A stretch of DNA of 64,000 bases from Sipunculus nudus (lineage: Eukaryota > Annelida > Sipuncula > Golfingiida > Sipunculidae): assembly GCA_026874595.1 (NCBI GenBank), contig CM049309.1, positions 90,728,723-90,792,722 on the forward strand. Direction: 5' to 3'. The notes beneath the pieces were generated by a model. It worked only from the letters and a program-made list of their open reading frames with translations, had not been told where the DNA came from and ran no database searches. Position numbers and translations under genes: made by a program. Shown here one piece after another: positions 1 through 64,000 of the stretch; position 1 is the stretch's first letter, and each line of letters begins with the position of its first letter.

Positions 1-998
1 TCTGGCTGTAACAGCAAGGCAAGCGGAGGAATTTGTTACGGTATGTTTGAACCCGACCGACCATACCAACTTGGACGCAATATAATAACTGGCATTTGCT
101 TAAGCCGGAGACAGAACAGTCCTCGCTTCAAGATTCAATCATTCGTAAGGAGATCAGTGGCTAAAACGGCGGACAGGCTGGCAGATATCATATTGAACCG
201 TTCATGGATCCAGATGGATAAACGGACCAATGTTTACCACTGGCCCGATTTGGCGTGTTTCTAAGAGCCGCTGTTTGCTCCCGATGTTCAAGGACTAATC
301 TGGGAACATGAAAACATTGTTGTCACAAGCACATGTAAACCATTTAGTATATAAACAGTCTGCCGGTCACAGCACGGCTGCAGCCGCATCTGACTGGTGG
401 TGGACTGTCGGAACAATTCTCACACGGACTTAGAGCATTCACTTTGCCGTAGACAACTCTTCAGCAGCACACACGCCCTTCTGCAAGCACCGTTTCTGCT
501 GCGTGACCCTTGACTTCAGTGGTCATAATGTATTGGTTGTGATTTGGTCACCGTGGATGCCGCCTCTATCAAAATACTCCAAGATCCGCTGCCAGTGACA
601 GGCATGCGGGGAGGCGCAATCACAGGATCATTTGCCCTGGACCAGATTTGGTGAGCGGTTTTGGATAAACATAAATTTTGGGGAAACCGGTATTTTGCTC
701 TGTTTAGTATATCTTTCCTCACGCCCAGCCAGTATTGCATGGCAAAAAGGAAACGTAATAGACGTCCTTTGCAAAAAGAGAAGACTAGATTAAAGGTATT
801 TATCTTGTTCAGGAGAATTTCACGATAACATATATTGCTGTATAGTCTCTAGATGAGAGAACCACGTGTTTGTTCTGACCCAAGCGCTCATACCTTGACT
901 CGGAGTGGTCCAATATGCGGCGACTTGACAAGAAGTACCAGCGGTCAGACTCGCCACAAGGAGAGCCAGAATGATAGAAAATCGTTTGTCGTCTTCGG
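1..998. other. non-coding stretch upstream of candidate exon
   Basis: No convincing coding region is seen. Short open frames on both strands, such as 516-740 on the minus strand, show no recognisable domain. A TATA-like octamer, TATATAAA, lies at 348-355 and is followed by GC-richer DNA, so a promoter here is possible. It would imply a 5' leader of about 740 bases, or an intron, before the ATG at 1126. Confidence 0.5.
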
Positions 999-1008
999 CT
1001 TTAAAAGG
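999..1008 (+). promoter_or_regulatory. TATA-like element near candidate exon 1
   Basis: The stretch CTTTAAAAGG lies about 120 bases before the ATG at 1126. It could position a start site near 1030 and give a leader of about 95 bases. The TATA-like octamer at 348-355 is a competing possibility. This rests on motif and spacing only. Confidence 0.2.
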
Positions 1009-1125
1009 GCTGCCACACACCAGCTTTAATGGGTAGTGATCAAATTATTTTTGTGACTGCCAAGTCAGAACACCTCTTTATATTGAGACGTAACGTGCAT
1101 CCCGACAACTGGATAGTGACTCGAC

Positions 1126-1212
1126 ATGGCTGCATCCGGAAGATCGGGAAGATCCAACTCCAAAACTACAGCTCTCAATGCCGATCTGGAAGTATGGCAA
1201 AGAAGGGAACAG
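1126..1212 (+). CDS. candidate first coding exon of an unidentified protein
   Basis: An ATG at 1126 in good initiation context (G at -3 and G at +4, with an in-frame TGA at 1117-1119) opens 29 codons. The frame reaches CAG at 1210-1212, followed directly by GTAAGT, a consensus 5' splice site. The exon ends in phase 0. The peptide starts MAASGRSGRSNSK and ends LNADLEVWQRREQ: a small, basic, Ser/Gly/Arg-rich N-terminus followed by charged residues that could begin a helix or coiled coil. I do not recognise the protein. No matching phase-0 downstream exon was found in the window, so the next exon may lie beyond it or be too short to see. Frames that read past 1212 enter microsatellite and are probably intronic. 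Confidence 0.45.
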
Positions 1213-1228
1213 GTAAGTCTTCAAATAC

Positions 1229-1270
1229 AGAGAGAGAGAGAGAGAGACAGACAGAGAGGGGGGGGGGGGG
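1229..1270. repeat. (AG)n microsatellite followed by a 13-base poly-G run
   Basis: About nine AG dinucleotides are followed by a short purine/CA bridge and then thirteen consecutive G at 1258-1270. It lies just inside the putative first intron. Confidence 0.95.
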
Positions 1271-1308
1271 TTGTCTTGCATGTACATCAATATAATGTAC
1301 ATATATAT

Positions 1309-1324
1309 GTGTGTGTGTGTGTGT
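1309..1324. repeat. (GT)n microsatellite
   Basis: Eight GT dinucleotides directly follow a short (AT)n stretch. Confidence 0.9.
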
Positions 1325-1450
1325 ATGTGAATGCATCACAAAATTAAAAAAAAAAAAGTTGCATTTAAGTTACATTTTACACAATAAATAGCTGTTTATA
1401 CACATTGCAGGCTACACGCTCAGCACACAGTCACCATATACAACACAACA

Positions 1451-1476
1451 AGAGAGAGAGAGAGAGAGTGAGAGAG
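1451..1476. repeat. (AG)n microsatellite
   Basis: An AG run with one TG interruption. Confidence 0.9.
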
Positions 1477-4400
1477 CAATATGGAAGTACTGTTTAGTAA
1501 TCGTTTATTAGTATATTACTTAAACTGGAGAGCCACAGGACTGTGAGTTACAGCTGGTAGTCTGGGAGTGGGCCTCATCAGCAATACACAATCATAGCGA
1601 TAGGCTATCAGTTGTCCATGCTTCACTATTGATCGCTCGATCAAACGTTCCCGGGGTCGCCGGATATGATCCCCGCGCCATATTTTTAAAATAAGAAGTC
1701 ATGTCTGGTTGGCGTAATGCACCAGTAAACTACGACGGCCGGCACGGTGTGTTCGTTGTCCATTGATCTCACTAAACAGCTGGTTTGACATTGTTCCGTG
1801 CCTGATTTTCCTGAGCGGGAATCTAACAGGCCGCAGGCTGGCTACTACCACACTGTGACTGCGTCCACCTGCTCAAATATCAGCAATTCATGATAAAGGG
1901 AATTTGATTCCCCCAACAATTAAGTTGGAGTAGTCCATTTATTCCTGCCACTACAAACGGCGTCTTTGTTCTAAGGCAGCAGAGCTGTTAAGCGCCCTGG
2001 TCCGTCTCTACACAACAAAACAACATAAAATTAACAGATGAATCGTCTCTAAACCCCATTTGTTCAGGTAACAGTATGAAACAATGGACATATGTTACTT
2101 TCACAGAACCGGTGGTGCTGGCAGTCACATTTATAATTACGAAGGCAGCTGTCCCATAAATCCATCCATTCTTTCAGATTACACGAAATGTGGACCACTT
2201 TCTGTTAAACACTCGTCCATGTTCAATGTGTCACAGCACACAGGTCTATAAAAATTGTGGAAATGCACAGCATTTTACTGTCCTTAATCTTCTGTAGGTT
2301 TTTATATTAAAGTAAAAAAAAATAATAGCAGAAAACATATAATGTAGAATTAGAGTGAGATTTTACAATATTAACAGGCTTGCTTGGTTGAAATTAGCTA
2401 ATTTTTATTTCTTTTTTCGAACTTCACGGAGGACACAGCGCATATTTGTATCCCTTACCCTCAGAAGATCATAGTCAGTGCTATAAAAGTTATTTATTCA
2501 ACAGGCAAGTCTGGGTTTTAATGAGTGACGGTATGTATATACATATGACCCGGAGTACAGAAGAATATACACACCACCCCTCCCCCACAATTGTACAAGT
2601 AAATCGAATCATCAAGATTCTAAGAAAAGCAATCTATACTGAATCCTTTCTGGCCTGAAGGATTCCTTTTTAACAGCATTAGCACATGATATAACAAAAA
2701 AAGACACATAATGTCTCAAGTTCCGATGGATTTTCAACCAAAAATCAATTTAACCTATTTTTACCTTACGCATGTTAAAAAAATGTCACGATCCTGATTT
2801 GCCGGGTCAATTTTTTACATTTGCTATATTTTTTTGTTTACACTATAAATCGTGCCATTCCAGAAATTCTTGCGTGCGTCGTCCATACAGGAATCTTTAT
2901 TGCTGGTTTATTTTTATCTTGATGATGTCGGTTTAATTATCTTGATGACGCTGCTTTAATTGTGATTGTCTCTGAAGTAGTTTCACTGGAAAAAGGCACA
3001 CTTCTATCAGCCATTATCTGCATGTGATTATTTCTGAGATAATTGAATCTGTTATCTGGTAATATTATTAAACATGATAAAGAGAAATAAGGTCTAGGTT
3101 GCTAGAGGTGATTGGAACGAATGCAACCAGCTCCTGGGAAGTGATAATGTTTCTGACATTTAAAGAGACGCATGTTGTCTGGTTTTTAAGTAATATAGAA
3201 TATACCGTGTTTATACATATGGAATATACAGTAAAAAGAAAGAAAATAAAATCCCGTTTTTTAAATGTTTTGTGTTTGTAAAACAAGTGATTAAACACAA
3301 TTTGAACTAGTTATTATAGGGAAACCGTCGCGTTTGTAACCAACAATCATTGTAAGTCCATCAGTCACATGTATCTGACTATGAAAGGACACAGATACAT
3401 ACTTTTTAAACAAAAGAACACCTAAAACTTAACAACCTTAATTGAAAGAAGATGATATTATAAAATAGGGATGTTCAGAAAAAATAGATGCAAATGCTGT
3501 TGTGAGGTGGTTTTAATCTATAGGTTTTATATATTTTTCTTTTAAATATTTTGAGCAGTTACCTGATTATGTTTCTAATTTGTTTAAAGACATGTTCCTT
3601 TGTATAGGCTACCGGTGTCGGGTTATGAATGGTAGAGTGGAAGCTGGCGCCCGGAGCTGGACATCTGAGATGTTTCACTGACGCTGATACCGTTATACTT
3701 CAGCGCGGGACATGTACCACTCGTCAGAAGTTATTTTTGTTGGTTCATGTTCTCTTTATCTGTTGAAGCCGGGCTTAACGTTGCGAATTTCGGAATTTAT
3801 GTACCAGAGACGCTTTTTCTTGTGGCCACGAATATAAATGTAAGGCGAAATATCACTTGTACGATATTAGCTCTGAACATGAAACAGAATACGACGATCT
3901 CGTAAAAGAGGCTACTTTGCAAAGCAGGACCAGCAGAGCTACTTCAGATTTCTTCAAAAGGTCCTCTCCCCTTTACCTGAGACCATTGGTAGAATTATAT
4001 TACCATTCATAGAATTCCATTCCTGTTCAGCACCTTGATTTTTTTTTCGTGAAGAACAGCTGTATCTGATTACCTTTTTTTGAAAGACCATTTATGAAAC
4101 GGCAAAGTCAAATGTGCTTTCTTGGTCGCGGGTTTTAAAAATCTACGATTCCACAACAAGCATGCATGCTATGCAAAAGTATTATACTAGGTCAGGGTAT
4201 TATCCTGTTTCTGAAAAGATTTTCATTTTCTATTATCGTTTGGCACACATAAAAACAACAAAAATCAGTAAGCTCCTGACAAAAAGGATCAAAATCTAAC
4301 CACCAATCATAGCCCGAAGTATATATATTATTTTAAAGTTCCAAATAAAACAAATATACAAAACTAAGTTTAACACTCAATAAGTCTGTGACGGAGCATT

Positions 4401-5811
4401 CTTAATATAAGCGTATATGCATGACTGGAAGACAGAACGATCGTCATGACCCTATTAATAGAATACTAATGATCAACTGTACAGGCCATTCGTTTCTAGA
4501 TGAGAACCTATCATGGGACAACACCGCAAGCCAAATATTCCATTAACCATTAAGCAGAGACAATGCTAAATATTCTAGAAAGAGCCCTCAAGAATTGATA
4601 ATTAAGGGCATTGACTTGAAACCTCGCAGTGGAATTTGAACAAAGGGTATTCTTATTATGGCGATAATTGAAATCAGGTTAGTCTGGAACTGATTACCTA
4701 AAAACGGGGACTTCGATTGCGGGTAGTTTTGTTAACTATTAACTATGTTAATCCGAATTTTCCAATCTGCAATCTTAAACTCTCTTCTGAAAGTTCAAAA
4801 TTCCCTTGATTTAAATACAAAGTTCACATGCTCATGCAGACACTAAGCAGCCTTTGTGAAAAGTGGCCCGGTTCTATAATGCTGTTCTTGCATTATTTAT
4901 ATTAACCATGTCGTGAGTGTTATGCATCATACGGTCATCCATCAGCCCCCCAGGGATTGCTTCACCATAGTAATGTTCACATCTTCTACAGACAACAAAT
5001 TTCCATGAGACCATTAGTCACTTTCTCTGTGAATGCTTTTTCTGTAAATATTCTTGCTCCAGCATAAATGTGGTTAACGATTTATTGTCTTTTTTAATTC
5101 TGAAGCAAGCTAGCAACGCAGCCATTTCCCCTGTTTACTGGAGCAAATTATTCTTCTCTTTTTTAAATCAATGATACTTTATTAACCTTGTAAATCACAT
5201 TCCCCAGTCCGTTGCCATGGGCCTTATTATTATTGTTGCAAATTCATAATCTCCAAAATATGTTGCCATGTGTACAAAATGATTCATAAATGACTAATTT
5301 ATAATTAATCCATTACCTTATATTTTTCTTCCTGTTCATATTAAATTATGTTCCCCTAATTTTGCCTACAGAAAACGATTATGTCAACCGGTAAAAGGGA
5401 TTGAAAATATCACATGAATTATTGAACTAGTGTCAGCGTAGTATTTGTCAATTATATTATCTGCACACTCTTGCTATGTGTAGCCTGTGGTTATAAGAAT
5501 GAATGGAGATTATTGAGATTAATTAGCTGTATTTATTGCCAAAAAAAAAGAATGATTAATTTCTTGAAATGATGATGAATAGGGAAAAATTTGATAAACT
5601 TTTTATCTCTGCTGTACGTAATAAAAATGTTGAAACAAATGGTCAAGCTCAGTATCAGTGAATTTAACCTGAGTTCTAATGAATGCTGGTTGGTCGTCTC
5701 TGACGCCGTCGTTTCCCTGTTCAATCTGGACAATAAAGCCACTCGAAGTTTAACTGATGGGTGATAATGGAGGTAAAACAGAATATTGTACACACAGTGC
5801 CATATATATGA

Positions 5812-5832
5812 GTGTGTGTGTGTGTGTGTGTG
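5812..5832. repeat. (GT)n microsatellite
   Basis: About ten uninterrupted GT dinucleotides. Confidence 0.95.
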
Positions 5833-7661
5833 CGAGTAGTGTGAGCGTTGAATATTATCTGAAAAATATAAAGCTGAGTTTACAGAGCTTTCCTTTCAGA
5901 CACAGTCATGGATGTTTAAAAACCCCCAGTTTGCTTTGATCCCCCTAACAATTCTCCTGATATATTACATCCTTCAGTGCAATTTTCAAGTGGACAAGGC
6001 AATACTGCGGGCTATATTTTCTGCAGAAGGGTTGGGGATAATAACTCGTGTTTTTTTTTTTTACAAATTTATTTTTTTATTGAAAACATAACGCCGTACA
6101 CAATTTCAATACAATAAACATTTACGCGGTCTTTGTTTTTCATTAAGGCGAGATTTGAATACAAATACTTTGTCATTCAACCCCTATTTTAACCTGTGAT
6201 GCTTCTGAGAAAAAAAAAACTTTAAGTGAGATGTAGAGAGAAATTAATTCGGCCTGTTCTACGACACGTCCACGTCTTCATTATCTATATTTTGATTGCT
6301 TAAAATGACCGGTATGCTGACTGAGTTAACCTGATTTATGACGTTCATTACAAGAGATTGGTTTGGATTCGACGAACGTTTAGTTCAAAGCTTTTTGTAA
6401 TATTAGAATATTGCGACAGCGTCAAAAGTTCAGTAAAGCTAGCTCTTCAGACAAGGCTGATAGTTTTATACACCCTGGCACAGAGACCTCATTAACTTTC
6501 ATTTTCCTATCACAGTGTGCTCATTATTAATTTCAGTTCCCGTCTGCAGCCTCCGAAACATTATGATGGTCTAGTTTGCCTTAATCCTGAACATCATGTC
6601 TTGGTTCGGTCTTCTCTTCATTTCTTCTTCGCCTGATCTATAATAGCGACCAGACCATCTTCGAAATGAGGATTGTTGCTGACACGCATCGCACTAATCA
6701 CCCTTTGTTATACCTGGCGGCTCGGCAGTAAAAGTGAGACGTATTGGCTCCGTTGTCTGGCCGGTGTTTGATCAAGCTGTTGGGCACGCTCGTTCGTCTC
6801 CCCCACACCACCAGGTAAACACTAGACACCGCCGCGCGACTGGAGTACACTTCATGACCCTCATCTTTTACCTATTTCACGAGCTGCCCTCAGGAAGACG
6901 GGTGCCTGGGAAGGTCCCTTCATTGCCTTCGATAATTTTAAAACTAGAATTTTAACGAATCATCCTCTTTCGGCAGATTTTTTCTTTGAAAATAATATAA
7001 ATGAAAGAAAGAAGCGCAAGAAAAAAGCACGAAGAATTATCGAGGATTTTCATTGAAACTTTAAAAAGGAGAAGCTGATAACAAATTTCATCGATTCTGA
7101 TCTAGATTGGATCACGTTACCGTAACATATGAACACATATTGATGACGTTTCTTTTATAACTAGGTAACCACTCAGGTTAAGAAGGGGTAAACCGATGAA
7201 TTTGATATATTTTGTGTGGATTCTTTTACATCGGGAGCCCAGCTTGTTCATCCCGGACATTATATGCCGCCTTTGTCTGACAGGCAGAGATGACCTGTGA
7301 TGCAACAGGCGAGTTAGTGAACCATGGCACACAATCAGAGGTATATATTTCCAGTGGTTTTTTGTTTACAAGCGGCTAAGAGTGGCAATATTTTCAAATT
7401 ATGGGAAAATCAGTTTTATTACGCTCATAACACTTGTTTTCTTACTAAATATGACTGATTCTGTAATAACCAGCCACTAATCAAGCTTCATACAATTATT
7501 TGATGAGATGGAACCTATTTAAATTGCACATTTAATTCACTTACACGACGAGGGACCGACGCGAAAGGATATACGATTGTTTTATTTCTTCATTCAAATG
7601 CAAATGTACTTGTGTTGGCAGTGGTGTCAATGGTTGGGGAGGGTAATCAACTTTTTTTACA

Positions 7662-7677
7662 GACACACACACACACA
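7662..7677. repeat. (AC)n microsatellite
   Basis: About eight AC dinucleotides follow a T-run. Confidence 0.9.
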
Positions 7678-7922
7678 TTGTCTATGTGACGCTTTTTAAA
7701 TATATTACAATCAAATGTAAGGTTTAAAACATGAGGTACTATGTTTCCAATATAGGTTAATTCTAAACGAAGCTTAGATTTTTAATATTTCATATTTAAC
7801 TATAAAATGAAACCAAATTCTACGTGTATCTAATTATCAGTATATTTCATTTCAAATATATAAATATTATCCTCTGAATAGCAGGGTTATGATTTCATTT
7901 GCCATACCCCCCTTGTTGAAAA

Positions 7923-7954
7923 GTGTATGTGTGTGTGTGGGGGGGGGGGGGGGG
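7923..7954. repeat. (TG)n joined to a 16-base poly-G run
   Basis: A TG-rich run passes directly into sixteen consecutive G at 7939-7954. Confidence 0.95.
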
Positions 7955-9547
7955 AGGTAAATATCCCCATCCACCCTGTATTGTGTATTAAAAACAATAT
8001 TAACTGCATAGGAAGCGCACATTTTCATTGCAAATAATGAATCGGGTGACCTGGGCTTTTGTGACACAGTTTAAGAGACGTGTCGTTGTTCTGACAGCTC
8101 CCCACCAAGGCATGGTGCAGGAGAACGTTAGCGTTATGGTCCCACGAGGTCGGTAAGGGCACTCAAGAAATCATGATAAAAATGTATACGGCTTAATAAA
8201 CAATGCACGATTGTGCATATCAGACTGATAGTCCATTGATAGTCAGAAAAGCATCCAAAGGCCCTTAACAACCACTCCAGAGCATGGTTTGGAGCGTTGG
8301 ATGAAGAATTACTGGCTTAACCCTGCGGTAATAAAATAACTTGTTGCTCTAAGATGCCCTCCACTCTCCCGGCTCGGAGATTTACAAACAGTTGATTCAC
8401 GGATAACAGTAAGAACAGGGGAGGCTCATGTTGAGTAATAGTAAAAAGGCAGATATGATCTGATATTGATTTCCGCTACATCCATGAACAACGAGTCAAA
8501 AAATACTGTTATGAAGCAACCAAATTTCCCTTACATTATCATGGAATTTTTAGGTCTCAGAATTCTCCATGAGTTTCTGCAATTTCTGGTTTTCCTTTAT
8601 CTTTCAAACCACTGGTCTGGGATATGTACATATTCTTAAATCTAAGGATATGTCCGACATGTTGGTATTAAAAGTTTAAATTTTCGGAAACGGGTAATTT
8701 TATATTTATTTCAAAATATCTAATGAGTTTCATACCTTTGACATCAAATCATTTATTCCATCATACTTGTAACACCTAAAGAATATATCTAGGCATCACA
8801 TTAATTATAGATAAAACCCAAGAATTTTTTATTTGGTTTGTTAACTCTCAACATTGTGATTTTACAGGGTATTTTAGAGTTAAGTGTAAAATATTAATTT
8901 ACTTTTAAATTTTTACCTATAAAAGGGCTCCCGTTAAAGAAAGGCAAAATTAAAACAAAAATTAAATCAGCATTTTAGACCACGTTTATAAACGTATTAT
9001 GATGAATATGGAAGTTTTGAGCCATAAATGGCTGGGAAAGATCCATTTAAAGTATAATATATAAACTTATTACATTATTTTTAAATCTTTAAAATTTCGC
9101 CCAGTTTTGTGATTTTCCAAAGTTTTCCATAATCCACGTTGTGAAGAATATTTTTAAATCTTGTCTTTTAATTTACATTTAATAATTTACACACAAATAG
9201 GTATCGGACAGCATGTTTTGTGACGATCTGAGTCTTTATTTCATTTTGACAATGGTACCATTCTCCAGTTAGCAATGTATACAAATATAACTAGCGCTGT
9301 ATGAGTCTGGCTGCGGCCCTGTATAACGTAAGTGAAATCTTGAGGAGCTATAAATCTTGTGATAAGGAGAGATTTGGTTTAATTTTCACTTACGGATGTA
9401 GGATTCTTTTTGCACGTCTATCTTCATTGCTTCTGGTATTTGTTGGACATTTATGGTACTATAAATATTTGTTCTGCATATTTCAGAGCACGCATTGATT
9501 GATACATTCATGTAGGTATGCATGCGTGTAAATATACGCATACATGA

Positions 9548-9613
9548 ATATATATATATATATATATATCCTAACTTCGTTTTCTTTCTTTTTTTGGCGG
9601 GGGGGGGGGGGGG
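9548..9613. repeat. (TA)n microsatellite and 15-base poly-G run
   Basis: An alternating TA run occupies about 9548-9569. A pyrimidine-rich bridge follows, then fifteen consecutive G at 9599-9613. Confidence 0.9.
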
Positions 9614-10481
9614 TGTGGAGGAGGAGCTTGTATTTCTCTTTGCAGAGAATTAAACACCCGGGACTCCAAACAATCTCATTTCAATTATGAACCCATAACA
9701 AACCTCCTCCAAGTGTAATCCAATATTATATTGCCTCATGGAATGTTGCTGTACATAATTTGATGATATAGGCCTACTGCTCGTCATAACAAACTTTCAT
9801 GTGTATGTGCACGCACGCGTTGAACTGATGTGGTGCTACATTGATGCAAACCAAAACCGCAATGTTAAAAGTTCAAGAGGCATATAAAGAGCTGAAAAAA
9901 ATACTCATATTCTGTTAATCTTTATTCATTTCTGCCCATGCAAAGTCGCAACGATACAAGTCCAGTGTATGTATCTGGTAAAAATGGGGATATTTCGTAA
10001 AAGTAAAAGTTGGCTGACATGTGGTCGATAATCTAAATAAATCCAAACCTGGCTAATAATATTCTCTATGAAGACAATAATGTGTAAATTGAAGTTTTAG
10101 TGTCATACTACATATTTTCTTTCAAAATAATTTTTGATTTGCAAAATTTTTCAGAATCTTCGAAGTTAGATGTCACATCATGGCACATGGCTTCCTCCAA
10201 ACGAAGTCTAGTTTCAGCAAACCCAGCAAGTGCAGTAAAAATCATCTGTCTTACACTAAATATCATGTTTTTTTTTTTACCTTCATGCCGATATACAAAT
10301 TTAATGCAAATGCTTACAAAATATATTTAAATATGCCTGCGTCTTCAAAACCGCATATAATGCGCGGTAATCAAACGTGGATAGGCCTATAGTAAGTGGG
10401 TAGATGCTTCCGCCGGTCATGCATTTTTTTTCACTACCACCGGCCATGTTCGTTTTCCACTGTCGTGGGTAGACTTTATAT

Positions 10482-10509
10482 ACAGTATATAAAGGACAGT
10501 ATATAAAGG
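10482..10509. repeat. two perfect tandem copies of a 14-bp unit
   Basis: ACAGTATATAAAGG occurs twice in direct succession (10482-10495 and 10496-10509). Each copy contains a TATA-like core, TATATAAA. No gene start follows closely, so this is recorded as a repeat. Confidence 0.9.
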
Positions 10510-10928
10510 ACTCGTATTTAAAAGAAATTTATGTTACACCACTAATACGCCTACCTTGTTCACTCGATGTGTCATTTTATAAATCCCTTAAAACAAACGT
10601 GTTAATGAATTACTGCGTACATCACGCGATCGGCCATACGCCCTTCAGTTTCAACATGTGCGAGCTCGCATTTCGAGGTCATGTCAAACCGGAAGGCTGA
10701 CGTAATCCCATAATCCAAAGGGACATCAAGGTTCTTAGACTTGGAGCAGCGTGGAGAAACCAAACTTGATCCTTTTTTACATTTAATTAGGATACATTTC
10801 TTATCAATTGCTGGTTATATAATCCTGCACTGTAGTGATCTGCCGAGCTAACGCAATTACACGTGCTTGATAATGTTGCTAAACGCCATGTCGCTCCGCC
10901 TTTATTATCATAGAAGGTAGGTGCGCAC

Positions 10929-10940
10929 TGCGCATGCGAC
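10929..10940. promoter_or_regulatory. NRF-1-like palindromic motif in a GC-rich patch
   Basis: TGCGCATGCGAC matches about 10 of 12 positions of the NRF-1 consensus. It lies in a locally GC-rich patch (about 10905-11010) within AT-rich DNA, a composition often seen at animal promoters. No coding exon is visible downstream before the transposon at 11371, so its relevance is uncertain. Confidence 0.2.
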
Positions 10941-11370
10941 CCGATCCCCCCGGTGGGTCTTTAAGGCAGCGACACGTTCAGTGCAGCTGCCGCCTGTGTG
11001 CATTGAGGCCACCAAAACAACTGAAATAACTAATGATATAAAAATTCAGTTTCCTTGAAGGATAAATTCAGAAGCTCCCACTGAAAGACTCACGTTACAT
11101 ATTTTAAATTCAACTCACGGAAAATTGCGGACCTGTAGATTAGACCGGTGGCCTTCATGCCTGCTTTCTTCCGTATTGATAAATCACTTCGATTCATTTA
11201 TATCCTACTTGTTGTGAACAAACTATATGTAGGTTGTAATAAAATATTCTGAATAAGTGCCTGATAATCACTCAAATTAACTAATATTATTAATATTTCC
11301 TATATTCCTTTCTTTTCTTCATGTCAGACTATTTAGTTAACGTATACCATGCATACGTCATATATTTCTT

Positions 11371-12717
11371 AAGCCGGGTGCTCACTACCCGTTTTGTCAA
11401 GCGATATTGTCGGGCGATTTTTTTGGGCAGATTTTCTCAAAATCGGCTGAAAATCGGCTCGGTTAAGTTGGCCGATTTTCGATGTGACATTTACCGACGC
11501 GCGTGTTCACACTTCTCGATTTTCGCCGAAGAAGTCTGTCTCATCATGGCGATCTGATACTGAGCTTTCTAGAAGAAAAACCAAAAGGAGATACTTGTTC
11601 GCTTTGTGGCTTGTCCAAAGAAATCTGCTGAACACCAGACACGAACACTAAATCAGAAAATAACATTTTACTTGCACGTTTTTGTGATTTCTAGGATTTC
11701 CTGTTTCTCTGTTCTCTGTCAGATTAAACATATTAAAACGAATTAAAGTACAGCATCGCCAACAATGCCGCTGACTCCGTGAAAAAAGTGTACCAGAGAT
11801 CCGTTCACATGGACGCTTTTGCCTATTGGGTTACCTTAAACATCAGGTATTGCTGCCTGCGCTGGACTGGATATTGCATCAGTCAAAAGTTTTCGGCTTT
11901 TTATTCATGTCTCCTCTCATTTCCTCCTACTTTGGGCTAATTTTTTTATTTATAAACTTTCTTCCCTGGCATTTTTCTTTTTGCTGACTTTAAGGAGAAC
12001 CTGTGGTAGGACAAAAAACTATCTTAAGGGAAAAAATTTATAATGATGGATAGAGAACAACGGGCAGATATACAGTAAATTATTGATATCCATGAGTTGT
12101 AAATATAGAATTGTTTTTTTCCCAGGAAACTCTTACATAAGCTTGCGTTACTTGTTCACAGTAGATCGTTACACAATTGGAAGGATTGCTCAACAGCCCA
12201 GCAATAAATGGGCGTTTGCAAACATTGACTTGTTCGTTCAGCCTTATGTTTACAGAAATGTTCGCACATTGTAATTATATGAATGGATACTCATTTATAA
12301 TGATTAATAAATTGATGGTCGTCTTTTAGGAATACATGAAATTCGAATCTTTACCAAAATCGGTCTTTAATTCTTTTAAAAATACAGAAATATGTCAATA
12401 TACAATATACACTAATAATGACTAATAGTGACAACGTACAGAACGTGAAATCTGACCATACAAAAATAAAGAAAAATCGGCCGACTTTGTCATAAACATT
12501 GGCTAACTAATCGTCGCAAACATTGGCTAATCGCCCGATAAAATCGGCCGATTTTCTTTGACAGTGCCAGACTCTAGGCGATGGCGATTTTTCACGCCGA
12601 CGCCGACAAAAACCGCGTCGCTTGGGGAGTCACTCTACTCGATATTGTACCCCGTCGGTACATAGTCGGCCAATCCTATGAATCGGCCGATAAAATCGGT
12701 AGGTGAGCCGCCGGCTT
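11371..12717. mobile_element. candidate non-autonomous DNA transposon with imperfect terminal inverted repeats
   Basis: The left end (AAGCCGGGTGCTCACTACCC at 11371) and the reverse complement of the right end (AAGCCGGCGGCTCACCTACC, ending at 12717) match at about 80% over the first ~27 bases. Both ends continue into repeated AAAATCGGCC / GGCCGATTTT motifs in the outer ~150-250 bases. The flanks TATATTTC (left) and TATATTC (right) could be a decayed target duplication, but this is weak. The interior has no recognisable transposase and only short frames. The right end abuts the LINE remnant that follows. The superfamily cannot be assigned. Confidence 0.45.
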
Positions 12718-12816
12718 TATATATTCAGTATAATGATAAGCAAGGCAAGGATCTTACATGTCGGAACAGAAGAGCTATTATTGTATTCAGTGTTCAAGCT
12801 GTCAGTATGTCAGCTG

Positions 12817-14998
12817 TCCTGGAGACCTATCAGTTTATTGAACGTTGACTTAAAAATATTAAGCAAAGTTTTGGCAGAGAGATTAAAAAAATGTTTACCG
12901 ATACTGATAGATGAAGACCAAAGTGCATTTGTGAAAGGTAGGAGAATTTCTGATACAAACTGCCTTATCAGAGATATATTAGATTTTTGTTGTCTGGAAA
13001 AGAAAAAGGCTATTATTTTCGTAATAGATTTTGCAGCAGCCTTTGATAGTATTGATCATGTATTTCTATTCACTGCTTTAAAGAAATTTGGCTTTGGGAG
13101 TACATTCTTACGGTGGATTAATGTATTGCAAAATAACTTGGAAAGCTGTGTAATGAACAATGGGTACAGCACTTGGTATTTTAATTTGGAACGAGGAACA
13201 AGACAAGGAGAACCATTGGCCCCATATCTTTTTATATTGGTGATTGAAATGTTAGCAATAATGATTCGCCAATCTAGTAAGGTAAAAGGTATAAGTATAA
13301 ACGGTTCTGAAATAAAGCAATGCATGTATGCAGACGACACAACCTTTTTTCTAAGGGATTCAGAATCTATGAAAGAGGTTAGATTAATTTTGAAACAATT
13401 TGAGAAGATTTCATCTCTCGAAATAAATTACAACAAATGTGAAGCTGCCTGGCTTGGTACTAGCACGGATATACCGTCGGTGAAGATGACATTAAATGGG
13501 TCAACTTACGTAAAGACGCAATTAAAATTTTAGGGATTTATTATACATATGACACTACACTTTCTAATACTTTAAATTTTGATAGGATTCACAATAAAAT
13601 GGAAGTCCTTTTTAATATCTGGAAACAAAGAGCATTGACAATATACGGGAGAAATACAATAGTTAAAGCTTTAGGCATTTCGAAATTACTGTATGTTTCA
13701 TATATACTAGAACCTCCATCGAGCTTTGTTAAGAAAATTAAAAGCTGTATTTCAGACTTTATATGGTATGGAAGAAAGCCGAAAATTAAATATGAGGTTC
13801 TTTTAAACGGCAGAGACGTAGGGGGCATTAGATTGCCAGATATAAGTACTATTATAGAAACACAAAGAATAATGTGGGTTGTTAGAATGAAGTTATTGAA
13901 GAAAGCAAAATGTATTGAAATACCGAATCACTTCTTAAGAAGTGTAGGAGGAGTGCCAAATATATCAGTTAATTTTGACATTAGTTGTATAAAAAGAACT
14001 GTATCAAAGTTCTATCAGCACTGCTTACTGGCATGGTCAAATTTTACCTCTATAGAACCTATTAATTCTGAGACCATATTAAAACAACAGCTGTCGAATA
14101 ATAAATATATATTGCTAGGAGGAAGATCGGTATATATTAAATATTTAGATGATATAGGCATCAGATTTATATACCAAATATTACATGATGATGGTCGGAA
14201 AAAAGAATTTTCACAAGTGATTCCCGTTAGTACTGTTTATTCTTCTTACTTTATTCACTGGAGAGGGTTACAGGAGGCGGTTCCACCGAATTGGAGAGAA
14301 AGTATTAAAACAGGCTTGTCTAATGATGATATGTTATCTGACGAAATAATACCTATGGGGGATATATTTATTAATCTAGAGAAACTAAATTTTAAGCAAG
14401 TGTATAATCGATCGATCCTGAAAAAATAGAAGAACCAGTGAACAAAGTAAATCTCCAACGAGATTTAACCAACGATTTCTGTTGGAAGAAAGCTGTGAAG
14501 CATATATATGAAACAACAAAGGACATGTATTTGAGGCAATTCCAATTTAAAATTCTACATAATATTTTGACTGTTAACGAGAAGTTATATATATGGAGAT
14601 TAACAGATAGCAATAGATGCTCATATTGTTTCATGGATACGGAATCTGTTTGTCATCTTTTTTGTGAATGTTTTTTGACCAAAGCTCTTTATTTCAATAT
14701 TATAAGTTGGGCCAGTCGAGCAAGGATTTATATGCCAGCATTAACGAGAGAAATAATATATTCAGGGTGTTCAAGTGATGTTCCATACAAAAAGCTAATT
14801 GATATGTTTATATTGACATATAAGTTCGTTATTTTTAAATATCGTAAGCAAGGAAGGGTCCCTTCGCTCTTTATATTTATCAAGTATATAAAAGATAAAG
14901 AATTAATCGAGCGTAAGGTAGCAGAAAAAGAAAGAGAAGAACATAAATATGTGGGAAAATGGGGGAAAATACTCTCCATTTTAAATACCAAATGTTAA
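12817..14998 (+). pseudogene. LINE reverse transcriptase, frameshifted
   Basis: This encodes the polymerase that copies LINE RNA into DNA at the target site. Reverse transcriptase landmarks appear in order: WRPISLLN at 12820; motif A with DFAAAFD at 13027-13047; motif B with RQGEPLAP near 13200; and motif C, YADD, at 13327-13338, with catalytic aspartates present. The reading frame then breaks. The first part closes at 13531-13533, although the LGI-type continuation is readable one frame over from about 13495. The second frame runs about 13503-14429, and a third carries the C-terminus from about 14438. The C-terminus has a zinc-knuckle-like C-x2-C-x8-H-x4-C starting at 14618. Family features point to the L1/Tx1 group. 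Apparent upstream coding to 12703 begins at a GTG and is not supported. The copy is inactive. Confidence 0.85.
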
Positions 14999-15153
14999 AT
15001 CTGAGGATTGTCGTTTGAATTGTCTTCGTGTTAAATGATTTTGTATATAATTATGTTATTTTGTATTGAACCATATTTAGTTCACTTTGAGCTCGATTTA
15101 ATGATGGGATGTCGATGATGAAAGAGAATAAAATATATGAAATATAAAAAAAA
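12817..15153 (+). mobile_element. 5'-truncated L1/Tx1-type LINE
   Basis: The recognisable element starts inside the reverse transcriptase (SWRPISLLN at 12817). It runs through the C-terminal domain to a stop at 14996-14998, then about 150 bases of AT-rich 3' sequence with AATAAA near 15128 and a short A-run at about 15146-15153. ORF1 and the endonuclease domain are missing, as expected from 5' truncation at insertion. No clear target-site duplication was found. It lies just right of the candidate DNA transposon ending at 12717. A purine-rich A/G tract follows at about 15176-15228. Confidence 0.85.
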
Positions 15154-17589
15154 TGAAATATTCTGAGGCATTCCAAAAAGAAGGAACAGGAAAAAAAAGA
15201 AAAAGAAAAAAAAAAGAAAAAAAAAAGCTGTCAGTATTGAAAAAAAGTATGAAAGTAAAAAACTAGAGTCTTGTGTTTTCAGCAATTCCCCATCAGGGCT
15301 GCTTGAAACATAAATAAACAGGGTCCTGGACCAATTGTCGAGCCTGGGAAAACAGAAGTTTACAATTGTCTTCATGCAAGCACAAACAAAAGGTCGTGAA
15401 TAGGTTGCATCAATAAACACTGTACCATGGGGTCCATGGTGGGCCGCACAGAGACTTACGTGTATATGAATCTATAAAAACTAGAATTTTTATGTCTACA
15501 TGTATGAAACATTGGCAGAGAGAAAGCCACATATTTCTACGAGGCAGTGTCCCCTTTATGCATTGTTATTCACTGAGAGCTAAACTGAAATGACAACACT
15601 AAAATTGTCAATATCCATTTATGCACTAAAATGAAGCCATCTTTAAAAATCCCAATCGATCATAGGAAATTAATAAAGAGGAAATCTCTGGTTCTCTCAA
15701 CTCCTGATGTTATATACCCACTCCCATTAAATCGACATAAAATGAACATTTGACACACAGATATAACTGGCGGCATAACGGATCATATTAAGCAATAGAA
15801 GACATTGCGATTTCCAATTTTTTTCCGCCCCGGCCTCTGTACATTCTCATTAACAATCATTCTTCAGATTTCCAGCGACGCCATCAGCAGACGATATCCG
15901 GTAAGGTTTATGGCGGGACCACCTGTGAAGGTTTAATTGGCATGTAAGTCGATTTCACCCGCGGGTAACGGTGTGTTAGTGATACCAGTCTGAAGAATTT
16001 TCGGCGGGCGCTTGGGACCGACTGGTTGGTCGAGAGGACACATTGGTCTCAGTGTAATTACAACTATCTTTTCATGTGCTCATGGTTGAATTAAATATTT
16101 AAATTTTGGTTCAGGATTTTTTTATATACACCAATATATATCCTGTAAATTTCTGAAACTGCATAATATATATACAAGAAAAAAAAAAGTTTTTGTTGTG
16201 CAATGTTCAATTGATATATAAAAGCGTTCATGGCAAATGCACTTTGTGAGTTGCATTTTAACAGTTAACTTGTGGCTATAGGCCTACATCGTTAACAGTG
16301 CTCTTGTTAATGTCTTTGTGAGTGGCATTGAGGACGGGCCTAAGAACTCTTGCTGATAAGCTTTTAACTTAACGTCAAGACTCAAGGATGTTAAAACAGC
16401 CAAGTCAAACCATGGGGCAAGAAGACCCGGGGGAGGGGGTAAGGGGGCGGGGGTCGTTGAGGGAACAGCGGGCTGGTTGGAGGGGCTGAGGGGCCGGGCT
16501 AGTGGTGGGTTCAGGATCTAAAGTTTTCTTTTTTGTCGATAGGAAGAAATAACATAAAGTCACCATTCATTCAATTTTGTATCTATCTATCTAGATCCTA
16601 TATATATATATATGAGACCCGTCAATCTGGCCGTAAAGTGAATAATATTTATATTGTTAACAGGTAGGGTACCAAAAATTACGCATTTACACTTTCAGCA
16701 ACTGGTGTAAATTTTCTTTGGCAAGTTTGTCTTATGTGGCCATAATCGCGAAAAATCAGGTGAGAGGGGTGGTGGAACGAACTATGGATGGTCCACCGGC
16801 TCGTAAATGTCAACCGTTCCCACACTCGACCTTGCAGCACATGCCTCTTAAAATCAAGACAGACATTGATGTAGCAAGCGTGGATTTTCCTAATACACTA
16901 GAATGCTTTAATAAATAAAGTTCCAAAATCAGACTTAAAGCTTAATGATAATTTCATATTCGAGGATTTCTCTTTATCAGGCATAATATTCGCGCAATTT
17001 AAAAAGGGTGAGATAAGGTGTATTTGCGTTACTAACAATCAAAATTAAAACTGAGCTCAATGTATAATTTAAAAATAACAATTAACGCTTAATGTTTGTC
17101 CACGAGAGATTACCCGTGTTTAGTTATCACTCATGATAAATGTTGACTTGAAATTCCCGGGTCACCTATTGTCCAGTATGTAATCCCAGTCTGAAGATAA
17201 AAAAAAAACACCACAACCTGTGATTGTCATTCTATTTGTAAGATAATAAATGGCTGGATGACATGTTTTGAACAAATTGCAGCGAATAATGACAGAGACT
17301 AAAATGATAAATAATGTAAAGAAAAAAATGAGTGAGAAATTAATAATTAATATTTTAAATTCTATTTCGGTTTTATAAAGAAAAATATAAAGAATTATTC
17401 AGGATTTCGGTAGTAAAAAAACCCAGGGGATGAGCTGCCCCCGGGGCTAGGCTCTCGACGCTGCTGTATCTTGTCACCGTGCACCAAAAATGTGTAGTTG
17501 TCTAATATATACATGTGACTAGTTTAATATGCATTGGATATGTATCGCTGAAATTACCATCGCACAGTTGAAGAGGTCATGGGGTATAT
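15154..17589. other. gene-free stretch
   Basis: No recognisable coding sequence. It includes an A/G-rich purine tract (about 15176-15228), a GC-richer unique patch (about 15880-16060), the G-quadruplex motif and a short (TA)n run near 16600. The frame at 16718-16918 contains a possible GTGAGA donor, but it has no convincing acceptor and resembles no known protein. Confidence 0.5.
16429..16453 (+). other. canonical G-quadruplex motif
   Basis: Four runs of exactly five G are separated by loops A, TAA and C (G5-N1-G5-N3-G5-N1-G5). Further G-rich sequence continues to about 16508. Short loops and long G-tracts meet the usual criteria for a very stable intramolecular quadruplex on the + strand. 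Confidence 0.85.
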
Positions 17590-18240
17590 TTATATAATAT
17601 TTATTAGTATTTATAAAGCGCTTATCCAGTGAACTGCACACAGGCGCTAATGCAAAAAAAAAAAAAGAAATAATAAAAGGTAAAGTTAATCCATAAAAAT
17701 CCCTAATTTATGCAAGTCCAAGGTAAAAATCAATAAAAATATAGCTAAATGGTGATAACATATACCAGTCATGTTCAGAAACAAGCGTTATGTAATATCA
17801 AACAGCTACTGGATCTTAATCCAGGAATTTTTTTTCCATATTTGTACAGCCTATAATCATATTTTTAAACGAACGTCTTCAGTTATTTTGTTAACTGTTC
17901 AAGTGTAGTGCGTTTCGTACGTCATCTGGTAAGCTGTTCTTGATCTCAGGTGCGTCATGTGATCTCACTCCGAAGGTCTTGAGATTATTTGATGGCACTT
18001 CTAGACGATTTCTACCGCCAGGTACAGTAGTAGCTCTGTATAATGTAAGTTCAGACAAGGTCGATGCAAGATCATGCAGAGGATTACATATATGCAAGTA
18101 AAACGAATGCAAGTAAAGCTACCTTGCTCTGTATTTGTGATATATACCGGGAGCCGGTGAAGATCGTGGAGCACAAGTGTAATGTGTGATTGTAGCAGTG
18201 TTTTGTTCTCGCTGAAGACGTTCAAAGAGGTTCCATGGGA
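17590..18240 (-). pseudogene. CR1/L2/jockey-type LINE C-terminal remnant
   Basis: Read on the minus strand, translation gives pieces typical of the end of the LINE polyprotein. HITLVLHDLHRLPV (around 18150-18195) corresponds to the conserved HITPVLxxLHWLPV block. Then NRLEVPSNNLKTFGVRS and NSLPDDVRNAL (17891-18010) correspond to the VPxxxLKTFGxRxF...WNSLPxxIR block that precedes the stop. The pieces lie in different frames with a break near 18100, so the copy is dead. The 3' tail holds an AAGCGCTTTATAAAT-type motif (plus-strand complement at about 17611-17625), as seen at the ends of CR1/L2-like elements. The reverse transcriptase core is absent, so this is a 5'-truncated insertion. It is a different clade from the L1/Tx1-type relics nearby. 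Confidence 0.75.
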
Positions 18241-19674
18241 GACCGCGCAGGAGATGCTACCATGATGAATAAAAAGGAACAATATAGTGTACACTAATTC
18301 CCAACCCAACCATTTAATTCATATTTCATATATTTCAGTATTTCAGGACTTAAGACATTGATACATGACCAAATATTTTTCTTTGTTTATGACATGTTTG
18401 CTTAAGAATACCGTCTCAAGGAAAATGATTATTTATGAACTTGTGAATTATTCAAGAAAGATTTATAATGACTACTTTGTCCAAATTTGATCCTTTAAAG
18501 ACTTTACAAAAACTGGGAAGACTAAATCAGACTTGCATGATTTGTAAATATGTAACATTTATAAGCATATGTATACACTGTTGATCCACATCGATAACGC
18601 TTTAACCCTATCCAGTTGAAGTCCGGCTATATTTTATCTACCGTCACTTTTATGTCCCGCTATATTAGCATGTCAGTGACGCAGAAGCACTATCTCTCAA
18701 TACAGAATTTAGGGTAAATCACGGTGCAGGAATTCTCATATTGATTTTTTCAATGGTACTTTTAGTCTGTGTTGGCTCCTGGGTCAAGTTGGTCGTCTAC
18801 CTTGTGTTACAATAGACCTGTATAAACTTAACCTATTTGCGGCCAATCATGAAGTTCACAACGATCCCAGTATGTCACGTTTTCATAATGTAATCATTTT
18901 TTTCTGAAATTTCTGAAAGTTTCGGGGATTTACGTCCATGTCTGCATTCCTCATTTAATCTAATCAACGCTTAGTTGCTGGAGTTGCTTGTTTTTAGGGG
19001 ACAACAATTGTCGCCCACGTGCAACGATTAATGATGCGTTTTCATGTGTAAAGGAAATAAATCTTCATTAGCTTCTTAAATCATCTGGTTAATGAATTGT
19101 ATTAATTTGTATCCGTATTAATGCCCACTTGTCACGCGCACTTTATCCCCAATCCACTCCATTCTGCCCACGCATATTTCCCAATTCATCAAACATGGGA
19201 TGACCGAAACTATAGTTTTTTTACTCTTAAATACCAAAGTAACTCATTCATTTGAGGATGCTTGCAGCGGAGAAAGGTATTACAATATGGAAGCATTGTT
19301 ATGTCCACGAGGTTGATTAATCAGTCATAAACGAGGAATATATTAATAACTGTCAGTAGAATTAAATGCCAGATTCATTAAGGTGAAAGAAGCATACCGC
19401 AGTTGATTGACAATAAGGCCAAATTGACGTCTCGTTTATAGTAACAAAGTGAGCGCTCAGGAGAGGTCCCTTTTATATCCGTGACATTTGAAGTACTATT
19501 CATGCACTGGTTCATAAATTGGAAGGCCCGCGCAATTTAATGTACCTTATCTAGATACATTAATACATTGGAATGATATTTATTAATTTGTGAACATTAT
19601 GTTTCATCAGTCATTAAAGAAAATAAATAAATTTATCGTCATTAATTAATAGCAAATCAGTTATGAGACGAGTT

Positions 19675-19716
<42 letters not shown>

Positions 19717-19859
19717 CACACCCATACTTGACATTATTTTTCGAGCAATGTGTATTAGAAGGTTAATGCAAAAAAAAATACATTGACCAAATTGAAGGTA
19801 TTTAGATCCCAAAGGCTAAATTAGTGAAATCCGAGTGTTGTTCATGTTTCCTTTAAAAT
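18241..19859. other. gene-free stretch
   Basis: AT-rich, non-repetitive DNA without recognisable coding potential, apart from the (CT)n microsatellite listed separately. Confidence 0.5.
19680..19713. repeat. (CT)n microsatellite
   Basis: About sixteen uninterrupted CT dinucleotides, a pyrimidine mirror tract. Confidence 0.95.
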
Positions 19860-21035
19860 TAAAGGATGCAGTTGAAATGATAAACAAGACGACCAGAGGT
19901 CACGCGCAGCAGGAAACCAAAATCGGAAGATAACCAGAAGATGTCATAAAGACGACGAAGAGGAAGAAAATGAGCCATAGTTAGTAAAAATTGGACCAAA
20001 ATGGACAAAGTTACGATGGGAATTATTATTTTACGTGTTTTCGTGACCTTGAACTTGAACTTTGACCTATTTATAAACACACATACAGTTTCAAGAAATC
20101 GTTCCGATAGACGATAGGTGAAAGTTACAAAGTGATTCCTGGTAAACTCTGGCCTGTAATGCTATATAACAGTGACAAGAACCAAAAAGAAGGCAAAATT
20201 AAGGACAACTGACAAACAGATATACATTTTGACAAAGTGACACAAAGCTGACACCAGTTGACTAGACTTAGTTATACAAAAGACAAAGGGGAAAAAATTT
20301 AGCAAAGGTTTGTAAAGATAGGACTAGAATTGAAAAAGTTTTTAGGTAAATAACATTTTGAAGTGTTTTGAAGTGACAGACATACTTACAAATTGACACA
20401 AAGCTGAGACCAGATGACTTGACCAAGTTATGAAGAAAACTCAGAGGAAGAAAATTAGCTATAGTTTATGTTATTTAGGTTTATAGTTTTGGAGATATGG
20501 CCGAAAATTGATATGTTGTAGTGTTTCATGTGAAGCGCCCCGTAGCGGCTATTTCCCGAAACTGAAAAATCACTTTCGAGATATTCGTTTGTGACATAAG
20601 ATGTACCTGTTTCAAAGGGATTCCTGCAACACTGTAGAATGCTATATATCAGACACAAGAAGCAGAAAGAAGGCAAAATTGTGGACAACCGACAGCCAGA
20701 CAGACAAACTAACACAGTGACACAAAGTTGAGAAAAGATGACTTAACCATGTTATGCAACAGATGCAGAGGGAGAAAATGAGCCTAAGTTTTTGAAGATA
20801 GGACCAATGTTAACAAAGTTATGATGAAAATAATGTTTCGACGTTTTTCGATGACCTTGACTTTTGACCTATGATGATCAACAACAATAGGCTTCCAGGA
20901 TTTTTAACTTTCAATCAACCCTGTAAGTTTCAGATCGATTACTACTAAATTGTGGACAAGAGGCTACTGACAAAACACACAAACAGACATACGCAACCGA
21001 CCAACATGCTTGCAGAAATCGAAGATTTCCGGGAA
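19860..21035. repeat. degenerate internally repeated element, ~480-bp period
   Basis: Several phrases recur in order. GCTATATA...AAGAAGGCAAAATT...GGACAAC occurs at about 20161 and 20641, 480 bases apart. GACACAAAG(C/T)TGA occurs near 20239, 20395 and 20719. A block with GAGG(A/G)AAAA(T/A)GAGC...GACCAA...AAAGTTA(C/T)GATG followed by TGACCT hexamers occurs near 19955-20070 and 20765-20877. The copies are clearly related but well diverged. No terminal repeats or coding region were found, so it may be an old transposon composed of sub-repeats. The class is unknown. Confidence 0.6.
20044..20068. promoter_or_regulatory. cluster of nuclear-receptor half-site-like hexamers
   Basis: Four hexamers lie head to tail: TGACCT, TGAACT, TGAACT, then one T, then TGACCT. 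TGACCT is the complement of the AGGTCA half-site bound by many nuclear receptors. A related pair is present at about 20853-20871 in the sister repeat copy. Binding is unproven. Confidence 0.25.
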
Positions 21036-22837
21036 GCAAAAAATGATTTTGTCTTTCATGCTCTTTGTATTATGCAGTAAACTAATTTGACATACTTCAT
21101 GTAACACAAAAACAACACCGCTCTTACCTGATTAAATGGGGCTACAGTTTGTATCATTTCAAAGTGCCCTGTCTCCTTTGTAACGTCAGTGTACAGATTT
21201 GTAGACCAATGAGCAAGCATGGATTGTTACTACACAGCACGCACGTGCAGCGCGGGGTTGATCAACCGTGACGACTGGACAGGAGTGATCAATATTTGAA
21301 CGTTCAGAGATATGACGATACGCCTTTTGGGGAAAAGGGGGGGGGGGGGAGGGGGGTTCAACACAGGAAGACAAATGAAAAACCTAGAAAAAGTCTCCAG
21401 GTATGTAAAAATGAGAGGTCCAGGCCGCTAAATTTTGTCAGAATCCCTTAGAAAAAGGTTGCGGCGGTCTTTCCATTTTCTCAAACGGTGTTATTTGAAT
21501 GATACTGGCCGAGGGCCAAAGCCATAGTTTTCTGCGTATAACACACTAACGTTTGATTTGGATCTTTGCGGAGGTATGTGCTGTTTTGATTACTTTCTAG
21601 TTTACTATTTAAGTTTGTCGCTGTAGTAAAATTTATGGCAGTAAAAGCATCAAGGTACATTATTGCGTTCAAGCATTGTTACGGCAACATTTGTAAAAGT
21701 GAATCTGATAGTGATGATAAACTGGAGTAAACACATAATTATATAATTATAGAAAAATGAGGAGGATCCGCAGGAACGCATTCGAGAAACCTGCAAATAA
21801 CAGCTTCATTAAAATCATATCATGACTTTCATTTGAAGTCATATTTAACATTTGTGTATATCCGTTTATGTATGATATGTTTTTTCATGTGTTCACTGAT
21901 GGGATGTCCAGCAAGAAACTCGAATCGGAAGCAAAGGCTCTGGTTTTCACGAGTTTAGAAGTATGATGTTTTTCAATTAATGTATATTTTTCTAATTATT
22001 TACTTTTCTACAGTTCCGTTTTGCTTTATACAAAAGTATCCAAGCAAAAATATTCCAAGCACACAGACTCAGTACCTCTCCTTCAGCTGTTTAACACTTT
22101 GTTATGGTTCTGCGTGTGAGTAAACACGGTCCACGTGTGTCTGTTGGACATAACAAGGTCGTGTGTGACCGGAGGTCCGATTTTGCGCTTGCGAGATAGA
22201 TCCCAAACAAGGAGTAGTACACGTCTGTGAAACACTGGTTGTGAATCTAAAAAGAAAATGAAAACAAACGCAGGTGGTGTTCGTACTCTGCTTATGTTGG
22301 CGAAAGACTTAATCCCTTATTTTCAAGAGATATTAGACAAAGTCGTTTTGTTATCTTCGGATGATTTTTAACCCTTCTGTTTTAATACATTTCTTCAACA
22401 ATACAACACATGGGTCGCAAGGACATTGAACATGGTTAACGGACAGTCAGTTTGTGTTTATTTCAAAACATCAGAAATTTGTATTGCTAAGTTTTGTCAC
22501 GTATTTTTCATTTTGTATAGCTGGTGCATGTTTTAAAAGAAACGTAACAAAAAAAATTGATTTAACAGTCGAACACTATCTGCTCTGTGGAGATGAAAAT
22601 AGGGTCCGTGTCCCCTAAAAAGAGTTTTATATAAACAAGTTACGCTTAATTACGCCTGTGGAATTTGGATTTCGTGGAATCTTTGTATTTTAAGTTAAGA
22701 TCTTTGGACCCTTATCCGGCTTCGTTTGAACACATCACATTAGACTATAATGTAACAGACCGTTATTGTTATTTCATCAAATCGGTTGATATTAATCAAA
22801 ACTCTCATGTAGATGTTATAGACCTCCAGTGCAGTAC
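21036..22837. other. gene-free stretch
   Basis: No recognisable coding sequence. A 13-base poly-G run lies at 21337-21349. Confidence 0.5.
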
Positions 22838-22845
22838 ACAGCATT
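22838..22845. repeat. left target-site duplication of hAT-like element
   Basis: ACAGCATT directly precedes the left terminal inverted repeat. It matches the right flank TCAGCATT at 25899-25906 at 7 of 8 bases. Eight base pairs is the duplication length characteristic of hAT elements. Confidence 0.8.
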
Positions 22846-22904
22846 CAGTGGCGTACCTAAGGGGGGGGGGGGGGGCGGCAGGGGCTGTCCGCCCCGGGCG
22901 GCAC

Positions 22905-24325
22905 ATTTTGGGGGGCTGCATTTCGGGGAATTAGTATAATGAGTGGCATAAGGAGTTGCTCAAAAAGTACAAATTTGGCTTATTTTGTCCAATTTGAAGT
23001 ATTTCAGGAATTATAAACTGGGCAGTGGAACCTACCAAATGATTAGCGAACAATTTGCACATATAGGGGAGGGGGCGGCATTTCGGTGAATTAGTTTAAT
23101 GAGTGGCATATGGAATTTCTAAAAAATGCAAATTTGGCTTTTTTGTCCCATTTCAAGTATTTTAGAGATTATAAACTGGGCAGTGGAATCTACAAAACGA
23201 TCAGCGAACGATTTGTTCATTTTAGGGGGCGGCATTTCTGGGATTTAGTATAATCAGTGGCATGAGGAGTTCCTCAAAAAGTTCAAATTTGCCCTTTTTG
23301 TCCCATTTTCAAGTATTCCTGGGATTATAAACTGGGCAGTGGAATCTACAAAATGATCAGCGAACGATTTGCACATTTTTGGGGGCGGCATTTATGGGAT
23401 TAAGTACATAATCAGTGGCATAAGGAGTTCCTCAAAAAGTACAAATTTGGCCTTTTTGTCCCATTTCAAGTATTTTAGAGATTATAAACTGGGGAGTTGG
23501 ACCTACAAAATGATCAGCGAACGATATGTACATTTGGTGTGTGTGTAGGGGGGGGGGGGGGTAGCATTTCTGGGATTTGGTATAATCAGTGGCATGAGGA
23601 GTTCCTTAAAAAGTTCAAATTTGGCCTTTTTGTCCCATTTTCTAGTATTCCAGGAATTATAAACTGGGCAGTGGATTCTACAAAATGATCAGCATACGAT
23701 TTGCACATTTTTGGGGGCGGCATTTATGGGATTAAGTACATAATCAGTGGCATAAGGAGTTCCTCAAAAAGTACAAATTTGGCCTTTTTGTCCCATTTCA
23801 AGTATTTTAGAGATTATAAACTGGGGAGTTGGACCTATAAAATGATCAGCGAACGATATGTACATTTGGTGTGTGTGTAGGGGGGGGGGTACCATTTCTG
23901 GGATTTAGTATAATCAGTGGCATGAAGAGTTCCTCAAAAAGTTTAAATTTGGCCTTTTTGTCCCATTTTTCAAGTATTCCAGGGATTATAAACTAGGCAG
24001 TGGAATCTACAAAATGATCAGCGAACGATTTGCACATTTTTGGGGGCGGCATTTATGGGATTAAGTACATAATCAATGGCATAAGGAGTTCCTCAAAAAG
24101 TACAAATTTGGCCTTTTTGTCCCATTTCAAGTATTTTAGAGATTATAAACTGGGGAGTTGGACCTATAAAATGATCAGCGAACGATATGTACATTTGGTG
24201 TGTGTGTAGGGGGGGGGGGTAGCATTTCTGGGATTAAGTATAATCAGTGGCATAAGGAGTTCCTCAAAAAGTACAAATTTGCCCTTTTTGTCCCATTTTC
24301 AAGAATCTCAGGATTAAAACTGGGC
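22905..24325. repeat. internal tandem array, nine ~160-bp units forming ~330-bp dimers
   Basis: The anchor (C/G)A(G/A)TGGCAT occurs at 22941, 23101, 23255, 23413, 23587, 23745, 23915, 24074 and 24245, giving spacings of 154-174. From 23413 on, two unit types alternate. One carries GGGGGCGGCATTTATGGG. The other carries TGTGTGTAG plus a poly-G run and GGTA(G/C)CATTTCTGGG. This gives a dimer period of 328-332. It lies wholly inside the hAT-like element. Confidence 0.9.
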
Positions 24326-25311
24326 TCTGAAACCAACCAAATTATTTCTGGAAGGTCTCTATAGAGGCAAGATATACGCAAAAAAAAAGAACATATCTGT
24401 AGTTATTCTTTGTTAGATCTGTGGTCTTGCAATGTCGGAACGCCATCAAAAAACTGACTAATCATGCAAAGGCCAGCATTTCAGGGCGGTCGTGGTTTAC
24501 TGAAATCCCTGGCAGCAGCTGGTAATCACCAGGGAAAAACCCTGCCAGAAGACCAATGGCCCCCTGTGGTGGGGGTGGGGTGTCTGTTGTCCACATTGTG
24601 CGAACAATATTTTGACGAATTTTGTTGCTCTTTCCTTGGAAAGTATAAAGAATTTCCATTCTTGGACCCTAGAATTTCCGAAATTCCATGATATTTAAAC
24701 GGTCTGAAACAACCTGAAGTGCCCTTTTCAATGATTCTCCCATCTCTCACACCAGTCTCGTTAAAATACAGACATTTACACTATCATGTTTATAATGAGT
24801 ACTACCTAAATGCCTGTCTTTTGATTACCCAACATGACCTGCATGATCTTTTATATAACGTGAAAAAACACAACGAACACCCAGACCTATGTAGGAATTA
24901 TTTTAACTTTAAGATATAATTCTATTATAACTGTCCGACGGGATGAATTCCCCTTGCCGCTTAGCCACATGTTCAATATACGTATCAAGCATCAGTTTTA
25001 TTCTGAGAGTTCAAAACTTAAATTAAAGACAATTGTCGTATATTGTGACAAATTATTTAAAATTAAAATATAATATGTATTTAAATGATATACTTACTTG
25101 AAATTTATTTAAATACTTTATTGAATAACAAATAGTCATAAGTTAATAAATAAAACCTCGAGTTAAAGTGTGCATAATCACTATAATTCTAAAATGATTT
25201 TGATGTAGCCTTGAATTAAGGTATGCTTTTAACTTTGAGGAAATTTTGTTAAACCAAGTCAGTTTTTCCAAACATTTGATTTTTTATGTGAAAATATTAA
25301 ACATGCCCTGC

Positions 25312-25333
25312 CTATATATATATATATATATAT
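25312..25333. repeat. (TA)n microsatellite
   Basis: About eleven TA dinucleotides inside the hAT-like element. Confidence 0.9.
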
Positions 25334-25898
25334 AAGCCTAACTCATGAAACGCGTTTTTAGTAAAGACTATAAAGTGCCTTGCAATCAGCAATACCATGC
25401 ATATCTCAGTAGCTCTATTAGGTGTACCTGCTGTCATATGCGATAACAAGAGGTGGAATTATAGATGTGACAAGGTATTTGTATGCGTTGAGAATGGAAT
25501 AACACCAAATAAAGTTTTTTTCCCCAAGTTGAGTATAAAGTAATCATGAATTGTGTTTACATGAATGATGAAAGATCACATTATATGTGTATCCTGCAGT
25601 TTAATCTGTTTTGGTTACAATATGTTCGTTTTATTCCTTTTTTTGACTTCATAATGAAATATACTTGTTTGAACTTCGAGCGATCTGTTGATTTACAGAA
25701 GCTAAGAGATGTTTGCTCTTTAATATGTGGAGGAAGAATTCCCTGCCAGTGAATCCATCCATATAATTGCGTTGCTGTCAAATACAAACCTGTAACAAGG
25801 ATATTGGACATGATATGTTTCAATATGTTATCTAGTTTTGTATAATGTTTTGTTAGAGGGGGGGGGGGGGGGCGGCAATGAGGCTAGGTACGCCGCTG

Positions 25899-25906
25899 TC
25901 AGCATT
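25899..25906. repeat. right target-site duplication of hAT-like element
   Basis: TCAGCATT pairs with the left copy ACAGCATT at 22838-22845 (7 of 8 identical). Confidence 0.8.
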
Positions 25907-26413
25907 TACACCCACACGTCAGGTGAGGAGCCAGCAACAATAGAAAATAAATGTTCAAAACATCAACACACACACACAAGGCTAAAAAATTTAAAGGTAA
26001 AAGAACTGCTAAAATGATATCCTGTAAGTGGTAAAGTAAAGCCTTTTGTGAGGGGAAAACGAAGATATTCTGAAGACGAATTCAAGATGAAATCAGTTAC
26101 AGCTTTCTTGTTTGTGATTACGCTGGAATATTTGGAAAGACATATTTTGATTTAAATAAAAATTTTAATAAGTAAAATAATTATCTTCATTGAACTTTAT
26201 TCCCTTTCAAATGATGGAGGATATAGATCGACGCCTAAACTTACACTTAAATACAGCTAGCTATTCTGAAAAGACAGTGGCTCATTTTAGTCCTTAATAT
26301 TTTAGTTCAGGAATCGATCGTTTCATGTAATTTAAAAATATGAGGTCTTTGTAAAGAGCTCATTTTCGTTAAATTCAGTGACAAGGATAACAGTAAAAAT
26401 AACTAGAATACGG
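25907..26413. other. gene-free stretch between two transposons
   Basis: AT-rich DNA with a short (CA)n run near 25967. No coding signal was seen. Confidence 0.5.
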
Positions 26414-26432
26414 GTAGTCGACAAGCGACTAC
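26414..26432. repeat. perfect hairpin at left end of inverted-repeat element
   Basis: GTAGTCG and CGACTAC form a 7-bp stem around loop ACAAG. It lies two bases outside the left terminal repeat that starts at 26435. Confidence 0.8.
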
Positions 26433-26545
26433 GTGTATCCGCCAAAATCAGAGTGGAACGGGTGAAGTGAGGCATGGATTGAGTGGCAAGGGGAAATAAA
26501 GTGTAGTGTTGCATATAAGCATGCATGTCTGCAGCCGAAATGTGT

Positions 26546-27065
26546 ATGTAGGTTGCGCCACCTGCCACAAAATCAAAAGAGCTGTCTAGGATGTATAAAC
26601 CTGCAAAATTTTAGGCAGATATGTCAAACCACTGCCGAGATAGGAGTGATTTTATCCAACGGCAGACAAACAGACGGATGCTGTGCGAAAATGGTTGCAG
26701 TTGGCGCCACCAGTATTGCGTATGATAAAGAGCTTTGTGAGATCTATACACATGCAAAATTTTGGCCTAATCGGTCAAACGGTTCCCGAGATATGAGCTT
26801 GGATGTCTGCAGCGTAAACTAGAATGTAGGTGGCGCCACCTGTCATAAAATCAAGAAAGCTATCCAGGATGTATACGAATTTCAGGTGAATTAGTCAAAC
26901 CACTGCAGAGATATGAGTGATTTTAACAAAAGGAGGCCAACAGATGGACACTGTGCAAACATGGTTGCAGGTGGCGCCACCATTTTTGTGTATGTTATAA
27001 AGCTATCCAAGGGCTACATTTGTACAAATCTTTTTCCCTGATCGGTCAAACGTTCCCAAGATATG
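26546..27065. repeat. four ~140-bp units arranged as two ~280-bp dimers
   Basis: The GCGCCACC core occurs at 26555, 26704, 26833 and 26974, giving spacings of 149, 129 and 141. Each unit continues with a TGCAAAAT/AATTT phrase, then GTCAAAC and (C/G)(C/A)GAGATA-type sequence. Alternate units are most alike, so the array is two copies of a two-unit block. The first core is GTTGCGCCACC and the others are GGCGCCACC. Confidence 0.85.
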
Positions 27066-27261
27066 TGGGTTTATGTGTGGAAATAGACGCACAAATGGAC
27101 GCAGAGCGCAGAGGAAAGGTCAGAGGTAGAAACAAAATCAGGGCGGAGCAGTTCACATGTGACCCAAACATAATCCCGGGTTTCGTAAAATTCCGCCCAG
27201 CGGTTACGGAGGAGTTCTCCGGACACCTACGCGGCGGCGGCGTCGGTGGGCTGAAAACATA

Positions 27262-27284
27262 GTATCCGCTGTTTTGGCGGATAC
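27262..27284. repeat. perfect hairpin forming the right end of the inverted-repeat element
   Basis: An 8-bp stem, GTATCCGC / GCGGATAC, encloses loop TGTTTTG. The right arm overlaps the terminal inverted repeat. Confidence 0.85.
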
Positions 27285-30200
27285 AATTAATATCAATGTA
27301 AACATTTCACATTAAGACGAACCGGCGGTAGAGATAAACATGCTGAATTAAACATCCGGACTATTATGCTTTGTGTCGTAGCGTGCCTGAAGCAATGTTT
27401 ATGTACAAAGAAAGCATTGTCGATTACAGTTGGAGACAGGAATCTAATCAGGGAACAGTGATGTCAGTGCAAAGAAGGCAGAAGGGTGGTTAAAATATAT
27501 AAATGTCTCAGGATATTTTTACTTTTCCTGTTTCATTATTGATAACATGTCATTAAGATCTGTATTAATAATCATAGTGAGACCAGTTTTACAATATGGA
27601 TATGTTATATGACTGCGGTATAGCTTACACTGGTAACTGCGGACACTCAAGTGAGGCACTAGATAAACAATTAGTTTACTGATAGATATGCAAACACATA
27701 AATTAAAGAAAATATTTCCAATGTCGTTAACTCTTGCTCTCTGCAATCAAAATAATGAATAACCTTTCAATAAGAGAACGAGTTGGTCCATTTTTCATTT
27801 GAGCATTTATTGATTTGTATTAAATGAACCGTTTAAGCAGATCGTTAGTTTATATTACCCTTTTACGGCACGTCAGGGCGGAGATATGTTGTAAAGATTT
27901 CAAATAGCACAGTAATGTCCAGGTATTATATTAAACCTTCTTCTTCATGGACCTTATGGATCATAGACCATGTTATCCGTTTTTATCCCATTGGATGGAG
28001 AATGCATGTACCTTTTTATGCCCACTGGAAAAGAGAACGATGTCTGTATATCCGTGCTTACTTAAAATAATCGATTTCGGTTTAATTTTACACACACGGG
28101 CTTGAATGTTTTGATCTTATTTAGTGAGTTCTTGAAAGCTCTAATGAGAATGGTAATTAGCTATTGGTGTAGTACTTCTAAATCAGACATATGTAAGATG
28201 GGGCAGGTGAGTGAAGATATATGTATTATAGCAAGTCATTGTACATATTTGATGGACCTCTTTTTGTAATACTAAATACAACAGAATCATTCGTATAATG
28301 GCATAAAGGATCTTAGGTTGCAAACATATTCTCACTAAACAGACCGCAGAATGTTTATTAGCCTTCAGAAAAAGAACCTTAGACGGAAACCTGTTATAAG
28401 TGGTGAGCCAAGGGATTCGTGGGTTAGATATTTTTATTAACAGACAAAGCCGAAGGACAAAACCTTATCTCAGAGAGAACGCAAAGTCCCTAAAGGGGAA
28501 TTCTGTTTACAACAGCGAGACACAGAGTGAAAACAGAAACTTCACGGGAGAGAGTATATACCTTAGAACTTGGGTGATATTTTTATATTAAGTGATAGAC
28601 CAGGGACTCGAGGAAGAATGCCGAGATTTGACAAAGCACAAGGAAACAAAAGCACATATTTAGATCTTATATTTATCAACAGGAACAATATATCCGAAAG
28701 CCTCTTTCCTTATAAGGACTGCAAGTAAAAAAAATGAAAGTTCAGAGCGGTCACTGACTAGTGATCAAGTACAACACAAGTCATACACAGCCTCCGCCTT
28801 CTGCAATAAAATAAGAATATTCTGTCCTAAACTATCCTTGGTAACAAGAATTGCAAATCAAAATATGACAAATTGTAGCGGTCATGAACCAGTGACTGTC
28901 TATTAAAGTAATGTCACGGAATGACTATCTAAATGTACACAGCCGCACTGACCAGGTACGGACCTCCGGTTCGGACCAGGTCAGACGTCGGTGGTCTTGC
29001 CGGCTGGCGGCTGTCAAGGAAGTAATGACTTCCTAGAAGACCAACAGCACGAAATAGAGCAGTCTGCAATCTTGTAGCCACTACATCATCAATAGAGGAC
29101 TTTCCAGGCCCACTCTGCATTTGGCTTAACTAGCGTTCTGTCGGACAGACCCTTAGGATGTATTGAGGAACTCTCAGGTTCGTTACGTTAATGACCACAG
29201 ACAATGACTTTAGGGCGTCTGGTCTAGTTCGTGACCTGCCCGTAATAAGTGACCAGTTTACAACTGATCTCTGTGGAGATAACCAATGTCCAGTTCTTCC
29301 TATACGGCACCATACAAGATGCTATCTTCCTCTGCTTGAAATTAATACATGGTCTTGATATAGTACATGGTCAATTTAAACTTAATTAAACAGTGCTATT
29401 GTCCCTGTTAACGGTTACTCTGACTTCACCGTTGGCCTTCAAAATGTTGGAAACATTTAAAAAAAAAGACCAATAAAGTGAAGTTTAAAATTATGCATCG
29501 ACATTAAGCGAGGTTGTTTGCTGATTGTTCACTTCCTCCGAATTTTGGTCTTATCATACTTCTTTGTTTTACTCATTGACATTCATTAACATCATTCAAG
29601 CCTATATATTACTCAGTTTTTACACAGGGAACTAAAATGAGCAATTAAAAGCACGTTTAGATAATTAGCTTAAAGTTTTGTTTGCAATTTTATGTCTTTA
29701 CTTTAAAAAAATCGGATTACATGGGCGAGAAACCAGCGAACCGTTAACCTCCAACCGCAAGAGCGACGATTATGAGCTGTTTCTTTTGCTTTAATGTCCC
29801 TGGATTATGTGTGATCAATGATTATATCGTGAGGAGGCGTCTAGAGTCGGCCAAGAGACACTCCCCATCTCAATCAGCTGTCTTACCGTAATGAAGGGGT
29901 CTAGTGATGTCAAACACACGGCGCCCATGTACACTTACCAACCTTCATCAACACTGGCCACTGCCTGTCACAATACCCGCTTCAACAATCAACTTTGCCA
30001 TGGTGACCACCGGTATGCCTCGTGTCTCCTGTATTGATCTATGTATTTTGTACACAGGAAACCAATGCATTACAGTATATAACTACTCTGCTGTGTTACT
30101 TCTGGTGTCCTGTAATTGTTATATGTATGACTTTAGCGTATACTATAGGGTTAACACGAGCTTTGAGGCGGGTCTCTCTCCGACATTACAGCACAAATTT

Positions 30201-30400
30201 CTGCTTGCCGTTAATGGTGACAAGTGGGGAACTCTGGACCAAACGCCTTCATATTCTTTCCCACTTGCTTTTTATTTCTGACCTTCCTTCCTTAGGATTT
30301 AACTTTTATCTAACCATCGTTGACCTTCCAGGTTTCCTACCTCGCCTTTTCATCTTACCTACTTCCTGCTTCCGGGATCACCTTTTATCTAAAATTCTCT
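27285..30400. other. gene-free stretch
   Basis: No recognisable coding sequence. The overlapping frames at 29904-30408 lie in unremarkable sequence without domains. Two loosely similar segments near 28708 and 28836 share GCGGTCA(C/T)GA-type phrases, too weak to call a repeat. Just before the 35-bp array, about 30374-30410 looks like a diverged zeroth unit. Confidence 0.5.
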
Positions 30401-30680
30401 TAACTTAGAGCGTCAGGATCTGCCTTATTTTCTAATAACTTAGTGCGTCAGGATCTGCCTTATTTTCTAATAACTTAGTGCGTCAGGATCTGCCTTATTT
30501 TCTAATAACTTTGTGCGTCAGGATCTGCCTTATTTTCTAATAACTTAGAGCGTCAGGATCTGCCTTATTTTCTAATAACTTAGTGCGTCAGGATCTGCCT
30601 TATTTTCTAATAACTTAGAGCGTCAGGATCTGCCTTATTTTCTAATAACTTAGAGCGTCAGGATCTGCCTTATTTTCTAA
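30401..30680. repeat. 35-bp minisatellite, eight units
   Basis: The phrase CGTCAGGATCTGCC starts at 30411, 30446, 30481, 30516, 30551, 30586, 30621 and 30656, exactly 35 apart. Units differ at only one or two bases, in the linker ACTTAGAG / ACTTAGTG / ACTTTGTG. This near-identity implies recent expansion and probable length variation between individuals. Confidence 0.95.
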
Positions 30681-32876
30681 CCTTCCCGGAATGTCCAGCT
30701 GTCAAGACCCTTGTCTGATCGATGGATTAATCATTTTCGAAATTCAGCTCAAAACCCATGCAAATTTTTTGCACGGGGTCTAAAAGTTAGTTTCCGGACA
30801 TTCGGAGTTTGTTTCAAAATAACTAATATAAAAGAGAAGGTTTCCTACTACCGGGACATCCAGAGATCAAACCGAATATTGAAACGGGGCATGAAATCCG
30901 CATAGGTGAATCACAACGGGAAACTACACACAGAATATTGCAGTATTTCTCTTCCTCAATAACTCTACATCTTCCACGGTTATGCGCAAGGGTTTCGAGC
31001 AAGACATTGTCTGTCTGCTCCTTTCAAGCCATATTTTATAATAAAAATTAGAGGGCACATAACTCGAACAAATGCTCAAGCTTTTTGTACAAAGGCCAAC
31101 TGGTGTATGAAAAATATTGACTTGATGAGATGTGGATTACACCATTGATTCTTTCAGACATCCTCGGATGCTCTCACCGAGTCTCCAGGTTCTTACATTT
31201 AGTGGTTGAGGTGTAACCCAGACACGTACGAGGCCATTAACTTCCATCATATTACACGTCACTGGTGCTTTTATTTTAAAATAAAATAAAAAAGCAGCGG
31301 AATATAAAATAAAATAAAATGTAAGAAAGGCTGATAACATATATTTTGTTATATAATCATACAATTTATATAAACATATCTATAAATGTACATATATACC
31401 TTATACTTTAACATCAAAAGCTGGGTCATTCTGTTATGTGTAGCAAACGTGTGTTAGCTAAACCCTGAGATACTGAATTAGGAAAGAACGAGTGTAACAA
31501 AAGCGAGTAACCATAAATAATTTTCTCTCATCTGAATGTACTGTTATGGAAAAGGAGGAATGTATTTTTAACTCTGACCGCAAGTCGGGTTAAAAAGTCT
31601 CGATTTAGAATATATGTACGTATCATTACGGGGGGAGCGATGATGACAACGATTTGAATAAACAGGACACAAAAGTCATAGTTTCCAATCATTTGCTCAC
31701 CTGTGAGCTGTGGCCATGGTGCGGCGTCCTCTAGTCGTCGGCCCTCTCCATTCTCTTCCCTAGCAATGACTTCACAGAAACACCCACAATTTTGTATGAA
31801 TATGGGTTTGATATCAAAGTGACTTGCCTCTTCACCTGCAGTTTGTGACTTGTAAAACGACATATGGACTTGTCTATCTGTAACATGAAGGATGCATCGG
31901 GGTTAATATTCTGGTAGATACCGTATCGGACTACATTAGGTTTCGTGAAGAGCTTTTAGCCAGACAAATTAAAATTTTCTCAAATTATAAACCTTAGATT
32001 CCCAAAGACATATAGAAACACCGTCAGGAAAATTAGAGAATGATAAAATATCGAGATAAAGACTCATTGAAAATCTAAATAAAATGTGCGAGTTCTGTTA
32101 AAGTGAAATTTAAAAATGAATATAGAGGGATAAAGGTAATACTTTGTTTCATTCAAATAATACACGTAATGCCTGGCAAGGTTTACGTAAATGTAAATGT
32201 ATCCGACCATAACGTTTAAGCTTAGGAACTTAATAAATTCTGTGACAGATTTTATGCAATAAAACAAGGAGATGCACATAAGGAAGCAGGGAAAAAACTG
32301 AATATGAAAGTTTGGTTAGGTTAATTGAACACGAGGTTAGAAGTGTCCTTAATAGGACCGAACGGATGTGAAATCTATGTAGTTGAATTAACCCCCATTT
32401 CACATCATATATTAACAGATCATTAATTGGGAAAACGGTGCCAGGTTCATGGAAAGCGTCCGAAATAGAACCTTTACCTGAAATAATAACCAAGTTCTGT
32501 TTAAAGATTATCATAGAGTGGCACAATGGTAGCTTCGAATTGCTTTGAGAAGTGAATATTAAAATATATTTTGAACTTTAGTAATAAATAAATATATATA
32601 AAATTACAAGTTTGCTCACTGAAAAGAATGTAGGACTGAAGACAATGCTTGTGCTCCTTGACACTATAAACATTAGATCAACCAAATACTTACGTAAGAA
32701 CGGTTTTTGTTGATTATATAACATTCAAAATTTAACGCTATTCAGCCATACCTAATGATTAATAAATTACAGCTGTTAAATGTTCCATAATGATCTATGT
32801 TTGTCGGTACTGTACTTTCTTACAAGGTGAAAGCAGTAAGTTAAGGTTGGTCATAGTAAGGTCGAGGGCCGAGCAC
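30681..32876. other. gene-free stretch with one weak candidate exon
   Basis: AT-rich DNA with short frames only. The single item worth recording is the minus-strand candidate exon at 31701-31835. Confidence 0.4.
31701..31835 (-). CDS. weak candidate internal exon, unidentified
   Basis: On the minus strand a 135-base open segment is bounded by an acceptor-like CTGCAG (complement at 31836-31841) and a donor-like CACAG followed by GTGAGC (complement at 31695-31700). It would be a phase 1-1 exon. Its peptide includes FIQNCGCFCEVIAREENGEG, which I do not recognise. The acceptor's pyrimidine tract is poor and no neighbouring exon was found, so this may be chance. Confidence 0.15.
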
Positions 32877-33178
32877 AGGGGTACGTCACTCAAGGAGCGT
32901 ATACAGTCCATATTTATGTTCATAAATTATACCAATCATTTCCAGGCTACACAACAAGGATGTCTATTTTGAAATAAGCAGATGATAGCTAGATTGGAGT
33001 TTAATGTCCAGATTTTATAAAAAAAAATATTGAAAGGAAATTTTACAAGTAGTGACGGTGCAGGAATAATAATTTTTGTGGTTAATCCTTCAAAAACAAG
33101 GAATCAATAATTGATTTGAGACATCGACCAGCTTGTCAATATCCTGTATTTGTTGACGGAACAGATATAGAAATTGCA
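32877..33178 (+). pseudogene. highly decayed non-LTR reverse transcriptase fragment
   Basis: Short peptide matches occur in the order and spacing expected of a CR1/jockey-like reverse transcriptase, but in shifting frames. RGTSL at 32877-32891 stands where QGSxLGP would be. FMFINYTNHF follows, where FINDLP is expected. ADDS (catalytic motif C) starts at 32978, about 32 codons after GTSL. VVNPSKTR is at 33078-33101, and VFVDGTDIEIA starts at 33146. Frames alternate and stops intervene, so this is an old dead copy. Its edges cannot be placed. The order of four motifs is the support, as each alone is weak. Confidence 0.5.
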
Positions 33179-36066
33179 ATAGAGAATAAATGAACAAATG
33201 CTGTAGTTTTAAATGGAATACTAATGTAAACATAGTAAACCGTAAAGGGCAGCAGCAAGGAATTTAAGATCTTTTAATATGGATAGTAAACTGCTTCGTC
33301 AATGACCCTAAGTGTAATATCATAAGCGTTCATAAATGCTGATGGGGGAATCTGACCATTAAAAACAAATAAAAAAATTAAAGCTAAGAATGTATGGCAG
33401 AAAGGTTACATGATACTGTTTATGAAAATAAACTTATTGATATGATATTTTAGTAAAAGCTTGCTCAAGTCAAAGCTGGTTTTGGTAAGGCCATATATTG
33501 TCTGGTTATATTGTCTTTTCCATGCACACCTAACAGGAACTCAAATTCATTTGTGCCTAAAGCTAGTAGATTGTAAAATGCCTAGACGTATTACAGTCTT
33601 ATTACTTATTTGTTTTCTTATAATAATACTTTGTCTTTTTTTATATCTGTATCTTACTAGACTGGTCAAGATTTTCAATTAAGACACGATAAATTGCTTT
33701 ACTCAGTAAAGGCTCAATGGATTTGCACTAAATTGTGCACATATGTTCATCCTGGTGAAAGCAACTTGGCAAATACATTTGTATTATGGTGTTATACACA
33801 TTTTTGACAATTTAATGAGATTTTGTTTTATTTTCCGCACAGAAACGTACTCTATGGAACATTTTACTTTAATTTATAGAAACATTGATTGGAAGCCAAC
33901 TATAGATTAAAAAATAAAAAAATAATCTTGAATCATTTAAATTTCACTCTGATATATCATGAAATCATGATATCAAAAATAAACACCTGTATCATTAATA
34001 CCGGTATTCATGTTTCACTTAGTATGCACTGTATATACTGATTCCAAGAAATCTCATGCATCTTCGCATATTTAAACACATCCATTTCACCTAAATGTGC
34101 ACACATATATTATTTTCTTGATGACAGTAGGTAGCTTCGCAATTTTTTTTACGAAGAATTTTGTAAATTTACAACTCTTAGCAATCATTAAAATTTGTTC
34201 AGCTTGTGTACAGACATTTTGCCTACCATTAGAGTAATAAAGGTTTTCATCATGCCCTACAATATTTCTGTCATCATGCCATGTTTGAGGAGAGTCAGGT
34301 AGCCATTTCATTAAAACTGCCATACACATATTTTTGAAATCTCAGCATAGCAGGTATGGCAGTTTGCAAAATGTTCAAAATTACTGAATATACATGCTTG
34401 ATCACAGGCAGGTCAAATTTTCGAATATTCTATGATGTCGGAAATTTATGCATTAAATCTCCATATATCCTAAGCATTTTTTTAGTGTTTTCCTGAGCTG
34501 AAAAAATTAAAATATATTTAAAAAGATTCCCATTTATATAATTGAAAAAAATACATGTTTTTACAGTACTGCCATAAGGGGAACGTTCACAGGTAATATG
34601 TGGGCCCCTGTTTAAATTACTTCCACCCAGCACCAGCAACAGAATATCGAACAAAAACATATCCTTAGGGGTCAGTGAAGTCGGATTAGGTGCAGATATT
34701 CCAACAGAAAACCACAACTCCTGGCAAGGACGATACCAGGTTCATATTTTGTTGTTTTTTTGCGATTAAAAATACTTTAAACGATCACAAGCCTTTAGTC
34801 AATAGCTCCGGGCGTCATGATGAATAAACACTTTAGCGGGTGCACGGCCAGGGAGCTCGGCAGACATTTGTGGTTCGGTTAAATCCCCGAGTACCAACGG
34901 GAGATAAATTGTACAATGCTATGCGTCACCTGCATTAGGCTCCGACAAAATGGGCAAGCACAGAAAGACTCAGCCTTCATTGCTCGATAAATGTACAGAC
35001 CCAAATCCCTGAAGACGATGTCAAAACACCAGATCCAATTTGCAGACATGAGATAGACCTCAGCGCAAAATGGCAAGCTGACCCCATGCTGCATAACTAT
35101 GCCTTGTTCCCTGTAGGTTTGGACGCAGGTTTTTTCGCCCGGCCGTTTGGCCCTCACCGCTCCTTATACCCCGATATAATGTTTATAGAAAGTATGTTGA
35201 CAGACTCAGCTGGGTTTGCAAATAGCGTCCACCTAGCTGCCTCTGCTACTGTGGATAAATGGTGGAGGAGGACATGAAAACGGTATGAATAAAAATGTCT
35301 TCAGGAAATAATTAGTTGGACTTTTTTTTAGTATTTTTTAGTCTTCATTTGGTTCAAAGGCCTTACGCTTTATTCCTGTTTAATACTACTTCCCATGATA
35401 AATTATACTTTGCTTAGATAATCAATAAGTATAGTTTTACTGACTTTACAAATGTACAATCGATAAACACAAATTTATATTTATTCCACTCTATGTTGTC
35501 TTTTACACTAATTTTTAAAATAACAGCATTAAAATGTTCCATCATAAGCATGTCTACATGTCGGAATAAACCTGTATTATATCTTATGAACTTTTTCCTC
35601 CTGTTTTCACACAGTAAAATAAGAGCTATGCTCCGTTGGATGGAATTTAAATGCGCATAAAATTTTAGTCATAACAGGGTTTCTTTATATACCAAAAAAT
35701 GGAAGAATCCACGAACCAGAAACTATTCGGGTCTATTTTTTTATTGAGAGTTACAGTATAGTAACCAATTGTATTGTTAGTCTAAAGTTAGTTATTAAAA
35801 CACTACAGACCCCTGTTTTGGGGGTTAATAGCCAATGTTCTGTTGAGATGCCTTATTCACAATACGTATGTTTTGAAAAGTGAGTACAAGTTTACTGTGT
35901 ACATTGTATGTCAATTAAGCTGGCTAATTGGCAGAGACAACTCTCTACACCGACACCCACTGTCGGGACAACACTTGATTGGAGTTGACGTGATTTTTCG
36001 TGGGGCAGGGCGGCTCTGTGAGATATAAAAACATCAGTCGGAGACGTCACAATAAAAGACTACACA
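33179..36066. other. gene-free stretch
   Basis: AT-rich DNA with no recognisable coding sequence. Part of the 3' side of the reverse-transcriptase relic may continue here, but it is not identifiable. Confidence 0.5.
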
Positions 36067-36240
36067 ATTTGGTTAAAAAATGAGCACAAAAAATCAAAAT
36101 TATTTTTGGAATTGGACAAAACTACTGTTAATAAGCATGTAATACATACACAGTTATTTCTAGCTTATTCGCAATAAGAGAGGAGTAAAATGGTGTTTAC
36201 ATCACTAGTATATGGCTAGTATTGAGGAAGTTACAGTTTA
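36067..36240. repeat. left copy of a diverged local duplication
   Basis: Shared phrases with 37262-37455, in the same order, include TTTGGTTAAAAA, GTGCACA/GAGCACA, GAATTGGA, TTAATAAGCATGTA, CACAGTTAT/CACGGTTAT, GCAATAA(A/G)AGAGGA and AAGGAAGTTACAGT. The two copies now flank the minus-strand LINE. Confidence 0.75.
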
Positions 36241-36272
36241 TTTTTTAGCATATCCCCTTACCGATTTCCCTC

Positions 36273-36282
36273 AGCCGCGAAC
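36273..36282. repeat. target-site duplication, left copy
   Basis: AGCCGCGAAC is repeated exactly at 37123-37132 and brackets the LINE tail at 36283-37122. Confidence 0.85.
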
Positions 36283-37122
36283 AAACATTTATTACATATA
36301 GTAAAGTACATTGTACATTGTAACGGTGTGTTGATAGTGAAAATATATGCATACAGATTCAAACGACAAGGTACATTACAGAAGTAAAACTGTTCTTTTG
36401 ATTTAAAATGTGGGATAAATATTTTGTTTTCTTTATACTGTATTAATAGTTTCCTTTGTGTATGGTTTGAAAGTTTTTCCACTTTTTGATATGAGTCACC
36501 ATTTTACCCTTCGTCCTTGCAATGTTTTCTTCCATTTTATAAATCTGTGTTACACATGATTTATATAAAGAGGATGCTGGTTGTTTCCCTTTGCATTTTC
36601 ATGTATATATATAGTGTTTTAGCAATAGTAATAGAGTATCCAGCAGTAGGCTGTGACCTGAGATGTTGCTAATTAATATTGTTTCTGTAAATGTATTACT
36701 TAAGTAAAAAAGTTGTTCCAGGTCTTTTAACCTGCTCTTAAATGCTACTAATAAATTATGGGTTACCTCACAGCGATACAATATATGTTAGTAAGCTTCT
36801 TTTTCCTTTTTACAAAAGGAACAAAGTTCAGTTTCACTTATTTTCAGTTTATAAAGAAGCGGATTAAGTGGTAAAATCCTATGTAATAATTAAAATTGAA
36901 GGATTCTTAGTTTCTCTGAAATAGTAATCATGACAATATTCTTGAATTCCTTAAAGCTATTTTCTTCACATTGTAAACTAAGTTGTCCAATCCATTTCTC
37001 TGTTTGCTTTTCTGGTTTCACATAGATCGAATCAATTATATTTAGGTTTACATACCGTGCTGTGTTTTTCATATTTATCATTTTGTCCACCGTATATTCT
37101 TGTGCTTCTAGACTAGGGTTAT
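36283..37122 (-). mobile_element. 5'-truncated L1/Tx1-type LINE tail with 10-bp target duplication
   Basis: On the minus strand the 840-bp insertion encodes the C-terminus of a LINE polyprotein. LRILQF, LLHRILPLNPLLYKLK and a zinc-knuckle-like C-x2-C-x8-H-x4-C follow in one frame (first cysteines at the complement of 36812-36823). The knuckle spacing is identical to that in the + strand LINE ending at 15153. Two in-frame TAA stops interrupt this stretch, so it is a pseudogene. Further C-terminal pieces continue to about 36480. The 3' end reads AATAAATGTTT, placing a polyadenylation hexamer at the insertion terminus. Exact 10-bp duplications on both sides show insertion by target-primed reverse transcription. 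Confidence 0.85.
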
Positions 37123-37132
37123 AGCCGCGAAC
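37123..37132. repeat. target-site duplication, right copy
   Basis: AGCCGCGAAC, identical to 36273-36282. Confidence 0.85.
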
Positions 37133-37261
37133 TTTGCACTTTGAAGCGTTTGATTTCTCAAAAAAAAACCCAACCCCGATTGAACCACCAACATTACTGG
37201 AACTTAGGAAACAATAAAATAAACTGAGATTACGGAGAAATCCATAAAATTTATTGTGTCA

Positions 37262-37455
37262 AAACATTTGGTTAAAAATGTGCACACGTCCAAAAAAAAA
37301 TCATTCTGTGAATTGGATATATCTGCACTTAATAAGCATGTACCACATCGAAATACAAACACGGTTATATCTGTCTTGTTCAGCAATAAAAGAGGAACAA
37401 TTAGTGTTTGTTTTACTTCCATAGGCTACATATTAAGGAAGTTACAGTCAATATT
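37262..37455. repeat. right copy of a diverged local duplication
   Basis: Partner of 36067-36240. Subtracting the LINE and one target duplication (850 bp) puts the original spacing of the two copies at roughly 345 bp, which suggests an old tandem duplication later split by the LINE. Confidence 0.75.
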
Positions 37456-38289
37456 GTGACATTACGGTTTGATAAAAAGGCCCATTTCTCGAAAAATCAG
37501 CGGGGACTCGAGTAGTGCTGCGTCACATTTGCAAACCGAGTCCAAAAAGTCTAGTTAAAATTCATATTATACAATTCTGAGATGGGCTGATGAAGCAGCC
37601 CGGACGCAGGTGTCACCTGTGTACGGAATTGCTCGAGCGTCTTTCGTAATATTCATTCATCCCTCATTCTTCCATTCATCCATTCGTCCATTTACATATG
37701 AAGCTACATTGCTTTACGTCATTGGGTCTTTTATGTTTTGCGTACCTGTAAACAATATGATAGTTAATTTCAAGATATGAGAACAAGGGACAGCCCTGCT
37801 AGTATGTAGCCTACCATATTTGTCCTTGAGTGGAACAAATTTCTTTGCTTAGCAGATTTCTTCGGGTAAACTTTTGCCTTACTGTAAAAAAAATGTGTAA
37901 ATGATCTTTCAGGTTCATTTAGCGATGTGCACTTCCGTTGCAGGTGATATAAACCAGAGAACTTCCTTCTGGCGGCGAGAACTGGCTTGTTGCTAGGGGA
38001 TATTTTGTTTTGCTTAATAAGCATCACGGCCGCTGGATACACGGTGTCATCGTGATGAAACTCTGTTTAGAGTTCCCACAAGCAAACCGTGCATACGGAC
38101 AGAAATACTTGGGATGGATTGTCTTTAGGTTTAAGTCCTAATTATATCCGTATACGAAAATAGGGGAAGGGTTGGGGGAGGAGGGGCTGACCGTTTAGGA
38201 AACACATCTGTCCTGGAGCATGCCAACCATGTAAAGGAGCGTGAACCAGTTTGTGACGGACAAAGCCTAACCCTGTTTGAGGATATTGA

Positions 38290-38960
38290 TAATTCGTTGT
38301 ACTTGTTTCAGCTACAATACATGATGCCCTCTGAGAGCCAGGGAGCCGCCCATCAGATCCGTTTACGGTCTCCTGGGAAATAAACGGACGGGTCTATTTG
38401 TACAAGTAGAGCCGTCTGATACTCCGATTTAAGTGGGGCCATAATTCCTCGCACCACCGTGCACCCCCTCATCTCTGTTTTTTTTTTATCTAATCAGTTA
38501 TTTGAACCAGATAAACACAGCCTGACATTGAAAACCACATGAATCAAATGACCCTGTTTTTATCCCCCCCTCAGATACCATTTATTAATAGTAATTTCAA
38601 TTTATAGCCGCTAATCGCTCGGCAGGAAGAAGTTGAAAGAACAAATTCAAAGACTGCAGCTGAAAGTTTCCCCTGAATCAAGGGCAATAAATCCATTTTT
38701 GAAATGACATAAGCGGCTCTTATGCGGCACCTCGCGTATCAGATAATCCTTGCCGCTTGTGTTTGTCCCGATAAGGTCAATCTATAATCCTCGTGCTGAA
38801 TTGCTACGTCTGAGCAAACGGTGATTTGTAATCGGTTGGATAAATAATAACATTGAAATCAAATTAGTCACTATCGCTGCGCGTTTTCATTGCCTCCGGC
38901 ATAGCTACAATCGCTTCTCATTGACCGACCAGGGCGCTTTTTTTTGCGCTCAAGACAAGA
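38290..38960. promoter_or_regulatory. candidate conserved non-coding block
   Basis: About 670 bases are non-repetitive, more balanced in composition than their surroundings, and free of long reading frames. They contain many GATAA/TTATC and TAAT-type cores, for example around 38510, 38745, 38770 and 38840. This resembles developmental enhancers, but that is inference from composition and motifs only. Confidence 0.2.
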
Positions 38961-39309
38961 AGTATCTAATTTGTTGTGGATATTATGATAATGTCATTCT
39001 ATTTTTAAGGTAGGAAATCGAATCAGGACAAAAATTAATATTTTGCCGGTGGGTACATTTCTTACAGGAGCAATTGAATGGAAACTAAAAAATAATTTAA
39101 ACAACCGTCTTTGATCAACCAAACGGGCACAAAGAACTGAGGGCAAACGTACTTATGTGACACGCATCAGAGAACCTTAAGACCAGAGAACAGGAGAAAC
39201 TCGCCAGGGCGTGGATTATCTTTATATTGTATTTTGCTTTTCTAATACTCATGCTCTTCTAAAAACAGTGAATCGTACAAGAAAATCTTGCCTTGCTTTA
39301 ACACCCAAA

Positions 39310-39420
39310 GATAATGATGATTACAATAAAGATAATTACATTAGTAATTTTTTTTAATAGTAAATATTACAACAAAGATTATTACAATAGTGATTATTAC
39401 AATAGTGATAATTATAAATC
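39310..39420. repeat. degenerate ~15-bp AT-rich tandem repeat
   Basis: Variants of GATTATTACAATAGT recur five to seven times, the clearest at about 39378-39415. Confidence 0.7.
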
Positions 39421-40416
39421 GTATGCCCGATTACTCACAGAGAAAAACTGATTTAACGAAAGAGTACTTTTTCGTTATGTAAACTATTCCTTATTATATT
39501 TCTTATAATAAACTATGGTATTATGGTATTTTGGAAAGGGAATTATAGGAGCTGTTTTAATCTCCCTTTATGGAAATATTTCAAAATATAAATCCTTAAT
39601 GGAACATTTGAGACACATTTTTTTATAAATACATGGAATTCGTTCCTAAATCACTACAATATACCACGATTCTTAATAAAAACGTTCTAAATGTATATGC
39701 AGTGTCTATACCCTTCCGCCAGAGGTCGTTTCTACTCATAAAGAACCTCTTCCGGTTAGGCAGCATCGGAACTACTTGTGTCGACTGTTTACTTTAAAAT
39801 AAAGTTTGTTACATTTTAGGGAAACACCTTCTGCTTACATTTCATATGTGTATGCTTACAAAATGTTACTTATTCCGTGAAATCCTTCCCACAAAACAAC
39901 CCATGTTTATATAATTTGACTTGAATGTATATTATTATTAACATATTTGAACGGACTGCATTACCCTCTTCACTACATTAATACCTACCCCGCTTGTGTA
40001 TTTGAAAGCCGCAATGCATTGTGGGTGGTAGATTGAGAAGCCCACAAACCCTACCAGCAGAGTCATACTCTCGTGCGTCCGATTGTGCAGTGTGCAGTGT
40101 CTATTTTAAATATCGCCCGGTATTTGATAACCAATGTAAGTCTCCTTACATTCAAGTAGAAGTATAAGCAAGTTCTTTCAAGTCATGTCATCAGGTTTAT
40201 TTTTAAATAAATGATCTTATAAACTGCGTATACATTACGTTTATACGGATGTGTAGAAATCCTCCATATATATTCCTGCTGCGTCACTTATACTTTACCC
40301 TCATAGCCACGCGCCGTCAAAGCGGGAATGGGTATCTAAGTGTACTTGTGCGGTGAAATATAAATATCAAAGAGTGTATTGGTGTTTAATGATGACAAAC
40401 CTAACATAACGATCAG

Positions 40417-40502
40417 TGGAAAGGCCCGCCAACGCGGAGCGCAAACTCAAGACAAATAGTGTAAGATCGGGCGGGGGCGCGGGCTCTGCGGAAACTAGCG
40501 AG
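40417..40502 (+). CDS. weak candidate internal exon in a GC-rich patch
   Basis: Eighty-six bases lie between CAG at 40414-40416 and a donor-like GAG followed by GTACGT at 40503. They stay open in the frame reading ERPANAERKLKT then SGGGAGSAETSE. The patch is markedly GC-rich within AT-rich DNA. As an internal exon it would be phase 1 to phase 0, which does not fit directly onto the exon ending at 1212 (phase 0). The acceptor lacks a pyrimidine tract, although CTAAC branch-like sequence precedes it. I do not recognise the peptide. Confidence 0.2.
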
Positions 40503-43199
40503 GTACGTCTGATGAGTCATAGTCTTATAGTGTACTCTCTGAGAAATACGTACAAAGGGGATCTTTTCTGTCTTTGTAACATTGAGAAGAGGAGAAAGGG
40601 CTTGTCTTGTGAGACTTCAAACACGCGTGGAGATGAAGTGATTACATATAAAAGCTTCTATGTATGGCAGTATCGTTTAGTATTCCAGGCAGCTTGTTAC
40701 AGAAATTGGTACAAATATAACAATCGTGACACAGATCGCAAACAGAGACAAAAGAAATTCTCAAGCATTCCTTGCAAATCATACCTTGCAAAATAAAAAA
40801 AAATAAAAGAGAGAACACGAGTTATCACAACATCCTAACCTCATTGATGGAGGCCAAGGTGACATGAAACTGCCTAAGAAACAACATTTTAAGCTTTGGT
40901 TGGTTTATTAGCCTCATAAACACATTCCTAAAACTGTAACTTGTTTTTCTCTATGAATTTCTCTATTAGGCCATCAGTCCTTCACCAGTTACAGTTTCAA
41001 ACAATGTAATCATATCTAAGTTAAAGAGAATATGCGCCAAATTTTACTCGGCATCGTCAAAATATTGGAGGTATCATCCTGTTGTCTCTGGTAGAGACAA
41101 ATAAGAATGCTCAAGGAGATAGTGGTAATATCAACCTGCTGTCTCTGGTCGAGGCCAATAAGAATACTCAGGTAGATGGTGGTGATATCATCCTGTTGTT
41201 TTTGGTAGAGATAAATAAGAATACTCAGGTAGATAGTGGTGATATCATCCTGTTGTCTCTGGTAGAGATAAATAAGAATGTTCAGGTAGATGGTGGTGAT
41301 ATCATCCTGTTGTTTTTGGTAGAGATAAATAAGAATACTCAGGTAGATGGTGGTGATATCATCCTGTTGTCTTTGGTCGAGGCCAATAGGAATACTCGGG
41401 TAGATAGTGGTGATATCATCCTGTTGTCTTTGGTAGAGATAAAAAAGAATGCTCAGGTAGATGGGGGTTGATATCATCCTGTTGTTTTTGGTAGAGATAA
41501 AAAAGAATGCTCAGGTAGATGGTGGTGATATCATCCTGTTGTTTTTGGTAGAGATAAAAAAGAATGCTCAGGTAGATGGTGGTGATATCATCTTGTTGTC
41601 TTTGGTAGAGATAAAAAAGAATGCTCAGGTAGATGGTGGTGATATCTTCCTGTTGTCTTTGGTAGAGATAAAAAAGAATGCTCAGGTAGATGGTGGTGAT
41701 ATCATCCTGTTGTCTTTGGTAGAGATAAAAAAAGAATGCTCAGGTAGATGGTGGTGATATCACCCTGTTGTCTTTGGTAGAGATAAAAAAAAATGCTCAG
41801 GTAGATGGTGGTGATATCATCCTGTTGTTTTTGGTAGAGATAAAAAAGAATACTCAGGTAGATGGTGGTGATATCTTCCTGTTGTCTTTGGTCGAGATAA
41901 AAAAGAATGCTCAGGTAGATGGTGGTGATTTCATCCTGTTGTCTTTGATAGAGATAAAAAAGAATGCTCAGGTAGATGGTGGTGATATCATCCTGTTGTC
42001 TTTGGTAGAGATAAAAAAGACTGCTCAGGTAGATGGTGGTGATATCATCCTGTTGTCTTTGGTAGAGATAAAAAAGAATGCTCAGGTAGATGGTGGTGAT
42101 ATCATCCTGTTGTTTTTGGTAGAGATAAATAAGAATACTCAGGTAGATGGTGGTGATATCATCCTGTTGTCTTTGGTCGAGGCCAATAAGAATACTCGGG
42201 TAGATAGTGGTGATATCTTCCTGTTGTCTTTGGTAGAGATAAAAAGGAATGCTCAGGTAGATGGTGGTGATATCATCCTGTTGTTTTTGGTAGAGATAAA
42301 AAAGAATACTCAGGTAGATGGTGGTGATATCTTCCTGTTGTCTTTGGTCGAGGCCAATAAAAATACTCGGGTAGATAGTGGTGATATCATCCTGCTGTCT
42401 CTGGTAGAGATAAATAAGAATACTCAGGTAGACGGTGGTGATATCATCCTGTTGTTTCTGGTAGAGATAAATAAGAATGCTCAGGTAGATGGTGGTGATA
42501 TCATCCTGTTGTTTTTGGTAGAGATAAAAAAGAATGCTCAGGTAGATAGTGGTGATATCATCCTGTTGTTTTTGGTAGAGATAAAAAAGAATGCTCAGGT
42601 AGATGGTGGTGATATCATCCTGTTGTTTTTGGTAGAGATAAAAAGGAATGCTCAGGTAGATGGTGGTGATATCATCCTGTTGTCTCTGGTAGAGATTAAC
42701 AAGAATGCTCAGGTAGATGGTGGTGATATCATCCTGTTGTTTTTCGTAGGGATAAATAAGAATACTAAGGTAGACAGTGGTGATATCTTCCTGTTGTCTC
42801 TGGTAGAGATAAATAAGAATGCTCAGGTAGATGGTGGTGATATCATCCTGTTGTTTTTGGTAGAGATAAAAAAGAATACTCAGGTAGATGGTGGTGATAT
42901 CTTCCTGTTGTCTTTGGTCGAGGCCAATAAGAATACTCGGGTAGATAGTGGTGATATCATCCTGCTGTCTCTGGTAGAGATAAATAAGAATACTCAGGTA
43001 GACGGTGGTGATATCATCCTGTTGTTTCTGGTAGAGATAAAAAAGAATGCTCAGGTAGATGGTGGTGATATCATCCTGTTGTTTTTGGTAGAGATAAAAA
43101 AGAATGCTCAGGTAGATAGTGGTGATATCATCCTGTTGTTTTTGGTAGAGATAAAAAAGAATGCTCAGGTAGATGGTGGTGATATCATCCTGTTGTTTT

Positions 43200-46100
43200 T
43201 GGTAGAGATAAAAAAGAATGCTCAGGTAGATGGTGGTGATATCATCCTGTTGTCTCTGGTAGAGATTAATAAGAATGCTCAGGTAGGTGGTGGTGATATC
43301 ATCCCGTTGTCTTTGGTCGAGGCCAATAAGAATACTCGGGTAGATAGTGGTGATATCTTCCTGTTGTCTTTGGTTGAGATAAAAAAGAATGCTCAGGTAG
43401 ATGGGGGTTGATATCATCCTGTTGTTTTTGGTAGAGATAAAAAAGAATGCTCAGGTAGATGGTGGTGATATCATCCTGTTGTTTTTCGTAGGGATAAATA
43501 AGAATACTCAGGTAGACAGTGGTGATATCTTCCTGTTGTCTCTGGTAGAGATAAATAAGAATGCTCAGGTAGATGGTGGTGATATCATCCTGTTGTTTTT
43601 GGTAGAGATAAAAAAGAATACTCAGGTAGATGGTGGTGATATCTTCCTGTTGTCTTTGGTCGAGGCCAATAAGAATACTCGGGTAGATAGTGGTGATATC
43701 ATCCTGCTGTCTCTGGTAGAGATAAATAAGAATACTCAGGTAGACGGTGGTGATATCATCCTGTTGTTTCTGGTAGAGATAAATAAGAATGCTCAGGTAG
43801 ATGGTGGTGATATCATCCTGTTGTTTTTGGTAGAGATAAAAAAGAATGCTCAGGTAGATATTGGTGATATCATCCTGTTGTTTTTGGTAGAGATAAAAAA
43901 GAATGCTCAGGTAGATGGTGGTGATATCATCCTGTTGTTTTTGGTAGAGATAAAAAAGAATGCTCAGGTAGATGGTGGTGATTTCATCCTGTTGTCTCTG
44001 GTAGAGATTAATAAGAATGCTCAGGTAGATGGTGGTGATATCATCCTGTTGTCTTTAGTCGAGGCCAATAAGAATACTCGGGTAGATAGTGGTGATATCT
44101 TCCTGTTGTCTTTGGTAGAGATAAAAAAGAATGCTCAGGTAGATGGTGGTGATATCATTCTGTTGTTTTTGGTAGAGATAAATAAGAATACTCAGGTAGA
44201 CAGTGGTGATATCTTCCTGTTGTCTCTGGAAAAGATAAATAAGAATGCTCAGGTAGATGGTGGTGATATCATCCTGTTGTTTTTGGTAGAGATAAAAAAG
44301 AATACTCAGGTAGATGGTGGTGATATCTTCCTGTTGTCTTTGGTCGAGGCCAATAAAAATACTCGGGTAGATAGTAGTGATATCATCCTGCTGTCTCTGG
44401 TAGAGATAAATAAGAATACTCAGGTAGACGGTGGTGATATCATCCTGTTGTTTCTGGTAGAGATAAATAAGAATGCTCAGGTAGATGGTGGTGATATCAT
44501 CCTGTTGTTTTTGGTAGAGATAAAAAAGAATGCTCAGGTAGATAGTGGTGATATCATCCTGTTGTTTTAGGTAGAGATAAAAAAGAATGCTCAGGTAGAT
44601 GGTGGTGATATCATCCTGTTGTTTTTGGTAGAGATAAAAAGGAATGCTCAGGTAGATGGTGGTGATATCATCCTGTTGTCTCTGGTAGAGATTAATAAGA
44701 ATGCTCAGGTAGATGGTGGTGATATCATCCTGTTGTTTTTCGTAGGGATAAATAAGAATACTAAGGTAGACAGTGGTGATATCTTCCTGTTGTCTCTGGT
44801 AGAGATAAATAAGAATGCTCAGGTAGATGGTGGTGATATCATCCTGTTGTTTTTGGTAGAGATAAAAAAGAATACTCAGGTAGATGGTGGTGATATCTTC
44901 CTGTTGTCTTTGGTCGAGGCCAATAAGAATACTCGGGTAGATAGTGGTGATATCATCCTGCTGTCTCTGGTAGAGATAAATAGGAATACTCAGGTAGACG
45001 GTGGTGATATCATCCTGTTGTTTCTGGTAGAGATAAAAAAGAATGCTCAGGTAGATGGTGGTGATATCATCCTGTTGTTTTTGGTAGAGATAAAAAAGAA
45101 TGCTCAGGTAGATAGTGGTGATATCATCCTGTTGTTTTTGGTAGAGATAAAAAAGAATGCTCAGGTAGATGGTGGTGATATCATCCTGTTGTTTTTGGTA
45201 GAGATAAAAAAGAATGCTCAGGTAGATGGTGGTGATATCATCCTGTTGTCTCTGGTAGAGATTAATAAGAATGCTCAGGTAGATGGTGGTGATATCATCC
45301 TGTTGTCTTTGGTCGAGGCCAATAAGAATACTCGGATAGATAGTGGTGATATCATCCTGTTGTCTTTGGTTGAGATAAAAAAGAATGCTCAGGTAGATGG
45401 TGGTGATATCATCCTGTTGTTTTTGGTAGAGACAAAAAAGAATGCTCAGGTAGATGGTGGTGATATCATCCTGTTGTTTTTGGTAGAGATAAAAAAGAAT
45501 GCTCAGATAGATGGTGGTGATATCATCCTGTTGTCTCTGGTAGAGATTAATAAGAATGCTCAGGTAGATGGTGGTGATATCATCCTGTTGTTTTTCGTAG
45601 GGATAAATAAGAATACTCAGGTAGACAGTGGTGATATCTTCCTGTTGTCTCTGGTAGAGATAAATAAGAATGCTCAGGTAGATGGTGGTGATATCATCCT
45701 GTTGTCTCTGGTAGAGATTAATAAGAATGCTCAGGTAGAGGGTGGTGATATCATCCTGTTGTTTTTCGTAGGGATAAATAAGAATACTCAGGTAGACAGT
45801 GGTGATATCTTCCTGTTGTCTCTGGTAGAGATAAATAAGAATGCTCAGGTAGATGGTGGTGATATCATCCTGTTGTTTTTGGTAGAGATAAAAAAGAATA
45901 CTCAGGTAGATGGTGGTGATATCTTCCTGTTGTCTTTGGTCGAGGCCAATAAGAATACTCGGGTAGATAGTGGTGATATCATCCTGCTGTCTCTGGTAGA
46001 GATAAATAAGAATACTCAGGTAGACGGTGGTGATATCATCCTGTTGTTTCTGGTAGAGATAAATAAGAATGCTCAGGTAGATGGTGGTGATATCATCCTG

Positions 46101-49100
46101 TTGTTTTTGGTAGAGATAAAAAAGAATGCTCAGGTAGATAGTGGTGATATCATCCTGTTGTTTTTGGTAGAGATAAAAAAGAATGCTCAGGTAGATGGTG
46201 GTGATATCATCCTGTTGTTTTTGGTAGAGATAAAAAAGAATGCTCAGGTAGATGGTGGTGATATCATCCTGTTGTCTCTGGTAGAGATTAATAAGAATGC
46301 TCAGGTAGATGGTGGTGATATCATCCTGTTGTCTTTAGTCGAGGCCAATAAGAATACTCGGGTAGATAGTGGTGATATCTTCCTGTTGTCTTTGGTAGAG
46401 ATAAAAAAGAATGCTCAGGTAGATGGTGGTGATATCATCCTGTTGTTTTTGGTAGAGATAAATAAGAATACTCAGGTAGATAGTGGTGATATCATCCTGC
46501 TGTCTCTGGTAGAGATAAATAAGAATACTCAGGTAGACGGTGGTGATATCATCCTGTTGTTTCTGGTAGAGATAAAAAAGAATGCTCAGGTAGATGGTGG
46601 TGATATCATCCTGTTGTTTTTGGTAGAGATAAAAAAGAATGCTCAGGTAGATAGTGGTGATATCATCCTGTTGTTTTTGGTAGAGATAAAAAAGAATGCT
46701 CAGGTAGATGGTGGTGATATCATCCTGTTGTTTTTGGTAGAGATAAAAAAGAATGCTCAGGTAGATGGTGGTGATATCATCCTGTTGTCTCTGGTAGAGA
46801 TTAATAAGAATGCTCAGGTAGATGGTGGTGATATCACCCTGTTGTCTTTGGTCGAGGCCAATAAGAATACTCGGGTAGATAGTGGTGATATCATCCTGTT
46901 GTCTTTGGTTGAGATAAAAAAGAATGCTCAGGTAGATGGTGGTGATATCATCCTGTTGTTTTTGGTAGAGATAAGAAAGATTGCTCAGGTAGGTAGATGG
47001 TGGTGATATCATCCTGTTGTTTTTGGTAGAGACAAAAAAGAATGCTCAGGTAGATGTTGGTGATATCATCCTGTTGTTTTTGGTAGAGATAAAAAAGAAT
47101 GCTCACATAGATGGTGGTGATATCATCCTGTTGTCTCTGGTAGAGATTAATAAGAATGCTCAGGTAGATGGTGGTGATATCATCCTGTTGTTTTTCGTAG
47201 GGATAAAAAAGAATGCTCAGGTAGATGGTGGTGATATCATCCTGTTGTTTTTCGTAGGGATAAAAAAGAATGCTCAGGTAGATGGTGGTGATATCATCCT
47301 GTTGTTTTTCGTAGGGATAAAAAAGAATGCTCAGGTAGATGGTGGTGATATCATCCTGTTGTTTTTCGTAGGGATAAAAAAGAATGCTCAGGTAGATGTT
47401 GGTGATATCATCCTGTTGTTTTTGGTAGAGATAAAAAAGAATGCTCACATAGATGGTGGTGATATCATCCTGTTGTCTCTGGTAGAGATTAATAAGAATG
47501 CTCAGGTAGATGGTGGTGATATCATCCTGTTGTTTTTCGTAGGGATAAAAAAGAATACTCAGGTAGATGGTGGTGATATCTTCCTGTTGTCTTTGGTCGA
47601 GGCCAATAAGAATACTCGGGTAGATAGTGGTGATATCATCCTGCTGTCTCTGGTAGAGATAAATAAGAATACTCAGGTAGACGGTGGTGATATCATCCTG
47701 TTGTTTCTGGTAGAGATAAATAAGAATGCTCAGGTAGATGGTGGTGATATCATCCTGTTGTTTTTGGTAGAGATAAAAAAGAATGCTCAGGTAGATAGTG
47801 GTGATATCATCCTGTTGTTTTTGGTAGAGATAAAAAAGAATGCTCAGGTAGATGGTGGTGATATCATCCTGTTCTTTTTGGTAGAGATAAAAAAGAATGC
47901 TCAGGTAGATGTTGGTGATATCATCCTGTTGTCTCTGGTAGAGATTAATAAGAATGCTCAGGTAGATGGTGGTGATATCATCCTGTTGTCTTTAGTCGAG
48001 GCCAATAAGAATACTCGGGTAGATAGTGGTGATATCTTCCTGTTGTCTTTGGTAGAGATAAAAAAGAATGCTCAGGTAGATGGTGGTGATATCATCCTGT
48101 TGTTTTTGGTAGAGATAAATAAGAATACTCAGGTAGAGAGTGGTGATATCTTCCTGTTGTCTCTGGAAGAGATAAATAAGAATGCTCAGGTAGATGGTGG
48201 TGATATCATCCTGTTGTTTTTGGTAGAGATAAAAAAAGAATGCTCAGGTAGATGGTGGTGATATCATCCTGTTGTCTCTGGTAGAGATTAATAAGAATTC
48301 TCAGGTAGATGGTGGTGATATCATCCTGTTGTCTTTGGTAGAGATAAATAAGAATGCTCAGGTAGATGGTGGTGATATCATCCTGTTGTCTTTGGTAGAG
48401 ATAAAAAAGAATGCTCAGGTAGATGGTGGTGATATCATCCTGTTGTCTTTGGTAGAGATAAAAAAGAAGGCTCAGTTAGATAGTGGATAGTCATCCTGTT
48501 GTCTCTGGTAGAGATTAATAAGAATGCTCAGGTAGATGGTGGTGATATCATCCTGTTGTTTTTCGTAGGGATAAATAAGAATACTCAGGTAGACAGTGGT
48601 GATATCTTCCTGTTGTCTCTGGTAGAGATAAATAAGAATGCTCAGGTAGATGGTGGTGATATCATTCTGTTCTTTTTGGTAGAGATAAAAAAGAATACTC
48701 AGGTAGATGGTGGTGATATCTTCCTGTTGTCTTTGGTCGAGGCCAAGAAGAATACTCGGGTAGATAGTGGTGATATCATCCTGCTGTCTCTGGTAGAGAT
48801 AAATAAGAATACTCAGGTAGACGGTGGTGATATCATCCTGTTGTTTCTGGTAGAGATAAATAAGAATGCTCAGGTAGATGGTGGTGATATCATCCTGTTG
48901 TTTTTGGTAGAGATAAAAAAGAATGCTCAGGTAGATAGTGGTGATATCATCCTGTTGTTTTTGGTAGAGATAAAAAAGAATGCTCAGGTAGATGGTGGTG
49001 ATATCATCCTGTTCTTTTTGGTAGAGATAAAAAAGAATGCTCAGGTAGATGGTGGTGATATCATCCTGTTGTCTCTGGTAGAGATTAATAAGAATGCTCA

Positions 49101-49360
49101 GGTAGATGGTGGTGATATCATCCTGTTGTCTTTAGTCGAGGCCAATAAGAATACTCGGGTAGATAGTGGTGATATCTTCCTGTTGTCTTTGGTAGAGATA
49201 AAAAAGAATGCTCAGGTGGATGGTGGTGATATCATCCTGTTGTTTTTGGTAGAGATAAATAAGAATACTCAGGTAGACAGTGGTGATATCTTCCTGTTGT
49301 CTCTGGAAGAGATAAATAAGAATGCTCAGGTAGATGGTGGTGATATCATCCTGTTGTTTT
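43200..49360. repeat. higher-order repeat A, copy 1 (~6.16 kb)
   Basis: This segment of about 108 satellite units recurs 6161 bases to the right with the same rare variants. These include the extra-G unit GATGGGGGTTG at about 43400, a TAG-bearing unit TTGTTTTAGG at about 44565, and a 4-base insertion GGTAGGTAGATGG near 46990. Confidence 0.9.
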
Positions 49361-52300
49361 TGGTAGAGATAAAAAAGAATGCTCAGGTAGATGGTGGTGA
49401 TATCATCCTGTTGTCTCTGGTAGAGATTAATAAGAATGCTCAGGTAGGTGGTGGTGATATCATCCCGTTGTCTTTGGTCGAGGCCAATAAGAATACTCGG
49501 GTAGATAGTGGTGATATCATCCTGTTGTCTTTGGTTGAGATAAAAAAGAATGCTCAGGTAGATGGGGGTTGATATCATCCTGTTGTTTTTGGTAGAGATA
49601 AAAAAGAATGCTCAGGTAGATGGTGGTGATATCATCCTGTTGTTTTTCGTAGGGATAAATAAGAATACTCAGGTAGACAGTGGTGATATCTTCCTGTTGT
49701 CTCTGGTAGAGATAAATAAGAATGCTCAGGTAGATGGTGGTGATATCATCCTGTTGTTTTTGGTAGAGATAAAAAAGAATACTCAGGTAGATGGTGGTGA
49801 TATCTTCCTGTTGTCTTTGGTCGAGGCCAATAAGAATACTCGGGTAGATAGTGGTGATATCATCCTGCTGTCTCTGGTAGAGATAAATAAGAATACTCAG
49901 GTAGACGGTGGTGATATCATCCTGTTGTTTCTGGTAGAGATAAATAAGAATGCTCAGGTAGATGGTGGTGATATCATCCTGTTGTTTTTGGTAGAGATAA
50001 AAAAGAATGCTCAGGTAGATATTGGTGATATCATCCTGTTGTTTTTGGTAGAGATAAAAAAGAATGCTCAGGTAGATGGTGGTGATATCATCCTGTTGTT
50101 TTTGGTAGAGATAAAAAAGAATGCTCAGGTAGATGGTGGTGATTTCATCCTGTTGTCTCTGGTAGAGATTAATAAGAATGCTCAGGTAGATGGTGGTGAT
50201 ATCATCCTGTTGTCTTTAGTCGAGGCCAATAAGAATACTCGGGTAGATAGTGGTGATATCTTCCTGTTGTCTTTGGTAGAGATAAAAAAGAATGCTCAGG
50301 TAGATGGTGGTGATATCATCCTGTTGTTTTTGGTAGAGATAAATAAGAATACTCAGGTAGACAGTGGTGATATCTTCCTGTTGTCTCTGGAAGAGATAAA
50401 TAAGAATGCTCAGGTAGATGGTGGTGATATCATCCTGTTGTTTTTGGTAGAGATAAAAAAGAATACTCAGGTAGATGGTGGTGATATCTTCCTGTTGTCT
50501 TTGGTCGAGGCCAATAAAAATACTCGGGTAGATAGTAGTGATATCATCCTGCTGTCTCTGGTAGAGATAAATAAGAATACTCAGGTAGACGGTGGTGATA
50601 TCATCCTGTTGTTTCTGGTAGAGATAAATAAGAATGCTCAGGTAGATGGTGGTGATATCATCCTGTTGTTTTTGGTAGAGATAAAAAAGAATGCTCAGGT
50701 AGATAGTGGTGATATCATCCTGTTGTTTTAGGTAGAGATAAAAAAGAATGCTCAGGTAGATGGTGGTGATATCATCCTGTTGTTTTTGGTAGAGATAAAA
50801 AGGAATGCTCAGGTAGATGGTGGTGATATCATCCTGTTGTCTCTGGTAGAGATTAATAAGAATGCTCAGGTAGATGGTGGTGATATCATCCTGTTGTTTT
50901 TCGTAGGGATAAATAAGAATACTAAGGTAGACAGTGGTGATATCTTCCTGTTGTCTCTGGTAGAGATAAATAAGAATGCTCAGGTAGATGGTGGTGATAT
51001 CATCCTGTTGTTTTTGGTAGAGATAAAAAAGAATACTCAGGTAGATGGTGGTGATATCTTCCTGTTGTCTTTGGTCGAGGCCAATAAGAATACTCGGGTA
51101 GATAGTGGTGATATCATCCTGCTGTCTCTGGTAGAGATAAATAGGAATACTCAGGTAGACGGTGGTGATATCATCCTGTTGTTTCTGGTAGAGATAAAAA
51201 AGAATGCTCAGGTAGATGGTGGTGATATCATCCTGTTGTTTTTGGTAGAGATAAAAAAGAATGCTCAGGTAGATAGTGGTGATATCATCCTGTTGTTTTT
51301 GGTAGAGATAAAAAAGAATGCTCAGGTAGATGGTGGTGATATCATCCTGTTGTTTTTGGTAGAGATAAAAAAGAATGCTCAGGTAGATGGTGGTGATATC
51401 ATCCTGTTGTCTCTGGTAGAGATTAATAAGAATGCTCAGGTAGATGGTGGTGATATCATCCTGTTGTCTTTGGTCGAGGCCAATAAGAATACTCGGATAG
51501 ATAGTGGTGATATCATCCTGTTGTCTTTGGTTGAGATAAAAAAGAATGCTCAGGTAGATGGTGGTGATATCATCCTGTTGTTTTTGGTAGAGACAAAAAA
51601 GAATGCTCAGGTAGATGGTGGTGATATCATCCTGTTGTTTTTGGTAGAGATAAAAAAGAATGCTCAGATAGATGGTGGTGATATCATCCTGTTGTCTCTG
51701 GTAGAGATTAATAAGAATGCTCAGGTAGATGGTGGTGATATCATCCTGTTGTTTTTCGTAGGGATAAATAAGAATACTCAGGTAGACAGTGGTGATATCT
51801 TCCTGTTGTCTCTGGTAGAGATAAATAAGAATGCTCAGGTAGATGGTGGTGATATCATCCTGTTGTCTCTGGTAGAGATTAATAAGAATGCTCAGGTAGA
51901 GGGTGGTGATATCATCCTGTTGTTTTTCGTAGGGATAAATAAGAATACTCAGGTAGACAGTGGTGATATCTTCCTGTTGTCTCTGGTAGAGATAAATAAG
52001 AATGCTCAGGTAGATGGTGGTGATATCATCCTGTTGTTTTTGGTAGAGATAAAAAAGAATACTCAGGTAGATGGTGGTGATATCTTCCTGTTGTCTTTGG
52101 TCGAGGCCAATAAGAATACTCGGGTAGATAGTGGTGATATCATCCTGCTGTCTCTGGTAGAGATAAATAAGAATACTCAGGTAGACGGTGGTGATATCAT
52201 CCTGTTGTTTCTGGTAGAGATAAATAAGAATGCTCAGGTAGATGGTGGTGATATCATCCTGTTGTTTTTGGTAGAGATAAAAAAGAATGCTCAGGTAGAT

Positions 52301-55179
52301 AGTGGTGATATCATCCTGTTGTTTTTGGTAGAGATAAAAAAGAATGCTCAGGTAGATGGTGGTGATATCATCCTGTTGTTTTTGGTAGAGATAAAAAAGA
52401 ATGCTCAGGTAGATGGTGGTGATATCATCCTGTTGTCTCTGGTAGAGATTAATAAGAATGCTCAGGTAGATGGTGGTGATATCATCCTGTTGTCTTTAGT
52501 CGAGGCCAATAAGAATACTCGGGTAGATAGTGGTGATATCTTCCTGTTGTCTTTGGTAGAGATAAAAAAGAATGCTCAGGTAGATGGTGGTGATATCATC
52601 CTGTTGTTTTTGGTAGAGATAAATAAGAATACTCAGGTAGATAGTGGTGATATCATCCTGCTGTCTCTGGTAGAGATAAATAAGAATACTCAGGTAGACG
52701 GTGGTGATATCATCCTGTTGTTTCTGGTAGAGATAAAAAAGAATGCTCAGGTAGATGGTGGTGATATCATCCTGTTGTTTTTGGTAGAGATAAAAAAGAA
52801 TGCTCAGGTAGATAGTGGTGATATCATCCTGTTGTTTTTGGTAGAGATAAAAAAGAATGCTCAGGTAGATGGTGGTGATATCATCCTGTTGTTTTTGGTA
52901 GAGATAAAAAAGAATGCTCAGGTAGATGGTGGTGATATCATCCTGTTGTCTCTGGTAGAGATTAATAAGAATGCTCAGGTAGATGGTGGTGATATCACCC
53001 TGTTGTCTTTGGTCGAGGCCAATAAGAATACTCGGGTAGATAGTGGTGATATCATCCTGTTGTCTTTGGTTGAGATAAAAAAGAATGCTCAGGTAGATGG
53101 TGGTGATATCATCCTGTTGTTTTTGGTAGAGATAAGAAAGATTGCTCAGGTAGGTAGATGGTGGTGATATCATCCTGTTGTTTTTGGTAGAGACAAAAAA
53201 GAATGCTCAGGTAGATGTTGGTGATATCATCCTGTTGTTTTTGGTAGAGATAAAAAAGAATGCTCACATAGATGGTGGTGATATCATCCTGTTGTCTCTG
53301 GTAGAGATTAATAAGAATGCTCAGGTAGATGGTGGTGATATCATCCTGTTGTTTTTCGTAGGGATAAAAAAGAATACTCAGGTAGATGGTGGTGATATCT
53401 TCCTGTTGTCTTTGGTCGAGGCCAATAAGAATACTCGGGTAGATAGTGGTGATATCATCCTGCTGTCTCTGGTAGAGATAAATAAGAATACTCAGGTAGA
53501 CGGTGGTGATATCATCCTGTTGTTTCTGGTAGAGATAAATAAGAATGCTCAGGTAGATGGTGGTGATATCATCCTGTTGTTTTTGGTAGAGATAAAAAAG
53601 AATGCTCAGGTAGATAGTGGTGATATCATCCTGTTGTTTTTGGTAGAGATAAAAAAGAATGCTCAGGTAGATGGTGGTGATATCATCCTGTTCTTTTTGG
53701 TAGAGATAAAAAAGAATGCTCAGGTAGATGTTGGTGATATCATCCTGTTGTCTCTGGTAGAGATTAATAAGAATGCTCAGGTAGATGGTGGTGATATCAT
53801 CCTGTTGTCTTTAGTCGAGGCCAATAAGAATACTCGGGTAGATAGTGGTGATATCTTCCTGTTGTCTTTGGTAGAGATAAAAAAGAATGCTCAGGTAGAT
53901 GGTGGTGATATCATCCTGTTGTTTTTGGTAGAGATAAATAAGAATACTCAGGTAGAGAGTGGTGATATCTTCCTGTTGTCTCTGGAAGAGATAAATAAGA
54001 ATGCTCAGGTAGATGGTGGTGATATCATCCTGTTGTTTTTGGTAGAGATAAAAAAAGAATGCTCAGGTAGATGGTGGTGATATCATCCTGTTGTCTCTGG
54101 TAGAGATTAATAAGAATTCTCAGGTAGATGGTGGTGATATCATCCTGTTGTCTTTGGTAGAGATAAATAAGAATGCTCAGGTAGATGGTGGTGATATCAT
54201 CCTGTTGTCTTTGGTAGAGATAAAAAAGAATGCTCAGGTAGATGGTGGTGATATCATCCTGTTGTCTTTGGTAGAGATAAAAAAGAAGGCTCAGTTAGAT
54301 AGTGGATAGTCATCCTGTTGTCTCTGGTAGAGATTAATAAGAATGCTCAGGTAGATGGTGGTGATATCATCCTGTTGTTTTTCGTAGGGATAAATAAGAA
54401 TACTCAGGTAGACAGTGGTGATATCTTCCTGTTGTCTCTGGTAGAGATAAATAAGAATGCTCAGGTAGATGGTGGTGATATCATTCTGTTCTTTTTGGTA
54501 GAGATAAAAAAGAATACTCAGGTAGATGGTGGTGATATCTTCCTGTTGTCTTTGGTCGAGGCCAAGAAGAATACTCGGGTAGATAGTGGTGATATCATCC
54601 TGCTGTCTCTGGTAGAGATAAATAAGAATACTCAGGTAGACGGTGGTGATATCATCCTGTTGTTTCTGGTAGAGATAAATAAGAATGCTCAGGTAGATGG
54701 TGGTGATATCATCCTGTTGTTTTTGGTAGAGATAAAAAAGAATGCTCAGGTAGATAGTGGTGATATCATCCTGTTGTTTTTGGTAGAGATAAAAAAGAAT
54801 GCTCAGGTAGATGGTGGTGATATCATCCTGTTCTTTTTGGTAGAGATAAAAAAGAATGCTCAGGTAGATGGTGGTGATATCATCCTGTTGTCTCTGGTAG
54901 AGATTAATAAGAATGCTCAGGTAGATGGTGGTGATATCATCCTGTTGTCTTTAGTCGAGGCCAATAAGAATACTCGGGTAGATAGTGGTGATATCTTCCT
55001 GTTGTCTTTGGTAGAGATAAAAAAGAATGCTCAGGTGGATGGTGGTGATATCATCCTGTTGTTTTTGGTAGAGATAAATAAGAATACTCAGGTAGACAGT
55101 GGTGATATCTTCCTGTTGTCTCTGGAAGAGATAAATAAGAATGCTCAGGTAGATGGTGGTGATATCATCCTGTTGTTTT
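49361..55179. repeat. higher-order repeat A, copy 2 (~5.82 kb)
   Basis: The marker variants lie at about 49561, 50726 and 53150, each 6161 bases after copy 1. Beyond about 53350 the offset drops to 5819, because a 342-base, six-unit block present in copy 1 (units with TTTTTCGTAGGGATAAAAAAG around 47190-47530) is reduced here. Similarity to copy 1 stops near 55190. Confidence 0.9.
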
Positions 55180-57539
55180 TGGTAGAGATAAAAAAGAATA
55201 CTCAGGTAGATGGTGGTGATATCTTCCTGTTGTCTTTGGTCGAGGCCAATAAAAATACTCGGATAGATAGTGGTGATATCATCCTGCTGTCTCTGGTAGA
55301 GATAAATAAGAATACTCAGGTAGACGGTGGTGATATCATCCTGTTGTTTCTGGTAGAGATAAATAAGAATGCTCAGGTAGATGGTGGTGATATCATCCTG
55401 TTGTTTTTGGTAGAGATAAAAAAGAATGCTCAGGTAGATAGTGGTGATATCATCCTGTTGTTTTTGGTAGAGATAAAAAAGAATGCTCAGGTAGATGGTG
55501 GTGATATCATCCTGTTGTTTTTGGTAGAGATAAAAAAGAATGCTCAGGTAGATGGTGGTGATATCATCCTGTTGTCTCTGGTAGAGATTAATAAGAATGC
55601 TCAGGTAGATGGTGGTGATATCATCCTGTTGTTTTTCGTAGGGATAAATAAGAATACTAAGGTAGACAGTGGTGATATCTTCCTGTTGTCTCTGGTAGAG
55701 ATAAATAACAATGCTCAGGTAGATGGTGGTGATATCATCCTGTTGTTTTTGGTAGAGATAAAAAAGAATACTCAGGTAGATGGTGGTGATATCTTCCTGT
55801 TGTCTTTGGTCGAGGCCAATAAGAATACTCGGGTAGATAGTGGTGATATCATCCTGCTGTCTCTGGTAGAGATAAATAAGAATACTCAGGTAGACGGTGG
55901 TGATATCATCCTGTTGTTTCTGGTAGAGATAAAAAAGAATGCTCAGGTAGATGGTGGTGATATCATCCTGTTGTTTTTGGTAGAGATAAAAAAGAATGCT
56001 CAGGTAGATAGTGGTGATATCATCCTGTTGTTTTTGGTAGAGATAAAAAAGAATGCTCAGGTAGATGGTGGTGATATCATCCTGTTGTTTTTGGTAGAGA
56101 TAAAAAAGAATGCTCAGGTAGATGGTGGTGATATCAACCTGTTGTCTCTGGTAGAGATTAATAAGAATGCTCAGGTAGATGGTGGTGATATCATCCTGTT
56201 GTCTTTGGTCGAGGCCAATAAGAATACTCGGGTAGATAGTGGTGATATCATCCTGTTGTCTTTGGTTGAGATAAAAAAGAATGCTCAGGTAGATGGTGGT
56301 GATATCATCCTGTTGTTTTTGGTAGAGATAAAAAAGATTGCTCAGGTAGGTAGATGGTGGTGATATCATCCTGTTGTCTTTGGTAGAGATAAAAAAAAAT
56401 GATCAGGTAGATGGTGGTGATATCATCCTGTTGTTTTTGGTAGAGATAAAAAAAGAATGCTCAGGTAGATGGTGGTGATATCATCCTGTTGTCTCTGGTA
56501 GAGATTAATAAGAATTCTCAGGTAGATGGTGGTGATATCATCCTGTTGTCTTTGGTAGAGATAAATAAGAATGCTCAGGTAGATGGTGGTGATATCATCC
56601 TGTTGTCTTTGGTAGAGATAAAAAAGAATGCTCAGGTAGATGGTGGTGATATCATCCTGTTGTTTTTGGTAGAGATAAAAAAGAATGCTCAGGTAGATGG
56701 TGGTGATATCATCCTGTTGTTTTTGGTAGAGATAAAAAAGAATGCTCAGGTAGATGGTGGTGATATCATCCTGTTGTTTTTGGTAGAGATAAATAAGAAT
56801 ACTCAGGTAGATTGTGGTGATATCATCCTGTTGTTTTTGGTAAAGATAAAAAAGAATACTCAGGTAGATGGTGGTGATACCTTCCTGTTGTCTTTGGTCG
56901 AGGCCAATAAGAATACTCGGGTAGATAGTGGTGAAATCATCCTGTTGTCTTTGGTAGAGATAAAAAAGAATGCTCAGGCAGATGGTGGTGATATCACCCT
57001 GTCGTTTTTGGTAGAGATAAAAAAGAATACTCAGGTAGATGGTGGTGATATCTTCCTGTTGTATTTGGTCGAGGCCAATAAGAATAGTCGGGTAGATAGT
57101 GGTGATATCATCCTGTTGTCTTTGGTAGAGATAAAAAAGAATGCTCAGGTAGATGGTAGTGATATCATCCTGTTGTTTTTGGTAGAGATAAAAAAGAATG
57201 CTCAGGTAGATGGTGGTGATATCATCCTGTTGTTTTTGGTAGAGATAAAAAAGAATGCTCAGGCAGATGGTGGTGATATCATCCTGTTGTTTTTGGAAGA
57301 GATAAAAAAGAATACTCAGGTAGATGGTGGTGATATCATCCTGTTGTTTTTGGTAGAGATAAAAAAGAACGCTCAGGCAGATGGTGGTGATATCTTCCTG
57401 TTGTCTTTGGTAGAGATAAAAAAGAATGCTCAGGTAGATGGTGGTGATATCATCCTGTTGTTTTTGCTAGAGATAAAAAAGAATGCTCAGGTAGATGGTG
57501 GCGATATCATCCTGTTTTTTTTGGTAGAGATAAAAAAGA

Positions 57540-59420
57540 ATGCTCAGGTAGATGGTGGTGATATCATCCTGTTGTTTTTGGTAGAGATAAAAAAGAATGC
57601 TCAGGTAGATGGTGGTGATATCATCCTGTTGTTTTTGGTAGAGATAAAAAAGAATGCTCAGGTAGATGGTGGTGATATCTTCCTGTTGTCTTTGGTAGAG
57701 ATAAAAAAGAATGCTCAGGTAGATGGTGGTGATATCTTCCTGTTGTCTTTGGTAGAGATAAAAAAGAATGCTCAGGTAGATGGTGGTGATATCATCCTGT
57801 TGTTTTTGGTAGAGAAAAAAAGGATGCTCAGGTAGATGGTGGTGATATCATCCTGTTGTTTTTGGTAGAGATAAAAAAGAATGCTGAGGTAGATGGTGGT
57901 GATATCATCCTGTTGTTTTTGGTAGAGATAAAAAAGAATGCTCAGGTAGATGGTGGTGATATCATCCTGTTGTTTTTGGTAGAGATAAAAAAGAATGCTC
58001 AGGTAGATGGTGGTGATATCTTCCTGTTGTTTTTGGTAGAGATAAAAAAGAATGCTCAGGCAGATGGTGGTGATATCTTCCTGTTGTCTTTGGTAGAGAT
58101 AAAAAAGAATACTCAGGTAGATGGTGGTGATATCTTCCTGTTGTCTTTGGAAGAGATAAAAAAGAATGCTCAGGTAGATGGTGGTGATATCATCCTGTTG
58201 TCTTTGGTCGAGGCCAATAAGAATACTCGGGTAGATGGTGGTGATATCTTCCTGTTGTCTTTGGTAGAGATAAAAAAGAATGCTCAGGTAGATGGTGGTG
58301 ATATCATCCTGTTGTCTTTGGTCGAGGCCAATAAGAATACTCGGGTAGATGGTGGTGATATCTTCCTGTTGTTTTTGGTAGAGATAAAAAAGAATGCTCA
58401 GGTAGATGGTGGTGATATCTTCCTGTTGTTTTTGGTAGAGATAAAAAAAGAATACTCAGGTAGATAGTGGTGATATCATCCTGTTGTCTTTGGTCGAGGC
58501 CAATAAGAATACTCGGGTAGATGGTGGTGATATCTTCCTGTTGTCTTTGGTAGAGATAAAAAAGAATGCTCAGGCAGATGGTGGTGATATCTTTCTGTTG
58601 TCTTTCGTCGAGGCCAATAAGAATACTCGGGTAGATGGTGGTGATATCTTCCTGTTGTTTTTGGTAGAGATAAAAAAGAATGCTCAGGTAGATAGTGGTG
58701 ATATCATCCTGTTGTCTTTGGTCGAGGCCAATAAGAATACTCGGGTAGATGGTGGTGATATCTTCCTGTTGTCTTTGGTAGAGATAAAAAAGAATGCTCA
58801 GGTAGATGGTGGTGATATCTTCCTGTTGTTTTTGGTAGAGATAAAAAAGAATACTCAGGTAGATAGTGGTGATATCATCCTGTTGTCTTTGGTCGAGGCC
58901 AATAAGAATACTCGGGTAGATGGTGGTGATATCTTCCTGTTGTCTTTGGTAGAGATAAAAAAGAATGCTCAGGTAGATGGTGATGATATCATCCTGTTGT
59001 CTTTGGTCGAGGCCAATAAGAATACTCGGGTAGATAGTGGCGATATCATCCTGTTGTCTTTGGTCGAGGCCAATAAGAATACTCAGGTAGATGGTGGTGA
59101 TATCTTCCTGTTGTCTTTGGTCGAGATAAAAAAGAATGCTCAGGTAGATGGTGGTGATATCATCCTGTTGTCTTTGGTAGAGATAAAAAAGAATGCTCAG
59201 GTAGATGGTGGTGATATCATCCTGTTGTTTCTGGTAGAGATAAAAAGGAATGCTCAGGCAGATGGTGGTGATATCTTCTTGTTGTCTTTGGTAGAGATAA
59301 AAAAGAATACTCAGGTAGATGGTGGTGATATTTTCCTGTTGTCTTTGGTAGAGATAAAAAAGAATACTCAGGTAGATGGTGGTGATATCTTCCTGTTGTC
59401 TTTGGTAGAGATAAAAAAGA
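57540..59420. repeat. higher-order repeat B, copy 1
   Basis: This segment shares an ordered set of variants with 61019-62950. The rare unit AATGCTGAGG is at 57881, and an extra A in the A-run (KKEYSGR frame break) is at about 58447. The offset to copy 2 is about 3479 bases. A partial third copy of the GCTGAGG block starts at about 59991. Confidence 0.85.
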
Positions 59421-61018
59421 ATGCTCAGGTAGATGGTGGTGATATCATCCTGTTGTTTTTGGTAGAGATAAAAAAGAATGCTCAGGCAGATGGTGGTGAT
59501 ATCTTCCTGTTGTCTTTGGTAGAGATAAAAAAGAATACTCAGGTAGATGGTGGTGATATCTTCCTGTTGTCTTTGGTAGAGATAAAAAAGAATACTCAGG
59601 TAGATGGTGGTGATATCTTCCTGTTGTCTTTGGTAGAGATAAAAAAGAATGCTCAGGTAGATGGTGGTGATATCATCCTGTTGTTTTTGGTCGAGACCAA
59701 TAATAATACTCGGGTAGATAGTGGTGATATCATCATGTTGTTATTGGTAGAGATAAAAAAGAATGCTCAGGTAGATGGTGGTGATTTCTTCCTGTTGTCT
59801 TTGGTAGAGATAAAAAAGAATACTCAGGTAGATGGTGGTGATATCTTCCTGTTGTCTTTGGTAGAGATAAAAAAGAATACTCAGGTAGATGGTGGTGATA
59901 TCTTCCTGTTGTCTTTGGTAGAGATAAAAAATAATGCTCAGGTAGATGGTGGTGATATCATCCTGTTGTTTTTGGTAGAGATAAAAAAGAATGCTGAGGT
60001 AGATGGTGGTGATATCATCCTGTTGTTTTTGGTAGAGATAAAAAAGAATGCTCAGGTAGATGGTGGTGATATCATCCTGTTGTTTTTGGTAGAGATAAAA
60101 AAGAATGCTCAGGTAGATGGTGGTGATTTCTTCCTGTTGTTTTTGGTAGAGATAAAAAAGAATGCTCAGGCAGATGGTGGTGATATCTTCCTGTTGTCTT
60201 TGGTAGAGATAAAAAAGAATACTCAGGTAGATGGTGGTGATATCTTCCTGTTGTCTTTGGTAGAGATAAAAAAGAATGCTCAGGTAGATGGTGGTGATAT
60301 CATCCTGTTGTCTTTGGTCGAGGCCAATAAGAATATTCGGGTAGATGGTGGTGATATCTTCCTGTTGTCTTTGGTAGAGATAAAAAAGAATCCTCAGGTA
60401 GATGGTGGTGATATCATCCTGTTGTCTTTGGTCGAGGCCAATAAGAATACTCGGGTAGATGGTGGTGATATCTTCCTGTTGTTTTTGGTAGAGATAAAAA
60501 AAGAATGCTCAGGTAGATGGTGGTGATATCTTCCTGTTGTTTTTGGTAGAGATAAAAAAGAATGCTCAGGTAGATGGTGGTGATATCATCCTGTTGTTTT
60601 TGGTAGATATAAAAAAGAATGCTCAGGCAGATGGTGGTGATATCATCCTGTTGTTTTTGGTCGAGATAAAAAAGAATACTCAGGTTGATGGTGGTGATAT
60701 CATCCTGTTGTTTTTGGTAGAGATAAAAAAGAATGCTCAGGCAGATGGTGGTGATATCTTCCTGTTGTCTTTGGTAGAGATAAAAAAGAATGCTCAGGTA
60801 GATGGTGGTGATATCTTCCTGTTGTCTTTGGTAGAGATAAAAAAGAATGCTCAGGTAGATGGTGGTGATATCATCCTGTTGTCTCTGGTAGAGATAAATA
60901 AGAATACTCAGGTAGATAGTGGTGATATCTTCCTGTTGTTTTTGGTAGAGATAAAAAAGAATGCTCAGGTAGATGGTGGTGATATCATCCTGTTGTTTTT
61001 GGTAGAGATAAAAAAGAA

Positions 61019-62950
61019 TGCTCAGGTAGATGGTGGTGATATCATCCTGTTGTTTTTGGTAGAGATAAAAAAGAATGCTCAGGTAGATGGTGGTGATATC
61101 ATCCTGTTGTTTTTGGTAGAGATAAAAAAGAATGCTCAGGTAGATGGTGGTGATATCTTCCTGTTGTCTTTGGTAGAGATAAAAAAGAATGCTCAGGTAG
61201 ATGGTGGTGATATCTTCCTGTTGTCTTTGGTAGAGATAAAAAAGAATGCTCAGGTAGATGGTGGTGATATCATCCTGTTGTTTTTGGTAGAGATAAAAAA
61301 GAATGCTCAGGTAGATGGTGGTGATATCATCCTGTTGTTTTTGGTAGAGATAAAAAAGAATGCTGAGGTAGATGGTGGTGATATCATCCTGTTGTTTTTG
61401 GTAGAGATAAAAAAGAATGCTCAGGTAGATGGTGGTGATATCATCCTGTTGTTTTTGGTAGAGATAAAAAAGAATTCTCAGGTAGATGGTGGTGATATCT
61501 TCCTGTTGTTTTTGGTAGAGATAAAAAAGAATGCTCAGGCAGATGGTGGTGATATCTTCCTGTTGTCTTTGGTAGAGATAAAAAAGAATACTCAGGTAGA
61601 TGGTGGTGATATCTTCCTGTTGTCTTTGGTAGAGATAAAAAAGAATGCTCAGGTAGATGGTGGTGATATCATCCTGTTGTCTTTGGTCGAGGCCAATAAG
61701 AATACTCGGGTAGATGGTGGTGATATCTTCCTGTTGTCTTTGGTAGAGATAAAAAAGAATGCTCAGGTAGATGGTGGTGATATCATCCTGTTGTCTTTGG
61801 TCGAGGCCAATAAGAATACTCGGGTAGATGGTGGTGATATCTTCCTGTTGTTTTTGGTAGAGATAAAAAAGAATGCTCAGGTAGATGGTGGTGATATCTT
61901 CCTGTTGTTTTTGGTAGAGATAAAAAAAGAATACTCAGGTAGATAGTGGTGATATCATCCTGTTGTCTTTGGTCGAGGCCAATAAGAATACTCGGGTAGA
62001 TGGTGGTGATATCTTCCTGTTGTCTTTGGTAGAGATAAAAAAGAATGCTCAGGCAGATGGTGGTGATATCTTCCTGTTGTCTTTGGTCGAGGCCAATAAG
62101 AATACTCGGGTAGATGGTGGTGATATCTTCCTGTTGTTTTTGGTAGAGATAAAAAAGAATGCTCAGGTAGATAGTGGTGATATCATCCTGTTGTCTTTGG
62201 TCGAGGCCAATAAGAATACTCGGCTAGATGGTGGTGATATCTTCCTGTTGTCTTTGGTAGAGATAAAAAAGAATGCTCAGGTAGATGGTGGTGATATCTT
62301 CCTGTTGTTTTTGGTAGAGATAAAAAAGAATACTCAGGTAGATAGTGGTGATATCATCCTGTTGTCTTTGGTCGAGGCCAATAAGAATACTCGGGTAGAT
62401 GGTGGTGATATCTTCCTGTTGTCTTTGGTAGAGATAAAAAAGAATGCTCAGGTAGATGGTGGTGATATCATCCTGTTGTCTTTGGTCGAGGCCAATAAGA
62501 ATACTCGGGTAGATAGTGGCGATATCATCCTGTTGTCTTTGGTCGAGGCCAATAAGAATACTCAGGTAGATGGTGGTGATATCTTCCTGTTGTCTTTGGT
62601 AGAGATAAAAAAGAATGCTCAGGCAGATGGTGGTGATATCTTCCTGTTGTCTTTGGTCGAGATAAAAAAGAATGCTCAGGTAGATGGTGGTGATATCATC
62701 CTGTTGTCTTTGGTAGAGATAAAAAAGAATGCTCAGGTAGATGGTGGTGATATCATCCTGTTGTTTTTGGTAGAGATAAAAAGGAATGCTCAGGCAGATG
62801 GTGGTGATATCTTCTTGTTGTCTTTGGTAGAGATAAAAAAGAATACTCAGGTAGATGGTGGTGATATTTTCCTGTTGTCTTTGGTAGAGATAAAAAAGAA
62901 TACTCAGGTAGATGGTGGTGATATCTTCCTGTTGTCTTTGGTAGAGATAA
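61019..62950. repeat. higher-order repeat B, copy 2
   Basis: GCTGAGG marker unit at 61360 and extra-A frame break at about 61926, each 3479 bases after copy 1. One additional 57-bp unit is inserted near 62600 relative to copy 1. Confidence 0.85.
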
Positions 62951-64000
62951 CAAAAGAATGCTCAGGTAGATGTTGGTGATATCATCCTGTTGTTTTTGGT
63001 AGAGGCCAATAAGAATACTCGGGTAGATAGTGGTGATATCATCCTGTTGTTTTTGGTAGAGATAAAAAAGAATGCTCAGGTAGATGGTGGTGATATCATC
63101 CTGTTGTTTTTGGTAGAGATAAAAAAGAATGCTCAGGTAGATGGTGGTGATATCTTCCTGTTGTCTTTGGTAGAGATAAAAAAGAATGCTCAGGTAGATG
63201 GTGGTGATATCTTCCTGTTGTCTTTGGTAGAGATAAAAAAGAATGCTCAGGTAGATGGTGGTGATATCATCCTGTTGTTTTTGGTAGAGATAAAAAAGAA
63301 TGCTCAGGTAGATGGTGGTGATATCATCCTGTTGTTTTTGATAGAGATAAAAAAGAATGCTCAGGCAGATGGTGGTGATATCTTCCTGTTGTCTTTGGTA
63401 GAGATAAAAAAGAATGCTCAGGTAGATGGTGGTGATATCATCCTGTTGTTTTTGGTAGAGATAAAAAAGAATGCTCAGGTAGATGGTGGTGATATCATCC
63501 TGTTGTTTTTGGTAGAGATAAAAAAGAATGCTCAGGTAAATGGTGGTGATATCATCCTGTTGTTTTTGGTAGAGATAAAAAAGAATACTCAGGTTGATGG
63601 TGGTGATATCATCCTGTTGTTTTTGGTCGAAGCCAATAAGAATACTCGGGTAGATAGTGGTGATATCATCCTGTTGTTTTTGGTAGAGATAAATAAGAAT
63701 ACTCAGGCAGATGGTGGTGATATCATCCTGTTGTTTTTGGTAGATATAAAAAAGAATACTCAGGTAGATGGTGGTGATATCTTCCTGTTGTTTTTGGTCG
63801 AGGCCAATAAGAATACTCGGGTAGATAGTGGTGATATCATCCTGTTGTCTTTGGTAGAGATAAAAAAGAATACTCAGGTAGATGGTGGTGATATCTTCCT
63901 GTTGTCTTTGGTAGAGATAAAAAAGAATGCTCAGGTAGATGGTGGTGATATCATCCTGTTGTCTTTGGTAGAGATAAAAAAAAATACTCAGGTAGATGGT

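Follow-up and report, generated by a model that had tools for sequence, protein, structure and literature searches.

A single-locus array of 542 copies of a 57-bp unit in Sipunculus nudus, very probably a non-coding minisatellite

Here, we describe a 57-bp repeat that occupies 30.9 kb at one place in the genome assembly of the sipunculan Sipunculus nudus. The array is very probably a non-coding minisatellite, confined to a single locus and enlarged by unequal exchange and slippage, and its anatomy needs no function to explain it. The window analysed is a stretch of 64,000 nucleotides, positions 90,728,723-90,792,722 of contig CM049309.1 (C4 below), from an assembly of 1.4265 Gb in 153 contigs. 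We also read 50 kb to the left of the window and 150 kb to its right. Positions refer to the window unless a contig or piece is named.

Results

The initial annotation had reported a 57-bp array of about 23 kb and about 400 copies that goes on past the window, and all of this holds. TRF finds a single array with a period of 57 in the window, head to tail at 41,072-64,000, with 401.9 copies, 90% matches, 0% indels and a score of 35,910. Wraparound alignment divides the same part into 402 units on the + strand, 20 of which are flagged (19 with indels, one cut by the window end). In the fetched flanks the array extends for a further 7,978 bp and ends at C4:90,800,700 (L006 position 7,978; would-be window coordinate 71,978), at 90.80 Mb on a contig of 97.5 Mb. 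Once the flanks are included, wraparound alignment yields 542 units, uninterrupted, on one strand and in register throughout.

The majority unit of the whole array is ATCATCCTGTTGTTTTTGGTAGAGATAAAAAAGAATGCTCAGGTAGATGGTGGTGAT; the majority base of column 14 becomes C (203 versus 197) when only the window part is considered. Across the 542 units, mean identity is 91% between pairs of units and 94% to the consensus, and 184 distinct unit types occur when insertions are ignored, so that the very low divergence first ascribed to the array was too strong a description. Indels are present in 22 of the 542 units; all are of 1, 2 or 4 nt, and several are common to duplicated blocks. The earlier proposal of two classes of monomer captures part of this variation. 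A linked haplotype at columns 21, 25, 26, 27 and 41 (r2 0.51-0.85) does define a minority class, which comprises 73/542 units by the base in column 25 and is scattered along the array, but a two-class scheme is incomplete, since the 14 variable columns of the unit give 82 haplotypes. Composition also shifts along the array: T is commoner in column 30 to the left of about 56,500, a left/right difference for which we have no explanation beyond separate expansion histories. The ratio of observed to expected CpG is 0.21 in the array versus 0.71 in the surroundings; the dinucleotide is absent from the consensus unit and present in the minority class. A simple pattern search finds no G-quadruplex motif in unit or array, two joined units give only weak predicted foldings (-6.0 and -5.6), and the window contains no tRNA and no Rfam family at gathering score.

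To the right, the array gives way to a (TA)n run and then to other non-array sequence. With both ends read and a single locus found, the array is a discrete locus bounded by non-array sequence. Tandem repetition is common in this neighborhood. Other minisatellites (period 10-100 bp, at least five copies) account for 21,080 bp of the 233,081 bp of surrounding sequence, and the claim that the array is unusual for its surroundings is hard to maintain, even though it is longer than any of the others read. One of them consists of 186 copies of a 48-bp unit, is 8.9 kb long and lies some 36 kb beyond the right end of the array (L010-L011, C4:90,836,858-90,845,770). A nested 28/57/114-bp tandem array of 3.5 kb (L004, C4:90,711,583-90,715,094) seems unrelated in sequence to the 57-bp unit. 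Within the window, TRF further reports a 332-bp unit in 4.3 copies with a substructure of about 157 bp (22910-24325) and a 35-bp unit in eight copies with 97% matches (30401-30680).

No host gene was found around the array when Pfam was run on 231 open frames (61 aa or longer), which comprise 141 of the 146 frames to its left in the window (the five omitted are antisense to reverse transcriptase) and all 90 in the 22 kb to its right. Short exons would escape such a scan, so the array may still lie in an intron. Frames to the left match RVT_1 (E 1.3e-34) and zf-RVT (E 1.3e-5), and probably belong to a non-LTR element. The reverse-transcriptase fragments, at 12703-14998 on the + strand, are spread over three overlapping open frames, and hence are not intact as one frame. 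To the right, one frame matches RVT_1 (E 1.1e-4); weak matches to two bacterial models (E 0.0012 and 0.0046) are probably due to chance.

A separate observation concerns the assembly as a whole, which appears to include bacterial genomes. A search for oxidase subunit I (COX1) gives 11 matches, ten of them on nine bacterial-looking contigs with a bacterial-type subunit (C60, C61, C62, C66, C72, C74, C75, C89 and C123, of which C61 and C123 were translated). The remaining match is one short fragment with an internal TGA on C5. A search for the haemocyanin domain of molluscs returned no match, and neither did its control. The oxidase protein of C61 shows at most 58% identity to the best 80 of 589 GTDB loci.

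The left boundary of the array is adjoined by a decayed MITE-like element at 40777..41053 on the + strand, recognized by comparison with L118 and L116. Two pieces are supported by blast, 40,777-40,795 and 40,960-41,053. The supported match stops at 41,053, 19 bp short of the array, and only a loose alignment reaches further; the intervening 19 bp or so may be an eroded terminal repeat of the element. Used as a genome query, the 600 bp to the left of the array retrieve, besides their own locus, five weaker matches (71-78%) on other contigs. An element of 538 bp with terminal inverted repeats lies at L118 1083-1620, in an apparent intron; around it are apparent exons of what we take to be an acylaminoacyl-peptidase gene. 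It has a relative on L116, and partial relatives occur on C4 and C8 and probably on further contigs.

This juxtaposition raises the possibility that a mobile element, of MITE or Helitron-like type, brought the array in or seeded it, by analogy with several satellites of bivalves; arrays borne by MITEs and Helentrons are described in extracts of PMC9659126 and PMC8268682. The decayed inverted-repeat element ending about 19 bp from the first unit speaks for such an origin. Against it, no second copy of the unit is found by either of the genome-wide patterns described below, and in 2 kb of the right flank there are no pieces of the element beyond chance-level hits. Nor was any sequence relation detected between the 57-bp unit and the element, so seeding by the MITE is suggested by position only: the repeat lies beside a multi-copy element, neither inside it nor, to judge from the sequences, derived from it. 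When the 3-kb flanks of the array are compared with each other for inverted and direct repeats, the best match has an E of 0.094, which is at chance level. All told, we consider an origin by way of a mobile element possible but rather unlikely.

The order of the units suggests how the array grew. Units, numbered from 0 to 541, were compared at every lag in 20-unit windows, with 20 shuffles of unit order as a control. At lags 102, 108, 61, 83, 191, 35, 143 and 226, the best windows contain 0, 0, 6, 7, 8, 9, 9 and 9 differences, respectively, and several further lags score 29-34; the minimum in the 20 shuffles is 43. Three of these lags are composites (191 = 83+108, 143 = 35+108 and 226 = 35+83+108). 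Because some lags are sums of others, independent events are suggested at about 108/102, 61, 83 and 35 units. The order is one of nested block duplications, the newest of which duplicated about 6 kb in tandem. Its first copy spans units 37-144 (108 units; 43184..49344, + strand) and its second, adjoining copy units 145-246 (102 units; 49345..55163, + strand), with limits, set from matching unit pairs, that are good to within a few units. At lag 108, units 37-106 pair with 145-214 (70 pairs, three substitutions); at lag 102, units 111-144 pair with 213-246 (34 pairs, no substitutions). In total, three substitutions separate the copies over the 102 units of the second (104 pairs, two units being paired twice). 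The shift in lag from 108 to 102 corresponds to a 6-unit difference in length between the copies, and the extra units of the first appear, from their translations, to be a local series of units of a single type. The suggestion that the array is recently expanded is borne out for this block; it does not extend to the array at large, where units generally differ by about 9%.

Near-identity of the two blocks is also what an assembly artefact would produce, one block having been counted twice in an array that is real but shorter. Accurate long reads are typically shorter than this array, and the second block differs from the first by so few substitutions that the concern has some basis. However, the blocks differ also by a clean change of six units in length, and greater divergence, 6-9 differences in the best 20 units, is seen for the duplications at lags 61, 83 and 35. 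Even with one block removed, the array would measure about 25 kb. We therefore regard an artefact of this sort as very unlikely.

The ends of the array differ somewhat from its interior. Counting as rare any variant common to at most five other units, end units 0, 1, 540 and 541 carry 3, 1, 3 and 3 rare variants (unit 541 over its first 48 columns), against an inner mean of 0.33; at least three occur in 8/538 inner units and at least one in 141/538. With its single rare variant, unit 1 is unremarkable. The consensus identity of the end units is not exceptional either, since 73/538 inner units score 0.86 or less. Of the two left-end units (41073..41186, + strand), unit 1 shares A in column 5 and C in column 10 with the last unit, 541. 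These two variants are found also in 1 and 18 inner units, respectively, and since they occur inside as well, they do not prove that the end units are relics of the founder. The anatomy fits ends that are less homogenised than the interior.

Two patterns were used to scan the genome, one of 27 bp (up to two mismatches) and one of 29 bp (up to three), which overlap by 10 bp and jointly cover 46 of the 57 columns; strongly diverged relatives would escape them. The 27-bp pattern has 536 matches assembly-wide on the + strand and none on the - strand; the 29-bp pattern has 533, on the + strand only. Reversed controls give none in either case. Local counts inside the array are likewise 536 and 533, and this equality indicates one locus. 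No further copy of the unit was detected in the 264 kb read around the array. At 30.9 kb, the array accounts for about 0.002% of the 1.4265-Gb assembly. The unit appears to belong to no family yet described, a status that rests on the genome scans and one literature text search, in which three 16-base strings of the unit had no match.

These counts bear on the idea that the array is one block, or the edge, of a satellite family that is dispersed or heterochromatic. That idea had been favored by the size of the array (30.9 kb) and by its running off the window, and the initial annotation had named the edge of a heterochromatic block as one possibility. But both ends of the array have now been seen, so the array is not the edge of a larger block; judged from its sequence, the block would appear to end after 30.9 kb, in the (TA)n run and non-array sequence. 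The two patterns match genome-wide only as often as inside the array, and a share of about 0.002% at one locus is not the abundant family of classical satellite DNA. We reject the dispersed satellite and the block edge as highly improbable; the other possibility named at the outset, a local satellite, agrees with the scans.

Finally, we considered a repeat-coding exon or gene, specifying a giant protein of 19-residue repeats. One frame is open on each strand of the unit (19 codons), and within the array open frames reach 811 aa on the + strand and 759 aa on the - strand. Because 57 = 3 x 19, any frame that lacks a stop in one unit is likely to lack it in the units that follow. In shuffled 57-mers of the same make-up, a mean of 1.5 of the six frames are open, and at least two are open in half of 2,000 shuffles; two open frames are therefore expected without coding. 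Variant types are neutral-like in both frames under two weightings. The synonymous, nonsynonymous and stop variants observed on the + strand number 28, 82 and 5; weighting transitions 2:1 predicts 29.3, 82.2 and 3.5, and no weighting 24.9, 86.1 and 4.0. For the - strand, the observed 26, 80 and 9 compare with 26.7, 81.7 and 6.6 (2:1) or 22.2, 86.1 and 6.7 (unweighted). The 2:1 weighting is an assumption; among the rare variants, 28 of 74 are transitions. Mean variation at codon positions 1, 2 and 3 is 0.069, 0.054 and 0.052, no higher at the third than at the others, and the frame, broken by indels of 1, 2 and 4 nt, is neither kept nor constrained. The neutral-like variant types and frame-breaking indels argue that the array is non-coding, on the grounds of its sequence. 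A coding repeat, the least probable of the readings, is rejected on these two counts together with the codon-position variation.

Discussion

The array is ordinary in kind and large in size; its unit is private, but its kind is already known. Minisatellites, or VNTRs, are characterized in an extract of PMC12692304 by units of 11-60 bp and by arrays usually a few hundred bp long. The present array, with 542 head-to-tail units of 57 bp, falls within that unit range. It resembles minisatellites as that extract portrays them in its head-to-tail unit, in having no sign of coding, in a turnover that would proceed by uneven exchange, and in the other minisatellites nearby. It departs from the usual ones in its length of 30.9 kb, as seen in one assembly, and given the few hundred bp reported there it is long for its class.

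Two further systems offer partial parallels. In Crassostrea gigas, the satellite CgiSat01 reaches about 40 kb in one stand-alone array that includes an assembly gap; it is the most abundant satellite of that species, and 91.4% of its extractions are element-associated, according to the portion of PMC8268682 drawn on here. Like CgiSat01 and other C. gigas satellites as depicted there, our locus presents a long stand-alone array in a genome rich in scattered tandem arrays, and a possible link to a mobile element. Unlike the abundant CgiSat01, the 57-bp unit is found at one place only. The MITE-like element adjoining the array likewise recalls the MITE-linked tandem repeats in the extract of PMC9659126. 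Those repeats, as presented there, lie inside or derive from the element, whereas no sequence relation was detected between the 57-bp unit and its neighbor.

How might such an array arise? The non-coding minisatellite that we favor would have started from a short tandem duplication, perhaps beside the decayed MITE. Misaligned exchange between sister or homologous arrays could then have lengthened it in blocks of tens to about 100 units, and slippage on a small scale would add runs of a few like units. Such turnover would homogenise inner units, and end units less so.

A more specific history can be proposed, albeit tentatively, and we think it unlikely as a whole: that the origin of the array lies in one lineage, at the end of a MITE insertion, and that it grew to tens of kb by exchange within the locus, so that the order of its units is a readable record of nested duplications and its end units retain traces of the founder. 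If true, an origin of this kind would offer a clean natural setting in which to date the stages of satellite birth that precede dispersal.

The array matters little beyond its kind. Nevertheless, with its private unit, both ends read and a visible history of duplication, this 30.9-kb array makes a tidy example of a satellite-sized tandem repeat at a single locus. It also illustrates that heterochromatin is not implied when a large array extends beyond the edge of a window.
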